Shown here: positions 1-51,799 of the stretch, piece after piece
Layout of the letters: the number at the start of each line of letters is the position of its first letter
How positions within the stretch are numbered: position 1 is the first letter of the stretch
IMG/VR virus record: IMGVR_UViG_3300025141_000053
Span: 32,001-83,799 of that record
DNA from: a virus
Direction: 5' to 3' (one strand)
Length of the DNA stretch: 51,799 nucleotides
Translations under genes and position numbers: made by a program
Notes under the pieces: generated by a model
Databases searched by the model: none
Seen by the model: only the letters and a program-made list of their open reading frames with translations
Told to the model about the DNA's origin: nothing

Positions 1-1
1 C

Positions 2-1423
2 AAAAGTACAATTACTTTTGATGGCGAACTTGTTAGGGGAGCTTTAGAAAAAAGTGCCAAACAGGTAAATAAGTCGGTTAAGGTTAATGGTTTTAGGCAG
101 GGTAAGGTTCCATTAAAAATTCTTGAGAACTTTCACCCGGAGAAGATTTCAGGTGGAGCCATGAATATGTTAATGGATGAAGGATTTCGCTTAACAGTTC
201 AAGAGAATAAGTTTATGCCATTAAGAGACCCAAAACTATTAAAAATTAATACTTATCCAGACAAAGAAGATGGTTTCGAGTTTGAATTAGAGATTGATGG
301 GATGTATGAAATTGATCCCATTGGTTATCTAAACATGAAACTTGAAGTTCCAAAATATAATGTTGATAAAAGTATTGACGAATATTTAAAATATTTAAAA
401 TCACAACATCCACAAATGGTAGAATCTGAAGAAGTACAAGATGGTTCTAATATTAAATGTGATTATTCCATTAGGTTGGGGGATGAACTTATTGGGGAAG
501 ATAAAGATCAAACTGTTCCGGTATATGATACAGAATTAACTATTTTCGGTTCTCAATTGCTTGGGGCCAAAAAGAACAGTTCAGTAGAATACGATTATGT
601 TTTACCAGAAAATTTCCCAAAAAATCCTGGAGAAAAAGTTACTATTGTTATAGACATAAAGGAAATTTTTGAAAGAAGAGACCCTGATCTTGAGGAACTT
701 GTTAAAAGTTTAGGAACCACTGAAGAAAAATTAATGGAATTTGCCAAGCATCAAGTTAATAGTTCTTTGGAAAATAATAAAATGTCAGTTCTCAATGAGC
801 AGATAGTTGATAAGTTAGTAGAAACAAATGAATTTGAGCCACCAGCGATATTAGTTGATGAGGAATTAAATATTATTAAAGCAGGTAATCAAAATCATTG
901 TGGCGAAAGATGTGGTGGTCATGATCATGGTCATCATGGTTGCGACGGAGATGGTTGTGGTGACAAATATAATTGTGAAAAAGAGGATTGTGATAGCAAG
1001 AGCGAAGATGAGGAATTAAGAAGTCAGGCAGAAAAAAGAGTAAAGTCTGCTTATATATTGAATAGAATATATAATATGGAAGCAGAGTTAGCCATAACAA
1101 AGGATGAAGTAAATAAATTTCTTGAAATGGAGGCACAATCACAAGGGACAACAAAACAAATTTTATTAAAGAAAATAAAAGAAAATAATGTTTATGATCA
1201 ATTTATTGGTAATTTAAGAAATAGAAAAATTATGTCTTTTATTATGTCTAATGCGACAATTACGGAAAGAGAAGAGGAGGAGACTCAGGTAGAGGAAACT
1301 CAGGTAGAGGAAACTCAGGTAGAGGAAACTCAGGTAGAGGAAACTCAGGTAGAGGAAACTCAGGTAGAGGAAACTCAGGTAGAGGAAACTCAAACAGATG
1401 GAGAAGAAAATGTCAGCAGTTGA
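2..1423 (+). CDS. tig: Trigger factor-like chaperone (5' end outside window)
   Basis: The reading frame is open from base 2, so the start lies upstream; about 15-20 residues are probably missing. Visible residues 30-37 read GFRQGKVP, the trigger-factor ribosome-docking signature. Residues about 146-224 align with the FKBP-like prolyl isomerase domain (pattern DGSNIKCDYSIR ... ENFPKNPGEKVT), and the helical substrate-binding C-domain follows (EKRVKSAYILNRIY, then RNRKIMSFIMSNATI). In the family this protein binds ribosomes at the tunnel exit and shields nascent chains. Two oddities stand out. A Cys/His-rich insert at visible residues 299-330 (CGGHDHGHHGC core) sits inside the C-domain and looks metal-binding. 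A tandem VEETQ tail at residues 430-464 makes the C-terminus strongly acidic. It overlaps the GroES-like gene, so the two are probably co-translated. The family call is firm; its role for the phage is inferred. Confidence 0.88.
   Translation, partial: KSTITFDGELVRGALEKSAKQVNKSVKVNGFRQGKVPLKILENFHPEKISGGAMNMLMDEGFRLTVQENKFMPLRDPKLLKINTYPDKEDGFEFELEIDGMYEIDPIGYLNMKLEVPKYNVDKSIDEYLKYLKSQHPQMVESEEVQDGSNIKCDYSIRLGDELIGEDKDQTVPVYDTELTIFGSQLLGAKKNSSVEYDYVLPENFPKNPGEKVTIVIDIKEIFERRDPDLEELVKSLGTTEEKLMEFAKHQVNSSLENNKMSVLNEQIVDKLVETNEFEPPAILVDEELNIIKAGNQNHCGERCGGHDHGHHGCDGDGCGDKYNCEKEDCDSKSEDEELRSQAEKRVKSAYILNRIYNMEAELAITKDEVNKFLEMEAQSQGTTKQILLKKIKENNVYDQFIGNLRNRKIMSFIMSNATITEREEEETQVEETQVEETQVEETQVEETQVEETQVEETQVEETQTDGEENVSS
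1289..1393 (+). repeat. Tandem 15-bp coding repeat, 7 copies (VEETQ)
   Basis: Seven near-identical 15-bp units (gtagaggaaactcag) encode VEETQ seven times at the end of the trigger-factor-like gene. An EETQ precedes the run. Only the last unit differs, by one base (caa for cag). Such uniformity suggests recent slippage expansion, so copy number probably varies among relatives. Confidence 0.95.
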
Positions 1424-1676
1424 ACTAGAAGGAATTGTGCCAGCAGAAGATTATCTGTTGGTGGAAAAGGTAGAAGAAACAGAAACAAGTAGTGGATTAA
1501 TAGTTTTATCATCAACATTAAATTTGGTAAGAATAATGGCCAGTAACATTCCAGGAGCAGAATATGATCCCGGCATTATAGGCATTCTATTTAAGGCACC
1601 AGAAAATGATCTTCGCAATGGTCAATATTTAACTCATAAGACAAATTTAATTGGAACAGCAAGCATAAAGGAGTAA
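1410..1676 (+). CDS. GroES-like co-chaperonin candidate (88 aa)
   Basis: Residues 9-20 (IVPAEDYLLVEK) resemble the first strand of GroES (PLxDRVLVK). Residues 22-35 (EETETSSGLIVLSS) resemble its flexible mobile loop, which ends in the hydrophobic tripeptide that binds GroEL. The rest is short and beta-like with a 'GIIGILFKAP' strand. Known phage GroES analogues such as T4 gp31 replace the host lid so that large capsid proteins can fold. An ATG 12 bases upstream, at 1398, is in frame. I chose 1410 because GGAG at 1400-1403 sits at good spacing. It lies directly behind the trigger-factor gene, which supports a chaperone role. The similarity is weak enough that a structure prediction should decide. 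Confidence 0.5.
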   Translation: MSAVELEGIVPAEDYLLVEKVEETETSSGLIVLSSTLNLVRIMASNIPGAEYDPGIIGILFKAPENDLRNGQYLTHKTNLIGTASIKE

Positions 1677-1679
1677 GAA

Positions 1680-1889
1680 ATGGCAGATTCAGTACAAGAA
1701 GTAAGAGGATTCGTAGTAAATAATTTTCAGGTAAAGCAAGATACTGTAAAGCTTGTTTTAGTTGCTGATAAGGATGATATTGGGTCAGGTTCTTTGACTC
1801 TTGGAGATGTCCTTACAGCATTAGAGATTCATGCTACATCAGAGGCTGATGTGGGTTTAGTAGTGGCACCAGCAGAACAGGGTGTTTAA
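1680..1889 (+). CDS. Small protein of unknown function (69 aa)
   Basis: Compact and acidic, starting three bases after the previous stop, with 'aaggagtaagaa' upstream as ribosome binding site. Alternating hydrophobic stretches (VKLVLVADKDDI, then LTLGDVLTALEI) suggest a small alpha/beta fold. I do not recognise the family. Its stop overlaps the start of the next gene (TAATG), so the chaperone genes, this gene, the next gene and dnaE form one translationally coupled run. Confidence 0.65.
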   Translation: MADSVQEVRGFVVNNFQVKQDTVKLVLVADKDDIGSGSLTLGDVLTALEIHATSEADVGLVVAPAEQGV

Positions 1890-2188
1890 TGGTTAACTTC
1901 TCTAAACAGAGAGTTAATACATGTGTTAAGTTTGCAAAAGCATTTAGTTATTCCCTTCCTATAAAAATTACTCATAATATAACCCAATATTTAAACCCAT
2001 ATGCCAAGGAAACTTGGCCTTTTAAGCATACCAATATGCTTAGAATGGATGGAAAGAAATTTTTAATAAATGGAATGGGTGATACACACATACTAACTGT
2101 TACAATAAGAAAAGACGCAACTCAACAAGATATTGATGCGTTAGACAAATCACTTGATTTATATATAGACTTTCAGAAAGGAAAATAA
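1889..2188 (+). CDS. Protein of unknown function (99 aa)
   Basis: The start overlaps the previous stop and the stop overlaps the dnaE start (AATGG), a four-way coupled arrangement. The protein is basic at its N-terminus and contains an aromatic patch (ETWPFKHTNML). Its C-terminal half has a beta-beta-alpha look (HILTVTIRKDATQQDIDALD). No family is recognised. The position immediately before the replicative polymerase makes a replication or chaperone-adapter role possible, but that is only context. Confidence 0.65.
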   Translation: MVNFSKQRVNTCVKFAKAFSYSLPIKITHNITQYLNPYAKETWPFKHTNMLRMDGKKFLINGMGDTHILTVTIRKDATQQDIDALDKSLDLYIDFQKGK

Positions 2189-5100
2189 TGGATTTCGTTC
2201 ATCTTCATACACATACAAGTTTAGGATCTATGTTAGATGCTATGACATCTGTCAAAGATTTATTTACAATGGCAAAGGCGGCAAATCAAAAAGCCATTGC
2301 TATTACAGAACATGGCACATTGGCATCTTGTTTAGATGCTTATAATATGTACAAAGAGACGGGAGTAAAATATATTCCTGGTATGGAAGCATATGTTACT
2401 GACACTTATGAGGGGAAAGTGGCAGAAACTGGAAGAAAAATAACAACTTATGAAAAACGTAGACATCTTGTATTATTAGCACAAAATGAAGAAGGATGGA
2501 AGAATTTACTCAAACTGTGTTATATTGGTTTTCAAAATCATTTAGTATTCATTGGAAGAGTTTGGCCAAGGATATCTATGGATGATCTATCTGAATATTC
2601 AGAAGGTATTATAGCAACAACGGCTTGTGCTTCTGGATACGTTGCTCAACCCTATCTTAATGAAGGTTATGAGGCTGCTGAGGAGAAATTAGATGTTCTT
2701 AGAAATATTTTCCCAGGAAGATTATTTTTGGAGCTTCAACCACACGCATTAAAGAATGAGAGAATTGATCAAGATGCTTTAAATACGGCAATGATCGAAT
2801 TACATGAAAAATATGATATTCCTTTAACAGTTGGTATTGATGTTCACTATAGAACACATGCAGCAGAGGAATATCATGATGTTTTATTGGCAATAAATGA
2901 TAAAAAAGCATTAGATGATCCAAGTAGACACAGATATGGAATTAGTGAGTTTTACTTTAAGACGCCCGAGCAGATTCATGATTTCTTATCTGAGAAATAT
3001 GGAGAAAAAATTGCGACGAAAGCAATTGCTGGAACTGTAGAAATTGCAGACATGTGTGAACCTCCAGATTATATGGAAACTATAGGACATAGACTTCCCC
3101 AATTTGATGTTAAGTCTAAGAGTGATTATGATGTTTTTATGGAATGGAAAAATCAGGAATTTCCAGAAATCGATGAAGACATTTCTTATATGAGATATAA
3201 GTGTATTGAGAATTTTAAAAAGAAATTTGGACATTTGAATAAAAAAGATCGTAGAGAGCGGTGGAATAGAGTTAAGAAAGAGGTTGCGGTTCTTGAATCA
3301 AATAAGTTCTCTTCATATATGTTAATTGTTTCTGATTTTATTAAGTGGGCGAAAGATAATGGAATCTTAGTTGGTGTTGGAAGAGGAAGTGATGGTGGAT
3401 GTATGGTCGCCTATCTTTTAGATATTCATGGAGTAGATCCAATTAAATATGGACTTCTATTTGAGAGATTTCAAAATGCTTATAAAACAGATTTACCAGA
3501 TATTGACACAGACTTTACTTCTGCGGGTCGTGATATCGTTATGGATTATGTTAGAAATAAATATGGGGCAGATCATTGTGCTCAAGTTTCAAACATTAAC
3601 ACATATACTGCCAAAAGTATTATTCCTGATTTAACTAGATCCATGAGAGTGCCAGATTATTGGAGAGTGTCGGCTCAAATTAAAGATGCTATTCCCTTGG
3701 AAGATGGCAATGGAAAGCCAATAAAGACATTAAAAGATGCTCTTGAAGCATCTAAGAAGTTGCGAGATTTTGCTGAAGTATACCCCAAATTAATGGAATA
3801 TGCTGCTGAAATTGTTGGTCTTGAAAAAGAGTTCAGCACTCACGCTGCTGCTATGGTTATTGCTAATGAGCCAATAATTAATTTTGCACCATTACGAGTT
3901 GATAAAAATGGTATGACGGCAACCCAGTATGAAAAGAATAGGAGTGAAAATGTTGGGCTTGCAAAAATGGACTTCTTAGCCATTTCAACACTTGATGTTA
4001 TTGATGAAACTTTTAGAAATATGAGAAAACTTGGGGTAAATACTCCAAAGAAAATGGAAGATATTCCTCTTAACGATGTTGAGACATATAAAATGATTCA
4101 AAAAGGTGATACAAAATGTATATTTCAGTTGGGTAAATCTGGCATGATGCAAAATCTATGTAAGAGGATTCGGCCAAATAAAATTTTAGATATTGCGATA
4201 GTTAATGCGTTAGGTCGTCCTTCATCAAAAGATGACAGAGATCCTTTTATTGAAAGAAGAAATGGCAAAAGGGCTGTTACATATTTACATCCAAGTCTTA
4301 AGTGTTTAGAAGAAACATATGGTATTTGTTTATTTGAAGAGCAACTTATGAGTGTCGCTAAAAATGTTGCAGGATGGGATCTTAACAAGGCAGATGGGCT
4401 AAGAAAGTATACTAAACTTAAGGGAAAAAAACCAGAGTTAGCAGAGCAACTTGAAATAGATTTTATTAAAGGGGCGATGGATACTCATGGAATGGAATAT
4501 GAATTAGCTCTTGAAATATGGAAAACGGTTGTTCAAAAATTCTCTGGATATGGTTTTAATAAAACTATCAATAAAGATACATTAATAATAACAGATGGTG
4601 GAATAAAAAAAGTACAAGATTGTTCCAATAAAGATTATGTATTTTGTGTTGACAATGATAGAGAAATTCAGAAAACTAAAATTGTAGATTTACATGATCA
4701 TGGAATAGTTCCATTATGGGAGGTAGAATTTGATGACGGAACTATTGAAAAATGCACACTTGATCACAAGTGGATTACCAATGAGGGGAAATTACCCCTC
4801 TGGGAAATCCTTGAAAGAGATAAGGGAGTATTTCGAATCAGCGAAATGGATTTGCAAAAGTTGCATGATAATTTTTCAGACACAAGAGAAAATGTATCAA
4901 CACAAAAGAAGTTGCTTGGCTCATCGAAGAAATGTAAAAACGGGATCATTGGCATTAAGGACTGTAGAATTTCTATGTGGGAAGAAACTGGAGATAACCC
5001 AAAAAGAAGCGAAGTTACATCGGAAAATATGCAAACAATGCATATTGAAAAGAAGGGAAATACGAAAAGTAACACGATCCCAGTCAAACAAGTCAAAAGA

Positions 5101-6675
5101 AATGAGAAATATCGCCTCAAAAACAGCAAAGATTACGTCAGCCAGGCCAGATATCCAAAAGCAAAGAGCGGCTGTATTACAAAAATGGAGAGAGGAACAC
5201 CCAGAGAAATTTATGGAGATAATGAGGAAGGGACAATGCTCTCCCAAAAGGTCCAAAATGGAACAGTGGATGGAACCAGGTTTACAAAAAATGGGATTCA
5301 AGAGAAATGTGATATTTTACTGCGGGAAGACACAAAAGCAAGTAGATTTTATAAATCGTCAAATGAAGGTAATAATAGAAATAGATGGACCTTGGCATTT
5401 TCTACCACTTCATGGGAAAGAAGTTTTAGAGAAAACACAGGGAAGAGATCGGATGTTGGAAAAAGAAATAATGAAAAGGGAGGAGTGGAAATTAATAAGA
5501 ATTTCTATGGAGAACTTCAAGACTTGTGGGAAAATTATTTCAAAGAAAAAATTGAATTCTTTAGAAAAAATAATAATGAAAAAAGATCAGAAAACCAAGA
5601 AGATAGTCGCTATAGGAAAATTATACGAATCAATTATATTGGAAAACAACAGGGTTATGATATTGAAGTAGAACACTCATCACATAATTTCCTATTGGCT
5701 TCTGGTTTTGCCACATCTAATTCTCACGCTATATTCTATTCTATTAATGGATATTATACAGCATATTTAAAAAGATATTTCCCAGCAGCATTTCTGGCTG
5801 CTAAATTAAAAATTGAGACACTTAAAAACTCTTTAACATCTCCAGAAGAAATTTCTTCAGCAAAAATGGAATGTAGAAGACTTGGAATCAAATATCTTCC
5901 ACCTGATATTAACAGAAGTAATAGTGGATATGAGGTTTTAGATGAAAAAACTATAGTTATGGGATTTTCAGCGATTAAGGGTCTTGGAGAAAAGGCTATT
6001 GATAATGTGGTAGAGAATCAACCTTACGAGTCTTTATCTGAATTCTTTGCTAAAACTCAAGGTAGACTTGTAAATAAGACAAGAGTTGAGGTTCTTGCTA
6101 AGGGTGGAGCTTTTGATTCTTTAAATTTAAGCAGAAAAGTAATTTGTGAAAATGCTGTAAAATTAAGAACAAAGGTTTCCAATTTCATTAGGAAAAAGGA
6201 AAAGAAGAAAGAAAATCCGCTAGATTACTTGGGTGAATTATCTTTTAAATTATCAGATGAAGAGTGGGACAGAGCAGAATTTTTAATTAAGGAACGAGAA
6301 GTTCTTGCTGAAGTTATTTCTGGATCACTGGGAGAATTATATCCTGGATTTTTTACTGGTATGTCTTCTCCAATTGCATCGATAAAGAGTATGCCAGAAA
6401 AGAACTCTGCTATGTTTGAGGTAATTGTTAAATCAGAATTAAGAGAATTTGTTATTAAAAAGAAAGGAAGGTGGCAGGGTAAAAAGATGGTCAAATACAA
6501 AATATCAGATCAATTTGGCGATGAAACAGAATTAACTGTTTGGCCAACAGATTATAATTTGGCCAAGAAAATGATAGTTGAGGGAGAACCTATTAAAATC
6601 ATTGCAGAAGTAAGTTTATTTGGCGGTGATAGATCTTTGGTGTTAAAAAGTTTTGAGAAATTTTACACTAAATAG
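2188..6675 (+). CDS. dnaE: DNA polymerase III alpha subunit (DnaE) interrupted by an intein
   Basis: Replicative C-family DNA polymerase. The N-terminal PHP domain starts with HLHTHTSLGSMLDA. The palm carries the catalytic PDIDTDF motif (D438, D440) and the third acidic residue in KMDFL (D595). The fingers motif SGYGFNK ... SHAI is split by an intein at residues 793-1178. Removing the 386-residue intein leaves 1109 aa, close to the usual DnaE length, with a C-terminal OB-fold region (DQFGDETELTVW). The insertion falls in one of the most conserved motifs of the enzyme, as expected for a homing element, so splicing should be essential for function. The frame stays open through the intein although a second gene is nested there in another frame. 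The polymerase call is very firm. Confidence 0.95.
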   Translation: MDFVHLHTHTSLGSMLDAMTSVKDLFTMAKAANQKAIAITEHGTLASCLDAYNMYKETGVKYIPGMEAYVTDTYEGKVAETGRKITTYEKRRHLVLLAQNEEGWKNLLKLCYIGFQNHLVFIGRVWPRISMDDLSEYSEGIIATTACASGYVAQPYLNEGYEAAEEKLDVLRNIFPGRLFLELQPHALKNERIDQDALNTAMIELHEKYDIPLTVGIDVHYRTHAAEEYHDVLLAINDKKALDDPSRHRYGISEFYFKTPEQIHDFLSEKYGEKIATKAIAGTVEIADMCEPPDYMETIGHRLPQFDVKSKSDYDVFMEWKNQEFPEIDEDISYMRYKCIENFKKKFGHLNKKDRRERWNRVKKEVAVLESNKFSSYMLIVSDFIKWAKDNGILVGVGRGSDGGCMVAYLLDIHGVDPIKYGLLFERFQNAYKTDLPDIDTDFTSAGRDIVMDYVRNKYGADHCAQVSNINTYTAKSIIPDLTRSMRVPDYWRVSAQIKDAIPLEDGNGKPIKTLKDALEASKKLRDFAEVYPKLMEYAAEIVGLEKEFSTHAAAMVIANEPIINFAPLRVDKNGMTATQYEKNRSENVGLAKMDFLAISTLDVIDETFRNMRKLGVNTPKKMEDIPLNDVETYKMIQKGDTKCIFQLGKSGMMQNLCKRIRPNKILDIAIVNALGRPSSKDDRDPFIERRNGKRAVTYLHPSLKCLEETYGICLFEEQLMSVAKNVAGWDLNKADGLRKYTKLKGKKPELAEQLEIDFIKGAMDTHGMEYELALEIWKTVVQKFSGYGFNKTINKDTLIITDGGIKKVQDCSNKDYVFCVDNDREIQKTKIVDLHDHGIVPLWEVEFDDGTIEKCTLDHKWITNEGKLPLWEILERDKGVFRISEMDLQKLHDNFSDTRENVSTQKKLLGSSKKCKNGIIGIKDCRISMWEETGDNPKRSEVTSENMQTMHIEKKGNTKSNTIPVKQVKRNEKYRLKNSKDYVSQARYPKAKSGCITKMERGTPREIYGDNEEGTMLSQKVQNGTVDGTRFTKNGIQEKCDILLREDTKASRFYKSSNEGNNRNRWTLAFSTTSWERSFRENTGKRSDVGKRNNEKGGVEINKNFYGELQDLWENYFKEKIEFFRKNNNEKRSENQEDSRYRKIIRINYIGKQQGYDIEVEHSSHNFLLASGFATSNSHAIFYSINGYYTAYLKRYFPAAFLAAKLKIETLKNSLTSPEEISSAKMECRRLGIKYLPPDINRSNSGYEVLDEKTIVMGFSAIKGLGEKAIDNVVENQPYESLSEFFAKTQGRLVNKTRVEVLAKGGAFDSLNLSRKVICENAVKLRTKVSNFIRKKEKKKENPLDYLGELSFKLSDEEWDRAEFLIKEREVLAEVISGSLGELYPGFFTGMSSPIASIKSMPEKNSAMFEVIVKSELREFVIKKKGRWQGKKMVKYKISDQFGDETELTVWPTDYNLAKKMIVEGEPIKIIAEVSLFGGDRSLVLKSFEKFYTK
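4718..4735 (+). promoter_or_regulatory. Strong internal Shine-Dalgarno and ATG for the nested endonuclease
   Basis: GGGAGGT at 4718-4724 lies eight bases before an ATG at 4733 in frame 2. The same bases encode part of the intein in frame 1. A TTG at 4730 is also in frame. This lets ribosomes start the endonuclease independently of the polymerase frame. Confidence 0.6.
4733..5671 (+). CDS. Homing endonuclease, Vsr/EDxHD-like, nested out of frame in the dnaE intein
   Basis: This 312-aa frame-2 gene lies wholly inside the frame-1 dnaE intein. A zinc-finger pattern C41-x2-C44-x12-H57-x3-C61 is followed by a basic helical DNA-binding region (residues about 62-180, with a PDIQKQRAAVLQKW segment). 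The nuclease core is VDF (204-206), then E216-x-D218-G-P-W-H222 and D239 in GRDRML, ending in EEWKLIRI. This matches the Vsr-like/EDxHD nuclease arrangement, described for homing endonucleases found with split inteins in phage metagenomes. Its product would cut intein-free dnaE alleles. The protein has clear motifs whereas the frame-1 reading of the same DNA does not, so frame 2 is the informative one in the overlap. Translation probably starts from its own SD. Confidence 0.8.
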   Translation: MTELLKNAHLITSGLPMRGNYPSGKSLKEIREYFESAKWICKSCMIIFQTQEKMYQHKRSCLAHRRNVKTGSLALRTVEFLCGKKLEITQKEAKLHRKICKQCILKRREIRKVTRSQSNKSKEMRNIASKTAKITSARPDIQKQRAAVLQKWREEHPEKFMEIMRKGQCSPKRSKMEQWMEPGLQKMGFKRNVIFYCGKTQKQVDFINRQMKVIIEIDGPWHFLPLHGKEVLEKTQGRDRMLEKEIMKREEWKLIRISMENFKTCGKIISKKKLNSLEKIIMKKDQKTKKIVAIGKLYESIILENNRVMILK

Positions 6676-6696
6676 AAAATATACTAATATTTTTGC

Positions 6697-6727
6697 TTGA
6701 CAATTATTAATAAAAACTTATTATTTA
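6697..6727 (+). promoter_or_regulatory. Weak promoter candidate after dnaE
   Basis: A perfect TTGACA at 6697-6702 is followed, 19 bases on, by TATTTA at 6722-6727 in the only real gap after dnaE. The -10 box and the spacing are poor, so this is a hint only. The next gene starts at 6751. Confidence 0.25.
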
Positions 6728-6750
6728 GTAAAAATAGGAAGGTGTTATAT

Positions 6751-7461
6751 ATGAAATGCTTTAATTGTAAAATAGAAATCCCGGCAACTTTTGAATTTGC
6801 CTTGTCTCAAAACAAATGTCCAGCATGTGGAGAAGAAATTCTTGATGAGGAAACTAGGGCACTTAAGGGTGATATTATAGAATATGTTGGAAGTTCTATT
6901 ACTTTACGGCCAGAAACTCTTGAAAAGTTGTCTATGATGTTGATAACAAGATATAATATACAAGGAATTTCTTCTAATGTACCTTATAAGAGAACTACTA
7001 ATACAAGAAAGGCATTAATTCAAGAAGTTTCAGAAGAAGTTGGAGAGGAAGTTGAAGAAGAAATATATGATGCTGAAGAAGAAATTAAGAAACTTCAAGA
7101 AAAAAGAGATAGGGAGATAGAGAATAAAGAGTTAGATGAGTTAAAGGGTGAAGCATTAAAAGAAGCACTAAAAGCAAAGTATAATCTAAGTTTTGGTGAG
7201 GAAGATGCTCCATCAAGAGGTCTTTCTGCTTCTATCTCCTCGACAGATTTTGATGAAACAGAGTTACCCAATGCTATAAGACAACGTATTGAAGTTGAAG
7301 AAGCAACAAAGTTATCGGCAAGTGATATGGCTACAGCCACAAGCAATGCTGATTTTGGAGATATAAATCCAATATTAGAAGCAGCACGTTTAAAAAATAA
7401 GGTAAAAACAGCCAGAGCAATGGAAGGTGGTGGAGATGCTTCTTTTAGGAGAACAGTGTGA
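6751..7461 (+). CDS. Zinc-ribbon, coiled-coil protein of unknown function (236 aa)
   Basis: The N-terminus opens with CFNCKIEI and, about 20 residues on, CPACGEE, a four-Cys zinc ribbon. Residues about 105-155 are Glu/Lys-rich and strongly helical, probably coiled coil, and the C-terminus is Ala-rich and flexible. I place the start at 6751 because AGGAAGGTG lies just upstream; an in-frame ATG at 6697 has no such site and would put the TTGACA-like element inside the gene. The stop overlaps the next start (GTGA). It sits between dnaE and the SSB gene, so a replication role is plausible, but the family is not recognised. Confidence 0.7.
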   Translation: MKCFNCKIEIPATFEFALSQNKCPACGEEILDEETRALKGDIIEYVGSSITLRPETLEKLSMMLITRYNIQGISSNVPYKRTTNTRKALIQEVSEEVGEEVEEEIYDAEEEIKKLQEKRDREIENKELDELKGEALKEALKAKYNLSFGEEDAPSRGLSASISSTDFDETELPNAIRQRIEVEEATKLSASDMATATSNADFGDINPILEAARLKNKVKTARAMEGGGDASFRRTV

Positions 7462-7739
7462 TAGTTCCAATTAATCATTTACCAGTTGAAATGACAAATG
7501 ATGAACATGATTATTTTCAACAATTATCTCAAAATTTAAGTGATAATGGAATCTCAATTTCAAATCAACTTAGAGGTGCTTTTGATGTTGACGAAAATGG
7601 AATTATACTTATTATTAAACCATTGCCCGGAAAACAAATTCAATGGGGAGTTTTATTTTTCCTACAAAATCTGATGATTAATCAGCGATTAAGAAAAATG
7701 GAAAATCTTATAGAAATTAATAAGGAGAAAGATGTCTAA
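7458..7739 (+). CDS. Unknown protein (93 aa, GTG start)
   Basis: Starts at a GTG that overlaps the previous stop, with AGGAGA at 7447-7452 as ribosome binding site. The sequence has an amphipathic N-terminus, a central DVDENGIILIIKPLP strand region and a hydrophobic segment (IQWGVLFFLQNLM) that looks buried, not membrane-spanning. Its end overlaps the next gene by eight bases. No family is recognised; it is part of the replication operon by position. Confidence 0.6.
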   Translation: MIVPINHLPVEMTNDEHDYFQQLSQNLSDNGISISNQLRGAFDVDENGIILIIKPLPGKQIQWGVLFFLQNLMINQRLRKMENLIEINKEKDV

Positions 7740-8247
7740 AGTGTTAGAAAATTTATTTCCTGATAATTTTAATCTAGGTGATGTAAACTTAGATGAAATT
7801 CAGGAAATAACAAGACAAATACCGAGAGATGGCCATGTAGATTTAAATACTGCCGAAGATTTGGCAGTTCAATTTTTAAGAGGAGCTGATAGATGTGATG
7901 AATTTTACACCACAATTATTTGGCTTGTACAAGAAAAGGAGGACTACAGGAAGAAGATTTTTTCGGAAGCAGTATTATCAAGAGCAACGAGTGAGGGAGC
8001 AAAGAATATTTCAGAAAAGAAAATATATGCCGAGTCAGACTCCGAATATTTAGAGGCATGTAAGCAATATAATAAAATTATAGCCATAAAGAAATGGTTA
8101 GAAAATAAGAAGAGCAGCCTGGTCAGCGCACACTATCTCATGAAAGACATATTAAAAAGAGGTCACGAAGGTGCTGCTAGTTTCAGCGGCAGATCACGAC
8201 AAACACAAACAGAAATGTCTTGCGGAGAGCAAGGGTGGACAGACTAA
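7732..8247 (+). CDS. Helical protein preceding SSB; possible recombination mediator
   Basis: A 171-aa, mostly alpha-helical protein. The middle (residues about 100-140) has charged helices with a KKWLENKKSSLVSAHYLMKD segment, reminiscent in style of UvsY-type mediators, which load the recombinase on SSB-coated DNA. It lies immediately before the gp32-like SSB gene, and a RecA/UvsX-like gene is a few kb downstream. The similarity is by eye and weak, so the function stays open. The C-terminal 20 residues are Gly/Ser/Gln-rich and likely disordered. The start is supported by 'aaggagaaag' upstream. Confidence 0.6.
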   Translation: MSKVLENLFPDNFNLGDVNLDEIQEITRQIPRDGHVDLNTAEDLAVQFLRGADRCDEFYTTIIWLVQEKEDYRKKIFSEAVLSRATSEGAKNISEKKIYAESDSEYLEACKQYNKIIAIKKWLENKKSSLVSAHYLMKDILKRGHEGAASFSGRSRQTQTEMSCGEQGWTD

Positions 8248-8260
8248 TACAAACAAAAAA

Positions 8261-8273
8261 GTGTAATATACAC
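8261..8273 (+). promoter_or_regulatory. Small hairpin in the SSB gene leader
   Basis: GTGTA-ATA-TACAC forms a 5-bp stem flanked by A-rich, unstructured sequence and followed by AAAAAAGGAG, the SSB ribosome binding site. T4 gene 32 is controlled by its own protein binding a structured and then unstructured leader. The layout here is similar, but autoregulation is inference. Confidence 0.3.
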
Positions 8274-8289
8274 AAAAAAGGAGACACGA

Positions 8290-8901
8290 ATGGAACACAA
8301 GACTGGAGAAACTAACTGGGGCGACACAAAAACTAGCGGTGGAAATGACTTTATTAACCTCGTAGAAGGCGAGAATAGGTTCAGAGTATCCACAAAACCT
8401 TATCAATTTGTCGTTCACTGGATCACAGATCCCTCTGGTGCCAAGAAAAAACTCAGATGTTCAACAAAGAATTGTCCTATTTGTCAGAATATGGACGTTA
8501 AGGCTCAGTATCGTTGGTATATCGGAGTGCTTGCTCGTAAGGGTGAAAAATCAAGTACTGGAATTCTAGAAATTTCTTCACAGATTATGACTGGAATTAA
8601 GGGACTTGTAGCAGATGACGATTGGGGCAACCCTAGCAATTATGATGTTGTAGTAACTCGTGGACCAAAGGGGACTAATCCTCTTTACACAGTTACTCCA
8701 AAGCCTCATAAGAAGCTTGCTAAGGCAGATCAGAAAATGGTCGAATCTTTTCTAGAAGATCTTGATCTTAGTAAGATGGTTGTGCCACCAACTGCTGAAA
8801 CTCTAACATCAAAATTAACTGAACTTGGATTTACTGATCTGGGGTCCGATGAGGATTCTAATGATAGTGATGAAGATACATTTAATTTCGAAAATGAGTA
8901 G
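8290..8901 (+). CDS. Single-stranded DNA-binding protein, gp32-like
   Basis: 203 aa. The core begins INLVEGENRFRVSTKPY, the typical start of phage gp32-type OB folds, followed by a Cys pair region (CSTKNCPICQ, residues about 57-66) that would bind zinc together with the nearby WYIGVLARK strand. The C-terminus is highly acidic (SDEDSNDSDED) and ends TFNFENE. In this family the core coats single-stranded DNA during replication and recombination, and the acidic tail recruits partners. The same terminal peptide ends the 213-aa protein at 9778-10419. A strong hairpin terminator follows. The family call is good. Confidence 0.82.
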   Translation: MEHKTGETNWGDTKTSGGNDFINLVEGENRFRVSTKPYQFVVHWITDPSGAKKKLRCSTKNCPICQNMDVKAQYRWYIGVLARKGEKSSTGILEISSQIMTGIKGLVADDDWGNPSNYDVVVTRGPKGTNPLYTVTPKPHKKLAKADQKMVESFLEDLDLSKMVVPPTAETLTSKLTELGFTDLGSDEDSNDSDEDTFNFENE

Positions 8902-8906
8902 GATTT

Positions 8907-9005
8907 AAGAAAATGTGGGTAATAGCGAATCATGTTGATATAGTTAGGAGTTATTTCTTATGAGTAGCGGAAGAACCTTGACTATTACCCGCATTTTCTT
9001 TTTTA
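8907..9005 (+). terminator. Long-stem terminator or structured RNA after the SSB gene
   Basis: The 19 bases at 8907-8925 and 8982-9000 are reverse complements with a single G-U exception, separated by a 56-base loop and followed by a T-run. A 19-bp stem with T-tract fits a factor-independent terminator. The large, partly structured loop is unusual, so a stable small RNA ending here is also possible. Confidence 0.6.
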
Positions 9006-9015
9006 TGGAGACTAA

Positions 9016-9597
9016 ATGAAAAATTTTGAATCAACATTTTGGACCGAAACAGATAAGCCTGTTAGCGCAAATGCATCAATAAAGTTTGAGGGAGGAGTAA
9101 AATCTTCTAAGTTAATAAGAAATTTAATGAATTTGTGTTACAATTTCGGTATTGGTTTAACTTCTCCAATGTTGTCTCAAGATAACGAAGAACTTATGAT
9201 TTTTGGTTTAAAATTGATAATACCAGGAACTCAATATGCTAAAAAATATCATTATCATATGGAAAAATGTGTTTCCACTATCGAGGATTATTTAAAAGAA
9301 GTGGAAAAACAAATGGATTTTGTATCATTAGACATATCTATGTTTTCCAATTTTGATATGGGGGAAATTAATTTTGATTCTATTGCTAATCAGCGAGATA
9401 ATAAATATAATGGTTCTTGGCATAATTTTATAATTGATCTTACCAATAATAAGAAAATAAATGAAGTTAAGTTTGTGGAGAAGTGTATTGAATTTGAAGA
9501 AAAAAATAAGACAGATCTTGGAATTGTAAGTGGTCAAATAACTAGTTTACTTGCAATGAGTAAGTCTGGATTATTTAAATATGAAGAAAAGAATTAG
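9016..9597 (+). CDS. Unknown protein (193 aa)
   Basis: First gene after the SSB terminator, with TATGGAGAC as likely ribosome binding site. It is acidic, mixed alpha/beta, with no transmembrane segment or recognisable catalytic motif. The region LEDYLKEVEKQMDF-like around residues 92-102 is helical. Nothing in it identifies a family. The position among replication genes suggests a DNA-metabolism role by association only. Confidence 0.6.
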   Translation: MKNFESTFWTETDKPVSANASIKFEGGVKSSKLIRNLMNLCYNFGIGLTSPMLSQDNEELMIFGLKLIIPGTQYAKKYHYHMEKCVSTIEDYLKEVEKQMDFVSLDISMFSNFDMGEINFDSIANQRDNKYNGSWHNFIIDLTNNKKINEVKFVEKCIEFEEKNKTDLGIVSGQITSLLAMSKSGLFKYEEKN

Positions 9598-9605
9598 GAG
9601 AAAAT

Positions 9606-9788
9606 ATGGAAGAATTGGTTCTAACACTAAAGGGAAGTCGTCCTTGGTCGAAAGAAGAAGAAACAACCGCTTGTAAGATAAAAGTAAAAAGTGGAATGAC
9701 CAAAGAAGAATTTATTTATAAACTGCAAGATATGTTTGTTGTTGTATTAGAAAATGAAAATTCTATGATGGACAAAGATGATGAGTAA
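9606..9788 (+). CDS. Small unknown protein (60 aa)
   Basis: Preceded by TTAGGAGAAAATATGG, a strong ribosome binding site that fixes the start. The product is charged, with a GSRPWSKEEE motif near the N-terminus and an acidic C-terminus. It overlaps the start of the next gene by eleven bases, so the two are coupled. Not recognised. Confidence 0.6.
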   Translation: MEELVLTLKGSRPWSKEEETTACKIKVKSGMTKEEFIYKLQDMFVVVLENENSMMDKDDE

Positions 9789-10419
9789 AGAAGAAGTCAC
9801 AAAAATATGGGGCAATATGGTTGGAGCCATATTGAAATATAATCGTACAAGAATTAGTATGCGAGATGAACTTGGCAAGTTGCTAGAAGAAGAAAATGAC
9901 TTATTGAGAAGAAAAGTAATTTTACTTTTTAAAAATCTTAGAGAATATGAAGATATTATTGAAGAAGAATGGTTATCTAATATTATACCAACAGAAATAG
10001 AACTTACTGCAGAATCTCTCACAACATTATTTGATAATGATTTTAAAAACATTGCTCCCATAGTAAAAACTGATGGGCCACTAGGATCATTAGAACCTGA
10101 GTGGACGGAGAAGATTCAAAAAGCAGATTCTCTATTGTCTGATCGTGATGAAGTAGAAAAAGACATGATTTTAAAGAATTCTCTTATGGAGTCTGCAACC
10201 CCAAGAGAATTCATGATAAATGTAATTAGTCAAATGCACAAACAAGATAATCAATATAAGGAAAACTCCGAGAATGGTTTTTATAGGAGATCTGATAAAA
10301 AAATGTCGGGAGTTGATGAACTTGCTGATGCTCTTCCACCCATTCCTGAAGAAAAACCATCTTTGAATCAGCTACAGTTTGATGCTGCTGGAGATAAATT
10401 TAATTTCGAAAATGAGTAA
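9778..10419 (+). CDS. Acidic helical protein sharing the SSB tail (FNFENE)
   Basis: 213 aa, rich in Glu/Asp, with predicted helices in the first 80 residues (RDELGKLLEEENDLLRR looks coiled-coil) and a flexible C-terminal third. The last residues, KFNFENE, match the last residues of the SSB (TFNFENE); the coding DNA is identical over 20 bases (8880-8899 and 10399-10418). In bacterial and phage SSBs the terminal acidic peptide is the docking site for partners, so this protein may compete with the SSB for them or share them. The start could be either of two adjacent ATGs (9778 or 9781). The family is unknown. Confidence 0.65.
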   Translation: MMSKEEVTKIWGNMVGAILKYNRTRISMRDELGKLLEEENDLLRRKVILLFKNLREYEDIIEEEWLSNIIPTEIELTAESLTTLFDNDFKNIAPIVKTDGPLGSLEPEWTEKIQKADSLLSDRDEVEKDMILKNSLMESATPREFMINVISQMHKQDNQYKENSENGFYRRSDKKMSGVDELADALPPIPEEKPSLNQLQFDAAGDKFNFENE

Positions 10420-11005
10420 AAAAATAAAGACAAAGAACGTCAAGAATATCTTGGAACCAATTACTCCCAATCATTGTATTTTGGGTTTAGATTGTAGTTC
10501 TTCTGTCTTAGGTTGGGGCCTCATAGATCCTGAAACAAAAAGACTTGTTGCTTATGGATATTATAATTTAGCATCTTCCAAATATGATATTTTAGAAAGA
10601 TTGAATTATCTTTATCAGATTATTAAGTTAACATGTGAAGAATTTTTACCAAAAACAGTTGTTATTGAAGAGATAATTAAGTTTATGAAAGGTCGTTCAA
10701 GTGCTGCGACGATTATTTCCTTGGCTTCTTTTAATAGAACAGCACTTCTTTCGGCATATCATTCTGTTGGTGATGTTCATCGCATGAATGTTAATACTAT
10801 AAGGAAATTAGTAAAAAATGCTTGTAAGTTAAAAAATAAGATTGCCAAAGAAGATATGCCTGATATTATAAAAGAATATCTTTATAATGATTTAAAATAT
10901 TATAAAAAGCGCACAACAGGTTGGACAGATCAGACTTATGATCAGGCAGACGGGATTGCGACGGCATGGGCTTATGTATTGGAGAATTATGCCAGTAATA
11001 AATAA
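10412..11005 (+). CDS. RuvC-like Holliday junction resolvase
   Basis: RNase H-fold nuclease. ILGLDCSSSVLGWGLID gives the first catalytic Asp (D27) with the Ser/Gly-rich turn. VVIEEIIKF supplies E86/E87 and DQTYDQADG supplies D177/D180. This spacing fits RuvC and related phage resolvases, which cut four-way junctions in concatemeric DNA before packaging. I chose the ATG at 10412 (ATGAGTAA, overlapping the previous stop) over an in-frame start 33 bases upstream that adds a non-conserved leader. At 197 aa it is slightly longer than RuvC. Confidence 0.78.
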   Translation: MSKKIKTKNVKNILEPITPNHCILGLDCSSSVLGWGLIDPETKRLVAYGYYNLASSKYDILERLNYLYQIIKLTCEEFLPKTVVIEEIIKFMKGRSSAATIISLASFNRTALLSAYHSVGDVHRMNVNTIRKLVKNACKLKNKIAKEDMPDIIKEYLYNDLKYYKKRTTGWTDQTYDQADGIATAWAYVLENYASNK

Positions 11006-11195
11006 AAAGAAAGAAAATTCAGAACTTTTTGATTTGTTGATTGAAAGTTTGCCTCCATTAAAAAATATGCTTTATGAGGCATTTGTGAAAATGTATTATG
11101 AAGAATGTTTTCCATTTATAAAAGTATCAATTTCAAAAAATTCAAAAATAAGAAAATGGGGCGAGTATCCTGTTTGTGATGAGGATATTAAATAA
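10989..11195 (+). CDS. Small unknown protein (68 aa)
   Basis: The ATG at 10989 has GGAG at 10981-10984 and overlaps the end of the resolvase gene. A longer in-frame start at 10938 would overlap the resolvase by 68 bases and has no clear ribosome binding site. The product is helical with a cluster of aromatic and acidic residues (KMYYEECFPFIK). The stop overlaps the DnaJ start (TAATG). Not recognised. Confidence 0.6.
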   Translation: MPVINKKKENSELFDLLIESLPPLKNMLYEAFVKMYYEECFPFIKVSISKNSKIRKWGEYPVCDEDIK

Positions 11196-12124
11196 TGAAT
11201 CCATATAAAACTTTAGGTGTTAGCCAAGATGCTTCTGAAGATGATATCAAAAAAGCATTTAAGGAAAAAGCAAAAAAATGGCATCCAGATTTAAATAGGG
11301 GAAATGAAAAAGAGGCAGAAGAGAAATTTAAAAAGGTCAATGAGGCTTATCAGAGATTGACAAATAAGTCTCAGCCAAATAAGTCTCAGCCAAATTTGGA
11401 AGATGATTATAACCCATTTGCTGATTTCTTTAATAGGGATAGTTTAAATAGTATTAGGAATATTGGATATATATCTATTTCATTAGAAGAAGTTATGTCT
11501 GGGATTAATAAGACAATTGAAATAGTTCAAAATAAATCTTGTAAATCTTGTGATGGTGTGGGATTTAAATTGTCCGATGAAATTTGTCCGCATTGTAAAG
11601 GAACAGGCGGAACTCAAATAAATAGAGGTATTATGAGAATAATGACTCAATGTTCTCCTTGTCAGGCAACTGGGAAGAAAATCGAATCTATTTGTGGTTT
11701 TTGTAATGGAAATAAAACGTATTCTTCAACGGAAAAAATTGATGTTATAATTCCAAAGGGAGTTAAGCATGGTTCTATGATACAAATAAAAGATCATTAT
11801 GTTGCCACAATAACTCATGTACAACATTCTATTTTTAAAAGAACTAACAATCCATTAAATTTAATTCAGGTTGTTAATGTAGATTGGTTAGATTCTTTAT
11901 TAGGAAAGACATTAAAAATATCGACACTTGATGGTAATAAAAAATTGAAACTTAAACCCATCATACAACAAGACTCGACATTACGAATGAAAAAGAGTGG
12001 CTTAGTTGATGAGAGTGGTTTAAGAGGACATATGTTTGTTAAAGTACAAGTAAATATGCCTAAAAAATTAAGTGAGAAACAAATTAAATTATTAGAAGAA
12101 ATAAGGAGAGAGAATGACGAATGA
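11195..12124 (+). CDS. dnaJ: DnaJ (Hsp40) co-chaperone
   Basis: 309 aa. The J domain starts at residue 1 (NPYKTLGVSQDAS) with the HPD motif at residues 30-32, needed to stimulate DnaK ATPase. No long Gly/Phe linker is present; a short NKSQPNKSQPN repeat takes its place. Four zinc-binding CxxC motifs follow at residues 116, 131, 153 and 167, in the order of classical DnaJ, although the third and fourth have lost part of the CxxCxGxG pattern (CQATG, CNGNK). The C-terminal substrate domains follow. No DnaK is in the window, so it would work with the host chaperone. Its stop overlaps the recombinase gene. Confidence 0.9.
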   Translation: MNPYKTLGVSQDASEDDIKKAFKEKAKKWHPDLNRGNEKEAEEKFKKVNEAYQRLTNKSQPNKSQPNLEDDYNPFADFFNRDSLNSIRNIGYISISLEEVMSGINKTIEIVQNKSCKSCDGVGFKLSDEICPHCKGTGGTQINRGIMRIMTQCSPCQATGKKIESICGFCNGNKTYSSTEKIDVIIPKGVKHGSMIQIKDHYVATITHVQHSIFKRTNNPLNLIQVVNVDWLDSLLGKTLKISTLDGNKKLKLKPIIQQDSTLRMKKSGLVDESGLRGHMFVKVQVNMPKKLSEKQIKLLEEIRRENDE

Positions 12125-13235
12125 AAATCCTGATACAATTGGATTAATGTCTGCTATGAAAGAGTTAAATAAGACTTTTGGAGACAGCGGATTATTTGCT
12201 GGGGATAGTGAAGGTATCGAGCCAGTAGATGCTATATCATCAGGAAGTCTAGTTGTAGACGATCTAATTGGGGTTGGTGGATATCCCAGAAGCAGATTTG
12301 TTCAATTTGCTGGCAAGGAAAGCAGCGGAAAAACTTTTATGTCAGTAATGGTTATTAAAGAGTGGCAGAAGAGGCATCCAAAAAATTGGGCACTTTTTAT
12401 TGATGCGGAATATACTTATGATGAATCTTGGTTTAGATCATTGGGTGTTGATACTAGTAGACTAATGGTATTTAAAGAGGCTAGTGCTGTTAAGATTTGG
12501 AATTTACTTTGTGGAGTTCCTAAGCAAAATAAGACTACCAAAAAGGTTACAACGACTCCAGGTTTGTTACAAAAAGTAATTGACGCAAGAAATAATGATG
12601 AAGATGATATTATGAAGTATTTGGGAGTTGTTGTATTAGATAGTGTTGCCAATATGAGTCCACCAATTGAAGAATCATCTGCTGTTGAAAAACAGAACAT
12701 GGCCCCAATGGCAAGGTTTTTATCTAATGGTTTAAGAAGACTAACACCACTTGTTGCCAAATCAAATGTATTATTTATTGGTTTAAATCATATTCATATT
12801 AACATTGGTCAGATGTATGGCGATCCCGAAACCACTTCTGGTGGTAGAGCTTGGAAGCACGCTTTATCGATGACAGTAAATTTTGCTGCCCAAAATCAAA
12901 AAGATAATTTAATAATAGATGATGAAACCCAAGATATAATTGGTCATAGGGTTAAATTAAAGATTCAAAAAAATAAATGTGCCCCGATTAAGTCAAGAGA
13001 TTGTGAGTTTGATATTAAATATGTTAAAGGCATTGTTAATAGACATTTGGAGGTAGGGGAGTTAGCAATTAAATACGGTGTAATAGAAAGACCCAATAAC
13101 GTCATGTATGAATATGACGATCAGAAATGGAAAGGACGAGACAATTTTCTTGATGCTCTTGAAGAAAATGAAGAGTTACAAAAAGAGCTTATAGAAAAAA
13201 TTAATGAAGTTGTAGAAACTAGGAGGAATAGTTAA
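12114..13235 (+). CDS. RecA/UvsX-like strand-exchange recombinase
   Basis: 373 aa. Walker A GKESSGKT is at residues 67-74 and Walker B (GVVVLDS, Asp at 176) follows the expected distance later. A loop rich in Ser/Glu precedes ARFLSNGLRRLTPLV, and NHIHINIG with TSGGRAWKHA corresponds to the L2/DNA-binding part of RecA family proteins. It forms filaments on single-stranded DNA and promotes strand invasion; SSB, the possible mediator and the resolvase nearby complete a recombination set. It starts at an ATG with AAGGAGAGAG upstream, inside the end of dnaJ. Confidence 0.85.
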   Translation: MTNENPDTIGLMSAMKELNKTFGDSGLFAGDSEGIEPVDAISSGSLVVDDLIGVGGYPRSRFVQFAGKESSGKTFMSVMVIKEWQKRHPKNWALFIDAEYTYDESWFRSLGVDTSRLMVFKEASAVKIWNLLCGVPKQNKTTKKVTTTPGLLQKVIDARNNDEDDIMKYLGVVVLDSVANMSPPIEESSAVEKQNMAPMARFLSNGLRRLTPLVAKSNVLFIGLNHIHINIGQMYGDPETTSGGRAWKHALSMTVNFAAQNQKDNLIIDDETQDIIGHRVKLKIQKNKCAPIKSRDCEFDIKYVKGIVNRHLEVGELAIKYGVIERPNNVMYEYDDQKWKGRDNFLDALEENEELQKELIEKINEVVETRRNS

Positions 13236-13561
13236 TGTTAATGACATGTACAAACAAAGGATGCTTACAGTCAAATGAAGCAAAATTAAATAGAAGAACT
13301 AATGAGGTAATATGTGCTGAGTGTGGCCAAGAAATTGGGGGAATTACAGACACTTTTAAGAAGATTTTAGATAGTCAAGGTCAAATTATAAGAGCAGAAT
13401 CTAAGTCTATGTCAGTTCAGTGTAATTCTTGTAAGAAGAAGTGCGATATTGATATTAAAGAAAATAAACCACATTGTAGTTTATGTAGTGAAGAATTACA
13501 ACTATCTGATACCTTTTTTAATATGGTAAAAACTATGGTAGAAAAAGAGAGTAATGAATAA
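13235..13561 (+). CDS. Two-zinc-ribbon protein preceding primase (108 aa)
   Basis: Contains two four-Cys sites: CTNKGC with CAECG near residues 5-31, and CNSCKKKC with CSLCSEE near residues 64-85. Both resemble zinc ribbons. It overlaps the recombinase stop and the primase start. The neighbouring primase lacks the N-terminal zinc-binding domain used by DnaG to recognise template. This protein could supply that activity as a separate subunit, which is inference from context. It could also be a transcription-factor-like ribbon protein. Confidence 0.65.
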   Translation: MLMTCTNKGCLQSNEAKLNRRTNEVICAECGQEIGGITDTFKKILDSQGQIIRAESKSMSVQCNSCKKKCDIDIKENKPHCSLCSEELQLSDTFFNMVKTMVEKESNE

Positions 13562-14261
13562 GACATTTGATAAATTTATAGACTTTTGTCATAAATCTTT
13601 ATTAGAAGATAGTAGAGGGTTAGGATATTTAAAGAAGTCAAGAAATCTTAATATTGATGTAATAAAAGAATTTTCTTTAGGGTTATTCCCTCAAGATATG
13701 CGTATTTTATTTAAGGCAGCAGATCCTAAAACACTTAGGAAGCTTAATATAATCAAAAATGCGTCACACAGTGTATTTAAAACTTGGGAAATAATTTTTC
13801 CTGTACGAGATAGTTTTGGTAATCCTGTCGCTTTGGCAGGAAGATTAATTGACAATAATCAGAAATTATCAAAATATATGAATACTCCATACCATAAAAG
13901 AAATTATTTATTCGGTTTGGATTTAGCAAAAAGAGAAATTCTTAAAAAAGATAAAGTTTATGTTGTTGAGGGATATTTTGATGTAATCAAAGCACACCAA
14001 CATAACATAAAAAATGTTGTTGGTGTTTGTAGTTCATTTTTAACCAAAAGACAATTGGCTTTATTGGGCAGATATACAAAAAATGTTGTTTTAATGTTAG
14101 ATAATGATGAGCCTGGCAAGAAGAACACATTGAAAATTTTATCAAGATTTCAAGAACTTTCTGGCACAAATATATCATCTATTAACCCCTTTTATTCTGA
14201 TACTAAAGATTTGGATGAATTTCTGGATAAATATGGACCAGAGAAATTAAAATTGAGGTAA
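13554..14261 (+). CDS. DnaG-type primase core (TOPRIM) without zinc domain
   Basis: 235 aa. The N-terminal part (residues 1-85) resembles the DnaG core (YLKKSRNLNIDVIKEFSLGL, FPVRDSFGNPVALAGR). The TOPRIM motifs are VYVVEGYFDV with E139 and LMLDNDEPG with D183/D185, the metal-binding acids of primases. Bacterial DnaG is about 600 aa; the CHC2 zinc domain and the helicase-binding tail are missing, so this is a minimal catalytic protein. It makes RNA primers for the DnaE polymerase. The start overlaps the zinc-ribbon gene by eight bases. Confidence 0.82.
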   Translation: MNKTFDKFIDFCHKSLLEDSRGLGYLKKSRNLNIDVIKEFSLGLFPQDMRILFKAADPKTLRKLNIIKNASHSVFKTWEIIFPVRDSFGNPVALAGRLIDNNQKLSKYMNTPYHKRNYLFGLDLAKREILKKDKVYVVEGYFDVIKAHQHNIKNVVGVCSSFLTKRQLALLGRYTKNVVLMLDNDEPGKKNTLKILSRFQELSGTNISSINPFYSDTKDLDEFLDKYGPEKLKLR

Positions 14262-14265
14262 ATAG

Positions 14266-14697
14266 ATGGTAAAAAAAAATAAGTCAGACTCATATCAATA
14301 TAAAATTGTAGAAATTCCCATTGACCCTTCTTTATTAGGAGAATTTTCTAATAACGAGGGGCTTGGGGGTTTTCTACATATTTCTTCTCATTCGGAAGAA
14401 CATGACGAATTAAAGAAACAGTTATTAGTTGAGGTATATAGACTTATCTCAACTAAACTTACTGTAAGACAAGCCGAAGTAGTATATATGTTTTTAGAGG
14501 GAAAAACACAGATGGAAATTGCCAATGCTCTTGGAGTACATCAAACTTCTGTTCATAAGTGTTTGAAAGGTAACATAGATTACACTAATGGTAAAAAGAG
14601 ATATGGCGGTGCTATTAAGAAGTTAAGAAAACTTTGTACGAGTGATGATAATATTGGCTCCATATTGAAAAGAATGCAAGAATGTAAGTTCGAATAA
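14266..14697 (+). CDS. Sigma-70 region-4-like DNA-binding protein (143 aa)
   Basis: Residues 65-101 (LTVRQAEVVYMFLEGKTQ ... GVHQTSVHKCLKG) form a helix-turn-helix typical of sigma region 4 and LuxR-type regulators, with a Lys/Arg-rich flank after it. Region 2 of a full sigma factor is not seen. It is the last gene before the switch to virion genes, so it may act at late promoters or as a repressor of early ones. That role is inference. The first residues are basic and likely disordered. Confidence 0.68.
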   Translation: MVKKNKSDSYQYKIVEIPIDPSLLGEFSNNEGLGGFLHISSHSEEHDELKKQLLVEVYRLISTKLTVRQAEVVYMFLEGKTQMEIANALGVHQTSVHKCLKGNIDYTNGKKRYGGAIKKLRKLCTSDDNIGSILKRMQECKFE

Positions 14698-14721
14698 TTT
14701 TTATTTTTTCAAATTACTAAT

Positions 14722-14751
14722 TTTACAAGGCAGTAGTAGCTTTACTATCAT
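14722..14751 (+). promoter_or_regulatory. Sigma-70-like promoter candidate at the late block
   Basis: TTTACA at 14722-14727 and TATCAT at 14746-14751, each one base off consensus, are 18 bases apart in a 134-base gap. It is the best promoter-like pair in the window and sits where the gene content changes from replication to virion proteins. Confidence 0.38.
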
Positions 14752-14808
14752 ATAACGCGATATATTTAATGTATGAATTTGTCTCATTTATACAGATTTT
14801 TTATTCAA

Positions 14809-14851
14809 CCTATCAATAAGTTAGTATTATCTTGAATATTTTATTGATAGG
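14809..14851 (+). promoter_or_regulatory. Hairpin hiding the ribosome binding site of the next gene
   Basis: A perfect 11-bp inverted repeat, CCTATCAATAA at 14809-14819 and TTATTGATAGG at 14841-14851, has a 21-base loop. Its 3' arm runs into AGGAG at 14849-14853, the ribosome binding site of the ATG at 14862. Folding would block translation, so a protein, RNA or temperature change could act as switch. A DNA operator is the alternative. Confidence 0.5.
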
Positions 14852-14861
14852 AGTGTGTAAA

Positions 14862-16700
14862 ATGCTTGAAAATTTTGGTATAGACTATGAAAAAGTTTTA
14901 GAAAAACTAAGTGAAGATAAAGACATAAAACCAGTAAAGGGCAATGAAGATAAGATGATGCGAGTTGCTTTTGACTTTTTTAGATTGAAAGATGCTAATC
15001 CTGAGACATTATGGCAGGTTCAGAAGGCAGATGACGGACAAGAGTATTTAATGAGGACTTTTTCCGATGGCGAAGAAGAAGGATTAAAGGCTGAGTCAGA
15101 TTGGGACGTACAATTAAATAAAGAAGGGACAGACCTTACTATATATAAGTCTGATGTTCCAGTTCATAGAATGGATTTAAATAATATGAAAATAGGGCGC
15201 GATGAGTCTGAGGGCTTTCGCGCTTTTGTTTATGGTAAATTACAAAAAAATGATACTGATTTTTTACAGAAACTTGCTATGGAAATGCCCTTAACAAAGA
15301 TTTCTGCGCTTAAGGAGTCTGGTATTGTTGACCTAGATGAAGCCCGCACAAAGGCTGAGTGGGCTGTTTTAGACAAAATAAGAAAAAGTGCCAGAAAACT
15401 TACCAAAGATATCAAAATGACGATTTTGATTACTACTAAAGACTTGGATATTAGAGATAGGCTAACTCTAAACGATGTGGATGCTGTTATTGTTAAAGTT
15501 GGTCCTACCAGCACCGATGTAGATCCTAATAGGTTAGTTACTCCCAAAAATTATTATTCTTTTTTTAAAAAAAGAATAAATAGACCTTTGGGAAAAGGTT
15601 CTTGGCTATATAAAGATTCTTTTGGAATGAAAGATGAGTCTGGGAAAGAGGAAGAAATAAATCTTTCCCCATTTGGAAAGGAAGAGAGTGGTAATATAAC
15701 ATATCATTTTTTAGACAAGACTTCAATAGCCCAACTTAATAATGCTTTTGGTAGGATGAATCAATATTATAAATTTGATTGGCCACAACGGAAACCATAC
15801 ATGAAGACTGTTGGTAATGTACATAGTCTTATTGATTATTTTTTGGCAAACAAAAGAGAAAGGAAATCTGTTGCTAGAATACCAGATTACCGCAAATCTG
15901 CGTTGTATGCTGCTCTCAAAGAAGCAAAAAAAAAATCCAAACCTACAGATATGGCACCATTCTTACTACAAGTAGTTAGCCAAACTCTTACAAATCTGCG
16001 TGGCAAAAATCAAGGATATTGGGTAAAGAATCAATATGTTGGCGAAGTTCAAAAGATTCTAAAGAGAGAGCGTCTGTATAGGGGCATAGTGGATAGTATG
16101 TGGGGTCCAATGACTCGTAATGCTTGGAATGGTTTTATTAAAAAATATCCTAGTGCTGCCAAATGGGGAATGAAATCATATTCTGGAAAACAAAAACCAG
16201 AACATAGAGTTCTTATTTGGTTTACTGATAATCATGAGAGATTAAGTGGTAAACAGCAACAGCAAATAAGTCCAGAGCAAGTACAACAGATGAAAAAAGA
16301 GATAGGTCAAGGTGTTGGAAAAGCAACTGACTGGATTTCTAAACAATTCGGTGGTAAGAAACCGGCTGTGGCACCAACAGCAGTCACTAAGGTACCTGGT
16401 GCTGCCAGCAATGTTCCGGGTGGTAGAGCCCCTGCGGCAGCTGATGATCAGTGGTCTTTAGCATTTCAAAATCTCGAAATGAAGAAAAGTGCCAGAAAAC
16501 CGGGTGAAACAATGCCTATGCCTAAGAAAAAAGATGAAACTGACGAAGAGCATAAAAAACGCGAAGATAAAGAAACAGAAAAACAGAAGAAAAAGAATAA
16601 AGAGGTTCAAAAAAGAAAGCCTGGACAAACACGAAGAATAAAGTTTAAAAATTCTGAAGCGCAATGGGAACTTGCTTTTAGCAGTTTAAAAAAAAAGTAG
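14862..16700 (+). CDS. Virion-associated protein candidate with peptidoglycan-binding-like domain (612 aa)
   Basis: First gene of the late block; I chose ATG 14862, with AGGAG at good spacing, over an upstream in-frame ATG at 14832. Residues about 392-431 (VQKILKRERLYRGIVDSMWGP then TRNAW) resemble a PG_binding_1 fold. Residues about 480-600 are Pro/Ala- and then Lys/Glu-rich, probably disordered. A short peptide, QWSLAFQNL at 530 and QWELAFSSL at 601, is repeated and may be a docking tag. Translation meets TAG at 16698 right after A AAA AAG, and a start-less open frame follows in -1. I read this as programmed frameshifting that makes a 708-aa fusion. Function is otherwise unknown. Confidence 0.65.
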   Translation: MLENFGIDYEKVLEKLSEDKDIKPVKGNEDKMMRVAFDFFRLKDANPETLWQVQKADDGQEYLMRTFSDGEEEGLKAESDWDVQLNKEGTDLTIYKSDVPVHRMDLNNMKIGRDESEGFRAFVYGKLQKNDTDFLQKLAMEMPLTKISALKESGIVDLDEARTKAEWAVLDKIRKSARKLTKDIKMTILITTKDLDIRDRLTLNDVDAVIVKVGPTSTDVDPNRLVTPKNYYSFFKKRINRPLGKGSWLYKDSFGMKDESGKEEEINLSPFGKEESGNITYHFLDKTSIAQLNNAFGRMNQYYKFDWPQRKPYMKTVGNVHSLIDYFLANKRERKSVARIPDYRKSALYAALKEAKKKSKPTDMAPFLLQVVSQTLTNLRGKNQGYWVKNQYVGEVQKILKRERLYRGIVDSMWGPMTRNAWNGFIKKYPSAAKWGMKSYSGKQKPEHRVLIWFTDNHERLSGKQQQQISPEQVQQMKKEIGQGVGKATDWISKQFGGKKPAVAPTAVTKVPGAASNVPGGRAPAAADDQWSLAFQNLEMKKSARKPGETMPMPKKKDETDEEHKKREDKETEKQKKKNKEVQKRKPGQTRRIKFKNSEAQWELAFSSLKKK

Positions 16701-16746
16701 AAGCGGGCTCGCCAACTGCTGGTAAGCGGGGGGGACATAAGTCTCC
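16691..16746 (+). promoter_or_regulatory. -1 ribosomal frameshift signal (A AAA AAG plus downstream hairpin)
   Basis: Bases 16691-16697 are A AAA AAG in the zero frame, inside a run of nine A, followed directly by the TAG stop. This heptamer is the dnaX-type slippery sequence. Downstream DNA is GC-rich for this genome and can form GGGGAC-ATAA-GTCTCC at 16731-16746. A -1 slip continues into the open frame to 16987. The hairpin is farther away than usual, which weakens the case somewhat. Confidence 0.55.
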
Positions 16747-16987
16747 GCCTAAGGGATACCCAAAGGATAAATCGCAATATGCAGATCCAAAGAATTATAA
16801 ATATCCATTAGATACAGAAAAACGTGTTAGGGCGGCACATAGTTATCTTTCGCAGAAAAAGAATCAAAAGGGATATTCATTAGCAGAAATAAGTACGATG
16901 ATGTCTAAAATTAAATCTGCTGGCAAGAAATATGACATTGAGTATTCTGAAGTAGATGATCAATATAAAAAAGCATTTCGTAGATAA
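16697..16987 (+). CDS. Frameshift-expressed C-terminal extension (96 aa, no start codon)
   Basis: Frame 2 is open from the slippery site to TAA at 16985, with no ATG, GTG or TTG near its beginning. It reads like a real domain: KSPPKGYPKDKSQYADP, then YPLDTEKRVRAAHSYLSQ, then YSLAEISTMMSKIKSAGKKY. From memory this YaDPxNYxYP...RVRAAxxY pattern occurs in phage proteins fused to capsid-related or protease domains (DUF6582-like). Without frameshifting it could not be translated, so it is either the tail of a -1 fusion with the 612-aa protein or, less likely, the result of one lost or gained A in the assembly. Confidence 0.65.
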   Translation, partial: VEAGSPTAGKRGGHKSPPKGYPKDKSQYADPKNYKYPLDTEKRVRAAHSYLSQKKNQKGYSLAEISTMMSKIKSAGKKYDIEYSEVDDQYKKAFRR

Positions 16988-17082
16988 GTAGCAAGAGATA
17001 GTTATATTGGACAGGAATATAATTTTGAGCAATATATTAATAATTTTAAATAAATAAGAGAATTCTTTTTGGAGGAAAAGAT

Positions 17083-18729
17083 ATGACAAATATCAATAAC
17101 ATTAAAAGTGAGGCAGAGAGGCTTTTAAAAGAACTACAACGTGGCAATGAATATATTATTGCGGAAGTTGATAATAGAATGAGACAAGCAGTTGCTGAAT
17201 ATCCCAGAGATACAGTCATTCGTGCTGTGGCAGGTGTAATTGAAAAGATGGCAGACAGTGATCCTAGCAGAGTAATCTCTCAGGGAGAAATTGGTGATAT
17301 CTATAATAACCTTATAGGTTTGAACTCAAATACTCAATTTAGAGAGGCGTTAGGGGATTTTCTTAATACTAAAATTGAAAAAACATCTACCACCAATAAA
17401 GAGTTTATTTCTAAAAATAGAGATACTCAAGAAGGGTCTCTTGATGTATTAGCGGGAGTAGACAATGAATTAAAAATTTTATTTGAACAATCCGAAGATA
17501 AATATGATAGAGATAAAATTGCTCCAGCAAAACACAGAGTAGAATCTGAGTTATCAATGAATGGATTTAATAGAACTCGCACAAAGTTTGCCGGGGGAAA
17601 TTCCAAATTTTTAGTTTTTTCTTCAGACTTAGATACTAATAGGGGTGCTGTAAGAGTATATGTTCCTTGTGAGGCAGAAACAGATAGTCTTCCTTCAGTA
17701 TTTGTTGCTGGCGACCAATTTATGGAACTTAATGCAAGTAATATTCAAAACCATATTATAGAATCTGCTAATTTTAGAACACAACTGCCACCTGTTCATG
17801 CCATTCTACATTCACTTGACCTCTTAACTTCTCAAGCCGAAAAAACAATGCCAAAAGATGAATTTGATAAGATTGCCGGGAATATTCCTACAAGTAAAGA
17901 CATGCCACTTTCGGCACCATCTTTGCTTGGTCAAATGCCAGAAGGAAAGCCTGTTGGCATGATTGAAATGCCTAGAGTTGAAACTCCCGAGCCATTAAAA
18001 ATTCTTGCTAATGATTTAGAAGAACAAATGGTTGAGACTGCTTTAGACTTTCCACTTGTTTCAGTTAGAACTGCCAAAAAGATGTTAGTTGCTGAGATTA
18101 ATGCCATGGGATTTTCTGGAACACAAGTTAAAATTGCTGCACCAACCCAAGATGGGTTCATATGTGAGGCAATTATAAATTCTCCAAGTGGTAAAGTAAG
18201 TATAGAAGTTCCCATTGAGATGAAGCAAAATAGGCCATTAATGCCATCAGTTTTTGCCAAGAACGATCAAATATTTGATTTTGATGAGGGTTCTGTAAAA
18301 GCATTTGTTTCAAAAGGATCAAATAGAGACACATATATTAATAGAGATAATCAACTATTAGATGTTGATATTTCGAAATTACGTGATCTATTAGTTAAGT
18401 CAGCAATCGATAAAGATTTTGGAACTTGTGATGAGATCTTAGCAGTTGCTTCTGAAAGATTTGATGCTGTAACTTACAAAAATCTTATAACTGATTTTAA
18501 CTCCATTCTAAAAAATGCCAGCCTAACAACAGAAGAATCTTGTTGTTCAAGACAAATCAAAAGTCCTAATTCTATTTATAAATATTGCGGTCATTATAAT
18601 GTTCCATTACATGATGTTCTTCAAGATGATGGTGGAAATTGTTGTTTGAAAAAGACACACTATTCTCGCGAAGCTCAAAGATCTGAGGGAGCGATGTTTT
18701 CTAACGCAAGAGTTTTGATTAGCGAATAA
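17083..18729 (+). CDS. Unknown protein with an internal domain duplication (548 aa)
   Basis: The start follows TTGGAGGAAAAG. Residues about 152-226 and 334-408 are two copies of one domain: VESELSMNGFNRTRTKFAG versus VAEINAMGFSGTQVKIAA, each then ending in PSVFVAGDQ or PSVFAKNDQ and a short acidic strand. A C-terminal Cys cluster (CCSRQ ... CGHYNVPLHD ... CC, residues about 487-522) probably binds zinc. No signal peptide or membrane segment is visible. I do not recognise the family; by position it is virion-related. Confidence 0.65.
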   Translation: MTNINNIKSEAERLLKELQRGNEYIIAEVDNRMRQAVAEYPRDTVIRAVAGVIEKMADSDPSRVISQGEIGDIYNNLIGLNSNTQFREALGDFLNTKIEKTSTTNKEFISKNRDTQEGSLDVLAGVDNELKILFEQSEDKYDRDKIAPAKHRVESELSMNGFNRTRTKFAGGNSKFLVFSSDLDTNRGAVRVYVPCEAETDSLPSVFVAGDQFMELNASNIQNHIIESANFRTQLPPVHAILHSLDLLTSQAEKTMPKDEFDKIAGNIPTSKDMPLSAPSLLGQMPEGKPVGMIEMPRVETPEPLKILANDLEEQMVETALDFPLVSVRTAKKMLVAEINAMGFSGTQVKIAAPTQDGFICEAIINSPSGKVSIEVPIEMKQNRPLMPSVFAKNDQIFDFDEGSVKAFVSKGSNRDTYINRDNQLLDVDISKLRDLLVKSAIDKDFGTCDEILAVASERFDAVTYKNLITDFNSILKNASLTTEESCCSRQIKSPNSIYKYCGHYNVPLHDVLQDDGGNCCLKKTHYSREAQRSEGAMFSNARVLISE

Positions 18730-18747
18730 AATATGGAGGAAATTACA

Positions 18748-19392
18748 ATGAGTAATGAAAATAATGCATTAAAAGAGTTAATTGATTATGCTGATTATTT
18801 AGATAAAAGAGGATTTACTTCTATCGCCAATTTATTTGATTTTGCGGTTAATACTATTGCTAATATGAGAAAAAATACTAACATTATTAAGAGTTCTGAT
18901 AGCGCAAAAGTTATGATCGCGAAATGTGCTGATTACATGGATGATATGAATAGCGCAACAAGTGACATATTGGACAAAGTTTTAAAAATTGCTATTGAAG
19001 ATATCCCAGGAAGATATGGCCCAGTAAGTCAATTTGACAGACTAAAACATTCAGAGCAAGTTTATGATACTGAATCACCTGATAAAAAACAAGAAAAGAG
19101 AAAAAGAAGTGACGAGCCTAGTGTTAAGGGGTTCGGAGAGATGGGTTCGCATTTAAATACAAGATATTGTCCAGATCATCATGGTGTTCAAACAACTAGA
19201 ATTGGAGAAAGAGTATATCAGTGTCCACTAGATAAGAAGACTTATAATTATGAGACTGGATATACCAATTATCGAGGAGAAAATATTCCAGGTGGAAGCG
19301 TTGCTCACCAAACTCCTGAATCAAGTGATTATTTTGCAGCACCGTCAAGAATTTTTGACTCAAGAGAAAACTTAATGAATCCTCTTGTATAG
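18748..19392 (+). CDS. Tagged protein with zinc-ribbon-like C-terminus (214 aa)
   Basis: GGAGG at 18735-18739 supports ATG 18748; the in-frame ATG at 18733 overlaps that site and is less likely. The N-terminus (residues about 9-36, ELIDYADYLDKRGFTSIA then LFDFAVNTIA) is a variant of the two-helix tag found on several proteins here. The middle is Lys/Asp/Pro-rich and flexible. The C-terminal part (CPDHHGVQTTRIGERVYQC) looks like a zinc-binding beta hairpin. The function is unknown; the tag suggests it belongs to the virion set. Confidence 0.62.
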   Translation: MSNENNALKELIDYADYLDKRGFTSIANLFDFAVNTIANMRKNTNIIKSSDSAKVMIAKCADYMDDMNSATSDILDKVLKIAIEDIPGRYGPVSQFDRLKHSEQVYDTESPDKKQEKRKRSDEPSVKGFGEMGSHLNTRYCPDHHGVQTTRIGERVYQCPLDKKTYNYETGYTNYRGENIPGGSVAHQTPESSDYFAAPSRIFDSRENLMNPLV

Positions 19393-19399
19393 GTGAAAT

Positions 19400-20164
19400 A
19401 TGCCAAAAATAAAACCAGGTAGAAGACAGTTTGAAAAAATTTTATCACATCCAGATAGAAATTTGATTATTAGGCTATTGGCTCAAGGAAATGGTGTGAG
19501 GGCAATAGAGAATCTTTTAAAAGAAAAGTATCCAGATGATAAAAGTAAGACAATTACTTTTATGACATTACAGAAATTCAGAAAAGATTATATGGACTTA
19601 GATGCTGAAGCGTTGTCTCTTATAAAAAAAGAAGAAAAAGAAAAATTAGAAAAGAAAGAAGATGCTCAAATAGACAGGAAAATAAGAAATCTTCCAACTT
19701 ATAAACAAGTAATTGAGAACGCAAAAGAAGAACATATTGATATAAGAAGAACTCTTAAAAATCTAGAATTGGTAATTAATTCTAGAATGGAGACACTTTT
19801 TAATCTTGCGAATCAAGGAAAATTATCCCAAAAAAGAGAAGAGAACTTTTTGGGATATATGGAAAAGCAGCTATCTGTTTTAGAAAAATGGGGAAAATAT
19901 GTAGAAAAAATTGCTGATAAGACAGTACAAACTGATGTTAATATAACTGTAGTTCAAGATCAGGCTGTTTTAATAAGAGAGGCTATTTTAGAAACCTTAG
20001 ATGATGTTTCTCCAGAACTAAAAATAAAGTTTTTGGAAAATTTAAATAACAAGTTGGAAAATACTATTTTTAGAAAAAAGAAAACAACAAGTATTAAAAG
20101 TATTAGTGGCAGTGCTCATAAAATGTTAGATGAATATGTGGATGCGGAGATTTCTGATGACTGA
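19400..20164 (+). CDS. Putative terminase small subunit (254 aa)
   Basis: Residues about 20-60 (NLIIRLLAQGNGVRAIENLL ... TFMTLQKFRKDYM) read as a helix-turn-helix, followed by a long Lys/Glu helix and further coiled-coil-like segments. Small terminases bind packaging sites through such an N-terminal domain and form rings through helical parts. The size and the large terminase 7 kb downstream in the same operon fit. There is no diagnostic motif, so the call is by architecture and context. The last bases overlap the next start. Confidence 0.48.
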   Translation: MPKIKPGRRQFEKILSHPDRNLIIRLLAQGNGVRAIENLLKEKYPDDKSKTITFMTLQKFRKDYMDLDAEALSLIKKEEKEKLEKKEDAQIDRKIRNLPTYKQVIENAKEEHIDIRRTLKNLELVINSRMETLFNLANQGKLSQKREENFLGYMEKQLSVLEKWGKYVEKIADKTVQTDVNITVVQDQAVLIREAILETLDDVSPELKIKFLENLNNKLENTIFRKKKTTSIKSISGSAHKMLDEYVDAEISDD

Positions 20165-21863
20165 TTACATACAAAGTGTCTTAGATGATATTTCTGATGA
20201 CGGGATGACTCCTGATTTATGGGATTTAGTAAATGAAGATATAGAAAATATGAAAGGAGTTGGGGTTTCTAATAAAAAAGAGAAGGCCCTTCTTTTTTAT
20301 ATAAGAAGATTTATGAATGATATTTTAGATGATTTTGGCACAAAAAGACAGCCTGGGATTACCAAAAAAGTTTTTGAAATGTTAAAAGATAAAGAAGATG
20401 TGAGCATAGATGATATAAAAAATGCTGTTTCGAGTTGTTTTAAAACGAAAAGAGCATACCCAAATACTACTGGTGTTTATAGAGAATATAATCACGACAA
20501 GGTTGATATTAATAAGTGGATTACTACAATGGCTAATATTAATCAATCTGAAGATGAAATAGGTACTTTAGAGCAACTAACTTCCAGTTGGAATGAAACA
20601 GAAAAATATAATTTCATTCAATGGATGAAATATTATGAGGAAAATAGTCATATGAAATATGGATTTGATAAAAAAGCTAATTATTTAAATTTTGTGTTTG
20701 ATCATGAAATGGAGCAAGCACTTAAAGATCCTGTGTTGGGACAAGAAGAAGAAGTGAAGGTAGAACCTGAAGTACAGATACCACAAAAACGCATTCAGAC
20801 ATTACAAGATTATAAAAAATCTTTGGTTAGTCGCCTCATGTCTGCTGAAAGATTATTGGCTAAATTTGTAGATGTTCTACCAGAGCAAAAGTGGCAATTT
20901 TTGTATGACACATTGACAAGACTTAAAGGTGAGGCCACACAACTAAAGGTAGCTCAGACTATAAATGATAGAGTAATAAGAGCCGCAAATATTTTTGATG
21001 ATAATGATTTTCAAGAGGGCGCTCAAGAATTGAGGAAAATAGCTGCTCCTGCGGGAAATATAGCAAAAAGAATTGAAAAAGCATTAGGTGGTGGTGAAGG
21101 CGCTGAAGAAGGTGCCGGTGCTGCTGATCTAGGCGATGATCTAATGGACATGCCTAACGAATTAGATTTGCCCGGTGGAGAGGCTGGCCCCGGTGGAGAG
21201 ACTCCTCCCATGGATGAACCTGCTCCTGATGAAGGACTTGACGCTCCTCCAGCGGGAGATGAGTTGGACGTGCCAGAACCTGACGGTGGAGAAGAGCCTT
21301 CTCCAGATGAGCCAGATTTGGATGTGCCAGAACCCACCACAGAAGAACCAGAATTAGATGTTTCGGAGCCAGCAGGAGCAGATAATCCTTTTGCTGGATC
21401 AAATCCGGAAGATGTTATTAATATTATAAATCCACTATTACAGAGTGCTCGTAGTAGAGTAAATGTTCGTATTCTAACAAAAGCAGATATGATGCTTGAG
21501 GGATTAGGTGTTGCCTCTTATCTCCCAGAGTTAAGTGAGGCAATAGGAAAACAAATAGAATGTGATAATTATATAGCAAACAGATTAGAAAAAATTATTG
21601 GGAAATTACAAGGAAGCAAGGGTGGGGACTCAGCAGCAGGAGCCCTACCCCCTTCAGCCCCAGCGCCTTCAGTAGATATGGGGGAAATAACTGGAGAAGA
21701 GACTCTTGACGTAGAGGAGCCTGAAGAGACTCTTGACGTAGAGGAACCAGAAGAAGCAGTCTTAGAAGAAGTCCCCGTAGAGGCTCCTAAAGCGCCTCCA
21801 GTTGCGGAAAAAGAAGAGAAGGTTCCTCCAACAAAGACACCTAAGGCTCCAGCAGAGGTATAA
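20157..21863 (+). CDS. Acidic, partly disordered late protein (568 aa)
   Basis: ATG 20157 is preceded by GGAG at 20146-20149 and overlaps the previous stop; an in-frame ATG at 20130 lies deeper in the previous gene. Residues 1-300 are mostly helical. Residues about 310-412 are a Gly/Pro/Glu/Asp-rich linker with repeats such as LDVPEP and PDEPDLDVPEP. A short folded segment (residues about 415-485) follows, then a second acidic tail with ETLDVEEPEE repeated. Acidic disordered regions are common in scaffold and head-interior proteins, but no motif proves it. Confidence 0.62.
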   Translation: MTDYIQSVLDDISDDGMTPDLWDLVNEDIENMKGVGVSNKKEKALLFYIRRFMNDILDDFGTKRQPGITKKVFEMLKDKEDVSIDDIKNAVSSCFKTKRAYPNTTGVYREYNHDKVDINKWITTMANINQSEDEIGTLEQLTSSWNETEKYNFIQWMKYYEENSHMKYGFDKKANYLNFVFDHEMEQALKDPVLGQEEEVKVEPEVQIPQKRIQTLQDYKKSLVSRLMSAERLLAKFVDVLPEQKWQFLYDTLTRLKGEATQLKVAQTINDRVIRAANIFDDNDFQEGAQELRKIAAPAGNIAKRIEKALGGGEGAEEGAGAADLGDDLMDMPNELDLPGGEAGPGGETPPMDEPAPDEGLDAPPAGDELDVPEPDGGEEPSPDEPDLDVPEPTTEEPELDVSEPAGADNPFAGSNPEDVINIINPLLQSARSRVNVRILTKADMMLEGLGVASYLPELSEAIGKQIECDNYIANRLEKIIGKLQGSKGGDSAAGALPPSAPAPSVDMGEITGEETLDVEEPEETLDVEEPEEAVLEEVPVEAPKAPPVAEKEEKVPPTKTPKAPAEV

Positions 21864-21866
21864 TTT

Positions 21867-22634
21867 ATGAAGGTATCTCAATTATTGAAAACAGTATTTG
21901 AAATAGCAAAAACTAATAATTTAGCAACTCCATATATGGTAGGAGGAATACCAAGAGATATAGTTATGGGAAATAGTAATGATGTTGAAGATATTGATTT
22001 AACAACTGGCAATGAAGACTCTTTAGAACTAGTCAGATTATGTCATGAACATTGGCCAGAAACATCTTTTAAAGAGTTTAATGATGGTCATGCCTCATTA
22101 AATTTTAAAAATATTAAATTAGACTTCAGTAGTAATAAGATTGCCCCAGATATTGAGGAAAAATTAAAAGAACTTGGGATAAATGATCCAACAGATTTAC
22201 AAAAAGAAATTTATTCAAGAGATTTTACAATTAACACGTTGCTAAAACCCATTGATGACCTAAGTAAAGACATAATAGATGTTACTGGAAAGGGAATAGA
22301 TGATTGTAAGAATAAGATATTACGTGGCCCAATAAGCGGTGAATTTTCTTTTATAAATAGCCCTAATAGGATTGTTAGGGCTATTAGAATTGCTGTAAAA
22401 ATGGATTTGAAATTTAGCAAGGAAGTTGGAGAATCTATTAGAAGGCTTAAGAATCTATTAATGGATGTATCAGATAGATATATAAATAAAGAAATTAATA
22501 AAGCTTTAAGGGAAGATACAGAAAAAACGGTGGCTATTTTAGTAAATTATAAATTGTTGCCTATTCTGCCATTATCAAAAATGCTCACAAGAGAGTTGGC
22601 AAGACAGAGAATGGTACAACATATTTTAGATTAA
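21867..22634 (+). CDS. CCA-adding enzyme / poly(A) polymerase-like nucleotidyltransferase
   Basis: 255 aa. The head domain has YMVGGIPRDIVMG (residues 23-35) and the catalytic EDIDLTTG (D42, D44), the signature of the class II tRNA nucleotidyltransferase/PcnB family. SRDFTINTLL and DVTGKGIDDCKNKILR match the following conserved motifs, and the NRIVRAIRIAVKMDL region matches the RNA-binding neck. Bacterial enzymes have 400 aa or more; the C-terminal body and tail are short here. The reaction is addition of CCA or A residues to RNA 3' ends. Finding it amid virion genes is unusual and suggests packaging or a late role. Confidence 0.8.
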   Translation: MKVSQLLKTVFEIAKTNNLATPYMVGGIPRDIVMGNSNDVEDIDLTTGNEDSLELVRLCHEHWPETSFKEFNDGHASLNFKNIKLDFSSNKIAPDIEEKLKELGINDPTDLQKEIYSRDFTINTLLKPIDDLSKDIIDVTGKGIDDCKNKILRGPISGEFSFINSPNRIVRAIRIAVKMDLKFSKEVGESIRRLKNLLMDVSDRYINKEINKALREDTEKTVAILVNYKLLPILPLSKMLTRELARQRMVQHILD

Positions 22635-22640
22635 GGAGTA

Positions 22641-23165
22641 ATGATGAGAACTTTAAATGTAATGTTAAAAATTGCTGAAGAAATGATAAATAATAATGAT
22701 GTTAGGGGCTTAAGAGAATTATGCCAAAGTTATGAAGATCATGTATTAAAGATATTTAAAAAATCACATTTTGTCCCTGATGACAATTCGGATACTCCCA
22801 ATTTTTGGAAGCGCAATCTTGATTATGCTGGATATGAAAATTCACCATGGAGAGGAAGTATGGTTGATTTTATGAAGGAATTCCCAGGTGGATTAAGAGA
22901 TTGGGTTAAACACAGAGCAAAGGAAAAGGATAAAAGATTTAATTTACATTCGATAAAAGATTTTAATAAAAAATCTGGACAAGAAGTTATTAATTTGTTA
23001 AAAAATAATTTGTCAAAAACGGCAGAAAAATATGATCCTCAAAAATGGGGAAATGTAAGGGGGCTTCTTGCTCAGTATTCAGATGATGTAGAACTAGCTG
23101 CTTCTGATGCTGTTGAAGATATTGTAAGGTATGTTCAATTAATGAGGGAAAATAAAAGAAAATGA
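22641..23165 (+). CDS. Unknown helical protein (174 aa)
   Basis: Preceded by AAGGAG; two adjacent ATGs (22641, 22644) are possible starts. The N-terminus (MLKIAEEMINNNDVRGLREL) is reminiscent of the helical tag on neighbours, though degenerate. The middle contains an aromatic patch (NFWKRNLDYAGYENSPWRG). Its last codons overlap the next gene. No family is recognised. Confidence 0.6.
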   Translation: MMRTLNVMLKIAEEMINNNDVRGLRELCQSYEDHVLKIFKKSHFVPDDNSDTPNFWKRNLDYAGYENSPWRGSMVDFMKEFPGGLRDWVKHRAKEKDKRFNLHSIKDFNKKSGQEVINLLKNNLSKTAEKYDPQKWGNVRGLLAQYSDDVELAASDAVEDIVRYVQLMRENKRK

Positions 23166-23617
23166 AAAAAAGTGGATGGATAAAATCAAAAGGCTTTGGA
23201 GATGCGTGTCCTTTTGGTCTTCCAATAACACATTCTTGTAAGAATGCTGGAAAATCCACTTTAAGAATGTGTCCAATGGATTATGTTGAGGGCAAGGGCA
23301 AGAAAAAAGAAATAAAAAAAGCTAATAGAAGAGTCTATATATATCATAAAAGCGGTAAAAGATGTCCATTTGCTGTAAATATAATGGGCAAAAATAACGT
23401 AAATTGTGACTGGGGAGATGTTGGTCAAGGTGTCGGTGGTGCAGAGTTAACGGGAAGTCCGTTGTATCCAAGCACATTTGCTGGCATTGAAGGACTTTAT
23501 GGATTTCCTTTAGGCTTTTATGCTGATAATAATCAAAGTAGAAATACACCGTATGGCTTATTTTCATTACTTGGAGAAGAAAAAGAAGATGAAAATATCA
23601 AATATGGGTCGGATTAA
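23162..23617 (+). CDS. Cys-rich unknown protein (151 aa)
   Basis: The first half has paired cysteines (CPFGLPITHSC, MCPMDY, RCPF, NCDW) that could bind zinc or an iron-sulphur cluster. The second half is Gly/Tyr/Pro-rich (LYPSTFAGIEGLYGFPLGFY), like low-complexity structural proteins. It overlaps the previous gene by four bases. I do not recognise it; a zinc-bound structural role is a guess. Confidence 0.55.
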   Translation: MKKSGWIKSKGFGDACPFGLPITHSCKNAGKSTLRMCPMDYVEGKGKKKEIKKANRRVYIYHKSGKRCPFAVNIMGKNNVNCDWGDVGQGVGGAELTGSPLYPSTFAGIEGLYGFPLGFYADNNQSRNTPYGLFSLLGEEKEDENIKYGSD

Positions 23618-23647
23618 TAATAAAAGCCATTAAAAAGGAGATTTAAA

Positions 23648-24142
23648 ATGTTTGAATTTATCTTGTTAGCCCCAGCAGTATCTGGAATTTCTCCAGCCGC
23701 ACTAGTTGGTGTTATTACAGGGCTAATTACTGTTTTATTAGTTCTTGCAAAAATATTAGAAAAGAAAGTATTTGGCAAGTCTGATGTAGAAATGCGTAAA
23801 AAAACTAACTTAACTGTTAATAAGAACAAAGAACTATTGGAAGAATTATTATTATCTGTTGGGAGAAATGAAAAACTTTGTATAAAGTGTTATGATCTTC
23901 ATAATGTAAAAGATGGTGATAATGTGCCATTATGGTATGTTACAAGTAATTTAAAAAAATTAATTGCAGAAGTTCACATAATGGTATCTGAGATGAAAAA
24001 AATTGTATCAGATACTGATGAAAATTCTGAAGAGATTTTGGCCAAACTTCCAGAATTAATTAATTCTAATCAAGCGATGACTTTGAGGCTGACAGATCTT
24101 ATTAGTTTATTAGAAAAACTGGCCAGTAAAATTTCTTCTTAG
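23648..24142 (+). CDS. Single-pass membrane protein with coiled-coil tail (164 aa)
   Basis: Residues about 3-40 are hydrophobic (ALVGVITGLITVLLVLA core), followed by basic residues (KILEKKVFGK), so one N-terminal membrane helix with the rest in the cytoplasm is likely. The remainder is helical and coiled-coil-like. It could be a holin-like, spanin-like or membrane-anchoring protein; length and layout alone do not decide. AAAAAGGAG precedes the start. Confidence 0.6.
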   Translation: MFEFILLAPAVSGISPAALVGVITGLITVLLVLAKILEKKVFGKSDVEMRKKTNLTVNKNKELLEELLLSVGRNEKLCIKCYDLHNVKDGDNVPLWYVTSNLKKLIAEVHIMVSEMKKIVSDTDENSEEILAKLPELINSNQAMTLRLTDLISLLEKLASKISS

Positions 24143-24154
24143 GAGGGAAATAAT

Positions 24155-24316
24155 ATGTCTAATGAGGCAAAACAAATTATTAAGACTGCTTCTGATAAGA
24201 GAAAAAAACAAGAACGGCGAAAACGCCTTTTAGAGAGAATAGGGATTTGTATAAATACTCATAAAGCCCTAGAAGATAGAATTAAAAAATTAATAACATC
24301 GTTAGTGATTAACTAG
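24155..24316 (+). CDS. Very small basic protein (53 aa)
   Basis: ATG 24155 follows AGGAGGG, one of the strongest ribosome binding sites in the window, and the TAG stop overlaps the next AGGAGG. The product is highly basic and helical (SDKRKKQERRKRLLERIG). It fills an otherwise empty gap with proper spacing on both sides, which supports translation. A nucleic-acid-binding or head-internal role is possible. Unknown family. Confidence 0.6.
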   Translation: MSNEAKQIIKTASDKRKKQERRKRLLERIGICINTHKALEDRIKKLITSLVIN

Positions 24317-24326
24317 GAGGAAATAA

Positions 24327-25112
24327 ATGTATTTCGATGAAGAGATTGCGGTAGAAGAAGACGGCAATGAAGAAAAAACTGTTGAGGAGCAAAAGCAAGA
24401 AACGAACTTTCTTAAAAGTAAGGACTCCAGACATCTATGCCAATATGTACATGATACTTTAGGCAGTCTTCCAGCAAAAGACCAATGGGGAAGTAGCCCA
24501 AGTCAATATCAACAAATGCTTGGAAGGCTAAATGCTTTAGATAGAAATATTTCTAAAGGTTTGGGTTCAGATCATGAAGGACATATTACTCAAGATCAGA
24601 TTCAATGGCTTGATGATGCGCGTGAACGCATTTATCAAATGTCAGATGATCTTCTAGATAGGGTAGAATCACTTCGTGCTGCCAGAGATGGACATATAAA
24701 AAATATTAGGCAAAGGCACAGAAAAAAAGCACATGATGATAATAAATGTGGAATTTGCACATCTGTATTATATGATGATGAGGAAGTTGGTCTTCCACTG
24801 TGCTTGTCTTGTTTAGATGATCGTCATGTGAATCAGACTCTTGTAAAAGAAGCAACAACTCCTCGCATACAGCTTGTAATGAGTCCGTTTGAGAGATCAA
24901 TTGTTGGAACACTTATTAATGCTACAGTTTCTGGTGGGCAAAACATAAATGAAGTTTATGGAAAGCTCAAGAAGAAGTATGGCTTTGATAAAAGAGAAGA
25001 GTTGGGGATTACTCAATTATTGACTGATCTTGGTTATCCAGTATATAAAGATCGTGTTTTGATGGATGATCAAGAGGGTAATGGGGAATGGATTAAAAAT
25101 TATCACGCATAA
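24327..25112 (+). CDS. Zinc-finger-like protein (261 aa)
   Basis: The start follows TAGGAGGAAATAA. It has an acidic N-terminus, a helical middle with LDDARERIYQMSDDLLDRVE, then basic residues and a CGICTSVLYDD ... CLSCLDD four-Cys site (residues about 146-170), a zinc-finger pattern. The C-terminal part (INEVYGKLKKKYGFDKREEL) is mixed helical. Unknown function; it is in the operon leading to the terminase. Confidence 0.6.
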   Translation: MYFDEEIAVEEDGNEEKTVEEQKQETNFLKSKDSRHLCQYVHDTLGSLPAKDQWGSSPSQYQQMLGRLNALDRNISKGLGSDHEGHITQDQIQWLDDARERIYQMSDDLLDRVESLRAARDGHIKNIRQRHRKKAHDDNKCGICTSVLYDDEEVGLPLCLSCLDDRHVNQTLVKEATTPRIQLVMSPFERSIVGTLINATVSGGQNINEVYGKLKKKYGFDKREELGITQLLTDLGYPVYKDRVLMDDQEGNGEWIKNYHA

Positions 25113-25342
25113 TGAAACCCATAAAAAAAATCTCTGATCCTGATGGACAAAAACAAGAAGAAGAATCTTTAGAAGAGGTAAGAAAAAAAATGTCTAAAAT
25201 AGCGGCAAGTCAAGTATTTAATATGCTTGATTTGGCCAATTATTTTGATGCTTTGGGCGTAGATACTGATGATCCGGGATTATCAGCATATGCTGCTGAT
25301 ATGGATAATATTATAAGGAGAATGATTAAAAATGACTCATAG
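25112..25342 (+). CDS. Small tagged protein (76 aa)
   Basis: It overlaps the previous stop (TAATG) and the following start. Residues about 30-50 (ASQVFNMLDLANYFDALG) match the first helix of the KLAxxLD tag seen on neighbours, and MDNIIRRMIK resembles the second. The protein may consist of little more than this tag, which makes it useful for defining the tag's limits. Not otherwise recognised. Confidence 0.55.
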   Translation: MKPIKKISDPDGQKQEEESLEEVRKKMSKIAASQVFNMLDLANYFDALGVDTDDPGLSAYAADMDNIIRRMIKNDS

Positions 25343-26066
25343 AGATTATGAATATATGAAGCCTTCAAAAATGCCTGAATGGATGAAGGATTTCGCTGAG
25401 AAGGAAGCCTTTGACAAAAAAGAGGGCAATTATATTGACCACATTAATGAAATATTACATCCAGAATCTAAGTTAACTACTGTTGACGCGATGGTTAGTG
25501 ATTTGCGTGAGAGAGTCGGCCTTGATATGTTAACTAAGGAAGCGGCTGGAGAAAAAATACTTTCTGAAATGAAGACAGCGAAAAATGTAATAATAAGTCT
25601 TATTGCTATGGCCAACGAATTAGATTCTCGGGGAAGACACAATGAGGCAAAAGCCATTGACAGAAAGATTCAGGCATTAGCAGAGAAATCTAAGAAAAAA
25701 GATGATAAGAGTACAGAAAAATCTGAAAAATCTGAAAAATCTGAAAAATCTGAGGAAGGCGAAGATGGTCTGGCAGGTATTGTTGATGATCCTAAGTTTC
25801 GTGGTATTTTGGAATTTATTGATAAGATTGTTGAGGGAAGAGGTGGAAAAGTAACATCTGTTTCTATACAAGCAATGATAGAGAACGAAAAAGGAATGAT
25901 CGTAGATCCAGAAGTACAAAAATATTTAGAAAATAAGATTAAAGCAGTGAGAGAAAACTCCCCAGACGTTGAAGAACATTCTGGACTATTTGGAGTTGAC
26001 ATACAAGAACAAGATAGAGACGCGAATAATCAAATGTTTCACATGCCAGAATCTAATATGAGTTAA
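25332..26066 (+). CDS. Tagged late protein with Lys/Ser/Glu linker (244 aa)
   Basis: An internal tag lies at residues about 84-112 (SLIAMANELDSRGRHNEAKA then IDRKIQALA), followed by a SEKSEKSEK repeat linker (residues about 122-140) and a helical C-terminal domain. Having the tag in the middle suggests that the first 80 residues are a separate unit joined to it. It overlaps the previous gene by eleven bases. Unknown family. Confidence 0.58.
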   Translation: MTHRDYEYMKPSKMPEWMKDFAEKEAFDKKEGNYIDHINEILHPESKLTTVDAMVSDLRERVGLDMLTKEAAGEKILSEMKTAKNVIISLIAMANELDSRGRHNEAKAIDRKIQALAEKSKKKDDKSTEKSEKSEKSEKSEEGEDGLAGIVDDPKFRGILEFIDKIVEGRGGKVTSVSIQAMIENEKGMIVDPEVQKYLENKIKAVRENSPDVEEHSGLFGVDIQEQDRDANNQMFHMPESNMS

Positions 26067-26070
26067 AAAA

Positions 26071-27036
26071 ATGATATTAAATTTAATAAAATTAGCAAAT
26101 AGATTAGATAGTTTAGGATACAGAAAAGAATCTGGAATTATAGATGTAATTATTAAAAGAGCATTAGATCCTCAAGTTAAGGCTTTAATAGAATCTGGGC
26201 AAGGATGGACATATGGTTGTCCTAGTTGTAATAGTCCAGTAGACATTGATAATAATGTATTTAGTAAATTTATGCCTGAGCCAATAGAATGTCCGAATTG
26301 TAATAATAGTTTTTCTCCTCATGATGCTGGTGCTAGTCGTAGAATAATGGGTCCGGGGAATATGAAGGGCATGAAAGAAGAGTTTGGTGAGCACGCATTA
26401 AGCGAACAAGAGAGTGGCCTTTGGACTGTTTATACACTTGGAGCTCCATTATTTGTTTTTGAAGGGAAAGCCAATGCTCAACAATTTATGAGATCGCTTA
26501 TGAAAGATCCTGGGCAATTTCTTCCAAAAGCGAAACAGTATGCTTTGGCACATGTTCTTAGAAAAGCGTTGGGCTGGTTCGGCACTGTTTTTCCTCCCGC
26601 ATCAAATCCATGGGGAGAAATAAATTGGGATGACCCAGAAACTTGGGACAAGGCAGAAGAACAGATGTGGAGAGATGCTAGGGTTGGTGCCTCGCATGAA
26701 AGAATTCCCCATAGTGATGTTGAGTTTTCTAAAAGACAGATTGACCCTGATGCGGTATTTGAAGATGCTATTGAAAAATCAACCAAGGTAGTGCCATGCG
26801 ATGTTCCTCTAGATAGTAGTGAGTATGTACATCATGGAGAATCTCCAGACAAGGGCCATAAGAAAAAACAAGAACAGTTAGTTGAAAAATTACCAAAAGA
26901 CGAAGATGGACTTTTGGAATCTTATGAAGTTCTTGATGAACATGGCGACAGAGTTAGGAGACAAGTTTTGCTGAGAGAAAAAATTAGGAATGAGGACAAG
27001 GATCCAGATAAACTTGCCGATGACATGAGGTGGTAA
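26071..27036 (+). CDS. Tagged zinc-ribbon protein, paralogue of the gene at 31483 (321 aa)
   Basis: It begins with the clearest tag (MILNLIKLANRLDSLGYRKE then SGIIDVIIKRA). A zinc ribbon follows (CPSCNSPVDID, then CPNCNNSFSPHDAGA, residues about 50-90), and a conserved SGLWTVYTLGAPLFVFEGKA segment with a terminal DPDKLADDMRW. The 302-aa protein at 31483 shares all of these, so the two flank the terminase and portal genes as diverged copies. Role unknown. The last bases directly precede the terminase ATG. Confidence 0.7.
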   Translation: MILNLIKLANRLDSLGYRKESGIIDVIIKRALDPQVKALIESGQGWTYGCPSCNSPVDIDNNVFSKFMPEPIECPNCNNSFSPHDAGASRRIMGPGNMKGMKEEFGEHALSEQESGLWTVYTLGAPLFVFEGKANAQQFMRSLMKDPGQFLPKAKQYALAHVLRKALGWFGTVFPPASNPWGEINWDDPETWDKAEEQMWRDARVGASHERIPHSDVEFSKRQIDPDAVFEDAIEKSTKVVPCDVPLDSSEYVHHGESPDKGHKKKQEQLVEKLPKDEDGLLESYEVLDEHGDRVRRQVLLREKIRNEDKDPDKLADDMRW

Positions 27037-28878
27037 ATGTCAACAATCAATTCAGGAAAAGAAACATTTGATTGGTTAAAAAAAGAAGTTCTCAAGATAG
27101 ATCCAGTATCTTTTGCAGAAAATTATTTAACAATTGAAAACCGTAAATTTAAGATAACCAACAATGGTTGGAAATTTATGGCAGATCTATATAGACACAT
27201 TATATATGAAGCAATGTCTGATGACGGCAAACCTATTGTTATTGTCAAGGGTCGTCAGGTTGCTGCCACAACAATGGCAACCAATCTAGGTTGCTATTTA
27301 ATGGGTTCAGGAAATTATGGTATTAATGACAGACCACCTATTTCATTACTTCATGCATTTCCGCAACTTGAACTCATGTATGACTATGCAAAAGATAAAT
27401 TAGAAAAAACAATTCGTAATTCTACACCCCTCAAACATCCTACGAAGGCGGATAAAATTTTAGGATATATGGAGTTTATGAAAGATTCTGCGCGTGATGC
27501 GACAGATAGTTTAACATTCAAGCAATTCAAAGACGGAAATTCTTGGTGGTGTAACTCTATTGGCAATGAGGGCACAAGAGTTTTGGGTCGTCGTTTTGAT
27601 GGCATCTTTTTTGATGAGGTTCAGAAGATGACGGAAAAGGCTGTTGGTATTGCCAAGAAATGTCTAACATGGTCTCAATATGGTCCTGTTGGCGAAGGCT
27701 TTCAGGTTTATTTTGGAACACCAAGACATAAGAACTCATACTTTCATAAAATCTGGGAGAAATCTGATAAGAGATATTTTTTCTTAGGGTGTTGTGGATG
27801 TGGAGAATATTTTAAACTATATAACTCTAAAGAAACTGATGCTTGGGAAGAAATATGGCTTTACGAAATGGTCGTAAAATGTACTCATTGTGGAGAAGAA
27901 CAAAATAAACTAGAAGCTGTTGACAGGGGTAAGTGGATACCAACCGTGGAAGATCCGGAAAGTTGTAAATATACTGGTTTTCATTTTAATCAATTATATA
28001 TACCAATTTTTGCTAAAGAAACTGTCTTAAAAGAAAAACCGGAGAATTCGGCAGAAAACTCTGAAGTTACTTATATGAACGAAGTCCTTGGTGAATTCTA
28101 TTCTGGAGAAGGTCTTCCAATTACTTTTGACGAAATATATACTACTTGTAGAGATCCCGACAGACTTTGGACTCATCCGAAGCACATTATAACAAAACGT
28201 AAGTCTGTATTAGACAAAACACTATTTCTTGGATTTGACTGGGGCGGGAAACCAGACATTGAGGGCTCTAAAAGGGGCCAATCTTTTTCTGTTCTAACAG
28301 TGCTTGGAGTAGAACATGATGGATTATATCCTATTGAATATGCGACAAAACTTAAGAAACTTAAAATAGATGATAAAATTAAATTTGTTGAAGAGATGTT
28401 TAGGCTATATCGTCCAAGATTGGCAATGGGTGATATTGGTTATGCTGAAGATTTATCTATGGAACTAAAGTCTATTTTTGGTGATAAATATCAAACAGTA
28501 CGAAACTCTGCTTCTGTTGCTCATGGTGTTAAGTATCATTCAGATGAATTAGAAGTTGTTATTGATAAAGACAAGTGGTTGGGTGAAATGTTTGATAACT
28601 TTAGACGAGGGAAATTTCGTATTCCTTGGGCGAGTTATGAACAATTGGCTTGGTTTGTAGAACATTGTTGTTCTATGGAATCTAAAGATGTTGTGCGTGG
28701 TGGCGTGCCATATCAAATGTTTATAAAGGGAAAGGAACCAAATGATGGTTTGATGTCATTATTATGTGCTTATGTTGCTTATAAGTTTAACAAGACACAT
28801 GCTTTTAAGTTGAACCCAAATTCAATGAAGTCAAGTAAGTTAAGGCCAATTTTAGCCTATATGCCAAAACTTAAATAA
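27037..28878 (+). CDS. terL: Terminase large subunit (GpA-like)
   Basis: 613 aa. The ATPase Walker A-like motif is VKGRQVAATT (residues 70-79) and Walker B with its catalytic Glu is DGIFFDEVQ (188-196). A Cys-rich insert (CCGCGEYF, CTHCGEE, residues about 251-290) probably binds zinc, as in GpA-type terminases. The nuclease domain begins LFLGFDWGG with D401 and continues with ARLAMGDIGY-like sequence. It cuts concatemeric DNA and drives it into the prohead through the portal encoded just downstream. The canonical GKS/T of the ATP-binding loop is replaced by VAATT, a known variation in terminases. Confidence 0.86.
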   Translation: MSTINSGKETFDWLKKEVLKIDPVSFAENYLTIENRKFKITNNGWKFMADLYRHIIYEAMSDDGKPIVIVKGRQVAATTMATNLGCYLMGSGNYGINDRPPISLLHAFPQLELMYDYAKDKLEKTIRNSTPLKHPTKADKILGYMEFMKDSARDATDSLTFKQFKDGNSWWCNSIGNEGTRVLGRRFDGIFFDEVQKMTEKAVGIAKKCLTWSQYGPVGEGFQVYFGTPRHKNSYFHKIWEKSDKRYFFLGCCGCGEYFKLYNSKETDAWEEIWLYEMVVKCTHCGEEQNKLEAVDRGKWIPTVEDPESCKYTGFHFNQLYIPIFAKETVLKEKPENSAENSEVTYMNEVLGEFYSGEGLPITFDEIYTTCRDPDRLWTHPKHIITKRKSVLDKTLFLGFDWGGKPDIEGSKRGQSFSVLTVLGVEHDGLYPIEYATKLKKLKIDDKIKFVEEMFRLYRPRLAMGDIGYAEDLSMELKSIFGDKYQTVRNSASVAHGVKYHSDELEVVIDKDKWLGEMFDNFRRGKFRIPWASYEQLAWFVEHCCSMESKDVVRGGVPYQMFIKGKEPNDGLMSLLCAYVAYKFNKTHAFKLNPNSMKSSKLRPILAYMPKLK

Positions 28879-28889
28879 GGGGAAATTAT

Positions 28890-29222
28890 ATGATATTAAA
28901 TTTAATAAAATTAGCAAAAGATTTAGATATTTTGGGGTATACCAAAGAATCTATTATTATTGATGGTCTTATAAAAGAAGCCCAAAATAAAATTATACTA
29001 ATAAAATTGTATGGTAGAATAATCATGAAAAAATATATTATTACAATTAGTACTGTGGATGATACTACTAAGGTGGGAAATGCTAAGAGTTTTAAGGGAA
29101 GTCAAGAACAAGTTGGCTTAGCTAAGCAGTATTTACAACAACTTATACAGAAATATCCGCAGGTAAAAATAGATCATGATTTGAGTTCAACATTAACACC
29201 TCAAATGTTTGGGATAAAGTAA
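28890..29222 (+). CDS. Small tagged protein (110 aa)
   Basis: The first 29 bases (28890-28918) are identical to the start of the gene at 26071, giving the same tag opening, MILNLIKLA, then KESIIIDGLIKEA. A second unit starting MKKYIITISTVDD follows, with its own in-frame Met, a small beta-rich domain. This shows the tag joined in front of an unrelated short domain. AAGGGGAAAT is the ribosome binding site. The function of the domain is unknown. Confidence 0.66.
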   Translation: MILNLIKLAKDLDILGYTKESIIIDGLIKEAQNKIILIKLYGRIIMKKYIITISTVDDTTKVGNAKSFKGSQEQVGLAKQYLQQLIQKYPQVKIDHDLSSTLTPQMFGIK

Positions 29223-29231
29223 GGAGAAATT

Positions 29232-31223
29232 ATGAGAAGAGGATCAAGAGAAGTAAATAAAGGCGCAAATGATGTGGGCGAAATAAGAATTAGTCCAGAT
29301 GCATCTAGACAACTTTCTGATGTCAGGAGAAATATGATCCATAGAGATGTAGAAAGTGGTATAGTTGTTGAGTCAGGAAAAAACTATAATGGAAGTATGT
29401 TGAAAAAAAATATTGTTGCTGGTTCACAGAGCAATTCTAATTTGCCAGACATTGATCGCGGAGAATGGGATGAGCAAAGTGGACAAGTTGTTTCTAGAGG
29501 TTCTGGAAGACCATCTAATTATTTAAAAAAAACGGCACAAGCAGTTATTGCTAACAGCTCTTCTTTTAAAAAGCAAGCATCTATTTCTTCTACATCCAAT
29601 TCTTCTGGTTATTCTGGTGGGTCACATACTGATAGACTTGCACCAGAAGTATATTCCCCATTATTTACGATGGCGAATCTTAATTTGCCAAGAGATAGAA
29701 TTACTATTAATTCTTGGATTCGCAATTTCTATGACTTACATCCTATTGTAAGAAATTGTATTACATTACATGCGACATATCCAATTTCAAAATTAAATAT
29801 TAGATGTCACGACCAAAAGGTTGAGCAATTTTTTTCAGACATGGTTGAAGAAATGGATTTGCTTGGAACATTGGGCGAACTATCATTAGAATTCTGGAAG
29901 TTAGGTGAGGTTGTTCCTTATGCAGTTTTAGATGAAAATGAAAAAAAATGGAAAAGAATTAATATTTTAAATCCTGATTTTGTTCATGTTAAAAAAGCAG
30001 CAATTGGCGGCTATCCTATTATTTCTCTAAGACCTGACGAAGCACTAAAAAGATTAGTTATGAGCAGTCATCCTGCAGATCAACACATTAGATCTCAGAT
30101 TCCTGAAGAGATCATTCATCATGTTAGAAAAGGACAAAATATTCCTTTAGATAATTTCAATGCTTCTCATTTAAAAATGTTATCCAGCCCTTATGATATT
30201 CGTGGAACTTCAATTGTTGTATCATGTTTTAAGGATTTAATGCTTTTTGATAAGTTGAGGGAGGCAAAATTTGCTCAGGCAGATGGTCTTATAAACCCAA
30301 TTACATTAGTCAAGGTCGGTGGAAATGCTGAAGGTGAAGCGAGGCTGACTTCTGAAGATTTAGAAGAATGGCGTCAAATTATGGAAGAAGCACAGTATGA
30401 TAAAGATTTTAAAATTATTACTCATGCTGGTGTGGCCATTGAGCGCATTGGTGCTAATGGACAAATTATTGATGTTGCTGGAGACATTGAATTAATTATT
30501 AAGAATCTTTATACTGGATTAATGGTTCCTCAGGCTGTTGTTGATACAGAGAGTGCTGTTTATTCATCAGCATCTATTGGTCTTGAAGTATTGAGACAGA
30601 GATATTTCAATTTCCGTAATTTAATTGCAAAATGGTTAGTTAATAAAATTTTTGCTCCGATAAGTAAGATGAGAGGATTTTTCGAATATAAAGACGGGGA
30701 AAAGAAATTAATAATTCCTGAAGTTGAGTGGAATCACATGAATCTCTATGATCTTAGTGATTATGTACAAACAACTACAGGTCTTCTTTCTACACAACAA
30801 TGTTCATTACAGACTATATATAGAAGTATTGGATTAAATTATGAGGAAGAGAAGAGAAAGCAGAGAGAAGAAATGATCGATCTTGCAAAAAAACAAAGAG
30901 AAGAGCAGGCTTTGGCAAAATACTCACTTGAAGAGTTAAGATCTATGGATTCAAGTAAAGAGATTCAAGAAGCTTCTGAGGGCGAAAGACCTGGCGCAGC
31001 TGGAGCTGGAGCACCAGGGGCTGGTGGAGACATGGGCATGGGTGGAGACATGGGCGGCATGGGTGGAGACATGGGCGGCATGGGCGGAGACATGGGCGGC
31101 ATGGGCGGAGACATGGGAGGTGGAATGGGTGGAGAATTAGCACCACCTCCTTCTGGTGAGTTAGGCGGCGGTGGTGGAGGAATGAGTCCAGAGATGGGTC
31201 CAGGCGCAGCGCCCCCAATGTAG
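29232..31223 (+). CDS. Portal protein
   Basis: 663 aa. The N-terminal 130 residues are flexible. The core (IRNFYDLHPIVRNCITLHA, EFWKLGEVVPYAVLDENEK, NILNPDFVHVKK, then SSASIGLEVLRQRYFNFRN) matches tailed-phage portal proteins of the T4 gp20-like type, which form the ring at the head vertex through which DNA is pumped. Position directly behind the terminase supports this. The C-terminus carries a Gly/Met/Asp repeat tail, unusual for portals. The RNMIHRDVESGIV stretch near the start has no clear match. Confidence 0.8.
   Translation: MRRGSREVNKGANDVGEIRISPDASRQLSDVRRNMIHRDVESGIVVESGKNYNGSMLKKNIVAGSQSNSNLPDIDRGEWDEQSGQVVSRGSGRPSNYLKKTAQAVIANSSSFKKQASISSTSNSSGYSGGSHTDRLAPEVYSPLFTMANLNLPRDRITINSWIRNFYDLHPIVRNCITLHATYPISKLNIRCHDQKVEQFFSDMVEEMDLLGTLGELSLEFWKLGEVVPYAVLDENEKKWKRINILNPDFVHVKKAAIGGYPIISLRPDEALKRLVMSSHPADQHIRSQIPEEIIHHVRKGQNIPLDNFNASHLKMLSSPYDIRGTSIVVSCFKDLMLFDKLREAKFAQADGLINPITLVKVGGNAEGEARLTSEDLEEWRQIMEEAQYDKDFKIITHAGVAIERIGANGQIIDVAGDIELIIKNLYTGLMVPQAVVDTESAVYSSASIGLEVLRQRYFNFRNLIAKWLVNKIFAPISKMRGFFEYKDGEKKLIIPEVEWNHMNLYDLSDYVQTTTGLLSTQQCSLQTIYRSIGLNYEEEKRKQREEMIDLAKKQREEQALAKYSLEELRSMDSSKEIQEASEGERPGAAGAGAPGAGGDMGMGGDMGGMGGDMGGMGGDMGGMGGDMGGGMGGELAPPPSGELGGGGGGMSPEMGPGAAPPM
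31023..31133 (+). repeat. Gly/Met/Asp tandem repeat in the portal tail
   Basis: Five GGDMG-type units, several of them a 21-base repeat encoding GGDMGGM, lie near the C-terminus of the portal protein. Near-identical codons point to slippage expansion. The Met-rich, flexible tail probably lies inside or outside the ring and not in the folded core. Confidence 0.85.
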
Positions 31224-31246
31224 AAATAATTTATTAAGGACAAATT

Positions 31247-31483
31247 GTGGAAGAAAAAACAGTACAAGAAATACAGAAAAAATACAAACAGCAACTGAGG
31301 CAATTGGAAGAAATAGGAAAAGTTGGAGATCCACATTTAATGAAAAAAGTAGATTCTCAGTTAAATCAAGAATATAAACAAATTCTTTCAGAATTTCATT
31401 TGATTTCTGCTAAATTATCCTTATTAAAGAAATTATGTGGTGAATCACAGAGATTGACAAAAAAAGCGATGAGGAGAAAATAA
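31247..31483 (+). CDS. Small coiled-coil protein (78 aa, GTG start)
   Basis: GTG at 31247 with AAGGA just upstream. The sequence is basic and heptad-like throughout (KKYKQQLRQLEEIGK, LNQEYKQILSEFHLISAKL). Its stop overlaps the next start (TAATG). Small coiled-coil proteins after the portal can be scaffold or head-assembly factors; no stronger evidence here. Confidence 0.58.
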   Translation: MEEKTVQEIQKKYKQQLRQLEEIGKVGDPHLMKKVDSQLNQEYKQILSEFHLISAKLSLLKKLCGESQRLTKKAMRRK

Positions 31484-32391
31484 TGATAGTACAATTAACT
31501 AAACTAGCAAATAAATTAGATATTTTTGGCTATATAAAAGAATCTAAATTTATAGATAAGTTAATTAGAGAAGCTATTGATATGTCACTTGTTGAAAAGT
31601 TTAAAGAGGGATGGTCTCCTGCTTGTCCTAATCCAAGTTGTAATAAGCCTGTAGAATTAGATCCTTCAGTTTTTACTAAAATGTTTGTCCCAGATGAGAT
31701 TTGTCCACATTGTGGAAGAAATTTTTCTCCACATGATGTTGGAGCAGTTAGAAAAACTTATGATGATACTGGAATAAATGATAAAACTCCTTTTAGTAGT
31801 GGACTAACTAATGAAGAAAGGGGTCTTTGGGGATTTTACAGTAACGGATTTTCTTATTTTGTGTTTCGGGGTAAAAGTAATGCTGAACAATTTTTAAAAA
31901 GATGGAGAAGTGGTGGATATGATCATTACCTAGATCTTATAATTGAAGATACTTATAAAGATTTAGATTTTGATATTTCAAGAATTGCTGAATATACAAT
32001 TATGAGAAATATAGAACTTATGACGGGGCCTCCTTTGGGTGAATTGTCAGACGATGATAAAGAATATATTAAACGGCGTGTTGGTAATCCCGGTAAAATA
32101 CAGAGCGAGATTCAAGAAAAAACATCTAAGATTATACCATTACCAGATATTGATTTAGGTAGCTCGGCAATTGTTCCTCCTGGAGAAATGCCACAACTGG
32201 AACATTATAAAGCTTTACATGATTCTGAAGAAATATTGGATATTGAGGAAAAGGATGAAGTTTGGAAAGAAGAATTGGATGGTGTTTATGACACTTATGT
32301 AAAGCCACTAAGAAAAGAACTTACAAAAAGGCGTGAGGCGAGAGATAAGGGGATAGACCCTGATACATTGGCAGACGATAAAATTTGGTAG
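31483..32391 (+). CDS. Tagged zinc-ribbon protein, paralogue of the gene at 26071 (302 aa)
   Basis: Tag at residues 1-31 (VQLTKLANKLDIFGYIKESK then FIDKLIREA). The zinc ribbon (CPNPSCNKPVELD, CPHCGRNFSPHDVGA) and the RGLWGFYSNGFSYFVFRGKS segment align with the paralogue, as does the terminal DPDTLADDKIW. The middle differs more, so divergence is old. The segment after the ribbon, with a WxxYxxGxxxFVFxGK pattern, may be a small structural domain. Function unknown. Confidence 0.7.
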   Translation: MIVQLTKLANKLDIFGYIKESKFIDKLIREAIDMSLVEKFKEGWSPACPNPSCNKPVELDPSVFTKMFVPDEICPHCGRNFSPHDVGAVRKTYDDTGINDKTPFSSGLTNEERGLWGFYSNGFSYFVFRGKSNAEQFLKRWRSGGYDHYLDLIIEDTYKDLDFDISRIAEYTIMRNIELMTGPPLGELSDDDKEYIKRRVGNPGKIQSEIQEKTSKIIPLPDIDLGSSAIVPPGEMPQLEHYKALHDSEEILDIEEKDEVWKEELDGVYDTYVKPLRKELTKRREARDKGIDPDTLADDKIW

Positions 32392-32400
32392 GAGAAAACA

Positions 32401-33846
32401 ATGCTTACAATAAAACAGGCAAAACAATTTTCAGAAGTACTAGTAAAAAATGAATTATATAAAGATGCGAGTCATATAGATAAATATATTCTTTTGGCCA
32501 GTAACTCACCAATTGAAAAACATGCTGGCTTGTGGGATTGGGTAGGCGGGAAATTATCTGGTTGGTCCAAACGAATATTTTTTAAAAATTTCCGTCAAGC
32601 TTATTCTTTGGCAACTGAAATTCAGAAAGAATTGGATGATCACATGGGAAGAGTGGATGAGCAATTTGGCCAAACAAAAATGTATCTTGCCCGGCATGAC
32701 CTTATTAATTGGCAAAGGGCAATAGCTGAATTGGGCATCAATATCACTCCATCTGAGAGACTCGCAAATTTACAAAATAGATATAATGATTCCTTAAAAG
32801 AAATGAATAAGGGTGTTGGTCTCTTGAGTGATGAACAAAAAGAAGAATTAAAAAAAGAACAAAAAAAGCAGAAGAAACCTGCCCCATCAACTGAAACTCC
32901 AGGAGATACTACTCCCGTTGCTGAAGATGATTCTGCCGAAAAGTTAGATGAAATTCCAAGAATAAAAAATCCTGAAGAAATGACTGCAGATCAGTTAAAA
33001 CGTTTAAAAATGTTATTAGGTGCCCCAAGTGAGGATTATGCACGCTGGAATAGATCAATAATCTTCTATAATAAGAGGTATGCAACATCTGATTATTCAA
33101 ATGTTGCGAGAATAGCCATACCAAAAAAAGTTTTTGATTACCATGTTGATAACTCTCATTTTAATTCAATAACAAGAGATGATGGTAAAAAATATTTTAT
33201 GGTCAATCAGGCACCAAGTGCTAACTTGTCCAACGAATTAAAAAACACAGTTGCTGCCGAAAATATAATTAATGCTGCTTGGGTACAAGATGGAGAATTG
33301 ACGGATAAAGATGGAAATAGTTGGATTGAATTCGCCCAAGTAGATCGTTCTCAAGTTGACATGTTTCATGAAGATCTTGTTACACCAAAAACACCAGAGG
33401 AGGCTGTGAGGATCGAAAATACGGCAGATTACGAATTTTTTGAGGGTGATAGCGGTTCTATTTATTTACCGAGAAAGCAGTTTGAAGCAGGACTTTCTGA
33501 GGGGTTTGTCGAACTTACACCAGATGGAGATATTGGTCCTGTTAAGTTTGTTAAATTAGTTATTGACGCGGCTCATCCAGAGTGGAAAAATATTTTGCGA
33601 TGGAGGGGCAGAGACGGGAAAATTCTAAGATGTGAGTACGTATCAGATGATTGGATTAAAATTAATAAAATAACTGTCACCACAATGAAAAAAGAACTTG
33701 GGATAAGAACTCCATCTGACATGACTCCAGAAGTAGAGTCAGAGGTTGAATTAGAGGATATTGATGTTCCAGAATCGGAAGATGGGGAAGAATCCAAAAC
33801 CGCAAAAAGGCTTGATAAAATAATTGCATTAGCTATGATGATGTAG
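32401..33846 (+). CDS. Unknown late protein with tag motifs at both ends (481 aa)
   Basis: GGAGAAAACA precedes the ATG. The N-terminal tag variant contains ASHIDKYILLA (residues about 23-33), and the last residues are AKRLDKIIALA plus MMM. The C-terminal motif matches the linker that separates modules in the giant protein encoded next. A central region has long helices and an acidic/Pro linker (residues about 140-190), followed by a beta-rich domain (NRSIIFYNKRYATSDYSNVA ...). I do not recognise the family. Its layout links the tag on small proteins with the linker in the giant. Confidence 0.65.
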   Translation: MLTIKQAKQFSEVLVKNELYKDASHIDKYILLASNSPIEKHAGLWDWVGGKLSGWSKRIFFKNFRQAYSLATEIQKELDDHMGRVDEQFGQTKMYLARHDLINWQRAIAELGINITPSERLANLQNRYNDSLKEMNKGVGLLSDEQKEELKKEQKKQKKPAPSTETPGDTTPVAEDDSAEKLDEIPRIKNPEEMTADQLKRLKMLLGAPSEDYARWNRSIIFYNKRYATSDYSNVARIAIPKKVFDYHVDNSHFNSITRDDGKKYFMVNQAPSANLSNELKNTVAAENIINAAWVQDGELTDKDGNSWIEFAQVDRSQVDMFHEDLVTPKTPEEAVRIENTADYEFFEGDSGSIYLPRKQFEAGLSEGFVELTPDGDIGPVKFVKLVIDAAHPEWKNILRWRGRDGKILRCEYVSDDWIKINKITVTTMKKELGIRTPSDMTPEVESEVELEDIDVPESEDGEESKTAKRLDKIIALAMMM

Positions 33847-33854
33847 GTGATAAG

Positions 33855-36800
33855 ATGATATCTAAAGTTACGGCGACAGATCTTGGCCAAATTGTAAATC
33901 TTCTGCAAAAACAATTGATGCCAGAAGAAACATCTCCTAAAACCAGTCCTCAAGAAACTGTTTCAAAAGAAACTATATTGAGACCGCTTCCTCTTGTTGA
34001 TACAAAATTAGCATATGATATTATTATTGGTTTAGAAACTGGTGGCAAATATGCTGTTGGAGATCTTGAGACTGGCTATGGATTGGTGGGAAACCAACTA
34101 TCAGCTTTTTCTAGACACCTATCAAAAGATCCACTATCTGAGAAAGTAACTGGAATAAGTTCTTCTGATTATAAAACAATTGGAAGTGCCCATGGTAATG
34201 CTTGTAGGGCACTGAGAAAAATAGATTATTGGAAAGAGGTTCCAATTGATCAAGATGCTGTCGAATCTTATTTTAAAAATAATCCTCGAAAATATAGACG
34301 GAAGGTTTTAAAATATACTTTACCAAATGGCGAAGCTATTATTGCCAAAAAGAAAGATGGTGGCTGGAAAGGATATGGTGTTGATTATAGTAAATTAAGT
34401 GGCTACATGAAAATAACTCCTGAGTCAAAGTCTAAAATCAATCGCATTGTTAGTAGATATATTACTGGCAATGTTAACTTAAGTGCTATAGCCAAATTAA
34501 AAGCTTCCCAAGATCATCCAGAACTTTATAAAAAATTTGATGATACATTTACTGATGCAAAAAAAGTAAGAAAAAATAAATCATTAATGGCATTATGTGA
34601 GAGAATGGCGCAAAGAGATTTCTCTGGCCGCATAAATTCTGTAGTTAAAATGGTTCAAAAATATGGATATGATGTTTCCAACTCACAAGCCTATAATATT
34701 TATCAACTAATAGCAATAGCAAATGCTAGTGGCCTTGGCCGACTTAGTAGATTCTTAAAAAACAAACAAACTTTTTCTGAAGGCCACTTATATTATTTAA
34801 AAAGGGCAAATCCTGCCATTCAAAAGAAAACTGGTATTTCAACACAAATGCCTCCGAATGGTGGGTTGGCTGGTTTTAAACAAAAGACAGCAATGATATC
34901 AAAGAGAGCAATTATGAAATCAATTCCTTTCCCACAAGATTATGTAGAGTCAATTAAGAATGGCCAGCGAACATTTACCATAAGACTTGAAGATTATGGT
35001 GTAGAGCCTGGTGATACTGTACAAGCTATTACAGATGCTGGTGCTCACTTCTGTGATCTTTCTATAGAAGAAGTAAAAAAAATGACTCCATATAAAATAG
35101 GGAAAGACATAAGTGAACCATTAGGACTTGATTTAGAGGAGAAGTTTAAATTTCAGCCCGAAGTAGAAAATTTCTTTGTTATTAAATTTTACAATCCTAA
35201 TATAAAATATGCTTCTGATAATAAACATATTGTGGTGGATGATGGGGCAGAATTTTTAATTAATGCGTTACATATATTAGATTCTTCTTTTTCAAATTGG
35301 GAAAAGTATATGGATTTTGAATATGACATTATAGAAAATTTTTCTTTATATCGTGTAAAATTTATAATTATATTAGATGATTTGCCAAATAATTTTATTA
35401 ATCTGAGTCCCTTATTTAGACAAGATATTTTCTCAAGAACAACTCATGAAGATCATTACATACAAGTATCGTCTTATATAAGGCAAGGAGAAACGGAAAA
35501 ATTTTCTGAAATTGTAGATATTTTATATAATATAATAGAAAAATCTATATCAAATCAAAAAACAATTATACAAAAATTTATTAAAACAATAGCATCTATT
35601 ATTTCTGATAATGATTATCATAAAGATGATGTTTACTCTGTAGTAGACCCGTTTTCAGTTTTTAATAGATCTAAAATAATTGTTCCTAAATCTAGTTTTG
35701 TTTTTAAATTGAGCGAATTTAATCTACTTCCTCAAGAAAGAGAAGTGTTTAATTTACATTTGGGCGAAGAAAAATCTAAAGAGACAGATTTTAAAATTTA
35801 TTCTAATAATGGCAAATCAATATTTATTATCTCATTAGAATATCCTGATGTAAAATATATTGATGAAAAAAAACAAAAAGAAAATGTTTTAGGGCAAAAA
35901 AAGAAAAATAAATTAATTGGTTTAAATACTGAAATGATGGATCATATCATAAAAGTTATGGGTAATAAGATTAAATCATTTAATAATGATGGTGTTAAAC
36001 CTGGTTTTGTTACAAAAGTATCAGAGTTATATCATGATCCATTTGGCGCTTCTGGAAAATTTTTTAACCAAGATATAGAAATTTTATTTCGCCTAGAAGA
36101 TAATCAAAAAGCAGCATATGAGGGGCTTTATAATAGCAAAAAGAAAACAATTTCTATTTGGATCCCAGAAGAAAACATAGATTATGAGAAAATAGAATCC
36201 CTGTTAGAACATGAATTAGCTCATAGCGGAGAAGTTGTTTCTGGAGACCCGAGTGCAAGTAAATATATTGGCCCAGATAGAAATTTTATGGCATATTTAC
36301 ATAATAAAAATGAAATAAATGCCAGGTGGGGACAAATACTATTATCTTTAAGAAGAGATGGGTTATCAAAACACCATTTAGATTTATTTATGCGTGAAAG
36401 AGAAAGAATGACCGAGAAAGAAGAAGAAATATTTATGGAACAAGTTCGTGGCAGGGTAGAAAAAAACGCAAGAACAATTTTAGAAGCTATCAATGAGGGT
36501 CATAATTCTGTAGATATGATTTATAAAGTATTAAATGGTAGATTTACAAAAAGAGCAATTGAGACATACATAGATCATCTTAGGGGAGATGGTTTTTTAA
36601 GTAATGCCTCTCGTTTAGATAAAATCAAAAAACTTGCCACACAAACATATAGTGATAGAAATGATAATACATATAATGTTGATGAACTTATTAAAATAAC
36701 AAAAGACAATAAAATTACTGATGAGCCAATTAAAAAGTTCAAAAAAAATCTTAAGAAAAAAATGTGGGAAGATTCTGATGATAATGAAATTTCCTTACAA

Positions 36801-39800
36801 GATGTATTGGATAATAAATCTAAATATAGAAAAGAATCTTCTAGGATAAAAGAAGTTGATCTCAAATATCCGATATTGGTATATAAAGATACGGTTGTTG
36901 ATGGAAATCATAGATTATCTAAAGCATTTGACGAAGAAAAAGAAACTATTAAGGTTAGATATGTTACCAATAAACAAATGGAAAAATGTTTAGAAAAGGA
37001 GATAGATTTCCCTAAGTCAGAACACAAAGATATTAAAAAACAATTAAAAGAGCGGGGACATATATACACAACTCGTGTTGATAAAGATTATGGAAAATAT
37101 AAAGAAGGTGACATACTAACATCTCCATTTGGAACATTAAGAGTTAAAGATGTTGATAAATATAATAAGTTAGAAGATCATCCACATCTAGATGAATTGA
37201 CCGATAAAAATAAAGAGGATATTGGAAAACACAAATACGAATATATAAAACTTATAAGAAAAGAATCAGAAAGGATGAGGTTGATTTCGAAGGTCGCTGA
37301 AGATATAAGTAAAAAAGATGATATCGAGAAAATAATTGATGATTTAAATCCTGATATTGTTATTGATGCAGATATTGTGAATGATATAATTTTAGAATTA
37401 TCATTTGAGAGCGATTATAAAGATTTTATAGACTTATCTGATGTTGTTACTGGTTTAAACAATAACGAAGCATCAGTAATGGTAAAAGAGCATAAAGCAA
37501 TAGTTAGTCTTATTGGCAGAAATGGGTTTTCTCCAGATTTAATAAGAAAGGCTGCGGCAAACATAAACAGTGCTTTTAAAAAATCAAAATTAAACCAAGA
37601 AGCTATAATGGTTAAGATTTGGGCCAAAGTGTTTGGGTCTGTATCATTTGGCTATGGTGTAAAAGATGAACACTATTCTTTTAAGCTTTCTAGTGGTCCA
37701 TTTAGAAGATCACTAAAAATATTATTTCCTGAAAATCCCACAACGCTGTCTTTGTCTGAATTAAATGTTGATGACTCAAAAAAAAGAGAATTTGGGGAAC
37801 ACATATCGAAGATTTTGGGATATGGAATAGTATTCAAGAATTTTAGGATATCAATTGAGGGTGATTACGTAATTCTACTTTGTGTCCCTGATATGAAAAG
37901 CTCTAACTATATTAGTTTAAGGGAACAAAGAAAAAATATTTTAGAGCAAAAAGAAAAAAACCTTAGTGATATTGGGATGAATGAAGATAAGTTTAATGAG
38001 TTATTAGAAAGGACAAAGGCTTATTATAATAGTTTTGAATATGATGAATATACTGCAGAGCCGATAGATGAAGATCATCCTTCAACGCCATTGGAAAAAA
38101 TTTGGAGTGATCCCTATGGCGCAGCCGGGAAATTTTTTAACAAAAACACTAAAATAGTTTTGGCATTTCACGAAAGAACTAAAAATAATGGAAAATATTC
38201 TGGAAAATATTTGCCTGATGAAAATTTAATTGTTGCTTATATTTCAGAAAACGACCATGTAGATTTGGCTATGATTGAATCTATTATAGAGCATGAATTA
38301 GTTCATAGTGGGCAAGGAGATTTTAGTGGATATATTAGTTCTGAAGAAAATAGTTTAATATATCTTTTAAATAAAAGTGAAATAGATGCCAGATGGGGAG
38401 AAATATTATTTAGTTTAAGAAAACATGGTCCTAGCCCTATTTATTATGGGTTGGTTAGTGATGAACGCAAAAGAATGACCAATCAAGAAAAAGATGTGTT
38501 TGATGAGTGTATTAAAAAAATAAGATCAAAATATCAAAATATTATTCTGGAAACAATAAATGAAGGGCATAACTCTATTGATATGGCATATGAGGCACTT
38601 GAAAGAAAATTCTCTAAGAAGGCAATAATGAAATATTTTGATGAGTTAGAATTTAATCATTTGATAGATACTGCCTCTCGCCTAGACCATATTAAAAAAC
38701 TTGCTTTTGGTGGAAAAGACCAGAAAATATTATATCACGTTGGTCCAAGGCCAGCCGAACCTAAGCCTTATAAACATAATATAGAAAAAGGATGGACTAG
38801 ATATTTTAAGGAAGATGGTGAACATAAAGTCATAAATTATGAACGTGCAGTATTTTTAACAAATAACTGGAAAAAGGTTTGGCAAAATCACGGTATTCAC
38901 GGAAATATTTACATATATAAAATTCCCATGGCCATGATAAAAGAGTCTGGTGGCATACAGAAATATGATTGGGCGACCGAAATTATATTTGATGAGAATT
39001 TATGGAATAAATATAAGAAAGATGTTGTTTTTGTTGGATCTATAGATGAACAAAAAGCAGAAGAAATAATGAAAGACTATTTTGAAACACGGCCAGGGAT
39101 TGGCAAAAAGCAATTAGAGAGAGAGATGGAAGATGTAGTTGATAGGCTTTTATCTGGCGAGGCAAATATAGAATCATATTCTTACTTTTCTAATGATCGT
39201 CTAAATACAATAAAAGATATGTTAAATAAAAAAAATGCTGGCGAGGAAATAGTCTCTCTTATTGATCGTATATTAAGAGTGAATGCCATTTACCAAAATA
39301 TCGATGACAGGGAAGCATCTAGGATTGATAGAATAAAAAAAATAGCCAATTTTCCAAATGAATTATTGGAGAAATTAGATGATATTAATTATGGATTGGT
39401 AACAACAGATGACGAGGAACTATCTCAAGAAAAAATGGATTCATTAGACGATGAGAATGTTGATTGGTGGAAAAATGGAGATAATATTAAGTTATTGACC
39501 ACAGAAGAGACATTAGATAGAAATATTGGAAGTTGTTATGAGCAAAGTCTTCTAGAATATAAACTATTGGATGAGGCTGGATATGACCCAATAATGGTAT
39601 TTGTTAATCCAGAAGATGGTGAGGGCAATGGGCACAGTGCTATCTTTTATAGTGAAGGAGATGAATGGTATTGGATAGAACATTCTTGGGGTGATCAACG
39701 GGGAATCCATGGACCTTATGATAATATAAATGACGGAATAGATATTATGATAGAAAAAATGTCGATGGGATGGAAAAATGTTACTAAATATTATTTAAAT

Positions 39801-42800
39801 AAAGATATGGATCCTTCTCTAATACTAGACAAAGAAGGATTGACTTATAAAGATTTTAAAACTCAAGGTTTGAAGGGAGCATCAATAGAGAATGTAGAAG
39901 AATATTGTAACGATGCTAAAGTAGGCTCAAGGCTTGACTTAATAAAGAAAGTTGCCAGAAGAATTAGTATACTATATTTACAAAAAAAATACAAACATGT
40001 TTATAAGCATATTGCTGATGAGTTAATAAGTGTGGGGAGATCTTCTAATAATTCTAAATTTTTTGACAATGATGATGATGCATTAGCTGCTTTGAGCCGG
40101 CCACCTGAAATTATACGAAGATATTTAAATGATAAACTTCCAAAAGATGTTATTGTAGAAGTTTATGATGATGGTATGGAGGATACGTTTTATTTGGGAC
40201 CGAGAGGCGGATATTTAGAAAAACCAATTAGTGGAAGATGGATTCATGTAAGTTGTCTTCCAAGGGGAAAAAATTTAGACAATTATCTTCGTAAATTTTT
40301 AAATATAGACAATCATGTTTGTTTTTCTTCGGTCGGAAATCAATCTGGAGATGAACTTTATGTAGAGGGAAGAACTGACCAATTTTTTGCAATCATTATG
40401 GATGGGGAGGCAGACGGGGCTTTTGGCCATGATGTTTATTCTGATATTGATGAGTGGACAAATAGAAGATGTATTTCTGGTTTGACTAAAAATAAGCGAA
40501 AGCCTCCCGAGACTATTTTTGAGGCTTGGGTTATCCCGAAACAATCAAAATTTGTTTGTATTGTTTCAAATATAGATTCTATTATAAAAGAAGCCGAAGA
40601 ACTTGGGATTAATATAGTTAAAAGTAGTCCAATTGGGTTTGGAAGGAGTGATAACGAAATAGATAAAACTGATTTGACTTATGAGGATAGTGTTGAACTA
40701 GAAAATGAACTAGAAGAAACAGATAAGTGGATGGATAAGGCTCAAGAATATGATTCTGATTATTATAGAAAACCAAAGAAAAATAAGTCTATAGTCGAGG
40801 AAGACGAGGAAGATTCATGGGAAGATTACGTCGAAATATCTGGATCAAGATTTGACCAGATTAACAAGTTAGCAGTTTCCCCAGAAAAACCTTCTGGTAT
40901 TTTAACGCCGCCAGAAGATAAAGTAAAAATGGTATCTGATTATATTCGTAAACATTTCTATCCAGCATTATTTTCACATTGGGGAAATTGGAAAGAAAAA
41001 TCAAATTTTATATTGAAAGAACTTAATGATGCCAAAAAACAATTGGAGCAAGACAAAAATGCTTTGCCATCAATCTGGATAAAAAGAGAAAAAACCAATT
41101 TGACCATTGATAAAAAAGAAACTAGTTGGTCGCTTTTTGGGAATGGAAAATTTCTAGATATTAAATTTTTATCAGCAGGTAATATAGATTTTAAAGAAAA
41201 AATTATAGATATAATTGACAAAGAAGAGAAGTCTTTGCGAGAGGATTTTGAGTGGGCTGGAAAAGTTCCACAAGAAAAAATTGATATTTTAAAAGAATAT
41301 GCCAATGGCCAAACTATTACTTTGCCAAATACAAAAGATTTTAATTTTGAAATAGACAATTATCCTATAATGATAAGAGTTGTTTTTGATCCTACAGCAA
41401 GAACACATTATCATTCAAGAGATTTTGTTGGATATATAATACTTGGATCACATTCATTTTCGCCATATCAAACAAATCAACAATATTTCTTTGAAGCACT
41501 TCGTGCTATCCCACATGAATTTACACATGTAATGCAAGATATTCTTGCCAAAAAACTAGGTAAAGAGAGACATGAGGTTGGTTTGTCTTCTTCTAGAATA
41601 GGTGATAAACCAGAGCATCATTTGAAACCACATGAATTTAAAACAAACTTAGTAACTACTATAGAAGATATTAAACAAAATTTATTACAATATCCTTCCG
41701 ATGAGAGAGGGGAAATCCTCAAAATGAGATTGGCAGTTATTCCTTCAGAAAATAATTATGGACCTTGGAATTTAACACATGATAGGACAATGGTTTTATT
41801 AAAAAAAGATGCTCCTATAAAATGGAAAAAAGCGGTCAAGGAAGTATATCAGGCAGTTGAAAATTTATTACAAGACAAAGTTGCCCAGAGGCTTAATCAG
41901 ATAAGAAAACTAGCACAAAGAAGCAAGTACGAAATACTTATTGGATATCTTATAAATATATTAAATGATATGAATGTATCGAAGTCAGAAGTTATTATTG
42001 GAGGAAGTGGAATTCTTGGCGCTTTAGGATTAAAATCTGTTGGCGATTTAGATATTACCATTCCGGATAAAAAAGCATGGAGACGGATATCACAACATCC
42101 TAATGGTATTGTGGATGAAATTCGCCCAGGAAATCCTAGAGTTAGATTTGATTTTCCAGAAGGTGAGTTAGAAATATTTACTGGGCCATGGAAAGTTGAC
42201 GAAAGAGATTTTGCTGAAAATATGCTATTAACAGATGTAGAGGGAATTAGTCATTGGAGTCCAGAGCATACGCTAGAATGGAAACAGATGATGAACAGAC
42301 CAAAAGACCAGAGCGATATTGAATTACTTGAAGGTTTAAATAAAAAATCTTCAAGACTTGATAAATTAGCAAATGAAATTACATATCTTAATCAAAAAGA
42401 ACAAGAAGAAAATGTTTTATATGATAAAAAAATGAAGAGAAATGTTGGATTAAATGAAAAATATATTTCTTCTCTTATTAATGGAACAAAATCATTTTAC
42501 AAAAATATAAATGAAGAGTACAAAAAATTGGGGATAGATGAATATAATCCTAAATCAACATATGATATTTCAAGTAGTCATCCATATCTTTATGTTGGAG
42601 ATATATATTTTGACCCATATGGAACATCAACAAAATTTTCAGACCCTACCCTTAAATTATATTTTATAAAGTTAGATCCTATGGCTGTAAGTAAAATCTG
42701 GGGCAATATGCCAAGAGTTGGTTATGGTGGAATATGTGGAGGAGACAAAATATTAGTTATGATTCCTGATTTCGACAATGTTGATTTGTCGAAAATAGAA

Positions 42801-45800
42801 TCTACTCTTGAACATGAATCAACACATGGGGGCTTAATCTCTTATCCAAAATATACGTCGATAGAAGATGGCGAAGAAAAGTATATGAGACAACACATAG
42901 AAGTAGATGCCAGATGGGCTGAGTTATTAAGAATTCTTAGACGATATGGTCCAGGAGATTATTTAACAAAGATTAAAAATTTAGAACTGGCAACTTTAAT
43001 AGATGTCGATGACAAGAAAAAATATAATGAACAGTTTAATAATATAGTAAATAAATATGCTGATATTATTTTAAATACTATTAATGAGGGATATAACTCA
43101 CCTGAAATGGTATATAAAGTATTAGATCGCAAGTTTACATTAGAGGCAATTAAGAAATATTTTGATTACTTAAAAGAAAAAGGGTTAATGAGTTATGCGT
43201 CAAGATTTGATAAGATATATAAATTAGCAGGAATCAGAGAAAATCTTATAAAAAAATATCCTGATTTAAAAAAATATATTTTAGAAGTAGCACACAAAAT
43301 CGATAAAAGATATCTAACATGGTTTACGAAACAACTTGTAAATTTTGAGAATAAACAAAGTGGCGCTGTACGATTATATGATTATATTACAGAATTTAAA
43401 AATCATCAGCAATTGTTGGAAAATAAAGATTTGTATCAATACAATTTCCAGTCTTTGCAAAAAGCTATTTCTGAAATAAAGAAACAGAAACATGAGGCGC
43501 GGGAAGTTGCAAAACAATATTTTGAGTTGTTAAAACAAAAAAGGGAAGAATATCGTAATTTAAATATGGATAGAAAAGAGATAAGATCAAAATCATATGA
43601 AGATGGGAGAAGATTTCTTAATAATATAGAACCTAAATCATTTCAGAGTTTTGTGAGACAAGAAATAAGTAAAGTTATTGAAGAAAGAGAGAGATTAAGA
43701 GGAAAGGAGAAAACGGCAAGAGAAAATTCTGATGTTATTTTTGAAGATGAGAACTATTTAGTAATATTGCCAGGAACAGAGCAGGCTTCTAAATATTTTG
43801 GTTCTGGGACACAATGGTGTACAGCGACAGAAGAAAATAATATGTTTGTAGTTTATTCTTTGGAAAATGTATATCTGTATTATATTTTAAATAAGGAAAA
43901 TGATGATAAACATGCTTATACAATTACTAAATATAATGATCAGATTGACGTAGACATTCGTGATATTGTTGATTTTCAAATAGATGAAGCAACTCTTAGT
44001 AAAGCACTTGGAAAATATTATGATAAGATAATTCCTATTATTAATAGAGATAATGAAGGTCGCAAGGAAACAAAATTCAAGGAAATAATTAAAACTATGT
44101 CTCCAACACAATTAAAAATAGAATTGGAAAACTTAGATATATCTCAGAAAATAATCCAATATGACTACTTAGAAGATTTTTCTAGAAATATGGAAACGAG
44201 AAAGTATTGTACAAGTCAATTAAAACTTTTTGCTACAAGAATAGCAACACATGATTGGACTAAAGCTGACTTGTTTTATGCGTATGGGTTAGATAAAAAG
44301 TATCCCGAATTACATGATTTATTAATCGAGACAATAGCGGAAGGCCCAGAACCAGAATTCTTTTTTGATATAGGAGGCTTGAGCGAGAAATATCCTAAGC
44401 TAGCAAGAATAATACTTGAAAGAATGTCTAATTCTGGAAATATAGCATTCTTTTATTCAAAACTACATGAAAAATATCCCGAATATATCAGTGAAAATTT
44501 GGCTTATAGTCTTTTACACGACATTGAAGTAAGTTATTTGTTTTTTAGATTGGGCTTGCATAAGAAGTATCCTAAAGTAGTTGAAGATAGTTCAGAAGTT
44601 TTCTTGTCTAATAGTCATGATATGAGAGAATTATATTTAGAATATAAAATATATAATATTATACCAAATATTGCTCCAGAAATAATAAAAAGTGGTTTGG
44701 ATAATGGGTATGAAAACTATTTTCGCTTTAATGTTTATGAAGATCCCAGATATAGACATTACGGAGAAGAATATTTAAAAAAATATATAAATGAAGAGGA
44801 TTCTTGGTATCTTGAGGAATTATTTGAAAAACATAATTTGTACGATATTTACCCCAATATATTAAATAATGTAAAAGGGGCTAATGAAAAAAGTGCTTTT
44901 AAGATTAGATTAAATAAAAAAGTAGCATCAAGATTTGATAAGATATATAAATTGGCAAACTCCATTTCTTTATATCATTATGCCCCAAAAGAAGCCTATG
45001 AAGATATAAAAGAAAAAGGGTTAATGAGTTATGCGTCAAGATTTGATTTAATTAATAAGATAGCATCAGGAGATAGCACCAACTATCCAGAAGAACTATT
45101 AGAAAAAATGGATGATATTGATTATGGGTTGGTTACAATAGATGATGAAGAACTATCTCCGAAAAAAATGGATTCAATGGATGCCAAGAATGTTGATTGG
45201 TGGCAAGAGGGAAATAATATTAAATTATTGACTACAGAAGAGACATTAGATAGAAATATTGGCAGCTGTTACGAGCAAAGTCTTTTAGAATATAAATTAT
45301 TAAGTGAAAGTGGATATGATCCAATAATGATATTTATTCGGCCAAAAGATGGTGAGGGTAACGGACATAGTGCTGTTTTTTACAATGAGGAAGATGGATG
45401 GTATTGGATAGAACATTCATGGCATGACCAAAAGGGGATTCATGGACCTTATGAAAACATGAATAATGGGATAGATATTGTAATAGAAAAAATGTCTATG
45501 GATTGGAGAGATGTGACTAAATATTATCTAAATAAAAATATGAACATTTCTTCCATATTAGATAAGAAGAATCTGACATATAATGATTTCCAGACTCAAG
45601 GTTTGAGGGGTGCCTCATTAGAAAATATAGATACAGAATTTTATTTATATCATTATAGTCCAAAAGATGTAAGAAAAGATATAGAAGAAAGTGGTTTGAA
45701 GTCTCCATATGGATTAATTGACGATAATGACTATAAAGAACGTATAGAAAATTATAGAGATCGTACAGCAGAAACAATGGGTGTTCCCAAATCTAAAGTA

Positions 45801-46307
45801 ACTTATGAAGATGTTTTGGAAGGTTTAGAAAAAAGGCGTGAAGCAATGTTTGATGGTGAGGGAGGATCAAGAGCCCTATCTGTTCTTTTAGAGCCTATTC
45901 CTACTAATATTAAAGGAATAAATAAAGATATTAAAGAATATGCTGAAGAACATGATCTTTATAATATTGATTTTGTGGCAGCAGTAAGAGATGGAGTTAT
46001 AGAAAAGGCATCAATCGTAGAAGAAAAAGTGCGAAGTGAGCGCCCAGTTGAATTAGAAGATTTTATAACAGAACTAAAGGGCTCAAGAATTAAGGAAGAT
46101 CAATGGAAAGAAAAGGGGAAATTCTATTTTTCTGGTAAAGCACATGCCATGTTAGTTTTAAAAGATGGTATTTTGCCAAGCAAATATATATACAGAATTG
46201 AACATAAGCCAAGTACAAAAGATGCCAGAAAGGAAGAAATAGTGGAACTGATGACAGATGATGAGTTAGTTGAGACATATAATAATCTTATCGGAGAAAA
46301 TTCATGA
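33855..46307 (+). CDS. Giant modular virion polyprotein candidate (4150 aa)
   Basis: One uninterrupted frame of 4150 codons starting 8 bases after the previous stop and overlapping the next start by four bases. It is divided by a motif close to ASRLDKIKKLA, found at residues 918, 1607, 1821, 2024, 2330, 2677, 2832 (short form), 3115, 3691 and 3727, with a weaker copy at 1138. Between the motifs lie recognisable or repeated modules: an ASCH-like domain (about 355-450), three copies of one zincin module (active sites HELAH, HELVH, HESTH), another zincin (HEFTH), ParB-like and ASCH-like folds, two transglutaminase-like modules, an NTase-like module and a WCTA module. It has no signal peptide. 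I infer head-packaged cargo made as a polyprotein; cleavage is not proven. Confidence 0.75.
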   Translation: MISKVTATDLGQIVNLLQKQLMPEETSPKTSPQETVSKETILRPLPLVDTKLAYDIIIGLETGGKYAVGDLETGYGLVGNQLSAFSRHLSKDPLSEKVTGISSSDYKTIGSAHGNACRALRKIDYWKEVPIDQDAVESYFKNNPRKYRRKVLKYTLPNGEAIIAKKKDGGWKGYGVDYSKLSGYMKITPESKSKINRIVSRYITGNVNLSAIAKLKASQDHPELYKKFDDTFTDAKKVRKNKSLMALCERMAQRDFSGRINSVVKMVQKYGYDVSNSQAYNIYQLIAIANASGLGRLSRFLKNKQTFSEGHLYYLKRANPAIQKKTGISTQMPPNGGLAGFKQKTAMISKRAIMKSIPFPQDYVESIKNGQRTFTIRLEDYGVEPGDTVQAITDAGAHFCDLSIEEVKKMTPYKIGKDISEPLGLDLEEKFKFQPEVENFFVIKFYNPNIKYASDNKHIVVDDGAEFLINALHILDSSFSNWEKYMDFEYDIIENFSLYRVKFIIILDDLPNNFINLSPLFRQDIFSRTTHEDHYIQVSSYIRQGETEKFSEIVDILYNIIEKSISNQKTIIQKFIKTIASIISDNDYHKDDVYSVVDPFSVFNRSKIIVPKSSFVFKLSEFNLLPQEREVFNLHLGEEKSKETDFKIYSNNGKSIFIISLEYPDVKYIDEKKQKENVLGQKKKNKLIGLNTEMMDHIIKVMGNKIKSFNNDGVKPGFVTKVSELYHDPFGASGKFFNQDIEILFRLEDNQKAAYEGLYNSKKKTISIWIPEENIDYEKIESLLEHELAHSGEVVSGDPSASKYIGPDRNFMAYLHNKNEINARWGQILLSLRRDGLSKHHLDLFMRERERMTEKEEEIFMEQVRGRVEKNARTILEAINEGHNSVDMIYKVLNGRFTKRAIETYIDHLRGDGFLSNASRLDKIKKLATQTYSDRNDNTYNVDELIKITKDNKITDEPIKKFKKNLKKKMWEDSDDNEISLQDVLDNKSKYRKESSRIKEVDLKYPILVYKDTVVDGNHRLSKAFDEEKETIKVRYVTNKQMEKCLEKEIDFPKSEHKDIKKQLKERGHIYTTRVDKDYGKYKEGDILTSPFGTLRVKDVDKYNKLEDHPHLDELTDKNKEDIGKHKYEYIKLIRKESERMRLISKVAEDISKKDDIEKIIDDLNPDIVIDADIVNDIILELSFESDYKDFIDLSDVVTGLNNNEASVMVKEHKAIVSLIGRNGFSPDLIRKAAANINSAFKKSKLNQEAIMVKIWAKVFGSVSFGYGVKDEHYSFKLSSGPFRRSLKILFPENPTTLSLSELNVDDSKKREFGEHISKILGYGIVFKNFRISIEGDYVILLCVPDMKSSNYISLREQRKNILEQKEKNLSDIGMNEDKFNELLERTKAYYNSFEYDEYTAEPIDEDHPSTPLEKIWSDPYGAAGKFFNKNTKIVLAFHERTKNNGKYSGKYLPDENLIVAYISENDHVDLAMIESIIEHELVHSGQGDFSGYISSEENSLIYLLNKSEIDARWGEILFSLRKHGPSPIYYGLVSDERKRMTNQEKDVFDECIKKIRSKYQNIILETINEGHNSIDMAYEALERKFSKKAIMKYFDELEFNHLIDTASRLDHIKKLAFGGKDQKILYHVGPRPAEPKPYKHNIEKGWTRYFKEDGEHKVINYERAVFLTNNWKKVWQNHGIHGNIYIYKIPMAMIKESGGIQKYDWATEIIFDENLWNKYKKDVVFVGSIDEQKAEEIMKDYFETRPGIGKKQLEREMEDVVDRLLSGEANIESYSYFSNDRLNTIKDMLNKKNAGEEIVSLIDRILRVNAIYQNIDDREASRIDRIKKIANFPNELLEKLDDINYGLVTTDDEELSQEKMDSLDDENVDWWKNGDNIKLLTTEETLDRNIGSCYEQSLLEYKLLDEAGYDPIMVFVNPEDGEGNGHSAIFYSEGDEWYWIEHSWGDQRGIHGPYDNINDGIDIMIEKMSMGWKNVTKYYLNKDMDPSLILDKEGLTYKDFKTQGLKGASIENVEEYCNDAKVGSRLDLIKKVARRISILYLQKKYKHVYKHIADELISVGRSSNNSKFFDNDDDALAALSRPPEIIRRYLNDKLPKDVIVEVYDDGMEDTFYLGPRGGYLEKPISGRWIHVSCLPRGKNLDNYLRKFLNIDNHVCFSSVGNQSGDELYVEGRTDQFFAIIMDGEADGAFGHDVYSDIDEWTNRRCISGLTKNKRKPPETIFEAWVIPKQSKFVCIVSNIDSIIKEAEELGINIVKSSPIGFGRSDNEIDKTDLTYEDSVELENELEETDKWMDKAQEYDSDYYRKPKKNKSIVEEDEEDSWEDYVEISGSRFDQINKLAVSPEKPSGILTPPEDKVKMVSDYIRKHFYPALFSHWGNWKEKSNFILKELNDAKKQLEQDKNALPSIWIKREKTNLTIDKKETSWSLFGNGKFLDIKFLSAGNIDFKEKIIDIIDKEEKSLREDFEWAGKVPQEKIDILKEYANGQTITLPNTKDFNFEIDNYPIMIRVVFDPTARTHYHSRDFVGYIILGSHSFSPYQTNQQYFFEALRAIPHEFTHVMQDILAKKLGKERHEVGLSSSRIGDKPEHHLKPHEFKTNLVTTIEDIKQNLLQYPSDERGEILKMRLAVIPSENNYGPWNLTHDRTMVLLKKDAPIKWKKAVKEVYQAVENLLQDKVAQRLNQIRKLAQRSKYEILIGYLINILNDMNVSKSEVIIGGSGILGALGLKSVGDLDITIPDKKAWRRISQHPNGIVDEIRPGNPRVRFDFPEGELEIFTGPWKVDERDFAENMLLTDVEGISHWSPEHTLEWKQMMNRPKDQSDIELLEGLNKKSSRLDKLANEITYLNQKEQEENVLYDKKMKRNVGLNEKYISSLINGTKSFYKNINEEYKKLGIDEYNPKSTYDISSSHPYLYVGDIYFDPYGTSTKFSDPTLKLYFIKLDPMAVSKIWGNMPRVGYGGICGGDKILVMIPDFDNVDLSKIESTLEHESTHGGLISYPKYTSIEDGEEKYMRQHIEVDARWAELLRILRRYGPGDYLTKIKNLELATLIDVDDKKKYNEQFNNIVNKYADIILNTINEGYNSPEMVYKVLDRKFTLEAIKKYFDYLKEKGLMSYASRFDKIYKLAGIRENLIKKYPDLKKYILEVAHKIDKRYLTWFTKQLVNFENKQSGAVRLYDYITEFKNHQQLLENKDLYQYNFQSLQKAISEIKKQKHEAREVAKQYFELLKQKREEYRNLNMDRKEIRSKSYEDGRRFLNNIEPKSFQSFVRQEISKVIEERERLRGKEKTARENSDVIFEDENYLVILPGTEQASKYFGSGTQWCTATEENNMFVVYSLENVYLYYILNKENDDKHAYTITKYNDQIDVDIRDIVDFQIDEATLSKALGKYYDKIIPIINRDNEGRKETKFKEIIKTMSPTQLKIELENLDISQKIIQYDYLEDFSRNMETRKYCTSQLKLFATRIATHDWTKADLFYAYGLDKKYPELHDLLIETIAEGPEPEFFFDIGGLSEKYPKLARIILERMSNSGNIAFFYSKLHEKYPEYISENLAYSLLHDIEVSYLFFRLGLHKKYPKVVEDSSEVFLSNSHDMRELYLEYKIYNIIPNIAPEIIKSGLDNGYENYFRFNVYEDPRYRHYGEEYLKKYINEEDSWYLEELFEKHNLYDIYPNILNNVKGANEKSAFKIRLNKKVASRFDKIYKLANSISLYHYAPKEAYEDIKEKGLMSYASRFDLINKIASGDSTNYPEELLEKMDDIDYGLVTIDDEELSPKKMDSMDAKNVDWWQEGNNIKLLTTEETLDRNIGSCYEQSLLEYKLLSESGYDPIMIFIRPKDGEGNGHSAVFYNEEDGWYWIEHSWHDQKGIHGPYENMNNGIDIVIEKMSMDWRDVTKYYLNKNMNISSILDKKNLTYNDFQTQGLRGASLENIDTEFYLYHYSPKDVRKDIEESGLKSPYGLIDDNDYKERIENYRDRTAETMGVPKSKVTYEDVLEGLEKRREAMFDGEGGSRALSVLLEPIPTNIKGINKDIKEYAEEHDLYNIDFVAAVRDGVIEKASIVEEKVRSERPVELEDFITELKGSRIKEDQWKEKGKFYFSGKAHAMLVLKDGILPSKYIYRIEHKPSTKDARKEEIVELMTDDELVETYNNLIGENS
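34917..35205 (+). other. ASCH-like module in giant protein 1
   Basis: Residues about 355-450 (SIPFPQDYVESIKNGQRTFT, then VEPGDTVQAIT) have the strand-helix-strand pattern and 'GDxVxA' turn of ASCH domains, which are PUA-related and thought to bind RNA or modified nucleosides. It ends in NFFVIKFYNP. The match is by eye. Confidence 0.5.
35920..36605 (+). other. Zincin module copy 1 (HELAH)
   Basis: Residues about 690-917. IESLLEHELAHSG holds the metal site H786-E787-x2-H790; NEINARWGQIL, about 35 residues later, supplies a candidate third ligand Glu. The module ends with a helical part (AINEGHNSVDMIYKVLNGRF) and the linker motif. Copies 2 and 3 at 37962 and 42438 share all these parts. Confidence 0.7.
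36639..37265 (+). other. ParB/sulfiredoxin-like module plus second ASCH-like module
   Basis: KYPILVYKDTVVDGNHRLSK (around residues 1002-1021) has the ParB/Srx 'DGxHR' nucleotide-binding loop. GHIYTTRVDKDYGKYKEGD and SPFGTLRVKDV follow (around 1067-1110), an ASCH/PUA-like arrangement ending in a conserved helix. The module sits between linker copies at 918 and 1138. Confidence 0.55.
37962..38672 (+). other. Zincin module copy 2 (HELVH)
   Basis: Residues about 1370-1606, with H1480-E-L-V-H in IESIIEHELVHSG, then SEIDARWGEIL and the NEGHNSIDMAYEAL helix. The preceding part also matches copy 1 (DPYGAAGKFFN against DPFGASGKFFN). Confidence 0.7.
38706..39314 (+). other. Module of ADP-ribosyltransferase-like appearance
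   Basis: KILYHVGPRPAEPKP, then ERAVFLTNNWKKVW and GNIYIYKIP, ending near DWATEIIFDE. The order YHxG ... vFlt ... EI resembles small ART-type domains, but the catalytic Glu is not certain. A helical tail precedes the next linker copy. Tentative. Confidence 0.35.
39348..39923 (+). repeat. Transglutaminase-like module, copy 1
   Basis: Residues about 1832-2023. Candidate catalytic Cys1894 in NIGSCYEQSLLEYKLL, His1927 in GNGHSAIFY, and WYWIEHSW downstream give a Cys-His-(Asp/His) order like transglutaminase or papain-like proteins. About 70 percent of residues match copy 2 at 45066-45641 by eye, far more than between other modules. Confidence 0.65.
40875..41882 (+). other. Zincin module of a second type (HEFTH)
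   Basis: Residues about 2341-2676. RAIPHEFTHVMQDIL gives H2554-E-F-T-H; EHHLKPHEFKTNL later offers the third ligand. Its flanks differ from the other three copies in this protein but resemble the HEIMH region of the second giant protein. Confidence 0.65.
41916..42347 (+). other. Nucleotidyltransferase-like module
   Basis: Residues about 2688-2831. VIIGGSGILGALGLKSVGD then LDITIP has the GGS helix and DxD-type acid pair of minimal nucleotidyltransferase folds; FPEGELEIFTGPW could hold a third acid. It is unrelated in sequence to the CCA-like enzyme at 21867. Substrate unknown. Confidence 0.55.
42438..43196 (+). other. Zincin module copy 3 (HESTH)
   Basis: Residues about 2862-3114. IESTLEHESTHGG keeps both His and the Glu (H2987), followed by IEVDARWAELL and the NEGYNSPEMVYKVL helix. 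It is the most diverged copy of this zincin module. Confidence 0.68.
43171..43211 (+). repeat. 41-bp direct DNA repeat, copy 1 (spans a linker motif)
   Basis: Identical over 41 bases to 45007-45047. It encodes KEKGLMSYASRFD, the end of a zincin module and the start of the linker motif. Exact identity at DNA level, in a region where other linkers differ, points to recent recombination or copying. Confidence 0.9.
43230..44924 (+). other. WCTA module with helical repeats
   Basis: GSGTQWCTATEEN (W3321, C3322) followed by YSLENVYLYYILN is a pattern seen, from memory, in PcfJ-like and other phage proteins of unknown function. The rest (about 3400-3690) is a run of helical repeats with KKYPELHDLLIETIA and SEKYPKLARIILERM, each containing a K-Y-P turn. 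Confidence 0.5.
45007..45047 (+). repeat. 41-bp direct DNA repeat, copy 2
   Basis: Second copy of the repeat at 43171-43211. Here it follows a 15-residue fragment (SISLYHYAPKEAYED) that resembles the start of the last module of the protein (FYLYHYSPKDVRKD). The copy therefore seems to have replaced the rest of a module, leaving a remnant. Confidence 0.88.
45066..45641 (+). repeat. Transglutaminase-like module, copy 2
   Basis: Residues about 3738-3929, with Cys3805 in NIGSCYEQSLLEYKLL and His3838 in GNGHSAVFY. WYWIEHSW is conserved. It follows the recombinant-looking 41-bp repeat, so it was probably gained by duplication of copy 1. Confidence 0.65.
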
Positions 46308-49300
46308 AAAAAGAAAAATTATTAGATCTTGTAAAAAATGAAATGAAGAAAAGAAAAATTGATGTGTCTCAAAATGTTGATGATAACTATCGTACACAAT
46401 TTGATGGACAGCTTTGGGGTAAAGATTTTCAAGATCCAGAAACCGGATTATATGGTGATCCTCCTTCTGGAGATAGTGGGGTTATTACTAATCCTCCACC
46501 AATGGGGATGTTTTCCACAAGAACTGCTCAGAAACTTCTTGAAAGAATATGGACATTCGGAGAATTATGTAAGTTTGCTGTTGAAGATGATGAAGAAGAA
46601 GATGTAAATATTATAGATGTAGAAACAGTTGAGGAAGATTTAGAAGTAGATGAAGAAGGCGTCGTTGAACCAAAGCCATTTTCTCCTAAAAAAATAGTAG
46701 AATATATTCCTGCGCCACAACCGGCTAAAGCAATATCTTCAGAGGAGACTGAGGATTTCACATATGTTAAAAAGCCCCAAGTGAAAGAGGTTATAGAAGA
46801 GCCGGTAGTAGAAGAGGAAAAGACTGAAGAAGAGCCGGTAGTAGAAGAGGAAAAGACTGAAGAAGAGCCGGTAGTAGAAGAGGAAAAGACTGAAGAAGAA
46901 TTAAAAAAGGAATTGAAAGACCAAGAACTTCAGGAACAACTGGCGTCATTTTTAGAAGATCTCGATGACGAAGACTCTGACGATTCGGAAATTGATGACG
47001 ACAATCCTCTAAATAGTATGACGTTTGATGATTCCATTCCTGAATATATATCTGAGGAAGAAATTGAAAAACGCAGAGTTTATATGGAAAAAGTACATGG
47101 CATTCATGGAAGAAGTTATGCTGGATATTCTGAACTTATGAAAAGCGAATTTGGTTTGATTCCAGTAGACCAGCCAACTTTAGGAGACAAGAGAGAAGAG
47201 TTGAGTGACTTACCAGATGAAGAGACCGATCATTATTTTAACAAGAAAACACTTGGATCTCGTGAGGCGATTGATGAGTTATTTAGTTTGGGTACTACTT
47301 GGAGAGAACTGGGTAGACGATTAAAAGAAAATCCTGATTTTATATCATATCGTATTTTGCCAATGTTAACATTAATAGTTGGGAAAAGTGTTATAAAGAA
47401 AATTGTTAATTCTAGATATTTCTCGAAAGACCATAGTTCCATTTTCATAAGAGGTGTTAAGATACCTGTGGGAACAATTTGGATATATGGTCCTGGAATC
47501 AAAATACAGAGACCCGCACCAGAAGTTATTATTTTTGCACAAAAAGAAATACCTAAAATTTTAAAAGTTTATTTAGAAAATGGCTCGTCAAGCCCGCCCA
47601 AGGCTCCGATAATGGGCTATTTAACTAAGGCATTAGTAAATAACTTAAGCAACCATTTAGTAAGAGATACGGGAAATACTGTCTTAAAAACCAGACCAAC
47701 TTGCTCATTTTGTAATTTAAATAGAGGAAAAATTACAACTGACATGAAGTATGAGGGAGGATCTGGAAAGAAGCCATTGGAACCTGTTAGTCGAGGAAAA
47801 TATTTCTGTCCAAGATGCTATCAATATATCAGACATATGGAAAATAAGATGGATGAATTTAAAAAAGAGATGGACGAGACAAAATATATAATTGAACAGG
47901 CTCGTGCTTCTAATATGTTAGAAGTGGCAGAAGATCGGGAAGTTGTGTTAGCAGGACAAGAGCATAAAATGAAGGCCCTGGCTGACAGACATTGGGCTGC
48001 TAAAATATTTGCTAGACCGTCGAGGCAGCATATTGTTTGTCCAGAAGATTCATGTAGCGGTAGACAGAAAACTATAAATAATGAATATATGCCATCAAGA
48101 ATTCCTATTTCTTGTGTACACTGGGATCATCCATATTTTAGTGCGATTGACACAGAAACAAAAATGCAGGTAGAAAAAAAATTACTTACTTTTGGTGTTC
48201 AACCACCAGTTCAAACAGCAGATGATGCTCAAGTAGATGTTCCAAAAGATAGAATAAATTATAAAAATGTATTCATGGCTCCAGAAATATTATCTGAAGT
48301 TCCATTTAAGTGCCCATTTTGTTTTAATGTTTTCACGCCAAATTCGGCAAAAAATAAGGCAAATGGATGGGGTGGTTTGTTTATCAGACCAAGAGTTATT
48401 AAGTGGAATGAACCAGAACCATTTACTTTTCTTGATGAATGGGAAAACTTACAACCTTCTGCAGAAAAAGGAAATGAGGAAAATGATAAAAAGACACATT
48501 TTATTATTCCCCAACATTTTATTGAGTTGCTATTATTTGAGTTGACAAGACAAAGTAATAGTGTAAATACTAGACTCATATCAATGTCTCAAAAGAAATT
48601 ACCACCACAAAAAGAAATATCTGAACTTAAAAGGATGGGAAAATTGCTTGATGGTATTATTTCAAAAATTCATAATGATTTAAAATATCCAGAAAAAGAA
48701 TCGAAATTTGTCAACTCTTTTGGTAAATGGTTCTTTTTTAGAAGAGAAACTGGCGGCACGAAGAAGGACACCGACTTATATCCAATTTTTTCAAGCATAG
48801 TTGCTGATGACTTAGACTCTGTTGTAGATAATTTCGAAAGTGTAAAAGGAAATGAGACAGAGATAATGAAAGAGTTGGAAGAAAAACTTGGCCCCGGATT
48901 GACATTTGGAGGATTTAGAGGTGCGGCAAATGTGCTAAATAATATCCCTCAATTTGGAAATGTTAAAAAATCCCAATTAAGACCATATTTTGGTTTTGTT
49001 GGCCAAGTAGATGGCAATGGTATTGTTAGAGTGCCAGGTGTTATAGGCAACAAAAAATTTAAAACAGAAAATATAATTATCGGTGATGTGCTTTTTGCCA
49101 AGAATCTTGGAAATGATTGCCCCAACAAAGTTGTAAGTTTCAAGCCAGATTTATTTTCTGGAGAATTTTTAGATAGAAAACTAATTACAGTATTTTCTAG
49201 AAAAGTAGACATGAGCAGATTTTTTGATGTTAGTAAAGAGATCATGGAACAAATTGAAGAAATGAGAAAGAAATATGTTCGTGCTGGAACTCCAACAGGA

Positions 49301-51799
49301 GATCATTTCACAAAGCAACCAAAGCTTTTTACATTATTTGTATTACAACAGCACAGAAATGAAGAGAATATAAAAGAATTGCTTGAAAATATGAATGAAA
49401 TTTATTCTGCTGGACCTGTACGTGGATTTAGAGCAAGAGCCGCTGATGCTTATTTTAGAAAATGTTTAGAAAAGGCCATAGAGAAGTACAAACTTCCAGA
49501 AGATGATATCACATTAGAAGAGGGAAATTACGTATATGTTTATTGTATGTTTGTAAACAGACAAAATATGTCCAGAAAATACTTTTATAATATTTCTGGA
49601 AGACTTGGTTCTGGTACAAGAATAACAGAAAAATTATATAGTGATGCTAATAATGAATTATATAAGAGAATGAAAAATCCTGAGCATAAAAATAATGAAT
49701 GGTTTAATGGATATTTAAAAACTTTAGAATTATATGGGATAGATCCACCAGATATTTCTCTTCCAAAAAATACAGTTGAAGAAGTTATAAAAAGTGAGTC
49801 TTCATTGAAAAATAGATTTGTAAGATCCTCTTTGAAACAATATAAACAAAAAAGGGATTTTGACCATCAAGGACGTAAAGGTAGTATTGTAAAAACATTA
49901 AAAACTTTTAACAGGCTTGGTGCTAAAACTTTCAATGTAAAACGTTTTGTTTTAAATAAAAAAGCTTCTATGATTCAAAATCCGCCATTATTAGAAAATA
50001 AGATTTTGGATTGGGCCGTTAACTATTTCAATTATAGAGTAAAAGAAGAATGTGAAGTTATCATGGGCATGAGAAAAGACCCTGATTTTTTTGAGAAACA
50101 ATTAAAAATTTTGATTAAAACATATTCTGTTGATAATATTGACAATATAGATCTAACTATCCCAAAACATCATATTTCTTTTTATAAAAACATAAAAACT
50201 GAAAAAGGAAATGTTGCTGGAGAAGTTACAAAAAAAGAAATAGTTTTTTCTCCTACACATAATTTTCTAAATTGCATCACTAATATAGCACATTATCGGC
50301 CTAATAAGATGCTTTATTTTAATAAAGTAGAGGACGCGTTAGAAACTCTAAATAAGTTACTTCTAGACGAGCTTTTTCAAAGCGATATATATTTTGGTGA
50401 TTTTCAATTAAATGTTATTAACGATTTTTCAGTTTCAGAAATTTACAATTTGGTAAAAAATGCTAAATTAGAAGAACATGAGAAAAGAATAGAAATTAAT
50501 GACAGCATTTTATCTGGATGGAAATATTCTTATAACGCCCCTGTTAAAGGTAACTTATTTGTGAAAATTTTAGAAAAAAAAGGTAAGGCATCGGTAAGTT
50601 CAGAAATAGGAAAATCATTTCCAGCAACCCTTAAAATTCCAATTTTAACTTATAAATATGATGTTTTTATTGACCGACAAAAAGGAGAGTTTACAAATCC
50701 TCCTACGGTAGAAAAATATTTAAAATCATTAGAAGATTTTAAAGATATTGTTATTCATGAAATAATGCATGTTTCTCAACATATTTTACAGGACACTAAG
50801 TTTGATGTTGTAAGTCGCAAAATTAAGCATAAGGACTCTGACTCTGATACCATGAGGGCGTTTTTTGGAAAGGAAAGGGCCCATTTGGAGCGTGATATAG
50901 AGTTTTTTCCAGACATTTTTTCACTTTCAAGACTATATGAAAGCGTAGAAGAAGTTTTAAAGCGCGATGATATGAAAAAATTATTAGAAAAAGATCCTGA
51001 AAGATGGAGGGAGTTTGTAAAGCAATTATATAAACAAATGGATGAGTTGGGAAAGTCAACTAAAATGGAGTCAAAATATTCTATAAAAGAGGCTTTAAAT
51101 ACTAGAAGAAGTAAAGTAAAAATTGCTGCCAAGAAATATTCTAGTATGATTGAAAAAATAGTAAATTCTTCTTTAACCCAATATAAATCCAAACGGGATT
51201 TTAATGAAACATTAGAGCCTGAAGGAAAAGAATATAAAGATAAAAATAAATATAGATTTGTAATTCAAGACCATTTTGCTGATAAAGCTGGACGCCATTT
51301 TGATTTAAGGTTAGAAAATAATGAAGGAACGTTATCGAGTTGGGCAATACCAAAGCATAAATTGCCTAGCGGAAAAGCAAAACTCTTGGCTGTAAAAACT
51401 GAAGATCATCCAATTTCTTATAATAAATTTGAGGGAGAAATCCCAAATGGATATGGTAAAGGACATATGAAGATTTATGATTCTGGAAATTATGAAGAGA
51501 TTGAGTCTAAAAAAGATAGTATTATTTTCAAATTAAACGGAAAAAAAGAAACGGGCTCATATACATTATTTAATACTGATGAAAGTCAGTGGTTAATAAT
51601 GCAACATAAAAAAGAAAAAGAAGCATCTCGGTTTGATCAAATATATAAGTTGGCCGTTCCTTCTGATGCTAGAGTTTTAGAAAATATAAATCTAAAAAAA
51701 TTAAAGGAGAGCAATCCTCTAACACCAAATGGGGATGAATTACAAAATTATTATTCAAAAATGAATGAAATGGCCAAGTCTGGTCCAGAATATTCTAAA
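46304..51799 (+). CDS. Second giant modular protein, partial (over 1832 aa)
   Basis: ATG 46304 overlaps the stop of the first giant gene (ATGA) and frame 2 stays open to the window end. The N-terminus is acidic with 33-bp repeats. C467, C470, C502 and C505 (CSFC ... CPRC) form a zinc ribbon; CPFC follows near 670. A long region of unknown, mostly helical and beta domains comes next. A first SLKQYKQKRDF at 1176 recalls the start of LigD phosphoesterase domains. A zincin motif HEIMH is at 1485, the LigD-type phosphoesterase at about 1623-1770, and the linker motif ASRFDQIYKLA at 1774. The same linker ties it to the first giant. A further module begins before the window ends. Confidence 0.75.
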   Translation, partial: MKKEKLLDLVKNEMKKRKIDVSQNVDDNYRTQFDGQLWGKDFQDPETGLYGDPPSGDSGVITNPPPMGMFSTRTAQKLLERIWTFGELCKFAVEDDEEEDVNIIDVETVEEDLEVDEEGVVEPKPFSPKKIVEYIPAPQPAKAISSEETEDFTYVKKPQVKEVIEEPVVEEEKTEEEPVVEEEKTEEEPVVEEEKTEEELKKELKDQELQEQLASFLEDLDDEDSDDSEIDDDNPLNSMTFDDSIPEYISEEEIEKRRVYMEKVHGIHGRSYAGYSELMKSEFGLIPVDQPTLGDKREELSDLPDEETDHYFNKKTLGSREAIDELFSLGTTWRELGRRLKENPDFISYRILPMLTLIVGKSVIKKIVNSRYFSKDHSSIFIRGVKIPVGTIWIYGPGIKIQRPAPEVIIFAQKEIPKILKVYLENGSSSPPKAPIMGYLTKALVNNLSNHLVRDTGNTVLKTRPTCSFCNLNRGKITTDMKYEGGSGKKPLEPVSRGKYFCPRCYQYIRHMENKMDEFKKEMDETKYIIEQARASNMLEVAEDREVVLAGQEHKMKALADRHWAAKIFARPSRQHIVCPEDSCSGRQKTINNEYMPSRIPISCVHWDHPYFSAIDTETKMQVEKKLLTFGVQPPVQTADDAQVDVPKDRINYKNVFMAPEILSEVPFKCPFCFNVFTPNSAKNKANGWGGLFIRPRVIKWNEPEPFTFLDEWENLQPSAEKGNEENDKKTHFIIPQHFIELLLFELTRQSNSVNTRLISMSQKKLPPQKEISELKRMGKLLDGIISKIHNDLKYPEKESKFVNSFGKWFFFRRETGGTKKDTDLYPIFSSIVADDLDSVVDNFESVKGNETEIMKELEEKLGPGLTFGGFRGAANVLNNIPQFGNVKKSQLRPYFGFVGQVDGNGIVRVPGVIGNKKFKTENIIIGDVLFAKNLGNDCPNKVVSFKPDLFSGEFLDRKLITVFSRKVDMSRFFDVSKEIMEQIEEMRKKYVRAGTPTGDHFTKQPKLFTLFVLQQHRNEENIKELLENMNEIYSAGPVRGFRARAADAYFRKCLEKAIEKYKLPEDDITLEEGNYVYVYCMFVNRQNMSRKYFYNISGRLGSGTRITEKLYSDANNELYKRMKNPEHKNNEWFNGYLKTLELYGIDPPDISLPKNTVEEVIKSESSLKNRFVRSSLKQYKQKRDFDHQGRKGSIVKTLKTFNRLGAKTFNVKRFVLNKKASMIQNPPLLENKILDWAVNYFNYRVKEECEVIMGMRKDPDFFEKQLKILIKTYSVDNIDNIDLTIPKHHISFYKNIKTEKGNVAGEVTKKEIVFSPTHNFLNCITNIAHYRPNKMLYFNKVEDALETLNKLLLDELFQSDIYFGDFQLNVINDFSVSEIYNLVKNAKLEEHEKRIEINDSILSGWKYSYNAPVKGNLFVKILEKKGKASVSSEIGKSFPATLKIPILTYKYDVFIDRQKGEFTNPPTVEKYLKSLEDFKDIVIHEIMHVSQHILQDTKFDVVSRKIKHKDSDSDTMRAFFGKERAHLERDIEFFPDIFSLSRLYESVEEVLKRDDMKKLLEKDPERWREFVKQLYKQMDELGKSTKMESKYSIKEALNTRRSKVKIAAKKYSSMIEKIVNSSLTQYKSKRDFNETLEPEGKEYKDKNKYRFVIQDHFADKAGRHFDLRLENNEGTLSSWAIPKHKLPSGKAKLLAVKTEDHPISYNKFEGEIPNGYGKGHMKIYDSGNYEEIESKKDSIIFKLNGKKETGSYTLFNTDESQWLIMQHKKEKEASRFDQIYKLAVPSDARVLENINLKKLKESNPLTPNGDELQNYYSKMNEMAKSGPEYSK
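46796..46894 (+). repeat. 33-bp tandem repeat, 3 copies
   Basis: Three identical 33-base units encoding EEPVVEEEKTE in the acidic N-terminal region of the second giant protein. The DNA identity suggests slippage. The encoded stretch is probably a flexible, negatively charged spacer. Confidence 0.9.
50756..50770 (+). other. Zincin active-site motif HEIMH in giant protein 2
   Basis: IVIHEIMHVSQHIL (H1485) is followed about 30-40 residues later by ERAHLERDIEFFPDI, a candidate third ligand. The order resembles the HEFTH module of the first giant protein. Confidence 0.6.
51170..51612 (+). other. LigD-type 3'-phosphoesterase domain in giant protein 2
   Basis: SLTQYKSKRDFNETLEPEG opens the domain exactly as in bacterial LigD. 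FVIQDHFADKAGRHFDLRLE gives H1657, H1665, D1667 and R1669; SWAIPK and EDHP (H1702) follow, then FEGEIPNGYGKGHMKIYD and a final WLIMQ. In LigD this domain trims 3' phosphates or ribonucleotides at DNA ends during non-homologous end joining. No ligase or polymerase domain is adjacent. The family match is strong. Confidence 0.85.

Follow-up and report, generated by a model that had tools for sequence, protein, structure and literature searches.

The window analysed here, a 51.8 kb stretch out of an 83.8 kb IMG/VR phage record, contains a dnaE gene (DNA polymerase III alpha) that very likely carries an intein spliced in cis, with the homing endonuclease encoded by an overlapping gene that has its own translation start. 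Both the splicing and the separate translation are inferred. The arrangement itself is real and recurring rather than a sequencing error, since the same layout is present in at least 18 related loci.

The dnaE intein and its nested endonuclease gene

The phage dnaE is a single unbroken open reading frame of 1495 codons on the + strand (2188-6675, frame 1), in which Pfam recognizes the PHP, DNA_pol3_alpha, DNA_pol3_finger and HHH_6 domains. The intein takes up 386 codons of this frame (4564-5721, + strand) and separates an N-extein (2188-4563) from a C-extein (5722-6675), both also on the + strand. Its junctions read GYGFNK followed by TINKDTL, and FATSN followed by SHAIFYS. They are supported by an empty site in a relative (L001) that is 88% identical to the window over a 187-aa DnaE stretch and in which GYGFNK runs directly into SHAIFYS. 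Across the dnaE members, the host reading frame passes from GYGFNK to T, S or C at the first junction and from N to SH at the second. Frame 1 has zero stops within 4500-5800, and the Npu DnaE split intein matches it with each of its two halves, over intein residues 23-95 and 352-386 (phmmer, E=3e-12). Elsewhere, the window encodes a phage trigger factor (2-1423; Trigger_N, E=3e-20) that has an insertion rich in Cys and His and, at its C-terminus, a tandem VEETQ repeat, a phage DnaJ homologue (11195-12124) adjoining a RecA homologue (12105-13232), and two giant open reading frames, one of about 4160 codons (33819-46304) and one of >1830 codons that reaches the window end (46286-51799).

The N-terminal splicing domain of the intein, with blocks A and B (TLDHKW), lies at 4564-4860 (+ strand; phmmer residues 8-96) and is modelled by AlphaFold2 with block-mean pLDDT values of 87-97 over residues 1-100. 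The C-terminal splicing domain, with blocks F and G, lies at 5617-5721 (+ strand; phmmer residues 352-386), with block-mean pLDDT >90 over residues 350-386. Between them is a stop-free, hydrophilic spacer (4861-5616, + strand; GRAVY about -1.4) that is predicted to be disordered, with pLDDT <50 for residues 110-318. The confident part of the model matches structures of the Npu DnaE intein (Foldseek, E=2e-7). The Pfam Intein_splicing profile found no match in the window's own record, but it does match in the relatives L048 and L050 and in the terminase loci described below. On the basis of the splicing blocks, the predicted fold, the catalytic residues and the empty site, we regard the element as a HINT-type intein, whose splicing is itself inferred.

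The splicing residues of the window intein are T1, the block B histidine in TLDHKW, N386 and S+1. Inteins generally have Cys, Ser or Ala at position 1, and rarely Thr, with a terminal Asn and Cys, Ser or Thr at the +1 position. Splicing of the window intein is therefore plausible, though unproved in the absence of protein data, and the Thr at position 1 is unusual. A residue other than Cys at this position (Thr, or Ser in others) was observed in the window and in L016, L027, L030, L042, L043, L046, L113 and L119. If these Thr- or Ser-first members of the family do splice, they would have cysteine at neither junction.

The nested endonuclease gene (4733-5671, + strand) lies in frame 2, +1 relative to dnaE, and comprises 312 codons plus a stop (5669-5671). 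Frame 2 is open from 4727 to 5668; its open reading frame is listed as 4730-5671, with an ATG at 4733. The Shine-Dalgarno sequence GGGAGGT (4718-4724, + strand) is situated 8 nt upstream of this ATG, within the W-E-V codons of the intein. The anti-Shine-Dalgarno pairing predicted for ATG 4733 (-12.3 kcal/mol) was the strongest of the set and was equalled in 0/2000 background draws. Strong Shine-Dalgarno sequences precede the endonuclease starts of the window, L017, L042 and L050. Over 14 nested loci their strength gave a combined p=7e-4, with only two loci strong alone and L017 moderate. Several nested relatives (e.g. L016 and L048) have weak ones, and given these it is possible that the mode of initiation varies among members. 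Translation of the window endonuclease from ATG 4733 by internal initiation is likewise an inference.

The frame-2 product is predicted from its model to be a zinc-finger and Vsr-like (EDxHD) endonuclease, and its cleavage of the intein-less allele is inferred. Two zinc-finger-like units, C41-x2-C44...H57...C61 and C82...H96...C100 (4853-5032, + strand), form conserved columns in two alignments, and matches of their sequences to zinc-finger profiles were weak. The catalytic core, which belongs to the Vsr-like fold, consists of D205, E216, D218, H222 and D239 (5345-5449, + strand), all unchanged in a 26-sequence alignment of the family. Every catalytic and zinc-finger column is intact in the window. 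The AlphaFold2 model (mean pLDDT 87) matches Vsr (1cw0) with a Foldseek E=7e-4 and Z=11.8, the fold spanning model residues 157-311, and the catalytic domain of I-Bth0305I (3r3p) with Z=8.9 over 95/97 residues. The latter was outside the top 50 of plain Foldseek and surfaced in a second structural comparison. The window endonuclease thus has its catalytic fold in common with Vsr and I-Bth0305I, but it differs from them in genomic setting and shares only about 15% sequence identity, and the structural matches barely cover its N-terminal zinc-finger and helical parts. Single-sequence searches with the endonuclease against viral contigs, phages, plasmids and PDB sequences returned no match; alignments were needed.

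A preliminary description, made from sequence alone, had proposed that the dnaE frame stays open through an intein at 4564-5721, that an endonuclease with its own GGGAGGT occupies frame 2 from 4733 to 5671, and that this protein has a zinc finger together with E-x-D-G-x-x-H and D residues. All three claims held: the coordinates were right, the reading frame and the Shine-Dalgarno sequence are where they were placed, and the motif columns are conserved, with E216, D218, H222 and D239 invariant.

Selection against stops in the host frame

A frame-1 stop is created by every endonuclease codon with T in third position that is followed by a codon starting in AA, AG or GA. When the endonuclease protein of the window was held fixed, phage codon usage predicted 27.2 frame-1 stops (minimum 13 in 20,000 draws) and reshuffling of its own codons predicted 13.6 (minimum 5), compared with none observed in either case. 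T occupied the third position in 0/113 codons before AA, AG or GA vs 21/93 before AC, AT, GC, GG or GT. The remaining frame has 33 stops. The same pattern was seen in the relatives: 14 nested members had 0 host-frame stops vs 168 expected, each lying beyond all 2000 shuffles, and third-position T before AA, AG or GA was found in 0/1125 codons vs 210/923 in the control (Fisher p=8e-80). Five further nested loci had no stops, with 7.7-11.3 expected apiece (about 48 summed), which brings the 19 distinct loci with an intact endonuclease to 0 host-frame stops vs about 216 expected. In contrast, 12 fractured relatives, in which the host gene is split, had 382 stops in the corresponding frame vs 408 expected, or 16-43 per locus. 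Selection on the host gene therefore keeps the -1 frame of the endonuclease free of stops. Chance openness of the double frame is rejected by the stop counts and shuffles, in the window and in the relatives, and the preliminary claim to this effect held.

Comparison of the window with one relative, L119, indicated that codon-position constraint is frame-specific. In the first part of the N-terminal splicing half (IntN), differences by host codon position were 0.44/0.20/0.47, and in the middle of the element they were 0.41/0.28/0.58 by endonuclease codon position, so that in IntN it is the third host position that changes most, and in the middle the third endonuclease position. The same bases of the middle give 55% identity when read in the endonuclease frame vs 27% in the host frame. 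The 3' segment (5594-5668, + strand) is dual-coding for functional residues, encoding the endonuclease C-terminus as well as intein block F. This short overlap of 25 codons is slow throughout (0.28/0.20/0.32; identity 64% in the endonuclease frame and 58% in the host frame), as would be anticipated if both products are important.

In the spacer, host-frame similarity among members equalled the prediction from the endonuclease sequence plus a no-stop rule (mean z 0.3). The possibility that the spacer encodes a second conserved protein in the host frame was rejected, since the identity is what this null predicts and the structural model shows disorder. In the middle, the host frame is constrained only by the absence of stops, which corrects the preliminary picture of the overlap. 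The close pairs L042/L044 and L050/L053 differ at only 1-2 sites, too few for dN/dS.

Relatives, inferred mobility and an HNH version in terminase inteins

Relatives were collected with sequence profiles of the endonuclease and of the intein N-half. We termed loci nested when the host reading frame is continuous and the endonuclease lies one base ahead. There are 19 distinct nested loci with an intact endonuclease, that is, 18 in addition to the window (L016, L017, L018, L019, L027, L030, L041, L042, L043, L045, L048, L050, L113, L119, L135, L136, L138 and L141), along with near-copies L044 (of L042) and L053 (of L050). L048 and L050 are nested-type inteins in host reading frames without DnaE domains, and both score above the Pfam Intein_splicing cut-off. 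No nested EDxHD members were found in the phage-genome collection. Another 12 loci are fractured (L013, L020, L021, L022, L024, L033, L035, L037, L039, L047, L051 and L059). In those inspected in detail the N-half stops, the endonuclease follows and the C-half then restarts, while L047, L051 and L059 were called fractured from stop counts, with the C-half junction of L051 and L059, which lies in a different frame, as further evidence. The dnaE GYGFN site of the window is also the one used in fractured relatives, among them L013 and L033. An ordinary intein (L003), with Cys1 and a LAGLIDADG endonuclease in the host frame, is found at the same dnaE site as well.

Several members depart from the common layout. 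In L041 (3910-5136) only about 20 intein residues precede the nested endonuclease, which is not at the usual site. The host frame of L041 has 0 stops with 6.7 expected, and by analogy the layout resembles inteins that are split atypically, leaving a short N-half. Shrunken endonucleases in a host frame that is still open were found in L046, L049 and L137, and in the related inteins L129, L133 and L139 the linker is short and an endonuclease reading frame is absent; together these appear to form a decay series. Upstream of 4709 in L019 and of 3712 in L046, the same host reading frame holds an apparent second intein-like element that ends in VIHN followed by C. L113 (WFRR01000160.1), a contig assigned by binning to a Thiotrichaceae MAG, carries a dnaE with an intein of the nested type.

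L119 and the window are 55% identical in the endonuclease and 56-60% identical in IntN, but only 29% identical in the aligned flanking N-extein. Mobility of the element is inferred because the L001 site is empty and because the intein and endonuclease of L119 are similar while its N-extein is not; the endonuclease family points the same way to homing. In a tree, the branch between the nested and the fractured endonucleases had 100/100 support. With free-standing relatives as outgroups the root was unresolved, and the direction of change, from nested to fractured or the reverse, was not settled. It can be argued that a nested gene is unlikely to have come directly from a fractured one, which has tens of stops, and that the change from nested to fractured could possibly need just one stop and a restart, but neither of these is a result.

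The out-of-frame layout recurs beyond the EDxHD family, with HNH endonucleases in inteins of the terminase large subunit (TerL). Two TerL inteins that emerged from the intein scan, L171 (2705-5005) and L167, hold an out-of-frame HNH_3 endonuclease (Pfam E=1e-15 and 2e-13, respectively) and score above the Intein_splicing cut-off. L171 has 0 host stops vs 10.3 expected, and stop avoidance in L167 alone was not significant (P=0.065). The hidden reading frame of a further locus, L166, had no family match. TerL inteins that hide such an HNH_3 gene are common in viral contigs. Among 57 distinct terminase-intein relatives (L171, L199-L278), 33 are nested in the register of the window, 13 are nested in the other register, in which any one open frame is weak evidence because few stops are expected, and 11 are not nested. 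The 33 same-register members had 0 stops vs 312 expected, and the T test gave 0/1753 vs 441/1612. However, these members are related to one another, and the summed counts are not independent events.

Deposited genomes also have this version: Acinetobacter phage Highwayman, Tetrasphaera phage TJE1 and Rhodobacteraceae phage LS06-2018-MD07 each have a continuous annotated TerL coding sequence with an unannotated out-of-frame HNH (L279:888-3170, L280:1014-3200 and L281:1125-3173). Taken singly, only Highwayman shows significant stop avoidance (P=0.008), and it is also the only one above the Intein_splicing cut-off. In Acinetobacter phage BP10 (L283), an HNH endonuclease is free-standing and TerL is 469 aa.

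Interpretation, alternatives and significance

Inteins are usually described either with an in-frame endonuclease or as split halves flanking a free endonuclease. The latter are reportedly represented by fractured genes, in which a free-standing EDxHD endonuclease accompanies a split intein (Dassa et al. 2009). Fractured genes are the closest kin of the window element in sequence and insertion site, and their endonuclease, likewise flanked by IntN and IntC, belongs to the same superfamily. The host reading frame of the window is continuous, however (2188-6675, no stop), and splicing would be in cis. With the canonical LAGLIDADG intein of L003 it shares the dnaE insertion site and the splicing logic; unlike that endonuclease, which is part of the intein polypeptide, the one in the window would be a separate product of another frame. 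The closest published precedent is the ShiLan domain (2025, PMC11855218), in which an insertion in a phage methylase encodes an HNH endonuclease out of frame while the host frame stays open. That insertion has no splicing motifs and no detectable ribosome-binding site, and is thought to remain in the protein. Both are out-of-frame endonucleases within an insertion that leaves a phage host gene open, with a disjunct distribution suggesting homing. However, the window has a Vsr-like EDxHD enzyme rather than HNH, dnaE rather than a methylase as host, both splicing halves and a Shine-Dalgarno sequence. An out-of-frame endonuclease within a splicing intein was not described in the open-access literature searched, although such absence is not proof.

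The preliminary description had further proposed a third state, neither an ordinary intein nor a fractured gene, comprising one continuous host gene and an overlapping, independently translated endonuclease. This is supported, as stop avoidance, the 18 further loci of the same layout, the separate folds and the frame-specific substitutions all agree, with separate translation of the endonuclease still inferred. An ordinary in-frame intein at this site had been held to refute it, but L003 does not do so because it is a different intein (Cys1, LAGLIDADG). The novelty of the layout was partly corrected: ShiLan precedes it as an out-of-frame endonuclease in an open insertion, but not in an intein.

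We propose that the endonuclease gene was overprinted on the intein in the +1 frame, at the position where such an intein usually carries its endonuclease or is split. Ribosomes on dnaE would read frame 1 from end to end, the spacer product would form a disordered loop linking the two HINT halves, and these would fold and excise themselves to leave intact DnaE. A second initiation at the internal Shine-Dalgarno sequence and ATG 4733 would yield the free zinc-finger and Vsr-like nuclease. By inference from the family, the empty sites and transfer, this nuclease would cut the intein-less dnaE site and repair would spread the element. Throughout, as shown above, host-gene selection holds the -1 frame of the endonuclease stop-free.

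The most direct objection is that two compensating sequencing or assembly indels shifted an ordinary in-frame endonuclease into frame 2. The window is a single metagenome contig whose raw reads were not examined, so this objection was met indirectly, by stop-avoidance statistics. These all but exclude it, because an in-frame endonuclease would put no selection on stops in the other frame, whereas the window has T before AA, AG or GA in 0/113 cases and 0 stops vs 12-27 expected. In addition, the identical layout and frame offset occur in 18 further loci from other assemblies. Programmed ribosomal frameshifting out of the dnaE frame, giving an IntN-endonuclease fusion, is harder to dismiss: the overlap is same-strand and +1, internal start positions differ among members, a few Shine-Dalgarno sequences are weak, and a minority frameshift is still compatible with an open host frame; slippery sites were not searched for. 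However, a strong Shine-Dalgarno sequence lies 8 nt before ATG 4733, and we consider frameshifting very unlikely, disfavoured without being excluded.

Removal of the insert at the RNA level, as an intron, might be suspected, since group I introns often house phage endonucleases. However, no Rfam intron family was among the matches to E=1 in the region 4000-6700, the stop-free host frame codes for both intein halves, and the boundaries are the intein junctions, leaving this explanation next to no room. Finally, the endonuclease could be a decaying relic without present function, the two frames being open by history alone. Decayed members are indeed known (the shrunken L046, L049 and L137, and L129, L133 and L139 without an endonuclease), but the catalytic and zinc-finger columns of the window are intact, and its identity to L119 over the same bases is 55% in the endonuclease frame vs 27% in the host frame. 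We therefore regard a relic as very improbable.

The overlapping-gene reading that we prefer has a bolder extension, which we consider likely: inteins with an overlapping out-of-frame endonuclease would be a widespread, repeatedly evolved class that has been overlooked by host-frame-only annotation. Its scope would include unrelated nucleases (Vsr-like in DnaE, HNH in TerL), either alternative frame and more than one intein position. Endonucleases hidden in what look like mini-inteins with long linkers go unnoticed, and the HNH version in deposited phage genomes makes experiments practical. The layout makes it testable how a homing nuclease is expressed independently of its host protein. The family also supplies a natural set of long overlapping genes with one frame constrained almost only against stops, a clean case of overprinting. 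For intein biology, the arrangement adds a maintained third state: the same DNA specifies a nuclease in one frame and, in another, a spacer that would be spliced out. If the bolder reading is true, the dosage of the endonuclease would be uncoupled from that of the host protein, and the state could be a stable alternative to, or an intermediate between, ordinary inteins and fractured genes.

Follow-up and report, generated by a model that had tools for sequence, protein, structure and literature searches.

The window analysed here, the whole stretch of 51,799 nucleotides, comes from an 83.8-kb viral contig (bases 32001-83799); ORF1 and ORF2 with their modules and motif copies, the terminase and portal genes and the tags described below lie on its plus strand. 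Its head-gene block includes a terminase large subunit (27037..28878; PF05876, E 5e-15), a portal protein (29232..31223; phrog_16240, E 2e-55) and a head-block protein with an N-terminal hairpin tag (32401..33846) immediately upstream of ORF1, a polyvalent polyprotein gene of 4150 aa (33855..46307) whose frame is unbroken and for which a long homologous ORF exists in an independent contig. ORF1 is followed by a second polyvalent ORF, ORF2 (46304..51799; 1832 aa), which has a Zn-ribbon region and a LigD_N 3'-phosphoesterase domain (51266..51571; Pfam PF13298, E 4.5e-24) and is truncated by the contig end. For this phage itself, the contig stops short of the protease and capsid genes. The gene order in relatives is terminase, portal, tag protein, giant gene(s), head-maturation protease and major capsid protein (MCP), the last two having PHROG matches in G004 with E 5e-11 and E 2e-76, respectively; this location in the head-gene block supports the internal head proteins proposed in a preliminary description of this DNA. 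Searches with the portal profile yielded 16 loci on contigs of up to 340 kb and no matches in GTDB genomes. The head block also contains a gene with a PolyA-polymerase/CCA-adding head domain (21867-22634), homologues of which are correspondingly placed in several relatives. Elsewhere in the window, a DNA polymerase III alpha-like gene (2188-6675) carries an apparent intein/homing-endonuclease-like insertion (CVDNDREIQKTKIVDLHDHGIVPLWEVEFDDGTIEKCTLDHKW...ASGFATSNSHA).

The single open frame of ORF1 carries a repeated motif, as first described. Motif scanning with shuffle scoring identified eight clean copies of [AG]SR[LIF]DxIxK[LIV]A, starting at aa 918, 1607, 1821, 2024, 2330, 3115, 3691 and 3727: ASRLDKIKKLA (36606..36638), ASRLDHIKKLA (38673..38705), ASRIDRIKKIA (39315..39347), GSRLDLIKKVA (39924..39956), GSRFDQINKLA (40842..40874), ASRFDKIYKLA twice (43197..43229 and 44925..44957) and ASRFDLINKIA (45033..45065). 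The same procedure revealed a degenerate copy, AQRLNQIRKLA (aa 2677; 41883..41915), and junction alignments placed two or three eroded copies at further module borders, including SERMRLISKVA (aa 1138; 37266..37298) and SSRLDKLANEI (aa 2832; 42348..42380). Clean copies score 27-32 bits, against 9.3 for the best stretch without the motif and at most 15 in shuffles; the degenerate copy, too, lies far above any shuffle, and the strict pattern did not occur once in 200 shuffles. One further clean copy, ASRFDQIYKLA (51623..51655), lies in ORF2, outside the range first described, at a border where an additional module stands in G001. The spacing had been called regular, but the distances between cores vary from 36 to 576 aa. 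The motif is probably a short amphipathic helix ending in the core PhixKxA. When DNA was scanned with a degenerate form of the full motif, seven stretches came up, none of which on inspection came from this phage group (no ORF was demonstrable for L015, and the rest were unrelated proteins or chance frames), and the exact ASR prefix is thus lineage-specific.

The modular architecture of ORF1 is supported by the following series of units. The N-terminal core module (aa 1-345; 33855..34889) shares 31-37% identity with parts of the giants of G003 and G004 and has the pattern E..GD..TGYG, which would make it lysozyme-like. Its retention in those giants, together with a glucosaminidase-like domain towards the N-terminal end of the G005 giant, suggests that it is likely a cell-wall (peptidoglycan) hydrolase. 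Next comes the core tag MISKRA (34893..34910), directly before an ASCH domain (34911..35264; Pfam PF04266 at the gathering cut-off) that is kept in G003, G004 and G005; tags of the type [ILM]xK[RL]A occupy that position in five phages (MISKRA, MISKRA, LLSKRA, PMYKRA and PLSKLA). Metallopeptidase module 1 (EHELAHSG), with the region before it, covers 35262..36605, and a ParB/sulfiredoxin-like module (36639..37265; phrog_17560; DGNHR pattern) follows, which is locally 43-49% identical to PA5oct-like phage proteins. Metallopeptidase module 2 (EHELVHSG; 37299..38672), delimited by paralogue and junction alignments, precedes a module that is ART-like by eye (ILYHVGPR; 38706..39314), tentatively so assigned and kept in G001, and the first transglutaminase/vasohibin-like cysteine-protease module, in which Cys and His are kept (39348..39923). 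After a module without family assignment, read from the translation (39957..40841), there are a fourth metallopeptidase-like module, whose HExxH was seen by eye (HEFTHVMQ; 40875..41882), a nucleotidyltransferase-like module (GGSGILGALG...DLDIT; 41916..42347; phrog_12854, without function) with a 69% identical counterpart placed elsewhere in the G001 chain, and metallopeptidase module 3 (EHESTHGG; 42381..43196). The GTxWCTA module with its helical repeats (43230..44924) matches phrog_17056 (E 1e-13). Neither this match nor that of the ParB-like module carries a known function, and a relative of the GTxWCTA module in PA5oct, EST35_0205, is annotated as a structural protein by ESI-MS/MS. The chain ends with the second transglutaminase/vasohibin-like module (45066..45611) and a C-terminal module (45612..46304) that is likewise ART-like by eye (LYHYSPK), its family tentative, and that in G001 is joined directly to the ORF2 equivalent.

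Pfam named most ORF1 modules weakly or not at all. Sequence searches of the PDB with the metallopeptidase and transglutaminase-like modules gave no credible match, no clear hit came from the viral fold library, alignments of both module types searched directly in viral contigs found no relatives, and tblastn with both ends of ORF1 found no match in isolated phages. For the transglutaminase-like module, vasohibins and CPR-C4 head the PDB matches of a low-confidence model, with E 0.009-0.03 and probabilities of up to 1.00.

The modules had been taken to be unrelated to one another, which does not hold throughout. The three EHExxH metallopeptidase modules are mutually paralogous (alignment A1), and the two transglutaminase-like modules, both keeping GSCYEQS and a His, are 75% identical, so that duplication accounts for some of the motif copies. 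The motif might on this ground be a mere helical spacer with no role in targeting or cleavage, repeated since modules were duplicated with their linkers. The structure models (mean pLDDT 46.6 and 45.3) agree with a spacer in that they place the motif copies in helices of low confidence, away from the better-scored cores; this also fits the linker position expected of the borders, yet it is weak evidence for that position, since about 65% of all residues are modelled with similarly low confidence. The motif is, however, also found on modules that are unrelated to each other.

Close relatives, contigs G001 and G002, were reached via the terminase, which in G001 is 91% identical. In G001 the equivalents of ORF1 and ORF2 are fused in a single frame, 3225 aa or longer, with the modules rearranged, and aligned junctions show that the motif is where modules have entered, dropped out or changed place. 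Between the ParB-like module and metallopeptidase 2 the window has ESERMRLISKVA, whereas G001 has AFRKREIQKLA, a nucleotidyltransferase cassette and ESRFDIIQKLA, the cassette being absent from that place in the window. Similarly, the window passes from LigD through ASRFDQIYKLA to VPSDA, whereas G001 reads LigD, VARIDKIKKLA, a transglutaminase-like cassette, KARFDLINKLA and VPSDA. Metallopeptidase 1 is missing from G001. These residue-level junctions bear out the earlier placement of the motif at module borders: the motif or an eroded form stands at most of them, but not at the ASCH border of the window or where the C-terminal module begins. Between window and G001, a core is no more than 35 aa away from 8 of 12 segment ends, where 21% would be expected (p = 8e-4). 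The last ~140 nt of the window (51660-51799) and of G001 (end of L011) are nearly or fully identical; over the final 120 nt the identity is 100%, although the modules alongside are different, and the two contigs stop at the same base, which reflects either recent exchange or a shared assembly break.

The change of cassettes at the motif could also mean that it is a recombination site, DNA repeated for cassette exchange, and the 120 identical nucleotides after the last ORF2 motif, with little similarity to G001 before the border, speak in the same direction. Codons nevertheless differ in 131 of the 216 pairs (61%) that encode identical residues across motif copies, which indicates that selection acts on the peptide, and most copies are too divergent for homologous pairing. 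A pure recombination-site reading was dropped because of this codon divergence, and we regard a recombination function as improbable. The same divergence between copies argues against a spacer that was merely copied along with its modules.

The core of the motif extends beyond this lineage and beyond the giant proteins. Two relatives, G005 and G006, use another repeated linker, LSKRA, which has the core PhixKxA in common with ASRxDxIxKLA; the G006 giant contains five exact LSKRA/ISKRA linkers (0.006 expected) and two G005 giants contain several copies of LSKRA, which also tags the N-termini of separate G003 and G005 proteins. The strategy can do without the linker, since G003 and G004 encode giants at the same locus without a repeated linker. 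PhixKxA occurs within the first 40 residues of 36 of 164 head-block genes against 4.4% in an internal control, a count for which the pattern was read off the data before testing, which was not blind for the head block, and in which homologues across contigs are not independent. The other regions were fetched after the pattern had been fixed: N-terminal cores occur in 2 of 54 early genes of this phage, and other phages are likewise at background. In the 340-kb contig, with one duplicated gene excluded, 11 head-block genes out of 42 have them, against 6 of 249 genes elsewhere (p = 1e-6). The head-maturation proteases of G004 and G005 have seven cores each where about one is expected; that of G003 has three and is not enriched. 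The earlier suggestion to search for single modules with the motif was fruitful, in that a shared tag with a related core is present on separate head-block proteins.

A second, longer tag is the hairpin LxxLANxLDxxGxxxEAxxIDxxI, which was found in all six group records searched and is confined to the head block in the 340-kb contig. In the window it stands N-terminally at 26071..26172 (MILNLIKLANRLDSLGYRKESGIIDVIIKRA), at 28890..28991 on a short protein that in other respects does not resemble its neighbours, and at 31483..31584. The protein at 32401..33846 ends with a C-terminal tag, TAKRLDKIIALA (33799..33834), which is kept in its G001 homologue. Conserved residues of the hairpin continue past LIKLA, which fits docking better than cutting. 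A profile search did not find the hairpin in Bacillus phage G, the portal of which is 36% identical to that of this family; N-termini of its head genes (L064:9524-21534), e.g. MKRLISKTAARYA and MSKKISRLKKTAL, are core-like with T replacing L/R. Portal N-termini within the family, including that of the window portal (29232-31223), share SPKxA..LS..RR, which resembles the PhixKxA core. In Salicola phage SCTP-2, modules related to those of ORF1 are separate genes with one common N-terminal peptide. Three paralogous GTKWCT proteins of this phage (L001:14992-20033) begin with MK[VI][KT]HITQYLFES, and its metallopeptidase-like gene 47 begins with MKVKQITEAI, which has a T4-like capsid-targeting look.

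Related cores at the N-termini of separate head-block proteins and at the C-terminus of the protein upstream of ORF1, and the use in other lineages of a different repeated linker with the same core, all run counter to a spacer without function, which we consider unlikely. The explanation that we favour, and hold to be fairly probable, is that ORF1 with ORF2 is an internal-head cargo polyvalent protein in which the linkers are tags for head targeting and/or maturation cleavage. Early-infection enzymes would be made as one chain, which would enter the prohead, the step that we grade as most likely, and be delivered with the DNA. The motif would dock the chain in the core of the prohead; it could also, or instead, be where the chain is cut into single enzymes, either by the head-maturation protease or by a peptidase within the chain. 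The PhixKxA core is likewise placed at the N-terminus, and sometimes the C-terminus, of separate head-block proteins in this phage family. With its own tag on every unit, cassettes can be acquired, discarded and relocated unit by unit. The context of the gene speaks well for packaging. Packaging in general is also supported by what is described for polyvalent proteins (PMC5512222), the relative of the GTxWCTA module detected by mass spectrometry in PA5oct and the shared N-terminal peptide in SCTP-2. Cleavage at the motif would be plausible.

Alternatively, ORF1 could be a late-expressed intracellular multi-enzyme protein that is left unpackaged and in which the motif docks to another phage protein or to a host protein. 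The placing of the gene within the head operon, flanked by portal and protease/capsid genes, the lysozyme-like first module and the detection of a module relative by mass spectrometry all weigh against this, and we find it very improbable. A bolder form of the cargo explanation is that PhixKxA is the cutting code of the head-maturation protease of this family; the polyvalent protein would then be a true prokaryotic-virus polyprotein, a dozen enzymes imported as one chain and released in the prohead as separate injected effectors, with the cassette grammar set by the cut site. ORF1 has a repeated border motif and embedded peptidase modules, and relatives have a head-maturation protease, and we offer this extension as a possibility somewhat short of an even chance.

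Giants of relatives contain DNA ligase, LigD, topoisomerase IB, polyA-polymerase nucleotidyltransferase, HD and 2'-5' ligase domains, in the manner of polyvalent proteins. At L039:6154-10401 and L039:12769-15795, ATP-dependent DNA ligase, LigD primase-polymerase-like, LigD phosphoesterase and topoisomerase IB domains are combined in giants that apparently constitute a packaged end-joining/repair kit.

Among systems with which ORF1 can be compared, the internal head proteins of T4 also carry a short peptide on unlike proteins, the capsid targeting sequence that gives prohead entry and is removed by the prohead protease (Mullaney and Black 1996, in PMC5694885). As outlined there, each of the separate T4 proteins has a single N-terminal peptide, whereas the tag of ORF1 is internal, repeated and different in sequence. 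ORF1 lacks the N-terminal targeting peptide per internal protein that marks the T4 type, and separate head-block proteins of the family do bear N-terminal tags, of another sequence; the system may work like the T4 internal proteins, and we claim no membership. DarB and DdrB of P1 are likewise very large proteins inside the head, there with an antirestriction role; DarB has a 30-residue N-terminal capsid signal and DdrB is processed, and the available parts of these accounts describe no repeated internal tag of the kind seen in ORF1 (PMC9024508; PMC5512222). In SPN3US and phiKZ-type phages, propeptides cut by the prohead protease (gp245) contain several copies of the protease motif and many head proteins are ejected, but there each propeptide is at the N-terminus of a protein of its own, the motif is another one, and no polyprotein joins modules (PMC10052503, PMC5694885).

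The closest comparison is with the polyvalent proteins (Iyer et al. 2017, PMC5512222), a known class of giant multi-enzyme proteins that are predicted to be packaged, injected and processed, so that the earlier statement that no such system had been described cannot be upheld. As characterized there, they have phage head-gene contexts and predicted proteolytic release, for which embedded metallopeptidases are proposed to split the chain, and they combine unlike enzyme domains, including one to five zincin-like metallopeptidases per chain, ParB-like, ART, lysozyme and nucleotidyltransferase domains. ORF1 with ORF2 similarly joins biochemically unlike domains (ASCH, LigD, HExxH, transglutaminase-like, ParB-like and nucleotidyltransferase-like) and is encoded with virion genes (terminase and portal, with protease and MCP downstream in relatives), and ORF1 is therefore a polyvalent protein and of a known kind. 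It differs in two respects from that description: Pol-beta nucleotidyltransferases are given there only for polyvalent proteins of conjugative elements, and the nucleotidyltransferase-like module here is in a phage; and searches of the text of that paper turned up no inter-module motif, whereas the units of ORF1 are parted by a recurring head-related tag. As far as could be found, repeated inter-unit head tags have no prior description. How polyvalent proteins are loaded and split has been a standing question since they were described, and the linker of ORF1 offers a concrete peptide at the unit borders; with the same core on head proteins and a candidate protease carrying it, packaging and cleavage become testable with single mutations. 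If the explanation is true, the tag would allow family-wide prediction of head cargo among the proteins of uncultured jumbo phages and could be used to carry foreign enzymes into large phage heads.
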